Positions 1 to 64,000 of a stretch of DNA of 64,000 nt are shown piece after piece; position 1 is the first letter of the stretch, and every line of letters begins with the position of its first letter. The notes below the pieces were generated by a model. That model saw only the letters and a list, made by a program, of their open reading frames with translations, did no database searches and was not told the DNA's origin. Source of the DNA: Hemicentrotus pulcherrimus (lineage: Eukaryota > Echinodermata > Echinoidea > Camarodonta > Strongylocentrotidae); contig BEXV01000778.1 of the NCBI GenBank assembly GCA_003118195.1, positions 18,008 to 82,007 on the forward strand, in the 5' to 3' direction. Both the position numbers and the translations under genes were made by a program.

Positions 1-92
1 CGCAAACCAGGCAAGGAAGTTCATGAGGGTTACAAGTCTCTAGGAGCACAGTATGCCATCCTTGAGAGATCCTGGTGCAGCCGCAGATCCAA
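1..92 (+). CDS. dpy19l: DPY19-like C-mannosyltransferase, penultimate exon (partial)
   Basis: Only frame 1 is open from the window edge to the donor GTGAGT at 93-98; the other two frames hit stops. It encodes a Lys/Glu-rich stretch followed by YAILERSWCSRRSK and ends in phase 2. Joined to the next exon it reads into CSMPEIWDIEDPTNA, which I recognise as the conserved luminal C-terminal part of DPY19/DPY19L proteins. These are multi-pass ER membrane enzymes that add C-linked mannose to Trp in W-x-x-W/C motifs of thrombospondin repeats and cytokine receptors. The catalytic multi-TM part lies upstream, outside the window. Confidence 0.75.
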
Positions 93-221
93 GTGAGTTC
101 TCTTAACGACATCTCTTTACAGAAGTAATGTTTTTCATGGAGTTGCATTGCTAACCTTAGATGCATACATGTATTTAGCACTTCAAAGGCCAGAATAATA
201 ATAATTGTTCTTCTTTTGCAG

Positions 222-369
222 GTTTGGGTGCAGCATGCCAGAGATATGGGATATTGAGGATCCAACAAATGCCTTCAAGAGACCCTTATGCTTGCGGATT
301 GAAGAAAGATCTACACCCTACTTATCACCAGTGTTCACCAATGGAGTGTACACGGTTCTAAGTGTCTGA
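222..369 (+). CDS. dpy19l: DPY19-like C-mannosyltransferase, terminal coding exon
   Basis: The acceptor ttcttttgcag ends at 221, and phase 2 joins exactly to the exon ending at 92. The reading continues FGCSMPEIWDIEDPTNA, then a PLC motif, and ends FTNGVYTVLSV with a TGA stop at 367-369. The pattern C-S-M-x-E-I-W-D-x-E-D-P-x-N followed by P-L-C and a terminal F-x-N-x-V-Y-x-V-L is the typical end of DPY19L proteins. The last ~30 codons (280-369) are the parent of degenerate tandem copies downstream. Identification is from family knowledge, not a search. Confidence 0.8.
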
Positions 370-389
370 TGTTATTCTAACTTGAGAAT

Positions 390-880
390 ATCGTACTAGA
401 GAATTGAAGAAGGCAATCAAAGTTTCATAAAGCGTTGAAGAGAGAGACTATTGTGCTTTCGGATCGAAGAAAGATAAGTTTTCAGCAGTGTTCACAAATG
501 GGCGTTTACACAGTTCTCAAAGTCTGAAATACTTTCAAAATAACATTTGGAATTCAGGCAGGTGCTCTATATTAACCAGTGATTACAAGTGGAGTCTATA
601 CCTTGTGAAATTGGTGACGAGAGACCATTGTGCTTGCAGATTGAAGAAAGACCCACACCCTATTTTTCACCAGTGTCTCCAAATGAAGTGCACACAGATA
701 TCAAAGTTTGATCAAATGCTGACAAGAGAACACCGTACTTGTGAATTGAGAAAGGTGCAACACCATACTTTACACCAGTGTCTACAAAAGGAGTGTACAG
801 AGTTCTCAGAGTCTGATCAAATGCTGACAAGAAAGCCTTGTACTAGAGAATTAAGAAGTGTACTTTGAACCAGTTTGTGT
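390..880 (+). repeat. decayed tandem copies of the DPY19-like C-terminal coding segment
   Basis: Units of roughly 90-105 bp related to coding bases 280-369 recur near 445-527, 622-711, 726-815 and 830-880, with a truncated piece near 393-415. The copy at 622-711 still reads RPLCLQIEERPTPYFSPV in the parental frame and ends in TGA at 709-711, the same relative place as the real stop. The 126-codon ORF at 488-868 is another frame through these repeats. They lie in the 3'UTR or 3' flank of the gene. Confidence 0.8.
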
Positions 881-1951
881 TGAGTGCTGAAAGCCTACTA
901 AGGTTATAGTTTGAGATTGAGCATAACAATACACGTAACTTTACACCTGTTGTTCATTAATGATGGAACCTTACCGTTTTGAGTGTGGTCATCACGTTTG
1001 TAGAATATGGAACAGTATCTTATTATAACCAAATGCAAGAGTCCTGAGTTTTCCACAGGAGAAAAAAAAACCTTCCAAGTTTAATCGTCACATTAATTAA
1101 TCTGATTGAACTGTACCGGTATTTATATGTACTACAGAGCTGTAGCTCTCCAGAAAAGAAACTCCATTTGAGGTTTAGTCATCCATTTGTTCAACTTCTC
1201 GAACAGTCTTATTATTTTGCTTATTTATTTGTCTTCCTTTTTTTTCTCAGCAGTATATGTTTTGCACAATATACAATCATGAGAATTCATGGTATTTTGT
1301 TTTCTTCTGTGTGGAGCCAGAAGGACATCCACTCCTACACTTTAACACAGAGTTAATGCCCTTCTCGCTCTCAACAAACACTTTCTTGATTGTAAATTGT
1401 AGATTTCTTGACTGAAAATGCAGGGTAATTAAACAATTTTGAAACGTGCAACGGAGAGGCTGAAAGTATAGTTGGAATTTGTTTCAAATACTCAGTAAAT
1501 GTTTTTTAACCAGTTTTCTGTGGTTGACAGGAGATATTTCCTGTACTAGAATTTTAGTGACATACTTGTACATTGTAAGAAAGAGCCTTTTGTATCCTTT
1601 GTATTTCCTTCTTGCCTTGGTATATATTCACCTTGAATGTTTGCAATGTTTCATCATCTCGTGAGGACTAGAAAGACCCAAATCAACTTCATTGTGGAGT
1701 CTGAGAAAATAGTCAGTAGGGCAGCAGCAAAGGTATGATTGTGAGATTGTAACTATCCAGTTTAAAATACCTTTACAAATATACTCGCATATAAATTTAT
1801 ATGTCAAGCCCCTTTGTATAGCAGTTAATAGAAGACGTTTACCCATATGTTAAAATTTTACTTCAATTGATGTAAAATATAAATTGTTAACATGAATAAG
1901 GCAAGAATGATTCTCATTAATGCTAAATATATTACTCTTTGCGGATGTAGT

Positions 1952-2161
1952 ATCGAAAATAACATGGCTAGTGATATTCGTTTGTCTGGCAATGTGGTCA
2001 ATAAGGAATCTACAAGTTTACTACGTTTCGTGCGCTATCTGCAACACTTTGTCAGGTGATAAAAGTGTTGCAGATATCGCACGAAACGTCGTGATCTTTT
2101 AGATTCCTTATTGACCACATTGCCAGACAAACGAATATCACTAGCGATATTTTTTTCGATG
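1952..2161. mobile_element. foldback/MITE-like near-perfect hairpin
   Basis: The left arm 1952-2049 and right arm 2063-2161 are near-perfect reverse complements (for example GTTTGTCTGGCAATGTGGTC against GACCACATTGCCAGACAAAC) around a ~13-base loop. No coding content. The structure fits a palindromic MITE or a folded tandem inverted copy of one. Confidence 0.8.
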
Positions 2162-2602
2162 ATTCTCATTGTTTCAAAAACTGAGTCTTGTTATCATATA
2201 AATTGTTAATGAAAATAAAGCAATAATTATGCATGCAGGAGGTCTTTTTTCAACACGTGCTGGGTTTGTGTGTGCGCCAAAAGAAGCAATGATTATGAAT
2301 GCAAGGTACCGTTTGTTCTAGTTGCAAGAATATACACATCAAACCTACCAGGTCAATAACATGAATATACATATATTATTCCAAGACACAATATTGCCCA
2401 CCAAATGTAGTAATAATACAGATGAGAGGTGTATTATATCTATAAATGTATGTACAGATATTTAATGAAAAGTGCTTGTAAAGTTACTGATGACTCCCAT
2501 TACTTTTTACCAAGATATTAGACGTTGATGAATCAGTTTCATAAATTTATGTTTGAATGAATTCAAAGTTTCAATCCAATTTTTTACATGGTGCAGATAT
2601 AC

Positions 2603-2608
2603 AATAAA
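2603..2608 (+). promoter_or_regulatory. candidate polyadenylation signal AATAAA (DPY19-like gene)
   Basis: There is a canonical AATAAA about 2.2 kb after the stop codon, followed within 50 bases by a T-rich run. Other AATAAA matches occur upstream in this AT-rich interval, so the assignment is weak. Confidence 0.25.
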
Positions 2609-2699
2609 CCATTGTAATACAAAATATGTGTCTGTATTTTTTTTTTTTTAGTGTATATAAATCAACAAGATGAAAATAGAACAATTAGAAGCAGGGTGA

Positions 2700-2850
2700 A
2701 AGAAATTGTGAATCGAGAGAGTAAAATAAAGAATAACTAGTGAGAGAGACAGAGACAGAGCCAGAAAGAAAGAGAGAGATAGACAAAGAAAGAAGAGAGC
2801 GAGGAGAGAAAGAAAACGAAAGAGCGAGAAACAGATATTGGCTAGAGCGA
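2700..2850. repeat. GA-rich low-complexity tract
   Basis: Degenerate GAGA/GAAA purine-rich stretch on the + strand. Its complement gives a spurious Leu/Ser-rich ORF. Outside this tract and the hairpin at 1952-2161, I see nothing genic in 881-4127, which is AT-rich spacer or 5' region of the next gene. Confidence 0.7.
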
Positions 2851-4127
2851 GTGTGTTTCCAGAAATTGCAAACTGTACCCTCACCCGCGTCGTAAGGGAA
2901 GTGTGTGCATGTGAGGGACGGGGGCGGGGGAGGCTACGTATCTGATTAGCCCCTTGTGTTGTAGGTCCATTCATGCTGCCATGGTTTTGTCCGTAATCTG
3001 CAGACTGAGAGAGAAGGCGGGGGGGGGGGGCTGTATTAAGTCGACTTCACTTTATGTTGGATATGCCCTTCTGCCGAACGTGAGAGGGGGGTAAACAGAA
3101 GAAAAGAGATTCAAAAAGCGGTGACACCTTTCAAATATTTTGTAAGCCATGTGCTATGTAAGCAATGATAAATACAAAGTGAAAATAGGACAATTTTAAG
3201 CGAAGCAAAACAAGAACAAATGAAAGGGCAAAGTGAGGAAATGTCTGAGGAAGATGTCTAAACCAGAGAGTGTACGTTACCCCCACTTTATGCTAGTTTC
3301 CTTAATGCCTTTTGATATAGTGCTCTAGTCAGAATGCATTTTTCTTATATTGCATGATGTATTCAAAATCTTAATAGGGGATGGAGCATTCAATTCAAAA
3401 TCGTTGTAATCGCTGTCATGTAAGAAATAGTTCCCTGCTTCAGCTAGTGCTCTCAATCTTTTATAACATGACGCATATTTTGGAAAATAAGTGAAAATGA
3501 AATGAAATAGTCTGAGGTCAATTTGTCAATTTTTGCTCATGTAACACTTGTTTCATTAATCTAGTTTCTAATATGAGCGTAAACTGATGAATCGCGCCCG
3601 CACGCTCGCCTGTTTTTGTCTTTTATAAGTCACATTCTAAGTCATTGCATGCACTACGGATGTTATTATAATCGTCTTCAAGGAGTACTGGAAACTCAAC
3701 ATCTAGCATACGAGTTAGTCGTGTATCATCTTCAAACATTTGTTGATTCGGATAAAGCTTGTGTTTTTTTTACATATTCAAAGGTAAATATGGAGTCGAA
3801 AAGTGGCATATTTTTTAAAGAACATAATCTTGTTAGATGTTTTGTGCGATGGACCCTCTGCTGTAAAAAGTACATGGCACATTAATGCACCAGGGGTTGA
3901 CTTGCGGTTTACGCATGATGAATGTGTCCGTAAAGTAAGTTTTGCACGAGTCCTCCCCTATTTTAGAGTTATAGCCCAATATACTGTATATATTTATAAA
4001 CTCGGTATATCATTGATAGGCCTAATATCAGAAGCTTTCGTGGTTTGAAGAAGACTCGATATTTGATTCAAAGTGCATAGTTTGTTTGTTTATTATTATG
4101 GTGATTTCGTTTTCTTTTTTGTTTAAG

Positions 4128-4200
4128 ATGTCGCTGAAAATATCGTTCTTCAAATGTTGTGTATTCCTGATGTGTCTGTTCCTCTTCATCGGAGACACGG
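4128..4200 (+). CDS. aGPCR exon 1: start codon and signal peptide
   Basis: ATG at 4128 begins MSLKISFFKCCVFLMCLFLF followed by IGDT, a classic short basic n-region and hydrophobic core. The donor GTAAGA is at 4201 and the exon ends in phase 1. A pyrimidine-rich tract ending TTTAAG immediately precedes the ATG, so a 5'UTR exon may lie upstream with an acceptor right at the start codon. Confidence 0.8.
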
Positions 4201-7200
4201 GTAAGAAAGTTGGAATTCCATAAACAAGACATAACTAGATCGCAAGATAGCAAGACTTTCAAAATAATAATTTAAAGGCAATTTTAATACTTTTTTTTTT
4301 TTGGCTTTTTTTTTCTTCATTGAAATCATGTTCGGCCGTCGTTGTAATGTTTGCAAAATTTAAGGGGTAATGGACACAATATTTGCATAGGTTGTGAATG
4401 ATATGCATGTAATGAGTGTCAATGATGGATTATTAAAATTCAAATATTTACTCAACACAATCTCCCCATAAGTTTCTCGACCAGTTGGGATCATGAGTGC
4501 ACGGGTGAAATGTTGCAGGGATGACACCCCGTGCCCCCAAATTAACTTCCCTATTTATACAAATGTTTGCCAGCGACCGACAGTTTACTTCTGATTTGAT
4601 TTGATTTTGATATGATTTTCTTCTGCATTGATGTAAGTTTACAGTTTTTCGATAACAAAAATATAAAGTACAATAAGTTTTTTTTACTGACAATGAATCA
4701 TAAATTAGCAAATACACATAATATATATAAGCTGTTATTTTCAAAAACGAATTGATGAACTGTCACAAATACTAAATTTCCTCAAACATTAAAACACATT
4801 ATAAAATTTTACGGAAGAAGGACTGTCATTGTAAGGAGATTGCTTGATAATACGACAGCCCCAGACAAAACTCATGAAATATATTAACACATTTATTAAG
4901 CAGAAACGGATAGGTAATTAAAAATACAAATTTCGATGATGGTGATGCAGATGAGGATGATGGTGATGATGAAGATGATGATGATGATGATGAAGATGAT
5001 GATGATGACGATGGTGATAATGTTTCGAATGAAAGAAGAGATGACATGATAAAGAATATAGAGTTGGCACAGAAATTCTACTTTGAGTATTCTGATAATA
5101 ACATCGTTTTAACTTTGGCCTTAAATGAGTAGAGGGAGTAACATGATTTAATAGATTCTGGGAGAGAGTTCCATAGGTCAGGACCATGGTATCTTATGGA
5201 TCTGTGGGCAATAAGTAATTTCGGGTTTACTAGATGAACATTTAAGGAATTACGGGTAGGGTAAGATATAGTGAATAACTTTATTCGTAGTGTAAAAGTT
5301 TTGAAATGTTGTGGTCAACATATACCAGTTAACCATATCATGAGTTGACGATGGCTCAATCACTTGTTATTCAAAAATTCTGCAACCACCTCCCCAAAGC
5401 CCCCTCCTCAGTGATGAAGGTGTCGTGGTTCACTGGTCCCCGCCCCGCTAATCAAAAAGTTTGGGGTCCAAATCCCTCGTCAGCATGACATTAATTGTCC
5501 CTTGCCAAGATATTAATCCACCCTTACAACTCTCGACCCAAGTAAAGGATCCCTATCCTGCCTAGATGGTAGACATTTGGTAATTCCTTGAATATTGTTT
5601 CCGCCTTATGGTAGCCAAGCTAACTATACAGTGCGTCCCAGAAAAAACGAAACCGAGAAGTATCGATGTTTTATCATAACTTAATCACAACCATAGTTAA
5701 TGAATGATACATATTTGGAGAGCTCAGAGTCTCCTCCTTCAGTTGATGCTACTCACGTAGTGCATATTTTACGCATGAGGAGACTCTAAGCTTTCCAAAT
5801 ATGTATCATTCATTAATTATAGTTGTGATTAAGCTATATGATAGAACATCGATACTTCTCGGTTTCGTTTTTTCTCGGACGCACTGTATAGCCTTCGTAG
5901 TTCTGGGGTAGCTTGGGCACAATGAAAGGTAGATAAAAAAAACGCTTTAACAAACCTATATTATTATTATTATCATTAGACTGAATTTGATCTGATATAC
6001 AGTAGCATTCAAACACAGCGCTGGAAAACTTCTTTTGTCCTGAGCCTTTTGCTCATCCCACTCCTTTCTTGTCGCCTTTTGTTCCCCTTTAATGTAGGCT
6101 TCACTCGATCAGGGATTGACAAAATTGCTGACTACATATTTTTTTCTTTCATTTTGTCAACTTTGAAAATTTGAAAATAACGACTATCATGCTGAGGTCA
6201 TGGTTAAGGAAAATAGACCACAAAAAACATGTGATCATTTGTTTGTTATTTAAAATCAAGTGAAAGTTCGTGTTTATTTCAGTTTCACTTTATGATCGAA
6301 AGTCCGTGACGTACTTAAGCCAGAAGATAGCTGTCGGTTTCTTTCATTCTGTACACAGTTATATTTAGCTCTCATCATAATCATGGGCAAGTTGATGACT
6401 ACTGACAAGAGAGCATGCAGAGGTTTTTGAAGATTTCGTAAATGACTATTCAATATGAGAAATACAAAGGTGTAGTTATGATGCAATATAAAAGACCAAA
6501 TACCACAAATTGATTATTTCAAGATACATGATTACATGTGAAAGAAGATATATGTTTTGTAATTCTAACATTAAGGAAACTTGTGATGTTAATTGACCAA
6601 CTGCTAATAAAATGTGTTAGATACAATCGTAAAAATTAGAAAATGTATGCATTTCCCTTTATTTATGAATTTCGACATTGGAAGATGAGGAGCATTTATT
6701 TACAAACGCAGGGCATATCAATTCTGCAACAATTGTATTGTTAAAATAATGATAATAAAAAAGAACTTGTTAACATTATATACAACTTGGAGATTGATAC
6801 AAATGACAACATATGGCACAATGGCTGGGAATATTCATGTTACTGGGCAATTTGATGATATCATGAGAGAGTCTTTGTATCAAAAGGGAAAACAATTAAG
6901 ATTCGATCAACAATCTTGTTTTGTTATTCCCATCAAGCCCGACCGACACCATATAGTCGGAAGTCAATGTCCGGTAAAATGATCTTCTAGCGAGTCAGGA
7001 AGAAAAAAAAAAAACAAAGACGACTTTATTGGCTTCTTGTTCATTTTTTCACGCCTGCAACTTCCTATTGTGTAGTAAATGATATGAAAGAGAAATATTT
7101 TAGAATAAACATGTTATTGTTAAACTATTTCTTCGTCAAGTTAAAGAGAGAGAGAGAAAAAAGACGTTGATCTGCCTTGGGCCGCTAGCTAGCCGAATCT

Positions 7201-8857
7201 TAATCGTACAAAGAAATGATACCTGGTCCAGTCAAAACACCAAACCGATTCAAAACAGATCGATTCTTGGCAATTTATAATTCATTTTATATTGATAACA
7301 CAAATTCGATTGGTATCGGTCTAGCGTCGGTCTCTGCAGAGTGACCAAATCTTCAACACAGACCATTTCATGGTCGTTCGAGTTAGCTTTATCATTTTGT
7401 TCGGTCTGTTTTAAGTCTTGAGTCGGTCTTGTCGATCAGGCGGTAGTAAAGCAGCTTTAGGTATTGTTATTAAATTTGTAATAGTTTCTGATACATTTTG
7501 AAAGGCTCAAACCAAATTTGATCGATATAGATATCATTGTAATCAAAGAAATAATTGCAAAATATTATTAATCTTTGACCATTAAATAACCACGACCAAC
7601 ATTATCATGAATTTCTTTAAATGTGATACTTTAAATCACGCGACTTCCTGATCATTCCAGTTAAAACTTTCACCTGATTCACCACTATTTTCTGTCTGGC
7701 TAGATTGACAGGTTGCTTTTACACTTCAGTCAACCTTCAAACAACTAATATTACTTACTTGTGTATATGCTGTTCTCTTTTAGCGCTTTCAAAAGTGCCA
7801 CAGGGGCAATCTTTCTGAACACTTGTCGCCTCTTTTCAAGGATATTTTGTTTTTGAAATTGTACACATTGACTGCATTCGGCTTCCGATTATTATTTTTT
7901 TTCCTTTAAAGCTTATTCTGTACTAGTTTATAGGAGGGATTAGAGCACCCTGCAAGGTAACTGGACAGGTGGTTATCTCATCAACCCAGTTCTCAATTAA
8001 CATAAGAAAAAGAGGATCATGGGGGACCAATTGTCACCGATTAGGCATTGTTTTCTGTATAGAGGAAGCAAGTAGCTACAAGTAGGACAGTGTGGCTTTA
8101 AACCTTGAATAGTGATTTAAAAGTTATAGTAGCTATAGGATGTGTTTCATTCTAATCTCTTTAAATAATGTTAATCATTTTGAATATCGGGTTCCCTGGG
8201 AAGTTTCTTTTTTATCTTTCTATTCTCTGTACATTTAGTATTTATGAATTCATTAAAAAAAATATTCTATGATTTCATTTATCCTAACAATATTTTTTTC
8301 ATGGGGATGGGGAAAGGCTACGAAATATAGAATCAAAACCTGCTTGGTTTTTACGTAATAGAGGAATTAGGAATGAAGACGAGCAACACTCACACGCACA
8401 CACACCCACACCCACTAACCCACCCTCAAAGACAAACCCACACATACACGACAGAGACTCCATCGCCTCGAATGAAATTTATACTAAAGAGTGAGGTTGT
8501 GTGATCTACAGATTGAAATTGGGAACCGGAACACATTCTTTTGAAATCTTCTTGTCTTATGACAATTTTAGATGCTTGGCGGAGAAGGAGACGAAGGCGC
8601 GCTCCACCACCACCCCCACCACCGCCGGTGGCGCCAGGTTAGTTGAATACATTTATTTCATATTGGACAGATACGAGGATTAAAAAGTCGTAGTATTTGA
8701 ATCTGCAGCAAAAATATAAACTCTTCATAAATCCTATACTTTGCATTGGAATAGCTTTATCCAATGTAATGACATTGTTTAACGTTTATTGATAAACGAT
8801 CCTTTCATTTTCTAAATATGTCATAGCTTTCGTCTGTTTCCCCTTGAACAACAACAA

Positions 8858-8900
<43 letters not shown>

Positions 8901-11900
8901 GAGAGAGAGACAGGGAAAAGCGAGGGAAAAATATAGAGAGAGAAACTTTAAGAATAAACATAAGCTTCTCACTATTACTATAAAAGCTTTTTTGGTAGTT
9001 AAATCTTTGCAATACTAACATTTTCGACGACAAAGACGCATCATTAAGATCACTTATCATTAAAATTACCACTTGTAGATCTAATCATAATTATTGTTTT
9101 CCATCTAGTGGTAGTAGATACCACTGCGCCCACCTTCACTTATTGCCCGAATGACACCGGTGTATTTTACACCTCAACGACATCTAGCTTCGTATCTTGG
9201 ACGACACCGACTGCTACAGATGACACCGATTCATCGATTACGGTGTAAGTATAGTCGGTGTATGGTGGATTAAAGTATGGTCGGTGTAGGGTGTAAGTAT
9301 GATCAGGGTATGTGGCAGTTTATTCGGTATGTGAAGTATAAGTGTAGACAGTGTACTTTGTAACTATAATTTGTGCACGGTGGAGTTTAGTCAGAGTATG
9401 TGTAAGAGAAGGCGGTATATGGTGTAAGTCAAATTATATGTGTATGGTGTCAGTGTAGTCAGCGTATGGTGTAAGTGAAGTCGGGGTGTGATGTAAGTGA
9501 AGTCAGGGTACGATGTAAATGAAGTCGGTGAATATCGTGTAAGGGAATTCGGTGTATATACGGTGTAAAGAGTAGTTGGTGTACTGAGTAAGTGTAGTCG
9601 ATTAATACTGTGAGGGGAATTAATCCTTCTTAGAATGTTGGCCCATTTGGAAACAGGAGGGGCAAATCGGATTATTGAGGTATTGAAAGAAGTCGGACCA
9701 TAGTCACGGAAAAGATATGAATAGTTGAAGGTTGAGATCAATAGAAATATTGCCCATGGCAGTTTGATGATGATGTGTGATTTCATACAGGGCCAACACA
9801 TCCAGCTAATATTATCTGGTTAGCATAATCATTACCTTTAATCTAGACTTTTAGAGAGAAAGATAGAGAAAGAACCACTCTATCCTCGTCATCAACATCA
9901 GAATCGATAAGCCGGAATAGCAAATATCTTTCTATTATGTGATAGTGCTTTATATATGTGTCCTATACATTGTGAAATAATGAACAAGGAATTGTGTTGT
10001 ATTTATTTTTATTTATCAAATGATAGCGATTCTTTGTTATAATTATGTTGCAGTTTTGTATTAGCGATGGTAAGTACGAAAAAGCAATTGGAGCTTCGAG
10101 AAATAAAATCAATCAATACAAAAACAAATATTTTTACTTTCAATTCCGCTTCCCGATATTTTTGTAACAAATATGTTATGTTTTGTTCCATTTTTAGAGA
10201 AACATCAGGCGGTTTGCCCGGATCACTTTTTACAGAAGGAAACCACACTGTCATATATACGGCCCGTGATGGTGCTGGAAATACAGCGGAATGTGTCGTA
10301 ACCTTTACCGTTAGCGGTAAGTAAATTGGCAACATAAGGAATTAGGGTAGGTCCTATATTTCCTGTATTTATTTCTTGATAATTTCTTATTTTAGTTTTT
10401 ACAAGCATTTGTCATATACATGTTCACATAGCACTTAAAGATAGTTACATTTAAGCTTATATAGGTTATTGGACTCCATATGTTGCAATAAATTACATTT
10501 CTCGTATTTATACTGTTTTAATTTTCAGATTCAATATTTACATGTGATGCAACGTTATATATTACATTATGTGTTATCAATTTTGTTTGTAAACCTTTCT
10601 AATTCGGCTAAACGCCGCGATGAAAATTTTATTTGAAATGAACTATTTTGAAGGAATAAATGTATGAACTAGGCACAATGCAGATATTTACATGAAGGCT
10701 TATGCCTGGATCTCTAGATCTCTAAATGTTATGTAAAGACACCTTGTAAACTACGCGATTTTGATCACAACTTTCACAAAAAGTTATTCATACGAACAAC
10801 AATTGCCCATTCTTGACCCAGATAAGTGAAGCTTTTTTTTTAAGGTTGCTCTCTTTATTACAAAAGCTCAGAAAATTGCGGATAAAACACGGTATTACCG
10901 ATTTACATCTTCAAGAAAAGAGTCATCATAACTGCGCTATTGTGATCATAACTATTATTAAATGCTTATGGATAGAAAGTCAATCAATACGTAGCATGAG
11001 AAACATGACATTTGCATTTTCTTTTATCTTTAAACACGCGAATTTTAAACAACACCCCCTGTATTACATTTTATAAAGGTCTGTAATTGAGGAAGCTGTA
11101 GACTGGTCTATTTATTCTAGGTTTCGATCTTCACAAAACAAAAAGGGAAAAAAGAACATATTTATAATCAAGATTTCCTAATAAATTTGTAATAGAAACT
11201 TATCATTCAAGTATCAAATACCCATAAATTAATCCTCTTTGAGATGATATCCAATTAGAATTCTAAATGAGTCTTTGAAATAAAATTGTAAAACTTTAGC
11301 ATATTGTATTAAAAACGGTTTATTGACAACAGATACACTGCCACTCATAACGTTGGAATATTTTTTAAACCCCAATTTATGGAATTATTTTGACAATGAT
11401 TTATTCCTAATAGATCAAGATAATAGTATACATTCTTAGATTTTATTGAATAATAATTTGCAAGTGTTTGTTTTGCGTGACTGCTAAAGCATGTGTATGC
11501 TACTATGCTTATCAACTAGGGGACCCACGCCCTTAAGTCATAATTGACGGTAATGAGGATTAATGCCCCACAAAAGGACACTAATATAGCACATCGACAC
11601 GGTTTTGATCCTGGGGCCTCAGAGTTACGAGGCCATTGCTTGGCCACTGAACCATGATCCCTATTAAACATTTAAAAAATCGTCGGTATGATCATGCATT
11701 ATCGCTCAAGGCATGGGCACGCGGAAGATTTGTTTATGTTGGTGACCGGAGTAAAATGCAATGAATTATTGAAAATGTGTTGCATTTTTTTCCTTTTTTA
11801 TTTGTGGGAACTGCCCCCTACCCTAGCCCCCGCTGCGTACAGTCATGGTTCAGTGGCCAAGCGATAGCCTCGTAACTATGAGGCCCCATGTTTAAATCCG

Positions 11901-12884
11901 TGTCGATGTGCTATTGAGTGCCCTTTTGTGAAGCATTAATCTTTATTACTGTCATTTATGACTTAAGGGCGTAGGTCCCCTAGTTGATAAGCGTAGCAGC
12001 ATACACATGCTTTAGCAGTCACGCAAAACAAACACTGGCAAATTATTATTCAATAAAATCTGAGAATGTATACTATTATCTAGATCTATTAGGAATAAGT
12101 CATTGTCAAAATAATTCCATAAATTGGGGTAAACAAAATATTCCAACGTTATGAGTGGTAGTGTAATTCGCCGTCAAATTGCCAATTGGCAAGTTCTTTT
12201 ATTATCCGAATAGATCAATCTAATACTAAATTTATAATGATACAAATTTATGAGTATAATATAGTGTAATAAAACAGCATAAACTAAGTTTATCATAATA
12301 AAAATGCATGTAATAGACTTACTAGGGCCACAATAGAAATAGAAACAGGTTGTGACAAATTCCAGCAAATAAGAAATTGGTAAGAATAGCATCAGTAATG
12401 CATAATGATATTTTATGAATTCAACCCCACTGTGAAAACGAAGATCTAAAGTGAGGGGAATTGATATATATAGAGAGAGGGGGGTGGATAGAGAGAGAGA
12501 GAGGGGGGGGTAGAGGGGGGTAGAGAGAGAGAGGGGGGGGAGAGGGGGATAGAGAGAGAGAGAGAGAGAGAGAGATAGGTAAGGGAATGAAGAGTACAGG
12601 GGAAAGAGTGATATAGGATAAGAGAAGAAGATTGCACATTGATTGTACCAGGGAATTGTGAGTTTTTACGGATTATCACGACGTTACTATCATGTGAAAA
12701 TGAATGTAGACACATCACATACAAAATATAAAAACGTCTTATTAGTGAAATAAAAAGGCATGTTATGAAAAATGTATCAATATATCAATTCACGAGAGTA
12801 ATATTAATTTACAATGCATGCAGGATTATTTATGCATTCACCCCACTGTGAGAAAGAAGAAATGAAGAAAAAAAGGTGAAGGGG

Positions 12885-12926
<42 letters not shown>

Positions 12927-15900
12927 AAAAGGAAGAAAGAAAAAAAGAAAGGAAGAAAGAGGATAAGAGGGAAAGAGAGAGAGAGAGAGAGAAAGGGAGG
13001 GGAGATGGAATTTGACAGAAACAAAAACAGATAGAGGAACTTCGAAGAGATGGCCTGTTGATGAATATTATTATCTTGTAGAGTAAAGTTAAAGAAAGTG
13101 AAGAAGAAAAAAAAAACAATCACAAGAAATGGAGGCATCTTGACCATGCCTGTCAAAACCATGCAGTCCTGATAGTTGACGGCGTCCAGAGCTCAATCCT
13201 GCTCATTACTTTTCATTTCTTAAAGATGGCCATTCAATCTTTTTTTCAAATTATCTTAATCACACCTTGTAAAGATTAAATAAATATATACTCATCCACG
13301 CGTGACATTCCAGAACGTGATCTTAATTGAGGGAGGTAGGCCATTTGCTCGCCTTTAATTTGATATATATGTTTTTGAATAATATTATAATATAAAATAT
13401 GGACATTTTAAACAATAAAGAGTGTCAATTTTGTTGTTCTTACTGAAGGTATACAAAGGGATAAAAGCCGATAACAGAATAGGCCATCTACGTATTACAA
13501 CTTTATCCAGGAGTTCACTTTCGACTATTGGATCCATCTGAGGAAGTTATTTGTTTTGATTATGGTTATTAAAAGAAGCTTATTACCCGATACAGGAAAC
13601 AGACGACGCGTCACTATAAGCGCTAACCTTTGATAGTAATGATGACAAAAGGTTAGATCTAAAAACAACATGTCTGGTATTACAGATATATTTTCCGGTT
13701 ACAAGTCTTAAGATTTGCAAGATTTATTCAACGTGGATTGAATATTGCCATCGCTCTTTTTCGATGTCATTCTCGAATTAAAAATATCCTAAAGACTTCA
13801 TATGATTGTTGAGACACTTTCAAATTTGAACGATATGCAGTCTCGTTATTGTATATCATTCTATCGTATTCACATTCAAGCCTATTTTTGACTGAATATT
13901 ATGAAATTTGTAAGATCATTATGTCAGTTTTAATGGCTCTACCTTCCTTTTGTTAAACTTTGCTATGCCATTGCATTATGGCGAAGCGTATTAATGTCTG
14001 TCGAAATGTGTAAGTCATCGTTTCTGACACACTTTTTCTACATTATACTAAAATATGCTGGAAAGTATTTTAAAAGAGTGGATTGCTTGTATACATACAA
14101 AACAAAACTGATAAGTCTGATTAAAATTTCTGTCGTAAAACAGCCCCGGATCTAGACCAAATAAAAATTGAATCGAATTTTCCATGGTACTTAAAAGGGG
14201 GAAGGGGCATTTCCGGGGTCACGTCATACTAGATACGCCCTTGCATAATATCATGATATTTTGATTTAATTATTTATTTAATAAAATTCATTTCATATAA
14301 ATACAACGAACAGCATGATTAAACATAAATTTTGGTATTAAGAAACTAACAATGTAGCATAAACGAGGTTACTCACATCAATACAATCTACATAGTTATT
14401 CAACATTGAAACTTATTTTCAATTTGGTATATACAATTAGCATTATTTTCAGCAAAAAGGAGGAAGAAACTATTTGGAAGTAACAGATACGTATATGAAT
14501 ACAATTTTTATTTAGTTTTTTTTTTCTCCTTTTTTTAAATATACATTTTAGTTCTGCGATGCCCAGTTCTAACTCCACCAGTTCATGGAAGAATAGTAGG
14601 ATCGTGTTCCAGGTTGAAGGATTCTAGATGCGAGTTCGAGTGCGATCGGGGCTACAATCTTACCCATAATGCTCCACAATGTGTCATCACTGTGCCAGAT
14701 GCATCCTGGGACGGGCCTACTCCTTTCTGTACAAGTAATGAATAAATGTTAAATATGTTTTTTTTTTATAGGTTAAGTAGCTCTATTTCCTTGTGAAGCC
14801 TAGTTGAAAATGAATTATGGAAAGCATAAACAATGTTGAATGTGCAATAAATAATTGTTAAATACGTTGTTTTTTTTGTATAGATTAAGGTACTATGTCC
14901 CTTTTGCAGCCAACCTCAAATGCAGTAGAACTTTGCAGGAATAACGAATATGTCATGTATGTCCTATTTGTAAAATTTAAACGTTAGCAGCGTCCTAATA
15001 TTCAAATAATGCAAGGAAACCCCGTCTACTTGCTTGACTTCACTGCCAGACACTATTGAGTGACTGACTGGCTTTTTTTCTTCTTTGAGAATAACATACA
15101 TAAAATGAGCTGTAAAGGGTACATGAGCATTTGTCTACATCAATAACCCACTTCTTGTGATGGCCTAAATTAAACTGATTGAATCTTTAGGCATCATAAA
15201 ACGTATGACCATTCGGTACAATTGTCTGAAAATCAAGACTATTACTTAATGGCTCTAGAGCTCCTAAGTCGATTTGACAACTAATAGTCGTTATTTTCGC
15301 ACTTGAAGACATTTTCAAGCCCCACCTTTTTTGGGGGGCAGTTCTAAATTAGTATTATCTTTCAAATGCCGTTGGAATTTAACCTTTTCATTTTTGTTTT
15401 GGCCTGCAAATTATGGGACACAGTACCTTTAAGTAGCTCTAGTTCCTTTTTGTGAAGCCTAGTTGAAAATGAATTATGGAAAGCATAAACAATATTGAAT
15501 GTGCATGCCGACAAAATCTGAAAATATCAACCAATGAAGAGGCTACGGGGACGGGTCCGGAGTCCTCGCTCTTGCGAACAAGTAAATGGCGAATACAGAT
15601 ATTGATATCAGAAGCATATAGACGTATGATATTGAAAGGGGTGGGGCTACATTGTAACTAGATAGAGACGTCAGCCCTTCCTCTTACGCCTGCGAACAAG
15701 GGTGCGGGTTCAACCAAACAGAGATAGGAGGTAAAAGTAATGTACACAGTTTCCCTGTTCTGTAGAACCATTCAAGTTCTACTGATTTTCTCCTTGGCAT
15801 TAAAATGGGAGGGGAGGGGCGATGCATGGGCATCGGTTTCGCACTTTACTGGATAAGTCACCCAGGCTGTTCATTGTATAACGTTTATCGTCTTCAGGTT

Positions 15901-18900
15901 CACAATGTGGAGCGGACGAAGTGCTTCTCCCAAATGGCCAAACGGTGGTATTCAACCGAACACAGGTCGGAAAGCGCGCCAATACTCCAATCGTCTGCGT
16001 AACAAATATCGGAGTTGGTAAGATATAAACAAAAATTGTATTTACAGTAATGTTTATCCATTAGTTGTATTCATAAATTTGTCCCATGAGCGATAGGTAT
16101 TCTTTTTAATTACCGCATGTGTATGCTCTTACGTAAGCTCGTGTAATATTTCGTTATATAATATTAAATGAGGCCGTATAAATGTAATAGGCGTCTTCAG
16201 TACTCCCGTAGATGTATTTAATATAAGGAAGCTTCATAAACAAGATATATTAACATTTTGTTTTCAGTAGAGACAATTCAGTACAATAACGATTAAGAAA
16301 AATGATAACAAGAAGAAGAAAAAAAAACAAGACATGGGAACAATTCAAATATAAATAAGCATTTTATTTGTATACGTTATCTGACCTACAAAGCCCCTTA
16401 ATCAGGTCAAGTCCTGGACTTTAAACAAAACATTACTATTATGTCCTCCCTTTCTGTGTATTTCTTTGACATAATGTCTCTGTTCCTTTACTGCTGATTT
16501 CTCAATAAAGTGAAGTACCAACAAATATGCCAATATGAAGTTGTCAGAAGACGGCCGATGTAAACTCATGCCGTATATCAGTTGACAGTGATTACAATAA
16601 GAATGACGATAATTAGATTAAATCAAATACAAAGTAATGAATGGGGGCACTTGGTATATAAAGGCTTTTGACTCTCGTTCATGAGGACCTGGGTGCGATC
16701 CTCGCAAGATGTTTATTCCTGCTTTCCTTGATTAAGGTGTTTTCTTACATTAGTCCCTCTCGATCCAGGTGTAAAATGGGTACCTGGCAATGCTGTGTAA
16801 TAATGTCTGCATTGCCTGCAGGAAGAGCGGTATTAAAACGTATTTCGCTTGCCTGGTTAAATAGGACGCAATTATCATAATCATTATTTATTGACATTAT
16901 CTCACACATTTGCTGCAGACCACACCCACTATGTATCCCGTCTGTGTAGTCCTGACGCTGAAGCCGGAGCTATGTGGCGCGATCCCATTTATCCAGAATG
17001 TTCGATAAACGACAGCGTCGATTCCACCGTCTCCCCTGTTGCGGTAAGACGATGAAAAATTGCATTTTAAATTTTGGACTTGTGAAATATTAGTCACTAA
17101 AAGAACGATGATACAACCATATATATCGTTCATGCGTTGGAATCAGTGCATAAACATTTGGTCAAAGATTGTGTTGTAGACTATATAATAATTGTTTTCA
17201 ATTTGTCACCTTTATCAATCAAATCTGGCCACTCAGAATTAAATAGTAGCAATCATCATAAGGCCTTTAAAAATATGTTGTATTGCTCTTTAGGTGCCAA
17301 AACTTGGGTCGGTCGGTCGAAAAAAAAAATTCTGCTCCCTCTTTGGGCTGATATTTCTCAGTTTCAATGCTTTAATACATTTTTTTTCTTCTAAAAAACG
17401 ATTAAAAAAAAAAAAAAACCTTGTAAAAAGCCGACAGTAGATTTCAAGATTTTGGGGTCGATCGCAAAGGGCAATACAATGTCAACTCCGACTCTCCCCA
17501 AGTTTTGAACGAAATGGGTGGTCAAAGCACGGTTTGGTTGAGTTCATAGTCTCCATTCCCTTTACAACGTAAATACACAAAATTGGGCAAATAGGATTTG
17601 AATCACCATCTCCCAACTACATCGTCGTATCTGACACATCGTAATGCTCTTGTTTCATTCGTACTACAGAATGATCTTTCACATGATGACGCTACCAATA
17701 AAACTCGGTCTGAGCTAGACTACTTCATCGCTAACCCAGATAACATCCGACTCAAGTCTGTTGCGTCACTCCTGCTGACTGCAATAAAAGAAGTTACTCT
17801 GTCACCTAAGGTAATAATTCTGTCGTCTAAATGGTGATGAGGGTACTACAATTTACCTTCATAAGCTACCCCCATGGATCTGCTACGAATGGTTACCCTA
17901 TCTCCAAGTGTATTATCTCAAAAGGGATGGGATGGAATTTCCATTCTCGAAGGGCTTCAAAATCAATGCTGTCGGGCAAAAAAGAGTAGGGAACATTTTC
18001 CGGGAAGAAGAAGAAAACGAAGAAAAAAAATCATTTGTACGTGACCATTAAACTTGTAAACGACCCTGAGGTAAATAGCTATAAAAAACCCCACTGCACT
18101 CCCCGGAAATTTCATTAATGTCAAAACACCCCTATGATTCGAAAAGTCAACCTAATGCACTTTAAATCGCCTTCTTCATTACCTATTGACATTTGAGAAC
18201 GTTACAAAGAAGTTTTATGCAATCAAAATATGATTTCTAAACGCATTATAATCGTCCTTAAGTTGATTTCTCCGATATATTTGTGATTGTGTTGAGATCA
18301 AGTAGTGACTCTGACCCTTCTGGGTTTCCAGGAAGTATTCAACCTTGTGGACATGGCTCTGGACATCAATGGCGATACATTCGAAGAGGAGAGCAACCAG
18401 GCAGTCTCAGACTCCATCCTCTCATCCGTCGATACTTTCCTCAGCCGTATACAATCGACCAATTCCAACAGCAACTTCACCTTCCGCGGAGAGAACGTGG
18501 TTATAGCAGCGTTGAAGGTCGGAAGGACAACCTTCCCCCTTACCGCTAATATTAACCCGCCGAGTCGCCATGCGGATGAAGACGTCATCAATCTTTCGAC
18601 CAATGGGGAGAGCGAAAAGACGGGGGAAGGTGTGTCGTCCGTTTTCTTTCCAGAAGAGGTTCTAGATTACTTACCAGGTATAGCAACATTATCTTGTAGA
18701 TTTTCGCCTCTTTTTTTCAGCTAAAATGAGAAATATAGATTCAAATTTTTAATCTTCATTGTCACTCCTGAAAAAAAACCACGAGACCATTATATCACAT
18801 TTCAATAATAGTTATATTTCCATAATCAATATGATATTGGTTGCGTTCCTTATATGTAAAATTATATACAAACAGCGCTCTGTAACGGTGGCAACAGCTT

Positions 18901-21900
18901 TTTAATAACATGGTATTATTTATCATGGTAAGCCCTCCCTATAAAAACGGCTCTTCCCGCTGTTCCAGCAATAACAATTATTGCAGGACCCCAGTATATT
19001 GCCATGTCCCCAATACTGCCATGTCCCCATTTAATACGCCTGGGTCGAGAGGGACAAATGTTGGCAGAGCACCTTAATTGTCCAATGATGTAAGCACCAA
19101 GCAAGGGTCGAACCCCGGACCTCTCGTATGAGAGTCAGATAAGAGCCCGGTTCAATCATGAACCACGGTGCACCGTTATGGTCATTAACCGTTTGAGACC
19201 AATGACGTTTGGGACAGTCACACATGCGGGCCCACAGTTGTAACATAAAAACCTTCCAAATTAATCCATTTCCGGTCTTAATTGATTTAAAAATGACAAC
19301 CATATTACACGTACATTGATCAGATTTTCATTGGAAATATTGGCATAATCTTGAAGCTTTTGGTTTGATAAACCGATGAGAAACACATTACGGCATAGGG
19401 AGAGTATTTGCGTGCCATACATTTAAGTTACAACCAAATTACACAAAAGTAAATTTTTCTTGTATTTAAATATTTGATTGCAAATACCGGATAACTTTAT
19501 AGGATAGTCCTGTCTTCCAATGGAATTCCTGTGTCATTAATAGGCCTTATGCAGACAATGTCCCATTTTTTTCTTCTTCATTTACAGATGGGAATAACCC
19601 GGTAGCAGTCAGTGTATTTGTCTTAGATTCTCCCAAGCTGTTCCAGCCAAATTCGTCGACCCAGGAGAAATTGGAGGAGAGAACCACCCTAGTCTCACCA
19701 GTTGTATCCATTACCATAGAGGGAGCTAAGATTAAAAATCTCTCCGATCCAGTGGTCTTAGAGTTCACAGTCAATAGGGTAATTAAGGCAATTTCTTTTA
19801 ATATAGATGGGTTTGGAACATAAAGAAGCCGTAAAAGGGCTTATTTTCAAGAAGGCATAGATAAGTAGTATAGTTCGCAATGGCTAGATTGTATTTTACT
19901 TTTTATTTGAGAAGAAGTTCAAAAGCATATAGAATCAAATGGATAGATATCGGCTATTATTATCTAAACATTTTATTCGATGCCAATTATGTTTTTAAGA
20001 TATGTAAAGAGAATACCCTGATTATTTAGAACAGAATCTGCCGGTCTAGCCTACTCGTACGTTTTAGTAGATTTTTTTCTTCTTTCTGCAATCTATATTT
20101 CAGAGACTTTTACATTTCGTTCTTTTAAAGATAGGCCTACTTTCATTGTCTGTATAATTATTGCATTTGTTGAAAAGGCATTTATATCAGAACTGAACGA
20201 TAACTTATTCCTTTCAATGTTTGTCACTGTTTATTGCAGTAATTCATATTCTTTTTGTTTTACTCCCGGCCCCCCCCCCCNNNNNNNNNNNNNNNNNNNN
20301 NNNNNNNNNNNNNNNNNNNNNNNNNNNNNNNNNNNNNNNNNNNNNNNNNNNNNNNNNNNNNNNNNNNNNNNNNNNNNNNNNNNNNNNNNNNNNNNNNNNN
20401 NNNNNNNNNNNNNNNNNNNNNNNNNNNNNNNNNNNNNNNNNNNNNNNNNNNNNNNNNNNNNNNNNNNNNNNNNNNNNNNNNNNNNNNNNNNNNNNNNNNN
20501 NNNNNNNNNNNNNNNNNNNNNNNNNNNNNNNNNNNNNNNNNNNNNNNNNNNNNNNNNNNNNNNNNNNNNNNNNNNNNNNNNNNNNNNNNNNNNNNNNNNN
20601 NNNNNNNNNNNNNNNNNNNNNNNNNNNNNNNNNNNNNNNNNNNNNNNNNNNNNNNNNNNNNNNNNNNNNNNNNNNNNNNNNNNNNNNNNNNNNNNNNNNN
20701 NNNNNNNNNNNNNNNNNNNNNNNNNNNNNNNNNNNNNNNNNNNNNNNNNNNNNNNNNNNNNNNNNNNNNNNNNNNNNNNNNNNNNNNNNNNNNNNNNNNN
20801 NNNNNNNNNNNNNNNNNNNNNNNNNNNNNNNNNNNNNNNNNNNNNNNNNNNNNNNNNNNNNNNNNNNNNNNNNNNNNNNNNNNNNNNNNNNNNNNNNNNN
20901 NNNNNNNNNNNNNNNNNNNNNNNNNNNNNNNNNNNNNNNNNNNNNNNNNNNNNNNNNNNNNNNNNNNNNNNNNNNNNNNNNNNNNNNNNNNNNNNNNNNN
21001 NNNNNNNNCCCCCCCCCCCCCCCATTCAAAACAATAAATAGAAGGGAAAAAATACAAAGCTAAAAGTTAACGAGATCATCCTGTATCCACTTTCTTCATC
21101 CGAAAATGCAAAATCTCTTCATCACCAATGACTTGTCGGGGTGAAACTAGATAGAATGAACCCGTTAGTAAATGGTCATATAAAAGGATTCTCACATTAT
21201 AATCAAATACATGGATAAAATACATAGGTCCTATGTCGTCCGAGTGGTATTTTATAGAATTGCCGATAAATGTTCTTCACATTAATTTGTTTGTAGTCTA
21301 ATGTTATGCTGTTTTTCTGCTTTCGTTTTTGTTTATTTTTGTCTTCCTTACTTGAATTATGTCATAAATGTGTTGAATAATTTTAATGTACACATAATTA
21401 TTATGGTGTATATTTTTAATGGAAATGCGGAAAATAATCCAATTCAGTTCAATTCAACTTTTAAAGTATCTTCAAATCTATATTTTGACCGAAGAATATT
21501 AGAGCAGCATACCGTTCTAGGACCCTGGATATCATAAGTTCATTTGGATGCATCGCTTCCATTCTCTGTTTAGTCATGACAATCGGATTCCTTGTTGGTA
21601 TCAGGTAGGTCTCATCTCTCGAAGATATCTTCTATTTATGACATAGCTTAAAGGGATCATTTAACAATGTTAAATCTGAAATACACGGCCCTATGTGTTA
21701 TCAGTGTCTGTGATATGGTGTAATATTGAAGCCCTAAAAAAATCGCGCTTCAAAATGATCAAGAAGTGCCTAAAAAAAGTAAAAATCTTTGAGTGACCGG
21801 TTTTTACCATACTCGTTTACCCCAATACACTGTAGTGTTATGAAAACCGTCAGGCGAACGGTTTTCAAAATTTGTAATTCCAATCATAAATATCTTGATT

Positions 21901-24900
21901 ATCAGACAGGCGATCGGCTTGTAAAAGTAATGGGGTTCCTGACTGACCTAAAGGTTTATAATTATCATTGCATCATGAGCAAAATCCAGAATTTTGTTTC
22001 AGAATCTGAGACAAAGTTACCAGGTCCCTTTAAGACTTGTTTCAAAAAGCGATCCTAGCGAGACCGAGTAGTAAAATTGTATACATAACAGATTAATCGA
22101 CTGATTTATCTAATGTTATGACATTTTGTGCTTATAATATGATCTTTAATGATTTATCATTTCACTAACCGTCAAACGCTGCCAAATGTCTACTCATGGA
22201 ATTCGATTTTGTGTAAACTTTTGAAATGCATTGTTACTTAATTTGACAGTAGGTATATCTGTTATTCGTTAATATAGAATAAATGAAAAGTTGGTTTTGG
22301 GGTTGTTAACTATGACATATCTTAAATAATTGTAACTACTTCAATACTGCACAGGGGTAAACATAAAATCCTAACAATCTTAGATCTCTTAATTGTTATC
22401 CTTGTCAAGTCCAATTTGCTTTCTTCAAAATTTCACAGGAGTTTACGTCGGAGGCTTCCCCAGCAAATAATGATCAACCTCAGCTCGGCTTTACTTGGTC
22501 TTTACTTCACCTTTGCTGTTGGTGTGGACAAACCCTTATGGGGACGAGGCTGTACAGTAGTCGCCATCTTGTTGCACTATTTTACTTTGGCAGCAGTGGC
22601 ATGGATGGGTGTGGAGGCTTTTAGCATGTATCTTATGTTCGTCCGAGTCGTGAATTCTTACATGCCCAAGATGCTTCTGAAATCTTGTCTCGTTGGATGG
22701 GGTAAGAATCACCCCCTATATAGGCTTGACCCTGCTAGAAGTTCAAGGGCGGATCCAGAATCCTCTGAAGGAGAAGGGGAGGGGTACAAATTTGGTAGAA
22801 AATTGCAGGAATTATGAACATGTCACGAATGTCCTATCTGTGAAAGTTTTAACAATAAAGAGGAAGTTTTTAACGGGATTAAGTGACATTTGGGACTACC
22901 ATTAATATTAGGGGGACATATTTTTCATTTGCATGACTTGTTTAAGGAATCCCATATTAGAATTTTTAGGGGCGGGTGTGTTAATTAGGTGTATCCCTAA
23001 GTCCGCAAGTCTCCTGTATTATCAAATTAGAGCGGAGTTCCATGTATGAAATGAATAAACAATGACGTAACATGGATCCAGCCATTGAAAAGTAATCATG
23101 GAATGGGAGAGCGATCTGAGCTGATCTAGCCATAATGTAGGTTAGCTTTCTGTCTTCGACTACAAATTGACTCGGGGGCCTCCGGTTCGAGACCGAGTCA
23201 TGTCTTTGGATGGTGAAGTGAAAGGTCGGTTCCCAGATATAAATAATCATATCTGATTGAAACACGTTTGAAAAACCTCAAATTACACACACACGAGCAC
23301 ACACGCACCCACACACACAAACACGCTTACGGGAGGGGGAACAGAACTATTAACCGGTGGTTGATGAGTTGAAACAGAACGAGGCTATAGTGTGAGGGAC
23401 TACGGGGTGGGTAGAGTTATCTTCTTTGTACTGTTTCTTTAATATATATTTCTCTTTCTCATTCTCTCTCTCTCTCCGTCATCATTTTGCTTTTGTTAAT
23501 AGGGAGTCCGCTGGTAGTCGTTGGTATTACGGTCGCCATAGACTGGAAAGCTTACCAAAACTCGGAATAGTAAGTATAAAGTCGAAACACATTTGAAAAT
23601 ATTGAACATTGCAATATCCTTTAATTAACACGGCTGAACTGATAAGATGGGCAGCAGAGAAATCAATACAAAGGAAGGAGACAGAAAGGAAGAAGCAGTG
23701 AAAGGTTTATTGATTGTAGGAAGATGGTAGAGAAATTGACTTGGAAATTACTACAGACAGGACGAGATGAAGAGTGGTAACTAAAAGACCCGACCCTCCA
23801 TGGAGAGGACCAACGGGATGGTGATGATGATGATGATGGAGGTGATGACGATGATAGTGATGATGATTCACAAATGTTAATCCTGTGCATAGGCTTCATT
23901 GGTTGGTTATTGTTACGTGATTTGTCTGCCTTTGGTTATAGGAAGCAAGTGGAGGTTTCGCGGTGTAGTGGTTAATTCACCTGACTCTAAATCTTAGGAC
24001 GGCTCAAATCCCAGTACGGCCCTAACGTCCTTTCTAAAGATATTCATTCATATTTTGACCGTATCCACTCAGGTGTAAATGGGTTCCTAACAATCACTGG
24101 GGTAATATTTGATAATTGTAGGACCCTCAGGAAGAACAGTATGGATGTTAGTATTATTGATAAAGACTTTCAGATGTCTTTTGGAATGCTACTGTCCATT
24201 CTAAGGAGAATGACAGGTATCGACTATTTCGTTATAATGGTTAAAAATTCAGTTAGGTAGTGGAACTTGGGGAAAATCAGTGATAATTATCACACAAAAA
24301 GTGAAAGGCACAACTCTACTACTATCTCCAAATAGACAAGATTGGTCGCTGAAATTTCTTAGAAATGGAAGCTCAAAATCATGAAAGTAGGGCTACGGTA
24401 ATACTATATTTAACGTGAGTATAGTATATACATTATTACGGGGAGCTACATGCTCCCGTGTTGAAATCTGTAGAAGTTGCTGGTGTGCTCTAAGAAATCA
24501 TCTTTGCATACTCAGTGTCTCTGAATGCACAAAAACTGGTTATATTCTGTTATCTATCCCCTTTTAGCTGCTTCATAAATCTTGGGCCATCATTCTACTT
24601 CGCACAGTTGTTTCCCATCGCCCTTATCCTCGCCATCAACACAGTGGTCTTCATCATAGTCATCTACAATTTGACATGCGGAAGGAAATTGGCGTCGATG
24701 AAAGAATCAAATGCTGCAACACAGCGAGCCGAGCTACTTCGCCGCCTTCAGAATGCTATAGCTATCGGTACATTACTCGGGCTAAGCTGGGTGTCCGGAT
24801 TCATGGCGATCGGCAGCGCGCGATTCTTCTTAAACGTCGTTTTCGTGATCTGCACCTCCCTGCAGGGGGTCTTTATTTTCCTTCTCTTCTGCGTTCGCCT

Positions 24901-25090
24901 GCCCGAGGTTCGGCAGCAGTTGATGCTTCTAGCCTCCCGTCTCATCCGGGTATTGACCTGCAGAAAGTTGGCAGTGTCATCGCGTGGCATGAGTACCAGC
25001 TCCATGTCATCGCACATGACGTCATCACGTCCGTCTAATGTCACTATGTCATATTCAGTGGGACAACCAGATGTATGCTTTAAATCATAG
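4128..25090 (+). CDS. adhesion G-protein-coupled receptor with HYR and CCP ectodomain (whole gene, spliced)
   Basis: I read fourteen coding exons: 4128-4200, 8572-8637, 9109-9244, 10198-10316, 14552-14734, 15898-16017, 16919-17043, 17670-17810, 18332-18677, 19588-19778, 21521-21604, 22439-22701, 23503-23569, 24568-25090. All phases join in frame except across the N gap, where at least one exon (the GPS) must be missing. Domain order is signal peptide, Arg/Pro-rich segment, HYR, CCP/sushi, Cys-containing linker, GAIN, [GPS], seven TM helices, short tail. Adhesion GPCRs are self-cleaved at the GPS and signal through a tethered agonist. HYR plus CCP suggests binding to extracellular or cell-surface protein. 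The visible parts total about 810 residues. The exact adhesion GPCR subfamily is not assignable by eye. Confidence 0.88.
4930..5025. repeat. (GAT)n microsatellite
   Basis: Imperfect GAT/GATGGT/GAA triplets. The minus strand gives spurious poly-Ser and poly-His ORFs. Apart from the SINE and MITE listed and this tract, the 4.4-kb intron 4201-8571 shows nothing else recognisable. Confidence 0.85.
5419..5600 (+). mobile_element. tRNA-derived SINE, family A (partial)
   Basis: It begins ggtgtcgtggttcactgg with a B-box-like ggggtccaaatccctc, then the family tail cttgccaagatattaatcca and an acccaagtaaaggatcc stretch. The same body is seen at 23955, 33993, 38885 and 62095. It lies in the intron between receptor exons 1 and 2. 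Confidence 0.65.
5629..5886. mobile_element. mariner/Tc1-type palindromic MITE with TA target duplication
   Basis: The terminal inverted repeats CAGTGCGTCC...GGACGCACTG are immediately flanked by TA at 5627-5628 and 5887-5888. The arms are complementary over ~105 bp (GATACATATTTGGA against TCCAAATATGTATC). At 258 bp and non-coding, it fits a non-autonomous mariner derivative. Confidence 0.85.
8386..8452. repeat. CA/ACCC-rich microsatellite
   Basis: Degenerate cacacacacccacaccc tract shortly before receptor exon 2. Confidence 0.7.
8572..8637 (+). CDS. aGPCR exon 2: Arg7-Ala-Pro8 segment
   Basis: The exon has 66 nt, is phase 1 to 1, with acceptor gacaattttag and donor GTTAGT. It encodes D-A-W, seven Arg, Ala, eight Pro and VAP. 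The seven Arg use six different codons (CGG AGA AGG AGA CGA AGG CGC), so the run is not a simple nucleotide repeat. It lies directly after the signal peptide and could contain basic protease sites. Confidence 0.7.
8866..8945. repeat. (GA)n microsatellite
   Basis: gagagagagagagagata units in the 8.6-9.1 kb intron. The complementary Leu/Ser ORF is spurious. Confidence 0.85.
9109..9244 (+). CDS. aGPCR exon 3: HYR domain, first half
   Basis: The exon has 136 nt, phase 1 to 2. It reads V-V-D-T-T-A-P-T-F-T-Y-C-P-N-D, then a W-x-x-P-x-A-T-D-D core. The D-x-x-A-P-x-x-x-x-C-P-x-D start and W-x-x-P-x-A-x-D middle are hallmarks of HYR (hyalin repeat), an Ig-like fold in cell-adhesion proteins. The donor GTAAGT is the first unit of a degenerate minisatellite. 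Confidence 0.85.
9243..9605. repeat. degenerate ~20-bp minisatellite starting at a splice donor
   Basis: Units resembling ggtgtaagtgtagtcggtgt recur through about 360 bp, the first overlapping the donor of receptor exon 3 (GTAAGT at 9245-9250). The minus-strand 136-codon ORF through it is a repeat artefact. Confidence 0.75.
10198..10316 (+). CDS. aGPCR exon 4: HYR domain, second half
   Basis: The exon has 119 nt, phase 2 to 1. It reads SGGLPGSLFTEGNHTVIYTA, then RDGAGNTAEC and VVTFTVS. The pattern F-x-x-G-x-H-x-V-x-Y-x-A-x-D-x-x-G-N-x-A-x-C-x-F-x-V is the diagnostic second half of HYR. Length and phase match the minus-strand pair at 59704-59822 and 59997-60132. Confidence 0.9.
11337..12163. 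mobile_element. large inverted repeat (arms ~325 bp) containing a tRNA-like SINE in each arm
   Basis: Arms 11337-11661 and 11840-12163 are reverse complements with few mismatches, outer ends CACTGCCACTCATAACGTTGG and its complement, separated by ~178 bp. Each arm contains the family B SINE head (gttcagtggccaagcgatagcctcgtaac, aaatcc B-box) and its tail (gtcgatgtgctat...tgcccttt). No ORF of note. It sits in the 4.2-kb receptor intron 10317-14551. Confidence 0.8.
12465..12590. repeat. GA/GGGG microsatellite
   Basis: Runs of gagagaga mixed with G8 tracts, preceded by ccccactgtgaaaacgaag. A related unit lies at 12838-13010. Confidence 0.8.
12838..13010. repeat. GA-rich microsatellite, second copy
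   Basis: It shares the ccccactgtgaraa lead-in with the copy at 12424, then gagagaga/gaaagaaa. Together they look like two insertions of the same element carrying a GA array. Otherwise 10317-14551 has only the inverted repeat. Confidence 0.75.
14552..14734 (+). CDS. aGPCR exon 5: CCP/sushi domain
   Basis: The exon has 183 nt, phase 1 to 1. It starts V-L-R-C-P-V-L-T-P-P and continues HGRIVGSC, CEFECDRGYNL, then W-D-G-P-T-P-F-C. Cysteine spacing and the C-D-x-G-Y-x-L and W-x-x-P-x-P-x-C motifs match a complement control protein module encoded by one exon. Confidence 0.88.
14773..14848 (+). repeat. direct repeat copy 1 (~75 bp)
   Basis: taagtagctctatttcc...tgtgaagcctagttgaaaatgaattatggaaagcataaacaat recurs at 15431-15506 with few differences. 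The two copies bracket ~580 bp in the intron after the CCP exon. Confidence 0.7.
15431..15506 (+). repeat. direct repeat copy 2 (~75 bp)
   Basis: Second copy of the 14773-14848 sequence; see that entry. Either a local segmental duplication or the edges of an inserted repeat. Confidence 0.7.
15898..16017 (+). CDS. aGPCR exon 6: Cys-containing linker (possible HRM-like part 1)
   Basis: The exon has 120 nt, phase 1 to 1, acceptor cgtcttcag, donor GTAAGA. It encodes S-S-Q-C-G-A-D-E-V-L-L-P-N-G, then IVCVTNIGV. With the next exon it may form the Cys/Trp-containing hormone-receptor-motif-like segment often found before GAIN, but the match is weak. Confidence 0.65.
16655..16880 (+). mobile_element. 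family A SINE remnant
   Basis: It contains gacctgggtgcgatcctcgc (B-box-like) and tctcgatccaggtgtaaaatgggtacc, the conserved body of family A. The 5' tRNA-like head is decayed. Confidence 0.55.
16919..17043 (+). CDS. aGPCR exon 7: Cys/Trp linker before GAIN
   Basis: The exon has 125 nt, phase 1 to 0, acceptor tttgctgcag, donor GTAAGAC. It encodes HYVSRLCSPDAEAGAMWRDP, then YPECSIN. The C...W.dP.Y.eC pattern resembles the end of an HRM-like module. Confidence 0.7.
17670..17810 (+). CDS. aGPCR exon 8: GAIN domain, N-terminal helical part
   Basis: The exon has 141 nt, phase 0 to 0, acceptor attcgtactacag, donor GTAATA. It encodes an amphipathic helical stretch including SVASLLLTAIKEV. This is the usual start of GAIN subdomain A, which ends at the GPS. 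Confidence 0.75.
18332..18677 (+). CDS. aGPCR exon 9: GAIN domain core
   Basis: The exon has 346 nt, phase 0 to 1. It encodes EVFNLVDMALDINGDTF, a Ser-rich helix with SSVDTFLSRIQ, then GENVVIAALKVGRTTFPLTA and VFFPEEVLDYLP. The helical SubA followed by beta strands and the F-P-x-E-x-L motif are typical of adhesion-GPCR GAIN. Confidence 0.85.
19030..19185 (-). mobile_element. family A SINE, reverse orientation
   Basis: The reverse complement reads cgtggttcatgattgaaccg, then ggggttcgacccttgc and ctcgacccagg, the head, B-box and body of family A. It lies in the receptor intron between GAIN exons. Confidence 0.6.
19588..19778 (+). CDS. aGPCR exon 10: GAIN domain, beta-rich end
   Basis: The exon has 191 nt, phase 1 to 0. 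It encodes VAVSVFVLDSPKLFQPNSST, then LVSPVVSITIEGAKIKNLSD and PVVLEFTVNR. The V-S-x-x-I-x-G-x-x-I-x-N-L-x-x-P-V-x-x-x-F pattern is the strand pair just before the GPS in this class. The GPS itself does not follow in readable sequence. Confidence 0.88.
20281..21008. other. assembly gap (728 N) flanked by C homopolymers
   Basis: The N run is bordered by about 10 C on the left and 15 C on the right. The GPS-coding exon of the receptor, expected between 19778 and 21521, is not visible in the flanks, so it most likely lies here. ORFs running through the N are artefacts. Confidence 0.95.
21521..21604 (+). CDS. aGPCR exon (after gap): transmembrane helix 1
   Basis: Acceptor accgttctag, donor GTAGGT, ends in phase 2. 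It encodes LDIISSFGCIASILCLVMTI followed by GFLVGIR. The ALDIIS-GC-S start is typical of aGPCR TM1 right after the tethered agonist. The incoming phase is 2. Confidence 0.85.
21652..22029. mobile_element. TTAA-flanked MITE (piggyBac-like ends)
   Basis: TTAA at 21648-21651 and 22030-22033 flank inverted ends AGGGATC...GGTCCCT. The 378-bp body has no significant coding. It sits in the intron after the TM1 exon. Its end signature resembles elements at 37175-37540 and 48397-48938. Confidence 0.65.
22439..22701 (+). CDS. aGPCR exon: transmembrane helices 2 and 3
   Basis: The exon has 263 nt, phase 2 to 1. It encodes I-M-I-N-L-S-S-A-L-L-G-L (TM2), a GCTVVAILLHYFTLAAVAW stretch (TM3 with the conserved extracellular Cys) and MGVEAFSMYLMFVRVV. 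The L-H-Y-F-x-L-A-x-x-x-W-M-x-x-E-A motif is highly diagnostic of adhesion GPCRs. Confidence 0.95.
23025..23335 (+). mobile_element. SINE family D with (CA)n tail
   Basis: It carries a tRNA-like B-box ggttcgagaccgagtca, then tttggatggtgaagtgaaaggtcgg, ataatcatatctgattgaaac and a CA-rich tail at 23285-23330. The reverse-oriented copy at 27778-27990 ends in (GT)n. Confidence 0.65.
23503..23569 (+). CDS. aGPCR exon: transmembrane helix 4
   Basis: The exon has 67 nt, phase 1 to 2. With flanking exons it reads VGWGSPLVVVGITVAIDWKA. The G-W-G-x-P-x-V-V-V motif at the start of TM4 is conserved in secretin/adhesion receptors. Confidence 0.9.
23820..23866. repeat. (GAT)n microsatellite
   Basis: gatggtgatgatgatgatgatgg triplet tract in the last receptor intron. 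Confidence 0.8.
23955..24165 (+). mobile_element. family A SINE
   Basis: Head tttcgcggtgtagtggttaa, B-box ggctcaaatcccagtacggc, body cactcaggtgtaaatgggttcc and a final attattgataaag. In the last receptor intron. Confidence 0.7.
24568..25090 (+). CDS. aGPCR terminal exon: transmembrane helices 5-7 and C-tail
   Basis: The exon starts YCFINLGPSFYFAQLFPIAL (TM5; YC closes the TM3-ECL2 disulfide). A third intracellular loop ends QRAELLRRLQNA, then TM6 GTLLGLSWVSGFMAI and TM7 with SLQGVFIFLLFC. LGLSWV-GF and SLQG are class-typical. The tail is about 60 residues, Ser/Met-rich, ending QPDVCFKS and TAG at 25088-25090. Confidence 0.95.
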
Positions 25091-25504
25091 AGCAACAGAG
25101 CTGTGTCTCCAAGTGCTGATAAATGTCAGCGAGTTGAATACGTCAGTGTATTATTGGAAAACATGGGAGTATTGAAATCTATAGTAGAAGTTGATGTAGG
25201 CCTACTCTAACAAAGTGGGTTGTGTTATTAATGGGTTGTGTTTAATAGAGGGTATCCTAAGATAAAGGTATATCTATGTAGCATATATATTTATGAATTC
25301 ATCAGACTTTCGGGGTCATGACAATTGATATTCTTGTATCCTAAATCTGTAAAAAAAAATCATATTCAAATGTTATCCGGAAGTGCGCTTGTAGTCTGAT
25401 TGTTTGCTGCATATTGGCGATTTTGATCATTTTTCAGGACCAGAATTAAGTGAAAAATAATTTGCAAACTATTCACGGACCTATTTTTCTGCAATTAACA
25501 GCCC

Positions 25505-25510
25505 AATAAA
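25505..25510 (+). promoter_or_regulatory. candidate polyadenylation signal AATAAA (aGPCR)
   Basis: The AATAAA lies ~415 nt beyond the receptor stop codon. The distance is plausible for a 3'UTR but nothing else confirms it. Confidence 0.3.
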
Positions 25511-25539
25511 CAAATTCACTTGAAAATCACGTCAATATT

Positions 25540-27300
25540 AAGGTATCGACTTGAACACATTTACGTTCTTCAAACACTTGATATTTACGTGATTGTGTTA
25601 ACACGATTCTTGCACTAGTTCACTTCTAAAACACGTACATTAAATCACGCAATTGTCATTGGAATATCACCATTATGATAACGTGATTATCTCTACCTTG
25701 GAGTCCATGGTTTGTAAACCTAATACTCCAGTTTTTGTTTGGTTATGAAATTACATCTTCATAAACGAAATTATTACATTCTTTAGAAGTTTTAGAATCG
25801 CGTACGTCACAGAAACACGTGAAGCGTATTTAGTTTTAGTCAAAATATCTGCGTGAAATTCACGTAAATATTAAGAGGCTGACTTGAGATGAAGTGTTCT
25901 TAATTCACGTGAAATTTACGTCGAAGAGGAAATATGTTACTGTAACCCGCGTTCAACCCAATAATTACGCAAATGTTGCACAATAAATGAACCAAGATAA
26001 TGACGTTCTCATCCCGTTTCTGAACATCGTGTTTTGGATCTTCCATAAATACGTCCAGGCGCGCCGGAAGCAGTAATCAGTTTGAAATTGAAATAGGCTA
26101 AATGATCCAGTTGATCCAGGCCGTTGAGAATTCAACTGGCCTAGCTGGGCTATTAGAACCATTTGGTAAAACTTCCAACTAGTTGAACGGCATCAACACT
26201 GTATTTCCAATGTAAAGGCATTGGTGATAAGTAGACTTACATAATTTAATTAATCGAACAAATTTCATATACTTGAAATTATTTTAGTTCATAGTTAATG
26301 TTTTTCTATGTAATTATACGAATTAGCGAAATGTCCTAATAACTGGTCATTTATATTTGTAGTATTTTCGAAAGGAATTGCATATAATAAACTAAATCAT
26401 CAGTAATTAAGAAACATGCTGTAAATTCAGATAAATTCTTAAAAAACATAGTTCTGCACGCACCCCAAATTCAATATACAATTTAATTGGTGTCAACTGG
26501 TTCAACTATAAATATGCCAACAGCCAATCATCAACTGGTGCAACTGGAAATATACACACAGACCAGTTATCAACTGGTGCGATGAAAATATGCCATTAGT
26601 CAGTTATCAACTGGTGCAAATAGAAATATGCCAACAGTCACGGGATTATCACCACTGAAATTAAATGGTAACTGTGAAACCATCAAGACACCCAAGAATA
26701 ACTCATTATTCACACCTAAAAATTCACATCTAAGATTAATAATTAGTTTGAGTCACGAGATCATCCCCACGGAACTTATGGTAACTTTGACCACCATTTT
26801 AAAAGGTGTTTTAAGACAGCTAAGAATTACTAATTTTTCACACCTAAATATCACTGATTCACAGCTTAGATTAGTAATCAGTTTTAACACGTGATAATCA
26901 CCAAGAAAGTTATGGTAACTCTGAAACCATTCAAAAGAGGTGTGTAAGACACCTCAGAATTACTAATTTAATTAGATTCAACAATAAGACGATTAGCCGG
27001 TGTAAGTAACGTGATTATTACCATCAACCTTGGATAACCAGTGAGACCAATCGATAAAGGTGCTTAAAAGACCAAATAATTACTTATTTATCACCACCAT
27101 CGGTTAACGGATAAAAAACTTGTTGCTTGGACAAGTGGTTATTTGGTCATAAACACTTGATTAACAGAGGTAAGTGGAATCACGTTACTCCAGTCGCGTG
27201 ATAAATTGGTGATTTTTATGTGAGATGAAAACGTTAACAGGAGTACCTTTTTTATTCAAATGAAGGCACGTGTCGATAACGTTTATATCTAGTTCAAAAG
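25540..27300. repeat. repeat-rich intergenic block: CACGTGA motifs, CAACTGGT units, ~125-bp units
   Basis: 25540-25930 is dense in (C)ACGTGA/TCACGT motifs. 26480-26640 has about four ~50-bp units with tcaactggtgcaactggaaa. 26638-27110 has about four degenerate ~125-bp units built on acgtgatnatcaccanngaa...tatggtaac...aagaattactaattt. No credible gene. It lies just past the receptor 3' end, between convergent genes. Confidence 0.7.
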
Positions 27301-27776
27301 GCACCATACTTTAAAATCACTCAAAATGCACTCCCAAAAGAGGTTATTTTTTAGTGTTCTGTTTATTTGGAGTGCTTTTAAGACTTGTTATTGCTGTGGA
27401 ATTGTGGAATTTGTATGGACTGCAAAAGAAATATATAGTACTTATGAATAATTATATCAAGTAACATCATGATTATCAGAACTACTGTAGAATGCTATGA
27501 TGAATAGAATTTATACAAAATGAAGCAAAAATATATAACGTCTGTCTTATTAATGACATGTATCATCATGTTGTAGCTTAAACGTTGAGATTCTGCAATT
27601 TGATTCAGTTAACAGAATGCGTTGTAACAACATAAGGTGAATATTGACATGTATTACTCTAAAAATGAGGTTTCTTGCTTAAATAAATTATTACCTTCTG
27701 CAAATTTCAGATGGTGTAAGTCTCATTAAAAGAGTGTATAGTAAGTTAACTCTTATCATCTCTTCTTTCTGCTAGG

Positions 27777-27777
<1 letters not shown>

Positions 27778-27807
<30 letters not shown>

Positions 27808-27990
27808 TTGGGTTTTTACAGACGTGTATCAATCAGATATGATTATTTACGTCTGGGGACCAACCTTTAAACGTCACCATCCGAAAGACGTGACTCAGTT
27901 TCGAACCTGCGTCCTCGGCTGAATCAGTTTGTACCTTCCACTTTTAGCTGGATAACAGGCACACGCCACAACGCATAGTTATGTGGCTGT
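27778..27990 (-). mobile_element. SINE family D, reverse copy, with (GT)n
   Basis: Starts with (GT)n at 27780-27807, then atcagatatgattatttacg, cgtcaccatccgaaagacgt and cagtttcgaacctgc: the reverse complement of the 23025-23335 element including its CA tail. Confidence 0.65.
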
Positions 27991-28059
27991 TTTCCTTTGT
28001 GTTTCTTATTTATCTTCAATTTACTACTCACAACTGCCATTAAGGCTTGTTGTGTGGTA

Positions 28060-28520
28060 TAGCTCTCTACCAATACCCTCTACTCTTCTCACTCCTCTCT
28101 CTCTCTCTTCCTCCCCCCTCTCTCTCTCTATATAATACATATCCATATTACCTTATAGCTCTCTCTCCTCCCTTATCTTCACAATTCCCTGAAATGAAGA
28201 AGGGCATTACTTGTACATTCGACTCATATTATTGGACCATTGTATTAAAGAGATAACACTCATTTAATAGTTCGAAAACAATATATCTCCCCTCCCACTA
28301 AACCGCCCCTCCCTCATACACACCCACCTCTCTCTTCCTCCTCCCTCTCTCTCTCTCTCTATATATATATATCCATATATCTCTCTCCCCCTTTATCTTC
28401 ATCATCCTCTGAAATGAAGGGCATTACCTGTACGTTCGACTCGTATGTTTGGACCATGTTATTAAAGATAACACTCATTTGACTGTTAGCAAACAATATA
28501 TCTCCCCTCCCTCACACACT
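28060..28520. repeat. tandem duplication (~220-bp period) with CT/TA microsatellites
   Basis: ctgaaatgaag, gggcattacntgtac, agataacactcattt and aacaatatatctcccctccc recur in order with offsets of 214-225 bp. Each copy carries a (CT)n(TA)n stretch. 28521-29631 shows nothing recognisable beyond the 3' flank of the next gene. Confidence 0.75.
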
Positions 28521-29631
28521 CACCTCTCTCCTCCTCCCTCCTCCTCTTCCACCTTTCTCTTTCGCTCCCTTTACTGTTTGCACTTTATTATTTTATAAGG
28601 ATCCATCGAAAAAGTTAATTACATTTCTTTAAAAAATCATCTTTATTTACAATGCAGAACAAAGTGATTTATGCAAATATTAAACACTCCTGTGAATAGT
28701 TTATGTGTCGAATGATTGATTTAGAGATGCCAGATTGACAAACAAATGGATGAAATAACGACCTCTGATTCCAATATAAAGGGTTCACAAACCCAGGCAG
28801 GTAAATTAAATTTAAATAAAGCTAAATAAAAGTCACATTTCTGATCTAAAAATTAACCGATTCAAAGTCACTTTTGTTTAAATGGTTTGAATAAATTGTG
28901 TGTCAAATTATTCTACCATTATTTAACAACAATGCCAGTTTTTATCTCGACCATTTTTAAACGCTTCATGCAATACATATTTTAAATTTTTGTTGTCACA
29001 TTCTGAGTACAGGTAGAACAAAATCAATTCAGATAATTTGTGTATATATATTGCAGGTTCATAATGTACAACCATTTGTATATAATCCACCTCCAACAGG
29101 CTATTACATAAATTTGACAGGCATGAGTTGTGAAAGAAATCTTTTTTCTGTCTTGACATTGAATCATGGATCAGTGCTGGACCATATTGAAAGAGAAGGT
29201 GTAACTGTAAGGCCGTATTTGCTAGCTGTAAGAATGAGCCAAAGATTCCTCATATACTTGCCTAAAAGGCCTTTACATACAAAACTTCAAAATGAAATGT
29301 TTAACAAGCATGATTCATGAAAAATAGATGTCCTTGTCTTAATTTAAAAAACGTAAGGTGACGCATGGGTGATTGCTACACCTTATTAATAGGAATAGCC
29401 AAGGATGACACAGAATCTTAAATATGGAGGGGGGGTGAATGAAATCTCCATCCCCCTCTTCGAAGGCCCTTCTTGACCCATAGTTTCCTGGGCACTGCAT
29501 CAAAATTTCAGTGTCAGGTGCCCTGTAAGAATCAATTATCCATCGTCAGACTTTGTCCAGCTTTCATGACAGGGTTCCAAACACAACAAAGTCAGTAGGG
29601 AGCTTTAATAAATCTCCTTCAAAAAAACATG

Positions 29632-29941
29632 TTACATTCTCTCCTCCGCTTGTACCTGGGTTCCAAACGTAGTTGGTGTATTCGGTGGAAGATAAACCCT
29701 CAATTCATCCTCCAGGTTTGAGCCAAGATTGAGGGTTGGGTATTCCGAAAGAGAGACCCCAAAGGTGTCAATGTCGGCCATCTTTTCTTTGGAGGAGGAA
29801 ACATCATCACCCCCAAAGATGAAGGCATGGTTCGTTGGGCCTTCTTCCTCAGAGGATTTGTAGATAAAGGTTCCTTTGGTTCCGGTTGTTGCTGGGTTTA
29901 GCATCTGGATATCTTCAGTGGCAACAGATCCAGTCTTGTTC
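29632..29941 (-). CDS. polydom-like terminal exon: cytoplasmic tail and stop
   Basis: Acceptor ccttctgcag, phase 2 joins CG|G to the TM exon. It encodes ~102 residues rich in Thr, Ser and acidic residues: [40 protein letters not shown], ending VQAEERM and TAA at 29632-29634. Tyr-containing FIYKS and EYPTL could be docking sites; I know no named motif match. Confidence 0.88.
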
Positions 29942-32900
29942 CTGCAGAAGGAAATGGACACAAGGATGAGTAGACTAAATGAATTGTCTAGTCCAATCGC
30001 ACTTGGATTGAAGAAATACGTTTGTAATAAATGATAGGTAATAATTTGAAACTGAAATCAACAAAAAAATTGCATATTAAATCAAAAAAGATTAAAGGCC
30101 AAGTAAAAGAAACGTTGCCTAATGAGGACAAGATGACACTTAAATGTTTGGAATATAAATAAGAGTTTGTACCTGTTTTGTTCCCTGGGCTGCTATTGAC
30201 ATGTACAATGAGTAATTTCAAGTTGGGTGTTTAAGGATGGTGTTAGTGTTAAAAAAACACTAACACCAGACTAAACACCGAAATGGAAATAAGCTGGTGT
30301 TAAGGCTTTGACCTCTGAATATCGTCAACTTCCGGTAGCAAGTGATATCGACTTTGCAAAATTGTCGTCTGCTGAACCGACCTTTGTGGCTGGTGTTAAT
30401 ATTTTACATACAAATGTCCTATTCACTAACACTAGCCCCTAGGGATTAGGCAAATGTTGATTTCCAGTTCGGTGTTAGTGTTGTACCCGCAAACAGTCAA
30501 CGCACGAACGACGCCAATTTATTGTCTGACGATCAAATACAAATATGTGAAACAGGTATTAATTCATATATTCTTTTGTGTAATATGAGTTATTTTCTAA
30601 GACCAGAGAAATAGGTGTATTATTCTGTACTTTTCATGATATCTTTAGTTTTGATGTACTATTTTTTAATCATCGTCATGAAATCAAGTATGTGGTGACG
30701 TCACAGCTGGTGTTAAGCTATCGATTTTGATATCGGTATTGGGCTCTAAATTTCATCAGAAAAATGTTTCGCTCGATTTAAGAGCTCTTGACTGCTCTTA
30801 ACACTAACACTAACACTAACACCCAACTTGAAATCACTCAATGAATGAAAGGGGGCCGGGTCACAAAATTATGCTACAGTTAGTCATTTTTTAGCTGCTT
30901 GCAATTGGACTGTAATGCTATGGTCACATTACTCAAAAGTAGCCTGCTCGGCGGCCGAGCGGCAAGTTTTTAACCAATTATGCCCGGCGGCTGCCCAGGC
31001 ACCACTCATTTTTAGGGCATCGCTCGGTCGCCGCTGAAGTTTTAGCGCGGAGTTAAAATTTGGGCGGCGCCTGCTCACTTTTCAGTCGCCGCCCAAAATA
31101 TGCTCGGTGCCTGGGCAATCACCGCCCGGCACCGACCTAATTGCTGGGCGATGCCTAAATTCCAGCAGCGACCGAGCAGGCTACTAATCGGACGGTCGCT
31201 GCTCAGATTTGTGACCATAGCTTTACTGACCGTTCACAGCTCTTACAGCCTTCTTATGCTCGTCAATGCATAAATATCTATTTTCATAAAGCTCCACAAG
31301 GTGCTCTGGGACGGGTGTAACAGAGAAAAGGTGACTCAAAACGGAATAAAAATGCTTTGCCATGACCCATATGTCTGGCTATAGCTACATCTGGCTAGCT
31401 ATACATACCGCTGTCTGTGTTTGCACCAAGCAGCAATAAGAAGGATGATGACTAAGAGACCGACAACTCCTATTGCCGCAGCGGTGATGAGAGGAAGCGG
31501 GAAATGGTCTGGCTGAGTAGGAGGCTGAGTAGGAGGCAATGTAGTAGATACAGGAACAGGAGGAGGAACTACAGAAAAGAAGACAGACACATCATACTCA
31601 TATTACTTTTATAGAGAGAAATTGAAACTTTAAATACCGAATATGAACTTGAATATAAACTTAAAGTACAAGTGAAAGCAACTAATCAATGAACATGCAC
31701 ATAATTTGGTATGCATGGAAGTTTACACAGAAGTTAACTTTGGTGCAGGCCTAAATATCCTACTTTTTGTGTCCAGGTCTTTCAACCCAAACCATTTTAA
31801 TATCGTGTAAAGTTTTTTTTTTTTTTTGGGGGGGGGGGGGGGGGGCAAGTTTATGTCCCCTAACAATATAAATGTGAAATACAGTATTTCTTGGTGAAAA
31901 GCCCTCATTGAAATAAGACAATAAACAATGAGCTTGAAGACAATTATGTTCCCTGTCGGTGAATTTGTATTGCTTCTAATTTTAATAATGAAATATTCCC
32001 ACCTTTACATTCGGTAATGTTAGAAGCATGCATGCAGGGGGTAATTTTATGTCCTCTAACAATATAAAGGTGAAATATAGTATTTCTTGGTGAATAGCCC
32101 TCATTGAAATAAGAAAATATACAATAAGCATGAAGACAATTATGTTCCCTGTCGGTGAATTTGGATTGATTTTAATTATGAATAAATAATTATAAAGAAA
32201 CTTATAGAAAATTTTCCCACCTTTACATTGGGTGATGTTAGAAGCGTGCAGGTCATCCGTGAATGTCTCTGGAGGGCAGAGGATGCATTCATCTTGCCCC
32301 TCCTCATCTTGGTAGGTATACTGAGGACATGGGTAGCAGTCAAAATCCGTTGTGTTGCCTTCTGTAAGTGCGTAGTAAGTGCCAATCCCACACGGCACTG
32401 CATCACAAAGATATATTAAGGGAATTGTATTTAAACATAAAGTTGAGTTCTGGTCATGCGATTGCATTGAGAAAGAATAGGTGTGGAAACGATGAGAAAA
32501 AACTAATTATCTAGCATATAAGTATTCGTGGATATTGCAAGGTTCTGGAATCATCAAAATGATAAGAAATTTGGCCCAGTCTTGGTAAAGTTGTACACAG
32601 AAAGATGTATTTGGGATTACCCTATATCTATTCAGTCCGGATAGATATAATAATTTACCAAATATATCAATTAATAGGTGGATTCCCGGCAAAATGTTAG
32701 CATCACGTATTAGTCATTTCCGTCATTTCATTTTTTGAGAGGGGGGCATTTCCAAAACTGGTCTTTACCTTTAATCATGCTCCCCTAGTCATATTACAAA
32801 ATATAAAAATATACTTGATATTGTAGCTGTTGACTTGGAGGTCCAATAAATATGATTTATATTTATTCAAATATGTACTGCAATGAGAGCCTCTGGTTAG

Positions 32901-35900
32901 AAAATATGATTCCAAAAGTGATTTTGATACAAATTTTTCCTGAACAGCAAAGGCTTCGTAGGAATCAAAAGATTCCTATCTTTGCATGACCAGAGTCTAA
33001 AATGTTCACCAGAGTTTTGAATGTAATAAATAGAGGAGAGGGCAAGCAGGAAATATTTAACTTATTTCCATTGATTCTCATCAGAATCAAGTAAAACGTT
33101 GCATGCAAGCATATACACCATACCACTTTATAATAGTAATATGCCATACACAATTATGTCCCTATGTGCTGTGGTGGAGAGGAGGAAAGAAAAATAATAG
33201 AGAAGATTGAGAGATACGCTCATCATACTCTCTTTTCTTTCTTTTTAATTTTGTTTATATTGATCTCATCATCACTTTCTTGAGTCACAAGTTCTTGCAC
33301 ACAGTCTAGTGAGAGGATTTCCACCTTGTTATATTTTGAAGTAGATAAAAAAACGTTTCCATATTTAAAAAAAAAAATCCAAAAGATTATTTTTATTACC
33401 ACAAAATCCACTGACGGTGCTATCGATGTAACCAGATGGACAGTTATCCCAGATATCTCCCTTGATGGAGCTCGGGTCACCGTGTAAGACCTGGTCATAA
33501 ACCTCAAGGGTCAATGAATCATTCCTGAGAAGTGAGCTCATGTTATAGTAGAATATGTCCAGAAGTTCCATGGTCTCGAATTCTGTGATATTATCTGAAA
33601 GGAAATAATGGGCTCCAGTTAGGATTTAAGATGTAAAGGCCGCGGGTAAATTCTGTGATTTTTTTTTTTGTAAGGTGAGGAAAACGATTGGCCAATATAA
33701 TACAGAAAAGCACTTGATGATATATACAATGCCTTAAACATGCAAGAAGCATATCATTTGATTCAGTTCATATGATATCAACTGTATCATCTGAATGATT
33801 ATGGGTATGGTTAGGGACGCACTTTGGATTTTAGGTTAAGTTTATTGTTATGGTTATATAACTATATTATTTTGGTAAACAATTTAAATCAGGAACTCGA
33901 TCAGTTTAGGAAATCGACAACAGAGTAATTATTACCAGCTTATATGGTATGTCATAGCATGTCATCACTCTGCGATGTGACTGGAAAGGTAGGAGTGTCG
34001 TGGTCGAGTGGTTAAAGGGGGTCGAGTGGTTTAAGGCGCTCGATTGGAGATGCGAAGGTCAAGGGTTCGAATCCTGACACGGCACTAATATCGTTTGGCA
34101 AGATATTAACCTGCATTTGCTACTCTCCACCCAGGTGTTAAATGGGTACCAAGTAGGATGCGACCATCCTTGTTGATCAAACAGTTTTTGAGCGTCAAGT
34201 AATGCCTGGTTGGAATGCTCCCCAGGGAGTGGAGATTGTGCGCACAATGTGTGCGGGCAAGTATTGAATCCAATGACCAGGGTTATAGTATACCGGTATC
34301 TGTAAAGTGCTTAGAGACATCAAAGATGTATTAAGCGCTACATAAAAGAGGAATTATTGTTATTATTATTATTAATAGCACTCACCTGCTCCTACAGGGT
34401 GGTGTTCAACGCTCTCATTGTGAGAGACAGTGATGCTTATTTCAACCTCCCCTACCGACCGTACTGACCGGCGCTTATTGGTCTGGAGTTGGCAGTTCTT
34501 AACCTGTTCACAATGGAGGTACATGTATTAGACTAAGGCAATATAGAAATATGAAATGTTCATGAGCGTAAGAATGGAACCAGTACATTAATGACATAGG
34601 GACATCTGGCTAAAGCAGTTGCCACCATTTTCATCACCAATTGGTTGGGAAAGAGGAAGGAGAAGCGTTTTTTTTTTTAGTTCATTTTATTTCGTGGTAT
34701 ATTTATTTGAAATCTGTCTCACAGCAAAAAGATAAATCGAACAAACTTTGAATAAATATGCATTAACTGGCATAAATTGTGCACACAGTGTGTGTGGGCA
34801 AGCACTGATTCCTTTGACAGGGGTAATAGTATATTTGTAAAGCGCTAAGAGACATTTTATTAAGCGCTATAAAAAAATTAAATATTATAATATTAATATT
34901 ATAAATTAACATTTATCATAATCAATTCTAAAGAAAACAAAAATCTAAATTCTGTGGAGAAGTTCTGTGTATCTCACTTAGTGCTACAAGAAAAAACAAA
35001 CAGAATAAAAATAGATCAATAAATGAAGAAAGAGATGTACAGGTGTATTTAATGAAACTTATAAAAATCATAAATTATGATTAATGTTTCAGCAAAATTT
35101 TCATTTTTCTGTGTAGGATTTTTGTGTTTTTCACTTAGCCCCATCAGAAAAAATAAACAAAATTAAAAACCTTTCAATGAAAAAGGAGAAAAAGAATTTG
35201 TTTGTATTTTGAATACATTTTCATAAATCAGCAAAATTATTGAATTCAACAATTCTGTGTAAAATTTCCTAATTCTCAGCTAACCCCATCATATATAGCA
35301 AACAGATTTAAAATCGAATGAGAAATGACAAAGAAGAAGCATTTTGAAATTGTGGATGGATGAGGGATGACGGACCCCTTGCTGCGGCACACACTTCTCA
35401 GTCTATTTGGGCCAGATGAGCTACAAAAACACAAAATAGTGGTTTTAAACAGAGCCAGCTGTCACTATCATCACATGGAAAAATGAAAATGAAAATAATT
35501 GAAAATCAAAGATTCTACAGAACACACCATAGCCAGTATTCATCTACACACTCTTTTATCATGAGAAAGTAATGAAAGACAAATATGACCCATTTCGCGT
35601 TCACCGTCTTCAGCTAAGCGCACACACCCATGAATTCTTTACCTGGATTTGAAGAACTTTGCATGATTTTTCTCTCAGGCAGTCGATGTCGTCAGAATGT
35701 GTATTCAATGAACTGTAAGCAGCTTGTCTTAGACTCTCCTTATCACCAGCTGAAACACACACAGCACCAGGAAAACCAATGTCTAATTTTCCCGTCATCC
35801 CAAGGCTCATGGTGATTTCTGAAATTTAAGGATACTTGATCAAATGATATACAATTTCTCTTCCTTTTCAAACTTTTTCAAGGCATCGGTGACAGTAATC

Positions 35901-38900
35901 ATACATGTCTACAATGATTTATATTCTTAAGCAATGTAGATTATACATGATGTGGTAATATCATCTGATAAGATAGATCGCATAGGCAACAATGCATATA
36001 TTAATCTTAATTTGATAAATCAAACTGTTTTTACTTTACCCAGAGTCTATCTATATATCCTCAGGTCATGAAAGTGTAGTGAAGGGCTAATTCTTATTAT
36101 CACAATCTTGTTCTCAAACAGACATTTTTGCTAAAATGAGGGGTTTATCAATCAACCATGAAAATGGCAGGTATTTCAATAAAAAAGATTGGCTACTAGG
36201 AAGAGGAAAAACAAGAGTTGGATATCCTTTCAAATTTTGGTATATATGGAAGAATTTCTTATTTGAAACCTGTTTTGTATGTGAATGGCCTCAAGACAAG
36301 AATTAATCTGATTTTTACCTGTACATGAAGGAAATATGGCCCTCCTATTTTTTGATGTTTGGTGATTCCATCGGTAGTTGGTATCCTTCCCACAGAAGTA
36401 GCTTTCCATGGCCCTCTCAGCAAAGCCGTAACCACGGCGGCAGCTGATGGTGCAGTTAGTCATCTCTGGATGCTCCTCGCAGTGGAGGTAGCCCCTGAGT
36501 GGTCTTCTAAGTCTGAGACAGCCTACAAAATGAAATATATCAATAATCTTATCCCATGCAGTTTGGCATTATAGTTTAATCCACAATGCAATGAATTACA
36601 AGGCAATATGGCTTATAGTAACAAGAAGAGGAAATTCAGCAAGACAAAAATTTGTATCCATTTCCTTGGCAGAATAGTCATGTACATAATAAAAATTGAA
36701 AAAAAAACAAAAAAAACAATTTGTTATTTTTATTCAACAGGTTCATTTGATAGGCCTGTAAAAATTTCTTTTAAGAATCTAAGAGTGAAAAATGTTGGGC
36801 CAAGCTGAGGAGGCAAAACTGATTCATTTAAATTAAATTTTGGAATCTCTAAACTCCAATGGGAGGGAAATGGAAGGGGAAGTCCATAACGTTAATAAAG
36901 GTCAATTGTACAAAATTGCAAAATCCACCGAGACTAATAATGGATACGTGCTCACAAAAGTTATGTTATCATTATTCATGCATGCACCTGTGAAACATTC
37001 TATTGAACACAGGTGGAAGTAATCCTTTCAAGAGGGCAAACAAAGAATCACCTCCATGACTTGAGCTGTGATTATTCCAAAGGCTCAAAGTGGAATTTAT
37101 CTATGTTTGAAAGATCTGTGGATATTTGGGGTCATCTGAGCTATGTGCTAACTACGAACTGGTCTATTACTTAAAGGTAAAGACCAGTATTGGAAACGCC
37201 CCAATTTCAAAAAATGAAATGAAAGCTCTCATTACCAATCATGTGAAAGAATATGTTTTGACTAATACATGATGATACAAAAATTGCCGGGAAACCGCCT
37301 ACTAATTCATATATTTGGTAAATTTGTTTCTCTCATGGTCTGTGAGAGATATAGGGTAGTCCCATATACATCTTTCTGTGTATAGTGCTTGTAACTTTAC
37401 GAAGAATGGGCCAAATTTCTTATCATTTTGATGATTCCAGAACCTTACAGATGCTAGATGCTAGATGATCAACCTTTTCTGATAGATTCCACAACGTTTC
37501 TTTCACAATGCAATCGCATGACCATTACTGGTCTTTACCTTTAAATTCCAGTTCAATTTTTGTTTTACCTGGGCATTCAAACTCATTGCATGTTCCATCC
37601 TGTTCAGCCTTCCCTGTACAGTTTAGACCTCCTCCCTGTGGGGCTGGGTTGGTACAGTACCTAGTCCTGGACCGGGTACCACCTCCACAGGTGGAACTGC
37701 ACTCTGTCCACAAGGACCAGTAGGACCAGGCTCCATCAACTACAATGATGAGGGCAAGGATAATGACAATGACAATGTGAATGACCATAATAATGTAAAT
37801 GACAGTGACATGAACAAATGTAACATAATATAACACAACTACAACTGTGACAATGATAATGAAGGTGTTTAATCACTATGAACTTAAGAAAAACACTGAC
37901 ACTGGTGATGATACTGTCACAATGATAATGCTATAAAAGCGATATACAAGTTGGACAAAAATAAATCATTGAAATAGTACAGAGTTATATCTTAAATTAC
38001 TGTTTCAAGGAATGATCCATTTGCAATAGCATCTGTTTATCAAAAATCACAAGAAAATAGCTGGTCAACATCCAACTTTCCAGATGTAGCAATCCTTATA
38101 ATGTTTTTACATTTTTGAAACAATTACCTTTTCTAGTTTCGCAGAACTGCCCAGAGAATCCTTCCCTGCACAGACACTCTGGAGATCCCTCTACTGTTTG
38201 ACATGAGGCCGCGTTCTTACATAGTCCATCGCTGCACAAGTCTTGTGTGTCTGTACACAGTTCTCCCTTATAGCCACTTTCACACTCACAATGAAAACCA
38301 TCCAGTTTGTTTTCACAAGATCCATGTGTACATGGGCTCGACAAGCACTCGTCAACAGCTAAAATAAAGGGAATTCAGATTAAAAAGAAATTAAAAAACA
38401 GTGCTTACACTTCATATATGTTGTAGATGGTAGCCATTTAAAAGCGATAAATATGAGACGTCCCATTTTTAAAGCTATAATATATGGAGTAAAGTTTTAG
38501 CCCCATTGCATACCTCATTAAAAAGAAAAAAAAGTAAGTGGAAAGTAGGAGTAAAAAGTTTTTTGTAAGTATGAATTCATTCTAAAGACTCTGCTTTTTA
38601 TTAACATTCTAACGTATATGTAATAGATTTGACATCTAAAATGATCAGCATATGAGTACAACAGTAATCAGAATGAACAAGCCAGTTGATTAGAATTAGA
38701 CAAATAAAGGTACTAGTGATGGTTTCTGGAATCTAAAACATACTTCTGTTGATGCTGCTGTCACTTCATCAATAGACATAGGTACTGAATATTACAAACA
38801 CATCTGGCTTTGAATAGGTCATTTTATAATTGCAGAGGTTGATATTACATTGAACTTTAAACTTCAAAGATGTATGGTTTTTGGTGGTGTCATGGTATAG

Positions 38901-41900
38901 TGATTCATTTACTTGACTCTTAATCCAGGGGTTGAGGGTTCAAATACCAGTCCGGCACTAACATCCTTCGGCAAGACATTAATCAATTTCTGCAAAAATA
39001 TACTCAGGTGTAAATGGGGAACTAATGCAATAGGGTTTATACTTATTTTGCTGCTCAAGTATGGCAGGGGTGGTACAGCTGGAGTACCAGGAGTACCAGG
39101 GCCCTGTTTCGTAAAACTTTTTATCAAAAACAACAACCAAATATGCTCAAAGCCAATCAAAACCAAGGATTTTAGTACTGGTAGCTATAACTTTTATCAT
39201 AACTTGATATTGAAACAAGTTTTATGAAACAGGATCCAGAAATGTCACTTAAAAACAACATTATTCTTAATCTGCCAACTGCATCCTAAAGAGTCACCTT
39301 GTTAGCATACTCTTTCTACAAAAAACTTACTAACTCACCGTCACACATGGATGGGGATTCTATCTGAGTGGATGTAATGTTTTCTGATGACACCACGTCT
39401 GTCCATGAAACAATGTCACCAAAGAGGGCGGGCTGGCAAGTCGATGATATTTCCTCTAATGTTTCCTCCGCCAGACGAGAAGCCCAAACATTGATACCAC
39501 TCATGATGACATAATCTAGAGTTTAACACAAACAGTCCATAATTGCATAATATAAAATAAATCTGTATATTGATAGAATAAATGAATATGTCAAACATAA
39601 AAAAACATGAAAATGCAATATATTTAGATCTTTCTTCATGAGTGCTTACCTTTCTGTTCCATGTTACCTGAGCCCACCACAATATATCCTGGTCCAACAA
39701 CCCGAGAGGATGTCAAGGTACTATTCCTGTATACAGTGTGACCTTGATCAACAGACAGGATCCAGATGATTTCAGGTTCAAATGTCCATTGAAGACTTAC
39801 ATGATGCCATGCATTGTCACACAGTGAGGATCCTACATTGTATGACGTACTAAATTAAAAAGAAAAAAGTAGGTATTTGTTTTTAATCATTGATTTCATT
39901 GATGAAAATCGACTCAGAAAGGCCCAAATAATGAGGCCAGCAAATATTTGCAAGTGCTGTTACCTCTATTACCAACCAGTCCTATGAAGGGATCCATGCA
40001 TTTGACACACTGACAAATGTAAGCATACCTTTTACTCAAGAGTTTGAGGCTCCAGGGATTGGAAAGCAAGTACCCCTCATCTCTAACAAGGCTTGTTCAA
40101 AATGCAAAGTCTTTTTCATTTTCAATTTACCTCAAAATGGAACCCTTCTCCAGTGTCAATATAGACTGAGATTTCATTTAAAGCATTTCTCAATTTTAAC
40201 AAAGTAGGAAAAAGATAAGGAACAAAATCAAATGGAACCAAAAAAAGAGTGAGTTTACCTTTTACTTAAGAGCTTGAGGCTGCAGGGATTGGAGAGTGAG
40301 TACTCCTCATCTCCAACAATGTATGCCAAGATGTGAAAATCTTGCGGTGCGCGTAAGATGCGTATCCAGGCCGAGATAGTCATGTGACTGACATCACCTG
40401 ACTGAACATCAGCAAAATGTACTACTTCAGATTCAGGGTTGAAGACGATATCAAAATCTGAAGGAAGAGCTGTGAAATAATTCAAACAAATAATTGTTAT
40501 AATATAAAGGCTTGTGGAAAATGCCTTAATCATATATCATCTCCTAAGCGAAGTTATTTCACTTTACATAGATGTACATATAAAAATAATATCCACCTAT
40601 AGGTCACAAAAATGAAGGTATCAATACTATAATAAGACACTTTATACTTTATACTCCATACTAGCAGCAGATCGAATCAAAATCTAAAAACCATGTATAC
40701 CGAACTCTGATCTGTTCATCCATTTCACAGAATTACCAGATGAAACCCCTTCCCGATGAATAGAATTTAGTTGTCAGCATGTGCAATGAAAACAAAATTC
40801 TATCCTGAAGTAAGATTTAAAGCTCATTTCAGTAGAGGTAAATCATTGAGGCAGAACATGAGAAGCCAAAACAAAGCAATAACTGAACTTAATATTGATA
40901 TACATGTAAGTAGGCCTACAATGTATATCATATTTTCATCTTAATTTACCAAATTATAGTGATACATCTAAATTGTTCTATATGTAAATTTTTTCATACC
41001 AAATGAGATTCGACTGATGGTGAGCAAACCATTTAACCATGTAAAATGTACACTGGACAAATAATCGTTATGAAATACAAATGGTATGAAATATCTACCT
41101 GTTTCACAGAGTAATCCTGTGTAACCAGGGGCACAGTCACAGACAAATTGGGTGAACCCTTCCACGCAAGTCGCTCCATTAAGGCAAGGGCTGCTCTCAC
41201 ACTCCATGCTGGCCTCATCACAATACAGTCCTCTGCAATAGTCAATCAAACATTCGAAAAAGAAATGTGAACATTTCCATAAAGCAAAGAATATATCCAC
41301 ATACAGCATCAATTCGGACAAGGGGGTGCTTTCATAATCAATACCACTGTATTTCAATTAAATGCAATTGAGATGATAATGTAGACACCTCTATAGAAAT
41401 CTCTCTTTCTATACTGCATCCCAGTTTGTAATTTAAAAAATAATAACAGTCGACAAAACATGATTGTGTGTATTTAAAGATATCATAGTTTGTTGAACTT
41501 TTAATTTGTTTATAATAATAATAACAATGTCTATAAAGCGCAACATATCCATCTCTAGAGATGCTCAAGGTGCATGTAAGACATGTTTAATATTCACTTT
41601 GAAGTACATGAAATTCTTGAATATTTACAGACACCATTTTAATTTTACTTATATATTCTCTGGTTAATTCAGTCATGAAAAGCATGAGATATAACATGTT
41701 TGTTACCTGAAGCCAGCAGCACACTGACAGATGTAGCCACCTATGGTATCTTCACATGAACCACGATTCAAACAGGGATTTGACCCACATTCATCTATGT
41801 CAGTATCACATAATTTCCCAGTGTATCCTGCAGGATAAGGGGAAGTCAAGTTAATGAATATAGTATTAATAAAAACAAAATAATTAAAGATAAGAAACAT

Positions 41901-44900
41901 TAATTAATGCACACATATCACAGGGTGCATGATGTATTTTACAGTGCTAAAATTTATTTTCTTGTTCTTTAAATTGATTTGAGATTTCAACGACTGTATT
42001 CAAAGGAGGAAATAGCATTGTATAAACATTAACATCTAAATTTTTCATGTAATTGAGGGAAATTGTCTCCTGGATAACTTCTAATTTACAAAAACATTCT
42101 TGCTACATCTGATGTCTGTTTTCATTAAAATCAATGCCTAGTACTAACTTTAAACACACGGCTGGTAATAATGCATTATTCTCTTACCATTAGAGCACAG
42201 GCATGCGAAGCCAGACACCTGATCAATGCACGAACCATTGTTAAAACAGGGCTTGGATGAACAATCATCAATATTCATCTCACAATATGTTCCGTTGTAT
42301 CCTGGTGGGCACTGGCAGATATAGCCACTGACCTGCCGTACAGAAAGAACAAAAAATACAATATCTCTGTCAAACAAACACACAATTAAAGAATACGTGA
42401 CCTGTACAAGTATTATAATCATTGTCTGTAAACTATTTTACCACTAGTGCTAACAGGAACAATCACCTGTTCACCATGAGTGACAATTGGCACAAACAAT
42501 AGGCAACACTTCAAAAGTTTTGTAATATAGCATCACCTAATTCCTACCCTAACTGCTTACAAGAGAAGCCTTATATCACCTGTAAAAAATGGTTTGGTTT
42601 GGTTTGGTGTTTGTTTAACCCGACTGCAAAGCAAGCAGGTGTATGCATGTAACAGTAAGCAACCACAGCACCGACGGCTTTAAGTCTTCCCTGAGGGACT
42701 TGGTAATGAGGATTAATGCCTTACCAAAAGGCACTAGCGCATCAAGTTGGTTTTTAACCCGGAACCTCCCAGTTACAAGACCCCTGCTCCACCACTGAAC
42801 CATCGCACCTCCTTATATAATAAACTTAACATGAAATGTTAAGATAGTCTAGATGCCTTTGGTGAAAAATACACCTTGTTAATTACAACATGGCAAAAGG
42901 AAATTAACACGAGTGGTACATAAAGGGTTAAATCTTATGGATCTGACATGTGCTTTACATTTCAATCATACCTGGTCTAAACAAGTAGCACCATTCTCAC
43001 AGGCATTGTTGACACAGTCATCCACATCCCTCTCACAGTCTTTCCCTGTGAAACCTTCCAGACAGGCACATCGGAATCCCAAATCACCATCCTCCATGCA
43101 TGAGCCTCCATTTGTACAGGGATGGGAAGAGCACGCAAGGATCACCCGGAGCTGGCATTGGATTCCAGTGTAACCGGGAGGACATCGGCAGTGGTAGCCT
43201 GCAACTTCATCAATACAGGTAGCATTGTTTTCACACTCGCTGTTCAAACAGTCGTCTTCATCGACCTGTTGATAAGGAATGAAATACGGGTATCAAGACC
43301 AAATCCAAGCAAAATAGGACATGAACCCTACCATTTGATATAAGTCTGATAATTTCAAACTCCTTGGCAATCAAAATGTAAACATCAAAATTGTCCCTAA
43401 TCTGCACAAAGAAATCCTCACACTACTGAATATCAGAATCTGCATGACTTTCAAATCAAATGCAATGTGCCTAGACAGACTCTCCTTTCCATGTCATTTC
43501 CTACAGAATAGATAAATCAAAATATCATTACAAATCCGCTGAACCTTACCTCACAGTTTGTTCCATTGAAGCCTACAGGACATTGACATGTGTAACCCCT
43601 TGGTCTATCGACGCAAGTCCCGTTGTTCAGACACGGAGCACTGACACACTCATCTTGGTCGGTCTCACAGTGGATCCCACTGAAGCCCTTGTAACAGAGG
43701 CATGTGTAACCATCGATATGATCAAGGCAAGATCCTTGAATGCAGGGGAAGCTAGAGCACTCATCAATGTTGACTTCACATGTGTTACCAGTGAAACCTG
43801 ATAGGCAAGTGCAACTTTTGGAGAGAGAGAGGATATTAAAACATAATTACACATTTGTAAAGCTGAAGAAGAGAGTCATGACACCCAATACCTAATACAT
43901 CCTTTATATGTGTACATATGCACATGGTCAAGAAGTAAATGAAAATAGTTACTAGGGGAAGATAAATTATTTGGAGAGTATAATATGCAAGTTAATGTAC
44001 ATGCCTTTTCATCGCTTCATCGTATCAATATGATTTTGCTCCTTCAGAATTAATCCAATATGATTTCCTGAATTCTTTAACAAAAATTGTATATATAAAT
44101 CCAGCAAAAAGCGTTCATTATTAAAATACTAAAATGTTAATGCACGTCCATTAGGGTACATCAGTTATCTCAACACACAACCCAACAACATACATGAGGT
44201 AAATGGGAGCCTGGCAGGAATTAATTCCATGAAGTGCTAGAGCGCCAAAATGGCAGCTGTGCTAAAGCTTGGCCGGTATNTCCTTCAGAATTAATCCAAC
44301 ATGATTTCCTGAATTCTTTTTAAAAAATTGTATATATAAATCCAGCAAAAAGCGTTCATTATTAAAATACTAAAATGTTAATGCACGTCCATTAGGGTAC
44401 ATCAGTTATCTCAACACACAACCCAACAACATACATGAGGTAAATGGGAGCCTGGCAGGAATTAATTCCATGAAGTGCTAGAGCGCCAAAATGGCAGCTG
44501 TGCTAAAGCTTGGCCGGTATTAATCGTGGAGTGCCAGGAGTGCCAAGACATACATCAGCACCCTACAAGAACCCACTATCATTATTATTATTACCACCTT
44601 TGTCAATAACAGAATAACTGAATTCTTGTGCACACATGGAAACAAAAAGGGAATGTTTTTAATGGAAAATAGTTACATTGTACAGATGCTATTCTTGATT
44701 CTTGGATAACTAGAAAAGAACCTTCTGACCTACATTTGTATCAATGCATTAACATACTCACGTGAAACCAGTTTGAAGACTGGTGCATACACCATCGCTT
44801 AAACAGGGTTCGCTCTGGCAGAAATCAACTGGGATGTTGCAAACAGCACCTTGGTATCCATGGAAACAGTCACATGACCAGGAGTTAATCCCATCCTCGC

Positions 44901-47900
44901 ATGTCCCGTTGATGCAGGGACTGGAAAAATTGAATAAGGTACACTATCAAGATTGTATAGATATATTTCAAGAAAATTAGGCAGCAAGAGGAGTACATGC
45001 ATAGAATTAAATCTATGTATGCATGTAGCTCTATAAGTAACATTATTTTATACATTCTTTGTAGTAGGGGATTCCTAACGAAGCCAAATGTGGTTTTGTT
45101 AGGTAATAACAAGGCAAAAACTCTGAAACAAATATCAGCTCAATATAATACTTCTCGTTAGAACGTGTAATATAATAACAATAAGAACTTGAAAAAATAA
45201 CCTCACCACTCAAACTGAATAATTTCCTTTTTTGGTCAAGACTTCCCAAACAAATTTGTAATAAATTTTTAGAAATAGAAACTTTACCTTGACGAACAAT
45301 CATCTATGTTTTCTTCACAAGTGGGTCCAGAGAATCCAAGTGCACATACACATGAGAAGTTTCCTATCAAATCCAGGCAGGTTGATCCATGAAAACAGGG
45401 CTCACTTACACACTCATCAATGTCTATTTCACATTGCGACCCTGGTTACACAAATGAAAGTGATGAACACAGGTATTACATTGAGAGAAATCAATGAAAT
45501 GTAAACTACTCTTCACCTCTACACTAGATGGATGCTACAGTGACAATGGCCTTTAATACAGTGTTATACACATATACATAAGCTGCACGAAACGAAAAGA
45601 ACAAGCACTTTGAATCTAACATTTATCTATTTCAAAGTTCAAAGTCTGCAAATAATTAAGAATCTCAGAAATTATGGGTTAATTTTCTCAGCAATAGTTG
45701 CATGATAGATCCCTTTTGCAGTGGCAGCAAAATTGCTGCTCTTACAATCATATTACTGACTACTATTTCTAAACTCCATAAATAATAACTTCTAAGCAAA
45801 TATCGACCAAGGTAGCTGTACATCTGTGGCACTTTTGTCTCGCATACCTTGGAATCCAGGGACGCATCGGCAGGAGAAGGTTTCTCCCCTGCTGATACAG
45901 GTTCCTCCATTGAAACACAGACCATCTCCATCACAGAAGTCCACCACATCCAGACACTCCGCCCCAGTCCTGCCAGGAGGGCAAAGACATTGGTAACCAC
46001 CCACCAGCTCTAAGCAGGTGGAATTAGGCCCACATGGGTTCCAGGAGCACTGGTCGATATTATCATCGCATGTTGGGCCTGTGATCAAAACAATGGCACT
46101 CATATGTAACCTATTGGAAATAAATTATACATGGTTTGATGTTAACCATTCTTTAAAGCATTTATTTTACTCATAAATCAACTGAATTGGAAACCTACAT
46201 TCTCATTAAGGTATCTGTTAGTACAGAAATTATATTCATTTTATAATGAGTGTTTAAGGACTGCTTTGATACAAAATCTGCCGCCTGGTTATTTTGTAGA
46301 ATTGCTAAAATAGAAAAAGCTTTAATAACAATAGGCATATGCATGCAACTACCTTAAAAGTTTATGACTTTTGTAAAACAAAAAATCTATGCATTTTTGA
46401 AAACACTGTTATTCAAGAAAACAAAACATGTTTTATTTGAACTATGTACAGATGCTACGATGTTATTTCAATTGAATGTGTATGATTGTTTGATTTGTTC
46501 AATAAATTCATTTTACAAAAAAAGAAAAAAAAAGTTCATGACTGATATTGCAAATCCTGTCTTCTTGTAAGACTTGATTAATTACAGGTCATTCAGTTTG
46601 TGTATAGAAATACTTGAAACCAGCATTGATTCACAAACCTGTAAACTCTTCAGTGCAAGTACAGGTAAACCCATCCACATCGTCCAGACAGGTGGCTCCA
46701 TTAGAGCAAGGACTTGATGCACAGTCATCCCGATTGACCTCACAGTCGCGACCTAAGAACCCTGGTTGACATTCACATGTATAGACATGAGAAATGCCCT
46801 CTCCTGTCGCAGCCTGACACGATCCTCCATTGAGACAGGGATCATCATCACATGCGTTTCTCTGTCGCTCGCAGAGCTGTCCTGCATAGCCCGCTTTGCA
46901 GAGGCATTCAAACCTGTCGATGAGATCAAAGCAGGATCCGTTGTTTAGGCAGGGGTCACTGGAGCATAGGTCAATATCCACCTCACACTGTGGACCCTCA
47001 TACCCTGAGGTAATGCAAATAAAAAAATAAAATAAAAATATTACATCTGATCTGATTTGATTTGCATTTGTTCAGACAATACAAAAATATGTCTGATATG
47101 TCCAGATAAGAAAAGGAATTATACAAGTTACAAAACAAAACAATATCAATATATTGCCCAAAGTAATACATAAACAAGTTAATAAACCATGTACAAATTA
47201 TGATGGCACTCAATGTTATGGTGTTGTAAAAACAAGAATGAATTAAGTGATTTAATGTTAAGAAGTTTTTCAAGCATGAAACCTTCGAGGTGTCAATGAA
47301 ATTATTTCATTCCATACCCAAAGAAGCTCATCTTCTTTGTGTGTATTTTATACAGATTTCGGTGGGAACAATAGAGTAGTGTTCTTTATATAAAGGTGAT
47401 GGTATGCTGAGGCAACTTTGACTGTAAAAGGAAACACTCTACTATCGTAATGGCAACCACTTCTACACCTCTATGATAAACACAACCACACTCTAAAGAT
47501 TTCAATATACACCATGCACTGCTCCAAAATCTGGCCTTTGAGCACTGTAAACGAATTTCAAAAAGGTTTACTAACCAGTGCTACAAGAACAAAGGAATCC
47601 ATTGACTTTATCCCGACAAGTGCCTCCATGCAGGCAGGGATGGCTGTGGCACTCGTTGATATCTCTGGAGCAGTTCAACCCAGAGTACCCAGCAGCACAA
47701 TCACACTCATAACCACCACCACCATCCTCCCAATCCAACACTGTGCAGGTAGCAGCATTGAGGCAAGGATTCGGGGAGCATGGGTGAAGCACCATGTCGC
47801 AGTCGTCACCATGGTACCCTGGTAAACACTGGCATTCGTAGCGTGTCGCAGAGCTGATGCAGGTTGCGTTGTTCTGACACGGCAAGGTCTGGCAGAGGTC

Positions 47901-50900
47901 AAAGGCTACTTCGCATTCCACTCCTAAACAAAACAAGAACATGTATACTAATAAAGTGGCATAGCTATTCAAAAAGTGTATATACTGAAACAGTGGTGTT
48001 GCTTCATGAACAGGAAATAACACGACCTCCTCCCCTCATTAGATGGTCTTGCTCTCTTATTTAAGTCATTTGGCAAGGACTAATTCCTACCATAACACAT
48101 GTATCCACTCAGTGGCAAATCATCGCTATCACAATGTTTGTGCAAAGGCTTTTATCATCTAGATTTCTTTTTCTTTTTGGTTTTATTGTTCAAAATTCAT
48201 GAACATAATTTACAAAAATATCAGATTCAATATATTAATGTGTATGTTTCAGAAATGCCTATTGCACTGAAATGAATGATGTAGTGACTTGTGCATTTAT
48301 CTTTCTTGGTTCTATAAGGACAGTCTAACCCTGGTTAAAATGCAGGTGTCTTTTACTAACAATAATTTGTTGGTGACATTCGCACCAAAGTCTTAAAGGA
48401 GTCACACCAAGAAGCAAAAGTGTTTTGAATTGATGCAAAATTCATATCATTGCGAAGGGAAAGCCTTACTGATCAATTACAACAAATTTCCTCTTCAAAA
48501 AATGTTTTGGGCCCGCAGAAATCAACTTTCAAAAATATTAGTTTTGAGATCCAGATTTACTGCCTATTCGTATTTTGTCGTATTTTGTCGTAGTTCTTCG
48601 TGTGACGTCACACCCTGGACACGGCTGTTAAAAAAAGGCTGCTAGCTTCCGCTTGGTCTGCAGCTAGACGCACTAAGCGGAAGTTAGCAGCCGGTACCGA
48701 GCTGTTTGTCCAGGGTGTGACCTCACTATTCAGAGCTCGCTACGCTCGTTTGTTTGGCTTACGTTCGGGGGCGCTTGGGGGTTTAAGAAGGGTCTTGAAA
48801 AATGGCATTTTACGCCTCTCCACGATATCTATATGATTTCTCAGCAAATTATTCTTGTTTTTCAAGAGAAAATCTTTCCATCCATATGTAATTTGTTTTA
48901 ATTATCAGTTTTCAGTAAATTTTCTTTGTGTAGCTCCTTTAATGTATAGCATGAAGGATTTTTTTTTTTTACTGGTTTGTCCACTTTTTACCAAGCAAAG
49001 AAGATGAAGATACAGAAAACAGGTTCACTGTTATTTTGATTAGCTTATCAAATAAAACAAATAGGAATGTACAAATTACTTCTATGGCCTCGGTTCCACA
49101 ACTCACCTGTAAATCCAGGGAGACATGCACAAGCATAACCATTGACAAGATCAACACAGGTCCCATTGTGGAAGCATGGCTGATAGAGGGCACAATCATC
49201 AATATCAATCTCACAGTCTCTGCCACTGAAGCCTGAAGCGCATATGCACTGATAGCTGCCTGTGAGGTCAACACAGGTCGCACAATTCTGACATGGATCA
49301 GATGCACATTCGTTGATATCTAAGAAAGAAGTGAAATTAAGGCAATAACATTATAATCTCTACTATCACCATGTACTACACATTATAGGAGCCGTCAGTC
49401 ACTTGAAGAAAGAAAATTGCATATCAGTTTGTGTTCACGTAGTGTATACCGAAGCATATGATATCACATAAAAATTCTAGGACATTTTTTTCACTCACTA
49501 TTTTTTAATTATATTCTTAAATAATTTCTCATAAATCTATGTAAAAAATGTAAAAACAGAAGAACACTGACAATATTTCTCATGTTTTAGTACAATGGTA
49601 ACCATGAATACAATGTGTTGTGTATAAAGAAATACTCCAAATTTACAAAGCAATGATCAACACTTCATATCCCATCATTAATCAGCTGTTACAACACATG
49701 TACATGTCAAAAACATCAGTTACAAGAGGAATAAGTTATTACGTTTTTGTATGCAATAAATACAAAATCATAAACAAGTTCAATTATATTGCTACCTGTG
49801 CACTCCTGCACTGATTGTGCACCGCTGCTATTGGTGGAGAGTTGTCCAGGGCAAGGGTCACATGACGTCTGTTGCACACGACTTTGATAGGAACCCAATG
49901 GACATGGATTGCAAGGATCAAAGCCAGAGAGGGAGAAGGCACCAGGTGGGCAGGGCTCTATTGGGAGGGAAATAACAAATGATGTAGTACCACATATCAG
50001 TGTTAATAGACCATTTTGTAATGTAATAAAATTTAAAGCACAGATCTTTGTTAAGTGCCTTGTTTCAAATTATATTATTCACCTGTTACAAATAATTGTA
50101 TTTTAATAGTAAACAATTTAATTTAATAGCGAATTGCATACATTATCTAAAGTTAGGTAGGACAAGCCATAATGTTTGTTCTACGTAGTAAAAATTAATG
50201 TATGCAATTAATCGTAACAAGTGTATACATCAATTTGATTACATTACGAAAATGGCCTACTAAAAAAAGTACATTATGATACATCATGTTTTACATCCTT
50301 CATATATTTTATGTTTTTAATTGCATTACAATCAAAGTACAAACTTGACAACATTGATTAGATTTTCTCATTTTGTGTTTGTTTTCTCTCAACTTAGACT
50401 AAATGTTATCTCAATCTTCATCATATATTTTTACCTTATACAGAAAGTTATGAAGAAAATGATTGCCTAACTGTGTTTTTTCCAAGCAAGTATGAATACC
50501 GAAATATATCATTATACTTGTAACAAAACTAAAGGCAAAAGAATCATATGAATATAAGTATTCACATTTGTAACTTAAAAATTTCAAGATTCAAGATTTC
50601 AAGACATTTTATTTAGCCATAATCATGAAAAAGATACCCCCACCAAAGCAAATATATATACCAGTATACAGTATGGAATATGGAAAGGACCAAAAGAAAA
50701 GCAAATGTTTGTGTGGAATTGCCCTGAAAGAGAGTTAAGAAACAACAATAGCAAAACAGAAACCAAGTAGATAGAAAGTAAAATTAATAAATAAAAGAGC
50801 ATTTATGGTAAAAATAAGCTATTGCAAAACACACTAAAAAGTACTCAAGGGTTCCTTCCTTTTGACTTACCCATACATTGTTTCATTTCATTGCAACCGG

Positions 50901-53900
50901 AATTCAATGTGGTGGTTCCGCTAGGGCACTGAAGGCACGTAGTGCTAAGAGGGAGAGACTGGTAGGATCCTATAGGACACTGCTGACATGGGGCTACGCC
51001 AGTGGATGAGAAATGGCCAGCCTCACAGACATCTGAAAAAACATCAACAGGTTATGATAATTAGTGTGGAACATAATAAGCAAGTAAATATACAGGTAAG
51101 CAGAAAAAGAAAGTCTCGTATAAAAAAATTGTCTGGGGGAAGGAAAAAGGTAGTCAAAGCAGTCACTGAAGATAGAGGTGGCCAATGGTGGATATGACGG
51201 GGAATTTGGGCCATCTCCCCAGCATATAATCTGTTTTGAAGCAGAAGGGTGCTAGCATTGTTCCAGAGCATGCTTGGATCCAAGCCTTTCTGACTCCAAA
51301 CTGCTGACCTCTTAAGTACCCAGTCAGCCTAAAAATGTGGTAACCTTTTAAAATTTTGTTTTTAGAATTTTCGGAGTTGTCTTGTGGAAGGTAAAGGGTA
51401 GTCAAAGAACAAAGAAGTCGCTGAAGATAGAGGTGGCCAGTGGGGTGTATAATGAGGGGATTGGGGCCATCTTCGGGGGAGGAACCCATTCTGACTCCAA
51501 GCTGTTGACATTTGTTTGAGAATATTTGGATCGGCCCCCCCCCCTCTTCCCTCCTCCAGCCAAAGAATCTTGGATCCGCCCTGGGTGACAATTGTAAAAG
51601 CTTTGACTGAATATGTCTTGGAATGCTTCAACAGCTGCCTGCTTACCTAAACACTGTGTAGCATTGGTTGACCCTTCTTCCTCTGTCCATTTGCCTTCTT
51701 CACATGGGGTGCATGCTGTCTGTGCTTCAGAGTCTTGGTAGGATCCCCTGGGACAGGCCTGGCAAACATGGGTCACGTTGTCAAAGAAGGTCCCCACGAT
51801 ACAAGGAACTGGAAGATAATAATAATGTCTTATTTACCCAGGGTGGCCTCATCAGTATCAATATTGTTCTCCCTGAGGGCCCTGCAATCATATTACCCCA
51901 GCTTAAGACGAGCTACTTTGATGGCGCACAAGCATTAAAGGAATTTCTTCCTATGTCGAGATGGATTAGGCAAAATCAAAGAAGTAGAACAAGGTGAATG
52001 ACCAGTAGTCACTCTTGCAACTTGTTGGAGGTTATGATCATCAGGTCATGAATATTAATTTAGAATGATGAAAAGTAGAGATCAAACTTTAAAAAGCTGT
52101 AAAAAATGTTCTCATAGAAATTCTCCAAAAATATGTACAAAATTATAACAAATTAGAAGAAATAAATAATAGTTGTACAGGCCTAAATGTCTTCATGTGA
52201 CTCTGCTCCGTCAGTACATTGTTAATATTGATGAATACTTGGAATCACTGCTCTGTTGATATTCTTCTATTTCACACAGTTTAAAACATAATAAAAAGGA
52301 ATGGATGGTTTAAATTATTTCTGCCTCATACCACACTGTAGATCTAGATTGTCTGCTGTGAATCCATCATTGCATATGACCACTGCATAGTCGTATGTCA
52401 GCGACTCCTAGTCCAGGGTGAGGTTGGTTCCATAAACATCTGTGAAATCAGGAAAGGTTCCTTCTATGATCTGATCGTAAAGGATATCGTTCATGGCCAC
52501 CATGATGTCCTCTGCAGCTCTGGCAGCATCAAAGTTAACCAGGTTTGGGTCTTGATTGATGTTTACTACAAAGTCCCATTCAATGGACACCACGAAAGGA
52601 CTGTCAGCCTGTCGCTTCAGGCGATGTTCTGCCCTCTCCTCCATCTGCGATGCAGAATCCCCTTTCCCCTTGCTTCTAAAGAGTCTCCTTTGAGGAATCT
52701 CTCTACGGCCTCTTCGTCTGACCTCAAGGTTTGGTCCGCATGTGACCCTGACATTATTCGCAGTGCACTGGTCAGACTGGGTGCAGACACTGCTGAAGTC
52801 AGTTCCCTGAAGGACTCCCAAGAAGGCATTTGCAATTTGGTTCAGGCTGTCCTGCGTGCCACACACTCCAGAGAAGTATAGAAGCTCATTTGGAAGGTTG
52901 CACCAGCCTGGCCTCTTGATAGCTTTTAAGAATGCAAGCACAAATATTTAATCATTATGAGAAAAAATATTATGAAATAAATACAAACATTCAACTATGT
53001 CTGTAGCCAAATCAACCGATTGTTTTTTTTCTTCATCCTATGGCAAAAAAACCCACCCTACTTCATTCTTGTTACATTATATTTGGTATACAAGGGTCTC
53101 CAAGGTAAAACTCCCTCTTATTTCAGGTTTCTCATCAATCCTTATCATTCTGAAAGACCCATACTTTGTTCAAGTTCAGACTACACCATACTCCATGTGA
53201 CCCGAGCAAACTGTACAGCTGGCGAAAATGCCTCTCAAGCCTCTGCACGACTTGGTAATGACCTCCCACTATCTGTCCACCTGTAAATCTCCTTCATTAG
53301 ATGTTTTTAATTCCAAGAACTATCAGCTGCATGCATCAACTTAAAAAAAAAATTGTTCTTACGAATACCATCTTTTACCTTACCTGAGCAATCTGGTACA
53401 TAGGCATGAGGGCTCCAGAGGCCGCTACCTCCACAAACATAGTGCTCAGGCGGCTGCCGGGATGACCGAAGCCTTGGGATGTCAAAGTTTTCATTGCAGA
53501 AAATGCTGCAGAATCGTCCATACGCCCACTGGTCACAGGACAATGCTCCATTCCCAGGCGCTCTCAGCTCATTGCAAGTAACAGCTGAAAAATAATGAGA
53601 AGTTATAATTTTGTTTTCTTACAAAGCATGTTTAAATGAATCATGTCAACATTTAATTTTTTAAAATGTTTAATAGCCTTCTGGTTCATTTTGACTGTGC
53701 CATGGTAGTCACTGCCAGCAAGCAGTAGTTGGCAGGTTTAAATCCCACTGGTTCCAGAATTTTATCTGACTTGCTTTAAATTACAAGATCGAGCATGTGA
53801 TCTCTATTTACTAGGTGCACGCCAACAATTACTTTAAAACAGAATTCAATATGTTCAGGGGAATACATCTAATAGCTGCAGAGCAAACTATTATGCAGGA

Positions 53901-56900
53901 GACTAAAGATCCAATCCACAAGAAATAATATTTGCTAACATATCATCTTGATACTTCCTATCAATATTTGATAAACATGAAAGAATGTGCTAATTTCTGA
54001 AACTTACGTGCGACTGATACAGAAAAGTCACATCCAACCGTTTTTCCATTGTCCGTATTTGAGGCTAGATAGCTGACAACATGTTCTCCCCATGGGAATG
54101 TTGCCATATGGTTGTCATGGTTACTGGTGATGAGGAGGTCATCCCCGGTGACCTCTTCAAAAACTGGTGTTTCCCAGGTGACTTCGGTCAAGACCTCACT
54201 GGTGTTGACATGGATGTCAGCAGGGCAGAAGACTACTACAGGAGGTATTTCATCTAGAGTATAAGGGTCAGTTCAAAAATACATTACCTGTGCCATCCAC
54301 AGCAAAGAAAAGGGATGATAATTACCATGTACATATATACCTTAAAATTAACTGAAATTGCTTAATTGAACAAATAAAAATTGAAATAGACTTAACTAAA
54401 AGGAACTAAAGAGAAATCGATTTCCATTAGACATTTTAATCTTAACTGAACTATTTGAAACTACACAGAACAGGAAAACACTATGGTTAAAGCTCCAAAA
54501 CAAAACGAAAGAAATATGACACATCAAAGAAAGATAGAACTGAATGATAGCAAATCTAGACATATCTTAATTGAGCTACATCATAATCAAATATGTCTTG
54601 AATTTGAAATTTGAAACAATGAATAACCTATTACAAACCCTAAATTCGAGTTAAGGAGTCGCCGTTTATCACAATTCTAGAGTTTCCTTGGATCTGATTC
54701 ATATTCTGTGTATAATAATTTGATTTAAATCGAACTAGTTAATGCTTAACAATATAATATACATCAGAAGACCAGAGAAAACTTGCTAGAATTGATGTAT
54801 TCTAAAAAGACCTATCTTTATAAGTTATCAACATAAATTTGACACATCAATATACCAAACACATCTCTAATCATAATAGTCACATTCAAATCATAATTAA
54901 TTCAGCGCCTAAAACTACATTTCTAAGCGGTTTACATTGCAATTATTCTCTCCAATGTTGTCCACATTTACATATGCCTTCATTTTACCTTGCACATAGA
55001 CAGAGAAAGAGCATGTCACAGAGTTGCCAGCTGAATCTGAAAACGTGTAGCTAGCCACAGCATCCTCTGTGAAGTTAAAGGGGGAGATCAGATTTTCAGG
55101 CAAGGTGGTCACAGAGAGGAATCCATCGGCATTATCCTGAGCTCTGGGTAGGTCAAAGGTCACTTCTACACCCCAGACTTCAGTACGGATGACTGACAAG
55201 GGGCCAGGGCAGAATGTCAGCGTTGGAGCTACTTCATCTACAAGAGAACATAGAGCAAAATAGATTTGTTCAACATTAAAGTACAGCATATCCATGCCGA
55301 GATCTGCAGAGACGTTTTCCCAACCATGCCGTGAGGGTTTGTCAGAGAAGTAAGCATTTTGAATAAAAGAATTTCAATACCGAGATTCATCATTATTAAT
55401 CTATGCTTGTATATTAAGAGTGAGCAAAATCTTGATATGCAGTTGGAATGATTTAACACAAATATTTAACACAAATATTTTACACCTTTATTTTTCATAC
55501 ACATGCAAGACAGGTTACTTTTCTGCTCTCTACCCATGCATGTCTACCGAATTGCAAATTTAACTTTAGATTTGATTATGATTCATTTTGTGATTTGACT
55601 TTTTTTTAAAGCAACTGATTCTTTTTCAAACAGTATGGATCACTGCATCATTTCGCATTATTTCATCGTCCATACCAATGCATGTCACATCGATTGCGCC
55701 AACATCCACGTCCCACTCTCCATCTGCGGCACAGGAGACTGAGTGTACAGCGCCCTCTAAAGTCAGTCCATTGTGGCAAAAGAAGGTGCATTCTGTCCCA
55801 TAGTAGAGCTTCTCCATACTGGTGCATGTGGCAGGGTACACATTGATGTTCAGTGGAAGGTCCAGGGGGTCACATCCAACAACTATGGGGAAAAAGGGGG
55901 AGAATTTAACCAACAAAAATACCCCCAAAAGAAGAGATATACACAAATAGAGAGAGATGAAATAAAATCCATGAATATCAGCTGTAGTAAAGTGAATTTT
56001 ACTCTAGCAATTTCGGTTTAATCCTTTGTAGACTTACAAAGAGATTATTTTTGCTTTAAATAGTGAATCATGCATAGTATTAAATAGAGTAAATGGTAAG
56101 GTAAATAATGTCACAAAATCCACATCACAGCTAAAGCATAAACATTTTACAAAAAAGAAAACAGATGAGATAGAGATTTAACATACATGCAAGATCACAG
56201 GGAGCTTTATTTCCCTACCTTAATTAAGAAAATTAACACTTACTATCACAAAATGGTGTGGTTTCTCTCTGCCAGTGCATGCGTTGCCCTGTGTAGTTAC
56301 AATGAGTTAGGCTCGGACCAACAAGAGAGTATCCAGTAGCACATTCCACTTCACACTCGCTTCCCCATATGTTGTCACATGATCCAACAACATTACCAAA
56401 CACGGGCGGGTAAAGAGGTTGACATCTTCTCACTAAAAATGAAATCAATATAAGAGGAAAATAACTGTGAAGACGGATTTATGATTGAAGTAAAAGGGTA
56501 GCCTCATGAATTTAAATACTACTCTACGTTGTATAATCAAAATAGAAAAAAGAACTTTGATATCTCCTCTATAGGATACCAATGAAATGAAACAAAGAAG
56601 TTGGCGAATAGACATGAAAATCACCAGCTGCGACTGGATAGTGCACTATACTGACCAACCAAAGCAACTCTCAAAAAATTCTTTCATCTACTTACCTCTC
56701 ACAGTGATCTCAAAGAAGCAGGTCTGTGTATTGCCTTGAGGATCCGAAGCAGTACATTCTACAGCATAGTCCCCTTCAGGCTTCACTCCTTGCTCCAGGT
56801 TACACACAATATTGGTGGCAGCGGTGGGATCATTATCAGTGGCCTGTACATCCCAGGTGATATCAGCGAGTAGTTCTCCTTCAGGAGTATAGACAATGAA

Positions 56901-59900
56901 GTCATTCGGGCAGGCTGTGAACACAGGCTCTTCAATGTCTGGAAAGAAGAAATGTGGTCCAAGTTCAATAATAAATTCTTACCCTTTGAACTTTTACAGT
57001 AGAATAATTACCCTAACAGTATATCATGAGATTATTCACATTATGTTTCTGATTTCTTAGATCTAAAATACTGATAACGGTTCTTCTACAGATCTATCAG
57101 ATCCAATGCCCTATTTGTAAACACTCCTATAACCACCAAGCCTTTCATGTGACCCACAGTTTTGTGACAAGTACAAACCATTTGCAATCTCTGCGTTAAT
57201 TCATTCAATCTTCTTTTGAATTCAGTTTTTTATTTTAATGCATTCAAACAGATTGATACGAGGTACTCACTTTCTGTTTTTGTTTATAGAATACCTGTTT
57301 ATTTGTACCATTTACTTTGTGAAATCATTGCAACTGTTAAATGTATGTGAAAATATCTTAAATATAGTTGAAATATGAAACAATACACTGAAACTGAAAC
57401 TATATTGTTCAGTTAAGAGATTCTCAGGTTAACTCTCTTTGGATTTCAACCAATTTGATTACTTAGAAATTAAATTGATCTGTTTTGCCCCCTTTATTAA
57501 AGTCTTTTTAGTAAACACACCTATGAAGCAAAGGATGACAGTGATGTAAAACATTAATACTTGCTGTTGCCCAAAAATAGAATGTGTTAAGAGGGACTAT
57601 ACTAACCAACACACGATGCTTGGGTGATGTTCCTGGACCAGAACCCAGTTCCCAGGCAGACCGTATCACTCAGAATCCTTGGCTGGATCTGGAATCCTGG
57701 TGTGTTGCATCCAAGCAGACATGTCTCTCCAAACCTGGGGTCTGTCTGGCAGTCAGCAGGTGTGATGGTGGCTCCATTGACCACTCCAAGTGGAGCACAG
57801 GCAACGGCTGTAGAGAAACAAATTGTCAATTTTGAAATAGGTTCATTATCTTTTTAAAAATAAATCAATTCATTTATCTTTGTATTTATCCCATTCCCGT
57901 CTGGAGGTTGATAGCAACAATCTTACACCCTTTCCATCTACACTGTATGTGCAGGTTTCCAGTAGGTTACCGCGCTTAGTATTTCTGTTCTTCAAATAGG
58001 TACTTGGCAATCTCTTTGGTCTTGATCTATAGTCATTATCTGACTAAAGATGGTGGTTTTGTGATTTGTTTCTAATAGCGAGATCAAGCACGCGGTCTGT
58101 GTTTACTGAGTGCAAGCCAACAAATCTTTACTAATTTATATTGCAACCAGGAAGTCTCGCATTCAAAGCCTAACTTATTTGTGATTCCTTTTAAACAATA
58201 ATAATACCTGAATCTTATATAGTGCACTGCACATAAACATCAAAGTTCTCCTTAATGTTCATCTTATTTTTAGCTATGTGATTATTAATATTATTATTAT
58301 CACAATAATGTGTAATGCGATATTTAAAATATAAAAATACCCTGTGATGAAACTGAAGAAGACAAACAAAATTACCTTGACAAGTGAAGTCAGAGCCGCT
58401 CCAGGTCCCGTCAGCTTGGCAACGCTTCTGATGATCACCAACCCCTCTGAAGCCATAGGGACAATAGAAGGTACAGAGAGTTCCGAAGGTCTCTTCTCCA
58501 GGTGGCTCCTGGTGACACCCTGACCTGACTGCTAAAGGTGGGGTCGCAAGGGATGGGCAGGTACGCGCTGAAGGAGCAAATTACATGGAATTCTAAGGTT
58601 GAATAGTTATACTGGTAACATGAATCAATGAAGAAGTTTGTAACTAATGGTTTGAACATCTGATAATCCCTTAAGATTTTTCTTCTCATTTCGTTTATTT
58701 CTACATGTATTGTATTGTATTTATTCAACTTCATTGATGTACATCATTATTCTGTTTAAAAACACATAAATCAAATTACAACGTAATGTAACAAATCAAT
58801 AATCTGTTTGGAAACATATATATCATGTATATTTTGGAAATTAGAGTATGTAAGGATTAATATTCTTTCTAATTTGGTCTACCAATAGATTGGGATAGCC
58901 ATTTCAAATAAACAAAAAACATCACGATTCATTGATATTACATAATAATATATTTTTCAAGTATACCATGTTATAAGATTTCCTTAGAAGACATTGTATA
59001 TAACTGAGATATTAATATCAATGACATTATCATTGTCATCTTCATAATGATTCATACAACCAACTGCTTCTTACGTCTACATGAGGGCTGTTCTCCATCC
59101 CACGATGCAGGAGCTTGGCCTTGAGTCAGTTCGCAGGTGCGTATGGATGGACCAACAAGCTCATAGCCCTGGTTACATGTGAAGGAACACTTTGAGCCAT
59201 ATATAGGGTCTGTACAGTTGACAAGGGAGCCTCTGGATGGCGCTTGAGGCCGTCGACACCGGAAAACTGAACATAAGGGATGAGCATAAGAAAGGAGATT
59301 TTCAATTTAAAATGTATGCTAAATTATTACGAGAGAGAACAATGTGAGCTACCCAAGGGTCTCTCATCCTAAGAATGTCAAAAATATATATTAATATTAA
59401 AGTATGTGGGTCTTTCTCCACCGCTTTGATATTAAATCCTGGCTATCTCGCTTTCAACCTCTCTTGGTAGTATTTTGTACATGACAAATTTTTCTTCTTT
59501 CCCTGTTTTCATGGTTATATAATTATATAATCGAATATGTATGTATTTTCTATATGATGTGTCTTTTACATGTATGTTTGTATTGCCAAAAAACAGAGTT
59601 GCGTTTGAAGAATATGCATTTGAAAAAATATAAACAAGAAAACTGACTTATTGAATAATAAATCCCCCATTATAGTGAACTGCAAGAAGATCCGTTTTCT
59701 CACCATTAACGTGAATATCTATCTGACAGCGGCCTGCATTGCCACTAGGATCAGAAGCAATGTAGGAAGTTGTTGTGGTGCCTTCCAAAAAAGTGGCATT
59801 GGGTCCAGGCAGACCAGCGATTCTGTTTACAAAATAAAATAAATTTAGATTACCACAAAGAAATCACAACTCGATAAAATGGGGGAAAGGGTGATTTTAT

Positions 59901-62900
59901 TTCATCAAAAACATAAACCAACCAGTGACTTGTAGAAATAAAAGATGGCTTTGCAAAAAACAAGCTACATATCATGTCGATATACTTACGACTTACCTTT
60001 TCACTGTGACATTTCCTGAGTTATCTGAAGCGCTAGGAATCACAAAATCCACGGTAGTATTGATTGATCCTCTGTCAGCGTTGACATTGATATATCTCGG
60101 GCAGGGCTCATCAAATGTGGGCTCTTGATGATCTGAGTTAGATATGAACATACAATTAATATGAAACGCTGTGGAAATGAAGCTCGGTACATAAAATATT
60201 TATTTCACTGACCTATTTGTGTGTCATATTGAATGCATTTAAATACTTGTGTAAATTAGCCCTCCTGTCAACATTCACAATATTACACCTTGATCATGGT
60301 TCGTCAAAGAGGCTTGATCTATATCAGATGTAAACACACTTCTTGAGATGAAATGTTTAATATCTCGAATAAATGTTCAATGACCCTTTCCCAACCCTTT
60401 TATCAAAATTCAAACGGACTGTGTTCCCACAGAGGAACCTTAAGCTCTGCTAATCAACATTGGTCTAATGACAATCTACAGAAGATATATGAACCTTTAG
60501 TACTGACCAACCTTTAACCTGCTTCTCATGTTTGAGATGTTTCACGTCATTGAACTTGTTTTATTCCAGCTCTTTCAAATCATTTGCAAGTACAGATCTT
60601 TTCTATCTATTGCACAATCATTTTGAAGCATGTGTCCATTTATTTTCCTGATTCTAACAGCATTTGCTTTCTAGTTGCCCAACATACAAGTGTGTAATTT
60701 TTAAAGTAATTAATTCAAGGGAGAGTCTCACTAAGAAAGTCTTGATTACTGTTAATTTCATTGGAAGAATTTCTAGTGACCTTGTTCAAGTTGCCCTTTT
60801 CCCTGTTTCATTTTGTTAAAGATATAAGGATAGGATGAGGGTTTGATGAAAAGTTTAGGAATAGCTTTAAGATTAGGGGAAGGTTTGGATTAAAGTTCTG
60901 CATATAGTTAGTGTAAGGATTTGACTGAAGAGTAATTATTGCTCAAGCAAGTATTTTAGAACCTCCGACAGGATCACTGATATCAAAATCCTATTAATCA
61001 CCAGGAAAAAATATCGGTTTCCTGATTCTTTAATGAAACTTGGTATATTTGTTTCTGTTAAAATATACTTACCTTCACAATAAACAATCCTGTTGTCACT
61101 CCAGGTGCCATCTGCTGTACAGGTTTTGACAAAAGAACCATGCTGCAGGAAACCATTATTGCATAGAAAGTTGCAGGGTAGGTCATATGGAACCCTGGAG
61201 TCCAGGTTGGTACACTCTGCTGGTGATACGGTACCATGGTCCAGGCTGAAACCAGACAGACAACTCACAGAAGCTATAGTATGAAGAGATAGTGAAAAAG
61301 ATTCATCATTGGTATGCTCTTCTGTTCATACGGTACCATGGCTAAGGATGAAGCCAGACTGACAGCTCACATAAGCAGACATAGGAGGATAAAGAAAATA
61401 AATCTATATTCTTAACCTTTCTTTTAAACAGAAGAGGAAACCATTCTTGCAGGAAAAGTTTAAGAGTTACCATTTGGAACCCTGGCACACCCATGGATAT
61501 ACTCTGCTCAGCCTAAAACCTACATGTACAGTTCACAGAGGAGGCGCAATAGCTCAGTCGGTAGAGCAGTGGTCTCGTAATCCGGTGACCTGGGTTCGAA
61601 ACCAATTCGATGTGCTATAGTGCCCTTTGGTAAGGCATTAATCGTCATGACCAGGTCCCTCGGAGAGGACTTAAAGCCGTTGGCTGTCTGGTTGCTCACT
61701 TACAAACATTTATGTTTTCTTAGCGGTCAGGTGAAAAAACTACCACCACCATGCACCTCTCAGAAAGTGACATGGGAAGATTCAGGGAAGATTCAAAGAG
61801 GAAGAGAAAGTCAATGATCCAGAGAAAATTGCAGGGTGAGCCCTACCATACTCCTCGATTTGAAAGGGTACATTTCACTGGAGATACGGCACCATGGCTC
61901 AGACTTACAACAGTTGGACAGGACATAGATGCTTGAATTGGAAGATTAAGAGGGGAAAATTTATACTCGCATCTATTGTTGTCAGTAGAAGAGGGATTTG
62001 TTGACATACAGAAGAACTTAAAGGTAACGTTAGATAAGATTTAATAGATGGACTTATTATCTTCATTGTCCACATTGCCCTTAGGAATCTAATGAGATGC
62101 CATGGCCGAGTGGATATGTTACCGAACTGTAGATCACAAGGTCCACGGTTCGATTCCCGCCGCTGCAATAATGTCCTTTGGCAAGATATTAATCTACATT
62201 TGCCACACTCGACTCAGGTGAGGTAAATGGGTACCAGGTAGGATTATTCCTTGAAATGCACTGTGCGCTGATTACGGCTCCTGGAGCTAAAGCTAGAGTA
62301 ATAATTTCTAAAGCTCTTTGGAAGCGCATAAAGACGGTGTATAATGTGAAATGCACTATACAAGAACAAAATATTATTATTAATATTAGAACAAGGTAAC
62401 TTACCATTACAAACAAGATCCTCTCCTGAGAATGTTCCATCCGCACTGCAGGTACGAGTCGCCCTCTTAAGACCCTGTTCTGTCAAGTATCCATCGTCGC
62501 AAGCAAACTCACACTGGTCTCCGTATGATGCATCTTCAAAAGGGCAGCCTCGTACAGAGCTGTTGGCAGAGGGTTGGATCTCACATCGTGCCACTTAAAA
62601 AAGAGATTTGTTAAACAATGAGGTCATGTATTTTCTTTTTAAGCGCTAGGGTAAGGAAAATATGATTTAAATGGAAAATGATTGCCGTCAATTGACTCAA
62701 TTAATATAAAATAATATTTCTACATCTTCAGTATTTTTGTGATTTGAAACCTACAATAATTGTAGAAATTAGTCAATTTTAAGGCATTCACATTCCAGAC
62801 TTCATGAATACTTAGTTCCCCATTTTGACAATACTTTAACCTATCAAGCAATACAGTGTTCATTCATGAAATAAATATTAATTACCTAAATTTATAAAAA

Positions 62901-63929
62901 TAATAAATGCAAAAGTTCTGTGACAACATATCCAGTATGTGTTCAGAGAGATTTGCAATTTTGCCTGCTCATGCGCGTATTGTATCTTTATCTAATCAGG
63001 CAAAAGAACTCCCATACTACCTTGGCAAATCGGCACATTCTCATTCCATGCTCCAACAGTATTACTTCCTCCTCCACTCTGCCCACATATCAACTCCACA
63101 TGCTCCATTTTGTCTGGGAGGTCGTAACCAAGGTTACAGGTCACTTGGCATGTTGACCCCAGCACAGCTCCACCCTCACATGACCCCTGACCCAGAAGTA
63201 GAGTAACATGACCTTTCGATGGAGCATAAATGGGCGGGCATCTTACCACTGGAAAATACAAATAAACCATGAAAAGTTACAAAGTCGTTTCATCAACTGA
63301 AATATTGTCAAGTGAACCACTATGGAGTCTGAGAATACTGCTTAATAATCTTGTCATTGAATTCCTTCGAATAAGATATCACAAACTCATAAACCCTCAA
63401 ACATGTTAAACATGTAGAAGTGGTCACCTCTCCATATAGGCCACCTTATAGTAGCCATGTTTTTTGCCCCCCCCCCCTCAAGATAGTAATGTGTGTTGTT
63501 GATCCTGTCTAGAAAACCACCCGTCTTCAGTGGCCACTTTTTCTTTTACATTTTCTGCTTTAATTTATTCTGGTCAAATTAATTCAAAGGTTGACTGCCG
63601 ATTTAACTGATATATGTCAACTCCACATTCCAATCAGCTTTCTAAACACATCAATAGAAATGGAGGGAGCGATAACTATATATTTCTAACTTTTCTAATA
63701 CACTCTATAGAGTGAGTTTATATTATATCTACTGTTACAAAATATTGATCCTTGAAGTTTCACCTTTGACCTGGAGGTCAAAAGAGCATGTATCTGTGTT
63801 GCCTGCAGCATCTGTCGCTCTATAGACCAGAGAGTGCTCTCCTTCTGTGAGGGTGGTTGGTTTGGATCCGATGGGGTTCGAATCAATGCTCTCCAAGTGA
63901 GCAGCTATCATCAAGCCTGCGTCTGAAGC
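29632..63929 (-). CDS. svep1-like: SVEP1/polydom-like giant adhesion protein, membrane-anchored (whole visible gene)
   Basis: I read 42 exons on the minus strand; the gene continues past the window on its 5' side. N to C: HYR, CCP x3, HYR, CCP x3, HYR, CCP x2, HYR x2, CCP, cleavable module, Eph-receptor-like Cys repeats x3, EGF x21, pentraxin/LamG, EGF x2, TSP1, CCP-like, second cleavable module, Cys repeat, transmembrane helix, ~102-residue tail. Vertebrate SVEP1 has vWA, CCP, HYR, EGF and pentraxin parts in similar order but is secreted. The protein should act at the cell surface in adhesion or as a large receptor or matrix partner. Phases join throughout from 63248 down; an in-frame TAG at 52408-52410 is the only break. 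Orthology rather than family membership is unproven. Confidence 0.88.
30210..30838. mobile_element. MITE-like element with GAGTRATTTCAAGTTGGGTGTT ends
   Basis: Ends gagtaatttcaagttgggtg and caccca acttgaaatcactc (inverted) with subterminal AACACTAACAC repeats. ~630 bp, AAT on both flanks is a possible 3-bp target duplication. In the intron before the last exon. Confidence 0.7.
30917..31221. mobile_element. GC-rich MITE-like element with GCTATGGTCACA ends
   Basis: Terminal inverted repeats GCTATGGTCACA...TGTGACCATAGC and second-tier TAGCCTGCTCGG...CCGAGCAGGCTA. ~305 bp with many CGGCGG/GCCG palindromes in otherwise AT-rich DNA. Non-coding. Confidence 0.75.
31409..31568 (-). CDS. polydom-like exon: Pro/Thr stalk and transmembrane helix
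   Basis: 160 nt, phase 1 to 2. [20 protein letters not shown], then a ~20-residue helix [20 protein letters not shown] and stop-transfer KHRQR. This makes the protein a type I membrane protein, unlike secreted SVEP1. Confidence 0.92.
31851..32037. pseudogene. tandem duplicate carrying the 3' end of the Cys-repeat 4 exon and its donor
   Basis: 31851-32037 matches 32047-32256. The duplicated unit includes the last ~35 coding bases (minus strand ...CTTCTAACATTACCGAATGT) and a GTGGGA donor, then ~150 bp of intron. Bounded on one side by a T16/G18 homopolymer junction (31813-31846). Confidence 0.8.
32221..32397 (-). CDS. polydom-like exon: Eph-receptor-like Cys repeat 4
   Basis: 177 nt, phase 1-1. 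[42 protein letters not shown]. Follows the second cleavable module as repeats 1-3 follow the first. Confidence 0.9.
32453..32770. mobile_element. TTAA-type MITE, second copy, one end lost
   Basis: Reverse-orientation copy of 37175-37540; its ACTGGTCTTTACCT end precedes TTAA at 32771-32774, and the other end breaks off at ...CGCATGACCA before the terminal repeat. Confidence 0.75.
33400..33594 (-). CDS. polydom-like exon: second cleavable module, part 3
   Basis: 195 nt, phase 1-1. [20 protein letters not shown], then [19 protein letters not shown]. The helix [11 protein letters not shown] and C-x-x-G-Y/F ... C ending match the last part of the first module, including the portion lying beyond its TAG. 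Confidence 0.85.
33993..34375 (+). mobile_element. family A SINE, near full length
   Basis: Head gtgtcgtggtcgagtggtta (first 30 bp repeated), B-box agggttcgaatcctgacacg, body gttaaatgggtaccaagtag, tgcgcacaatgtgtgcgggc, gtaaagtgcttagagacatc and an attattgttattatt tail. A tail-only copy lies at 34785-34885. Confidence 0.8.
34386..34503 (-). CDS. polydom-like exon: second cleavable module, part 2 (basic site)
   Basis: 118 nt, phase 0 to 1. [16 protein letters not shown], then [18 protein letters not shown] basic K-R-R-x-x-R stretch directly before a beta strand mirrors the RLKR site and the following strand in the first module. Confidence 0.8.
34785..34885 (+). mobile_element. family A SINE, tail fragment
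   Basis: gcacacagtgtgtgtgggca, gtaaagcgctaagagacatt and aagcgctataaaa match the 3' half of 34240-34375. Confidence 0.65.
35643..35818 (-). CDS. polydom-like exon: second cleavable module, part 1
   Basis: 176 nt, phase 1 to 0. [20 protein letters not shown], then [13 protein letters not shown]. It aligns by eye with the Cys-rich half of the 52332-52922 exon (F-S-G-V-C-G ... C-T-x-x-x-C). Confidence 0.8.
36319..36522 (-). CDS. polydom-like exon: CCP-like module before second cleavable module
   Basis: 204 nt, phase 1-1. [51 protein letters not shown] divergent CCP in the same position as 53384-53584 in the first cassette. Confidence 0.85.
37175..37540. mobile_element. TTAA-flanked MITE with AGGTAAAGACCAGT ends
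   Basis: TTAA at 37171-37174 and 37541-37544 flank perfect 14-bp inverted ends AGGTAAAGACCAGT...ACTGGTCTTTACCT. 366 bp, non-coding, ending ~30 bp from the TSP1 exon donor. Confidence 0.8.
37569..37739 (-). CDS. polydom-like exon: thrombospondin type 1 repeat
   Basis: 171 nt, phase 1-1. [19 protein letters not shown], then [15 protein letters not shown] and CNEFECPG. W-x-x-W-x-x-W is the C-mannosylation motif; C-S-x-T-C-G-G-G and R-x-R-x-C complete the TSP1 signature. The only TSP1 seen in the gene. Confidence 0.95.
38128..38358 (-). CDS. polydom-like exon: two EGF repeats after pentraxin
   Basis: 231 nt, phase 1-1. [53 protein letters not shown]. Confidence 0.92.
38885..39025 (+). mobile_element. 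family A SINE
   Basis: Head ggtgtcatggtatagtgatt, B-box gagggttcaaataccagtcc, body cggcaagacattaatcaatt and ctcaggtgtaaatgggg. Abuts the small MITE at 39097. Confidence 0.7.
39097..39237. mobile_element. short MITE with CCTGTTTCRTAAAACT inverted ends
   Basis: The end ccctgtttcgtaaaactttt pairs with aagttttatgaaacagg, spanning ~140 bp of non-coding DNA in the intron between the pentraxin and EGF exons. Confidence 0.6.
39339..39515 (-). CDS. polydom-like exon: pentraxin/LamG domain, part 3
   Basis: 177 nt, phase 1-1. [18 protein letters not shown], then [24 protein letters not shown] is a typical pentraxin C-terminal motif. Confidence 0.87.
39650..39849 (-). CDS. polydom-like exon: pentraxin/LamG domain, part 2
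   Basis: 200 nt, phase 2 to 1. [54 protein letters not shown]-x-x-W-H-H-V is the conserved Cys-Trp-His strand. Confidence 0.87.
40028..40090 (-). pseudogene. partial duplicate of pentraxin exon 1 (3' end plus donor)
   Basis: About 63 bp matching 40258-40320. On the minus strand it reads [19 protein letters not shown] and keeps a donor GTATGC, but lacks the 5' three-quarters of the exon, has a stop just upstream in frame, and changes the Cys to Trp. Confidence 0.75.
40259..40469 (-). CDS. polydom-like exon: pentraxin/LamG domain, part 1
   Basis: 211 nt, phase 1 to 2. [51 protein letters not shown]. The T-I-S-A-W-I-R strand and the I-L-A-Y core match pentraxin/concanavalin-like folds. Confidence 0.85.
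41099..41232 (-). CDS. polydom-like exon: EGF before the pentraxin domain
   Basis: 134 nt, phase 2 to 1. [36 protein letters not shown]. Last of 21 consecutive EGF repeats. Confidence 0.92.
41707..41827 (-). CDS. polydom-like exon: cbEGF
   Basis: 121 nt, phase 1 to 2. [32 protein letters not shown]. Confidence 0.92.
42188..42332 (-). CDS. polydom-like exon: EGF repeats
   Basis: 145 nt, phase 0 to 1. [45 protein letters not shown]. It begins exactly where the preceding exon stops inside an EGF. Confidence 0.92.
42600..42812 (-). mobile_element. family B tRNA-derived SINE, reverse
   Basis: The reverse complement contains gcgatggttcagtggtggag, ttgtaactgggaggttccgg, gccttttggtaaggcattaa and cagggaagacttaaagccgt, the same head and body as 61541-61715 and the inverted-repeat arms at 11337-12163. 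Confidence 0.75.
42972..43265 (-). CDS. polydom-like exon: EGF repeats
   Basis: 294 nt, phase 0-0. [59 protein letters not shown] ending CLDQ, continued by the next exon. Confidence 0.92.
43550..43814 (-). CDS. polydom-like exon: two complete EGFs and end of a third
   Basis: 265 nt, phase 2 to 0. [53 protein letters not shown]. Confidence 0.92.
44040..44279. repeat. 240-bp duplicate, copy 1, abutting a single N
   Basis: tccttcagaattaatccaat ... gctaaagcttggccggtat is repeated at 44281-44520 with a few mismatches, separated by one N at 44280. The same length on each side of one unknown base suggests unmerged overlapping contig ends. Confidence 0.9.
44281..44520. repeat. 240-bp duplicate, copy 2
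   Basis: Direct repeat of 44040-44279 beginning immediately after the N. It sits in the intron between 43814 and 44762 and does not touch coding sequence. Confidence 0.9.
44762..44920 (-). CDS. polydom-like exon: EGF repeats split across introns
   Basis: 159 nt, phase 2-2. [41 protein letters not shown], ending LQTGFT. It splits EGFs on both sides, unlike most exons here. Confidence 0.9.
45288..45441 (-). CDS. polydom-like exon: cbEGF plus start of next EGF
   Basis: 154 nt, phase 1 to 2. [31 protein letters not shown], then ENIDDCSS, completed by the next exon. Confidence 0.9.
45848..46078 (-). CDS. polydom-like exon: two EGF repeats
   Basis: 231 nt, phase 1-1. [52 protein letters not shown]. 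Confidence 0.92.
46639..47004 (-). CDS. polydom-like exon: three EGF repeats
   Basis: 366 nt, phase 1-1. [40 protein letters not shown], ending CTCTEEFTG. Confidence 0.92.
47576..47923 (-). CDS. polydom-like exon: three EGF repeats
   Basis: 348 nt, phase 1-1. [42 protein letters not shown], ending CSCSTG. The middle EGF has a Gly-rich insert (EDGGGGYEC). Confidence 0.92.
48397..48938. mobile_element. TTAA-flanked MITE with internal hairpin
   Basis: TTAA at 48393-48396 and 48939-48942 flank inverted ends AGGAGTCACACCAAG / its near-complement. An internal ~125-bp hairpin (48600-48726) pairs gtgacgtcacaccctggaca with tgtccagggtgtgacctcac. Non-coding, 542 bp, in an intron. Confidence 0.7.
49107..49319 (-). 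CDS. polydom-like exon: two calcium-binding EGF repeats
   Basis: 213 nt, phase 1-1. [10 protein letters not shown]..., [19 protein letters not shown]..., ending [16 protein letters not shown] starts indicate cbEGF. Confidence 0.92.
49796..49957 (-). CDS. polydom-like exon: Eph-receptor-like Cys repeat 3
   Basis: 162 nt, phase 1-1. [50 protein letters not shown]. Third 162-nt exon in a row. Confidence 0.92.
50871..51032 (-). CDS. polydom-like exon: Eph-receptor-like Cys repeat 2
   Basis: 162 nt, phase 1-1. [47 protein letters not shown]. Same length and phase as its two neighbours. Confidence 0.92.
51647..51808 (-). CDS. polydom-like exon: Eph-receptor-like Cys repeat 1
   Basis: 162 nt, phase 1-1. 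[38 protein letters not shown]. The C-x-x-C-P-x-G-x-Y-Q-x-x-x-x-x-x-x-C pattern is the Ephrin_rec_like (GCC2/GCC3) repeat found in SVEP1. Confidence 0.92.
52332..52922 (-). CDS. polydom-like exon: Cys-rich module with basic cleavage sites; contains in-frame TAG
   Basis: 591 nt, phase 1-1. N-terminal half with [16 protein letters not shown] and four further Cys; a very basic stretch including RRRGRR and ending HRLKRQ (a consensus R-x-K-R proprotein-convertase site); then [16 protein letters not shown] and [18 protein letters not shown] (beta strand plus helix). After NLTLD the frame meets TAG at 52408-52410, yet the next 25 codons ([20 protein letters not shown] and DLQC) remain open, in phase, and keep the C-x(n)-C ending seen in the second copy. 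The stop is therefore a sequence error, a null allele or a real truncation; it is in the middle of the exon with no nearby alternative donor seen. Confidence 0.82.
53384..53584 (-). CDS. polydom-like exon: CCP domain preceding the cleavable module
   Basis: 201 nt, phase 1-1. [49 protein letters not shown]. It shares with the CCP-like exon at 36319-36522 the position just before a cleavable module. Confidence 0.87.
53690..53830 (+). mobile_element. short tRNA-like repeat, family C
   Basis: ggcaggtttaaatcccactg is B-box-like, and gatcgagcatgtgatctcta with gtgcacgccaacaa recur near 58080-58125 (agatcaagcacgcggtctgt, tgagtgcaagccaacaa). Intronic, low conservation. Confidence 0.4.
54008..54253 (-). 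CDS. polydom-like exon: HYR domain (single exon)
   Basis: 246 nt, phase 1-1. [55 protein letters not shown]. Directly follows another HYR, giving a tandem pair before a CCP, as in SVEP1. Confidence 0.88.
54989..55237 (-). CDS. polydom-like exon: HYR domain (single exon)
   Basis: 249 nt, phase 1-1. [47 protein letters not shown]. Confidence 0.9.
55676..55882 (-). CDS. polydom-like exon: CCP domain
   Basis: 207 nt, phase 1-1. [39 protein letters not shown], then D-V-T-C. Confidence 0.88.
56244..56432 (-). CDS. polydom-like exon: CCP domain
   Basis: 189 nt, phase 1-1. [34 protein letters not shown]. Confidence 0.9.
56696..56938 (-). CDS. polydom-like exon: HYR domain (single exon)
   Basis: 243 nt, phase 1-1. 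[55 protein letters not shown] complete HYR domain without the internal intron. Confidence 0.9.
57607..57807 (-). CDS. polydom-like exon: CCP domain
   Basis: 201 nt, phase 1-1. [42 protein letters not shown]. Confidence 0.88.
58376..58567 (-). CDS. polydom-like exon: CCP domain
   Basis: 192 nt, phase 1-1. [30 protein letters not shown]-like [18 protein letters not shown]. The frame beginning at 58567 is the only open one that keeps phase with neighbours. Confidence 0.87.
59075..59266 (-). CDS. polydom-like exon: CCP domain
   Basis: 192 nt, phase 1-1. [29 protein letters not shown], then [10 protein letters not shown]: a well-formed CCP. Confidence 0.88.
59704..59822 (-). CDS. polydom-like exon: HYR domain, second half
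   Basis: 119 nt, phase 2 to 1. [32 protein letters not shown], then Q-I-D-I-H-V-N. Same length and phase as receptor exon 4. Confidence 0.87.
59997..60132 (-). CDS. polydom-like exon: HYR domain, first half
   Basis: 136 nt, phase 1 to 2. It reads [15 protein letters not shown], then a core ending [13 protein letters not shown]. Exon length and phase are identical to receptor exon 3 on the other strand. Confidence 0.87.
61073..61273 (-). CDS. polydom-like exon: CCP domain
   Basis: 201 nt, phase 1-1. [46 protein letters not shown]. Confidence 0.88.
61541..61715 (+). mobile_element. family B tRNA-derived SINE
   Basis: aggaggcgcaatagctcagtc and ggtagagcagtggtctcgta form tRNA-like D and anticodon arms, with B-box gggttcgaaacc, then gatgtgctatagtgcccttt and ggtaaggcattaatcgtcat. 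No matching acceptor stem, so not a functional tRNA. Confidence 0.75.
62095..62390 (+). mobile_element. family A SINE with (ATT)n tail
   Basis: Head atgccatggccgagtggata, B-box ggttcgattcccgccgctgc, body tttggcaagatattaatcta and taaatgggtaccaggtagga, then an attattattaat tail. Intronic, opposite to the host gene. Confidence 0.75.
62405..62593 (-). CDS. polydom-like exon: CCP domain
   Basis: 189 nt, phase 1-1. [39 protein letters not shown]: a clear CCP. Confidence 0.9.
63021..63248 (-). CDS. polydom-like exon: CCP domain
   Basis: 228 nt, phase 1-1. [25 protein letters not shown], then [11 protein letters not shown]: one complete CCP in a single exon. Confidence 0.88.
63764..63929 (-). CDS. 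polydom-like exon: HYR domain, C-terminal part
   Basis: It encodes A-S-D-A-G, then [20 protein letters not shown] and C-S-F-D-L-Q-V-K-G, the classic second half of HYR. Donor GTGAAA, phase 1. The acceptor at 63930 (cacgcag) implies incoming phase 0 and is the least certain boundary in the gene. The first half lies beyond the window. Confidence 0.7.
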
Positions 63930-64000
63930 CTGCGTGTTCATCATCATGAAAACAGGGTAAATATGGCAAAACATGATTGTACTTATCATGATCTTCCTCA

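Follow-up and report, generated by a model that had tools for sequence, protein, structure and literature searches.

An unnamed module, possibly SEA-like and convertase-cut, occurs twice in a membrane-anchored SVEP1/polydom-like protein of Hemicentrotus pulcherrimus

A minus-strand SVEP1/polydom-like gene of Hemicentrotus pulcherrimus contains two cassettes in which an unnamed module (M1 and M2) stands between a CCP and Ephrin_rec_like repeats. The gene lies in the window, a stretch of 64,000 nucleotides (contig BEXV01000778.1, positions 18,008 to 82,007). We lean slightly towards reading M1 and M2 as copies of one SEA-like domain whose halves stay associated after cutting by a furin-type protease, and which matches an unnamed stretch of Polydom. 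The anatomy of the gene, the cassette, the cysteine framework, the paralogues and the basic sites are observed directly. The protein is membrane-anchored with M2 near the membrane, a feature overlooked in the original prediction.

The four module exons are found on the minus strand where they had been predicted, with AG/GT flanks and with frames that are open save for one TAG (Table 1). The landmarks FSGVC/FPGAVC, RLKR, KRRSVR, a hydrophobic strand, a helix and the C-x-x-G-F/Y...C end are all present, so that the double occurrence of CCP, module and Ephrin_rec_like is borne out by exons, landmarks and flanks. The M1 exon was correctly placed, but its in-frame TAG had been missed. Each module follows a six-cysteine but divergent CCP and leads into Ephrin_rec_like repeats named by Pfam: M1 has three (E 2.8e-35), and M2 a single one, whose closest other match in the window is the first repeat of the M1 set. 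No third module copy was found in the window by tblastn. The gene order HYR-HYR-CCP-module-STT2R-EGF-pentraxin is present as in SVEP1/Polydom, the pentraxin/LamG match being under the Pfam cut-offs (20.6 vs 22.9 bits and 20.1 vs 27.6 bits). An N-terminal VWFA domain like that of SVEP1/Polydom would be located upstream of the window. Across the gene model hydropathy is greatest at the transmembrane helix (3.05 over 19 residues), and the next separate peak reaches 1.29.

Table 1. Features of the two cassettes and of the membrane end of the gene (positions in the window)
Feature	Position	Strand	Evidence
CCP exon before M1, six Cys	53384..53584	-	Sushi 20.4 bits vs cut-off 20.7; splice signals
Module M1, one exon	52332..52922	-	AG/GT flanks; relative P0002 88%; no Pfam family
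M1 basic site RGRR, then E	52702..52713	-	R-X-[KR]-R; kept in P0002
M1 basic site RLKR, then Q	52612..52623	-	R-X-[KR]-R; kept in P0002
In-frame TAG within M1	52408..52410	-	P0002 open at same place
Ephrin_rec_like repeat 1 after M1	51647..51808	-	PF07699
Ephrin_rec_like repeat 2 after M1	50871..51032	-	PF07699
Ephrin_rec_like repeat 3 after M1	49796..49957	-	PF07699
CCP exon before M2, six Cys	36319..36522	-	No Pfam family; resembles CCP before M1
Module M2 exon 1 (Cys 21, 47, 53)	35643..35818	-	AG/GT flanks
Module M2 exon 2 (Cys 63, basic site, strand 3)	34386..34503	-	AG/GT flanks
M2 basic site KRRSVR, then S; minimal R-X-X-R	34459..34476	-	Motif scan
Module M2 exon 3 (helix 2, C-x-x-G-Y...C end)	33400..33594	-	AG/GT flanks; relative P0003 88% over 58 residues
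Ephrin_rec_like repeat after M2	32221..32398	-	PF07699 E 1.2e-11
Proline-rich stalk and transmembrane helix	31407..31568	-	Hydropathy maximum of gene model
Cytoplasmic tail, protein C-terminal end	29633..29942	-	Open frame to stop, after acceptor

The module has no Pfam family (M1 and M2 at E 1; P0002 and four half-modules at E 10), in agreement with the earlier statement that it lacks a domain name. NCBIfam gave no match, the PDB none by sequence below E 0.4 and viral contigs none. The protein database rendered one relative with M1 alone as query (P0002), one with M2 exon 3 (P0003) and no match with the long gene model. Of M2, the third exon was found in another species, but the basic site was not.

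M1 and M2 have six cysteines in common, at 21, 47, 53, 62/63, end-14 and end-1. Under random placement such agreement has a probability of 1.2e-4 in the N-half and 7e-4 in the C-half, by a measure picked after the pattern was seen and with one 12-cysteine EGF exon also coinciding at three places. Sequence scoring barely relates the two. BLASTP found no likeness above chance, and local alignment with gaps 11/1 was matched by 452/2000 free and 568/2000 cysteine-kept shuffles; cheaper gaps gave a modest signal in local and semi-global alignment (1/2000 and 5/2000; 3, 9, 3 and 7 per 1000 shuffles). With cysteines kept, the separately aligned halves were weakly alike (51/2000 before the site, 140/2000 after it), and the after-site half of P0002 in place of M1 was matched by 919/2000 shuffles. 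Pairwise scoring was rejected as sole proof of homology because the methods give conflicting results. A profile of two M1-type rows did not match M2. Built from M1, P0002 and two paralogous modules (M3 and M4), the profile matched M2 with E 0.0035 (0/100 cysteine-kept shuffles), at an HHalign probability of 9% and with only the last 21 residues aligned.

The CCP before M2 resembles the one before M1 (0/500 shuffles, z 4.7). The CCPs were rejected as proof of the cassette within the window because the CCP before M1 is nearer to the CCP at 63248 (z 8.5) than to that before M2 (z 4.8), and because a provisional human CCP4 sequence resembles the CCP at 59266 (z 7.5) about as much as those before M2 (8.1) and M1 (6.1).

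The same cassette is present in two other genes of this genome, whose modules M3 (E 1.3e-9) and M4 (E 3.9e-8) are similar to M1 in sequence. All four modules identified in this genome carry a basic stretch following their fourth cysteine; the predicted conservation of the basic stretch in relatives therefore holds among paralogues. The strict convertase motifs of M1, M3 and M4 share one place in the module, and M2 has a minimal R-X-X-R only. The number of cysteines per half is even in M2, M3 and M4, and M1 has a seventh cysteine. Conserved splitting at two places had been proposed. At M1 this is well motivated, because P0002 retains the two R-X-[KR]-R sites and mouse Polydom has been reported to be cleaved, but at M2, with its minimal motif, splitting is only predicted.

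In a tree of the cassette flanks (five rows, long branches; 98/97 support), the M1 flanks fall with the two other genes and the M2 flanks with a SCUBE-like gene. Judged from these flank sequences, the two cassettes are not sisters, and a copying of one single cassette inside this gene is therefore not indicated. The ancient cassette duplication first suggested stands as regards the shared kind of module, but it would be too strong if read as copying within this gene.

The SCUBE-like gene (contig C377) probably carries the same cassette too. It has a CCP-like exon, module cysteines at 21, 44, 48, 57, end-13 and end-1 (the first module exon came from a search requiring a cysteine at 17-26), RRKR then Q shortly after the fourth framework cysteine, and three Ephrin_rec_like repeats, with EGFs before and a CUB after. 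It differs in two extra module cysteines and in that the CCP-like exon is without a Sushi match. This exon resembles the CCP before M2 (z 8.9) and weakly the CCP before M4 (4/500 shuffles). By profile the SCUBE-like module was not above shuffles (68/100, 46/100). A partial version was matched by 2/40 shuffles with a profile, 33/40 with M4 alone and 2/40 with M2 alone; the full version was matched by 2/60 with M2 alone and 35/60 with a provisional human SVEP1 module sequence. The window gene does not follow the SCUBE order (EGF array, spacer, GCC2/3 repeats, CUB): after the last Ephrin_rec_like repeat it has a transmembrane helix and a tail, and no CUB is named there by Pfam.

The two-sequence AlphaFold model (pLDDT 52) gives beta-alpha-beta, a basic loop and beta-alpha, and the basic sites fall in the predicted loop between strands 2 and 3. 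Its best structure matches include mucin SEA, Trop2 and EpCAM, tied with enzymes, and SEA-type domains head the VIA list of fold matches; a fold search with a single-sequence model was uninformative. The SEA profile (PF01390) matched neither M1 and M2 at E 1 nor P0002 and four half-modules at E 10. SEA autoproteolysis occurs at a site of the G-S-[VI]-V-V type (PMC6954182), and a scan for G[ST][IV][VIL] gave 0 in M1 and 0 in M2. The parts of the literature covered by a search joining SVEP1 or polydom to the SEA domain held nothing related.

For fold, protease, association of the halves and function we infer the following. M1 and M2 would be one extracellular domain, some 160-200 residues long and built on a six-cysteine framework, always between CCP and Ephrin_rec_like. 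It may adopt a SEA-like (ferredoxin-type) alpha/beta fold, with strand 1, helix 1, strand 2, a flexible basic loop, strand 3, helix 2 and strand 4. In the secretory pathway a furin-type convertase would cut the basic loop, which joins strands 2 and 3. Four framework cysteines in the N-half and two in the C-half could pair inside each half, and the halves would therefore be joined by a sheet common to both, as is the case for Notch and furin-cut GPR126, until force or ligand binding separates them. M1 would then be a cut inside the ectodomain, and M2 a shedding joint one small repeat and a stalk away from the membrane. The counterpart would be the unnamed vertebrate Polydom/SVEP1 stretch between CCP4 and STT2R, the probable site of the Pol-N/Pol-C cut.

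The module might instead have a fold of its own, not SEA-like, in which the loop is cut as a maturation step and not as a mechanical lock, the pieces being separate or disulfide-held. The missing SEA sequence match at any threshold tried, the weak model, the tied fold matches and the seventh cysteine of M1, which could bridge the halves, speak for this. We consider it unlikely, since in the predicted order of strands and helices the basic loop separates strand 2 from strand 3, SEA-type domains top the VIA list and cysteines are even per half in M2, M3 and M4. It is less probable still that M1 and M2 are different domains that share only the C-x-x-G-Y...C end beside Ephrin_rec_like and are otherwise unrelated linker with chance likeness. 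The failure of BLASTP and strict local alignment, the short span of the significant profile match and the unlike after-site halves fit such a linker, but the N-half cysteine positions common to M1 and M2 recur in M3 and M4, which match M1 and have the same cassette and the same place for the basic site.

Another reading is that the basic stretches stay uncut and act as binding sites for heparan sulfate or other partners in the matrix, with the published Polydom cut lying elsewhere. M2 has only its minimal motif, the sites in this animal are predicted from sequence and the Polydom cut is placed by the sizes of its pieces. This is nevertheless quite improbable given the strict motifs at one module place in M1, M3 and M4, their retention in P0002 and published piece sizes that agree with a cut there (partly via a provisional sequence). 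Finally, the TAG could mean that the gene copy is broken in this assembly, ending the protein in M1 so that neither M2 nor the membrane end would be produced. This is most improbable, because the other exons are open with splice signals, and a relative is open at the place of the TAG and keeps M2 exon 3; a variant or an assembly error behind the TAG is as likely.

With these alternatives set beside the SEA-like reading, a wider proposal is possible but doubtful. SVEP1/Polydom, SCUBE and the transmembrane relative may share one unnamed convertase-cut SEA-like domain in a mobile CCP / SEA-like / Ephrin_rec_like cassette, acting as a mechanical lock until pulled. The two locks of this gene, one in the ectodomain and one on the membrane side, would differ in lineage, and force could free two fragments. 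Human coronary disease and lymphatic development have both been tied to SVEP1. Should the cut fall within a SEA-like domain, Pol-N and Pol-C would be expected to travel as one heterodimer, which would alter the reading of plasma assays and of ligand studies with Tie1, PEAR1 and integrin alpha9beta1. Two families would gain one testable domain if the SCUBE spacer, as is likely, has it too.

Compared with SEA and SEA-like domains (Mucin-1, Mucin-16, the Notch heterodimerization domain, GPR126, EpCAM and Trop2), the module is alike in its predicted order of strands and helices, in the predicted loop, prone to cleavage, that joins strands 2 and 3, and in its position beside the membrane or between adhesive domains. 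It differs in having no sequence match, no GSVVV-type motif, a six-cysteine framework of its own and a weakly predicted fold.

A provisional human SVEP1 module sequence did not match M1 or M2 significantly (360/1000 and 170/1000 semi-global; profile E 0.16), nor did a profile of M2 and SCUBE find it above shuffles (17/60). The human link therefore rests on flanks, cysteine spacing and place. The SVEP1 literature covered by the search, in the parts available, gives neither a name for the module nor a structural explanation for the Pol-N/Pol-C cut, and no title on furin cutting of SVEP1 was among the matches listed. Plate-bound Polydom has been measured with anti-Pol-N, a hint only of associated halves.

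Polydom/SVEP1 of mouse and human resembles the window gene in the order HYR-HYR-CCP-module-Ephrin_rec_like(STT2R)-EGF-pentraxin-like. Mouse Polydom is reported to be cut on secretion into pieces of 115 and 270 kD (PMC10281526); this known N-/C-terminal cut stands beside the predicted cut here, and the sizes fit a cut within the module when placed on a provisional sequence. Polydom/SVEP1 is secreted and ends in a CCP array and EGFs, whereas the window protein has a transmembrane helix and a tail, its C-terminal CCP array being replaced by EGF-TSP1-CCP-second module-Ephrin_rec_like-transmembrane helix-tail. The polydom-like proteins of Nematostella are reported all to share a core Sushi-HYR-TKE block, some with TSR (PMC12549020), and this core is a further likeness to the window gene.

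The window (C777:18008-82007, in a searched genome of 414 Mb) holds a single animal gene, SVEP1-like and read on the minus strand from 64000 to 29633, with its 5' end beyond the window. Exons were picked by eye from splice signals, so some EGF and LamG exons are inexact. HYR and CCP exons lead to a CCP and M1, the first of two unnamed six-cysteine modules, followed by three Ephrin_rec_like exons, a long EGF array, a LamG/pentraxin-like stretch scoring under Pfam's cut-offs, two EGFs, TSP1 and a CCP. A single Ephrin_rec_like exon lies 3' of the second module, M2, and unlike secreted SVEP1 the gene ends (29633-31568) in a transmembrane helix and cytoplasmic tail.

Modules of one kind in the H. 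pulcherrimus genome and features around those in the window
Feature	Position	Strand	Cysteines	Basic site	Context
CCP before M1	53584-53384	minus			
M1	52922-52332	minus	21, 47, 53, 62, end-14, end-1; extra at 8	RGRR (+ later RLKR)	
CCP before M2	36522-36319	minus			
M2, three exons	35818-35643, 34503-34386, 33594-33400	minus	21, 47, 53, 63, end-14, end-1	KRRSVR	
Proline-rich stalk, transmembrane helix	31568-31407	minus			
Cytoplasmic tail	29942-29633	minus			
M3, one exon	C1830		20, 46, 51, 60, end-15, end-1	RRRR	CCP-like exon before, two Ephrin_rec_like repeats after
M4, two exons	C777		21, 49, 55, 64, end-14, end-1	RRKR	HYR-HYR-CCP before, two Ephrin_rec_like repeats after

An in-frame TAG at 52408-52410 inside the M1 exon may be a variant, an error or a true truncation; P0002, a close relative of M1, is open at that place. 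Several repeats were also seen. A decayed CCP-like copy carrying a stop (61846-61957) is linked by repeat family D4 to 61207-61299 and 61309-61401, and a 240-nt tandem duplication (44040-44520, 98%) intervenes between exons. Directly past M2's Ephrin_rec_like exon lies a 141-nt tandem pair (31841-31981 and 32037-32177, 91% alike), and next to it, at 32004-32033, 10 residues repeat that exon's end (HASNITECK). A 93-nt repeat dispersed over 34045-34137, 38918-39010 and 62128-62220 contains a tRNA-like B box and may be a SINE.

Neither M1 nor M2 matched a family in Pfam or NCBIfam, and by substitution matrix they are barely alike: BLASTP gave no match between them and their local score (gaps 11/1) was equalled by 452 of 2000 shuffles. 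The semi-global score was equalled by 1 of 2000 (5 of 2000 with cysteines fixed), and the score with gaps 10/0.5 by 3-9 of 1000. For the halves before and after the basic site, 51 and 140 of 2000 shuffles were as good, and 919 of 2000 for the after-site half with P0002 substituted for M1. A profile of M1, P0002, M3 and M4 matches M2 (score 24.8, E 0.0035), which none of 100 Cys-kept shuffles reached (best 18.6). Because this match consists of the last 21 residues (C-x-x-G-Y...C; HHalign probability 9%), the case for whole-length homology is made by framework, order, cassette and site. The cysteines relate M1 and M2 more clearly than matrix scoring does. Random placement gives their coincidence with a frequency of 1.2e-4 (N-half) and 7e-4 (C-half), by a measure picked only after the pattern was noticed, and one 12-Cys EGF exon also agrees at 3 positions. 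In all four modules a basic site stands shortly past the fourth framework cysteine, that of M2 being weaker.

Among 5.77 billion predicted proteins, M1 has one close relative (P0002, 88%) and the third exon of M2 has one (P0003, 88% over 58 residues). Further downstream in P0003, the end of this exon is partly repeated a second time (CPSSYIDSTVNGFCG). With P0002 as query, the genome yielded two further modules, M3 and M4 (E 1.3e-9 and 3.9e-8). The CCP before M4 meets Pfam's Sushi cut-off (20.9 bits); the CCP-like exon before M3, separated from it by a masked stretch, has no Pfam match and resembles the CCP before M1 (z 16.9). M4 belongs to a second SVEP1-like gene on the opposite strand, ~50-60 kb past the window's end (G000:C777:128001-148000; L009, L010).

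In the genome, the repeat following M2 is otherwise best matched in a SCUBE-like gene on contig C377 (51%, E 4.3e-6), compared with 42% (E 6.4e-4) to repeat 1 after M1. EGFs and a CCP-like exon are present in the SCUBE-like gene, as are an exon holding C-x3-C-x8-C and ARRKRQ and a helix exon with a C-x2-G-H...C end. It also contains three Ephrin_rec_like repeats, as well as a CUB (E 2e-10). A search requiring matching phase and a cysteine at 17-26 found one candidate first exon (strand-like stretch, cysteine at 21, helix-like stretch). The gene's CCP-like exon resembles the CCPs before M2 (z 8.9) and M1 (z 6.2), less that before M4 (z 3.0). Against the module profile the SCUBE module scored no better than shuffles (68/100), and support for the link comes from cassette, order, framework and site. 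The helix exon is present twice, 100% identical (G000:C377:60924-61136 and 56744-56956; L024, L025), perhaps an assembly duplication.

A five-row, long-branched tree built from the CCP and the first repeat places M1 beside M3 and M4 and puts M2 and SCUBE together (98/97). Once human SVEP1 is added, it shares a side with M2 and SCUBE (95/95), M2 adjoining SCUBE (92/90). The M1 and M2 cassettes are related, but neither is a recent copy of the other.

Modelled alone, M1 reached pLDDT 33; with P0002, pLDDT 52 and pTM 0.53. The latter model has strands at 5-17, 51-62 and 110-121 and helices at 23-39, 90-104 and 129-152; residues 63-108, containing the basic sites, are below pLDDT 50. Foldseek gave a best E of 0.36, a mesothelin-Mucin16 entry chain ranking third, and VIA-align scored MUC16-type SEA 6.7, Trop2 6.6 and EpCAM 6.5, with HMG-CoA reductases interspersed at <=6.5. 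The predicted fold class is ferredoxin-like; within it, the extracellular location of the protein and the loop favour SEA. The module is not classed as a SEA member, because neither a SEA profile match nor the autoproteolysis motif was found in it.

Anatomy, framework, four module copies in this genome and basic sites are established; the module may work like a SEA domain. A convertase would cut the loop between strands 2 and 3, the sheet would keep the halves joined and force would release them. M2, which lies a single repeat plus a stalk away from the membrane, would by position be a shedding joint.

The human SVEP1 stretch has six cysteines (22, 47, 55, 66, end-12, end-1) and RIKR, the site lying presumably after ~residue 904 (counted back from residue numbers in PMC10281526; ~98 and 293 kD backbone); the stretch agrees with D2638 and E2641 of that paper, its module part being tentative. 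In PMC9932102 a putative cleavage site is marked in SVEP1. SEA-like domains are described as proteolytic switches in PMC6586460, and the closest precedent is GPR126 (PMC6954182).
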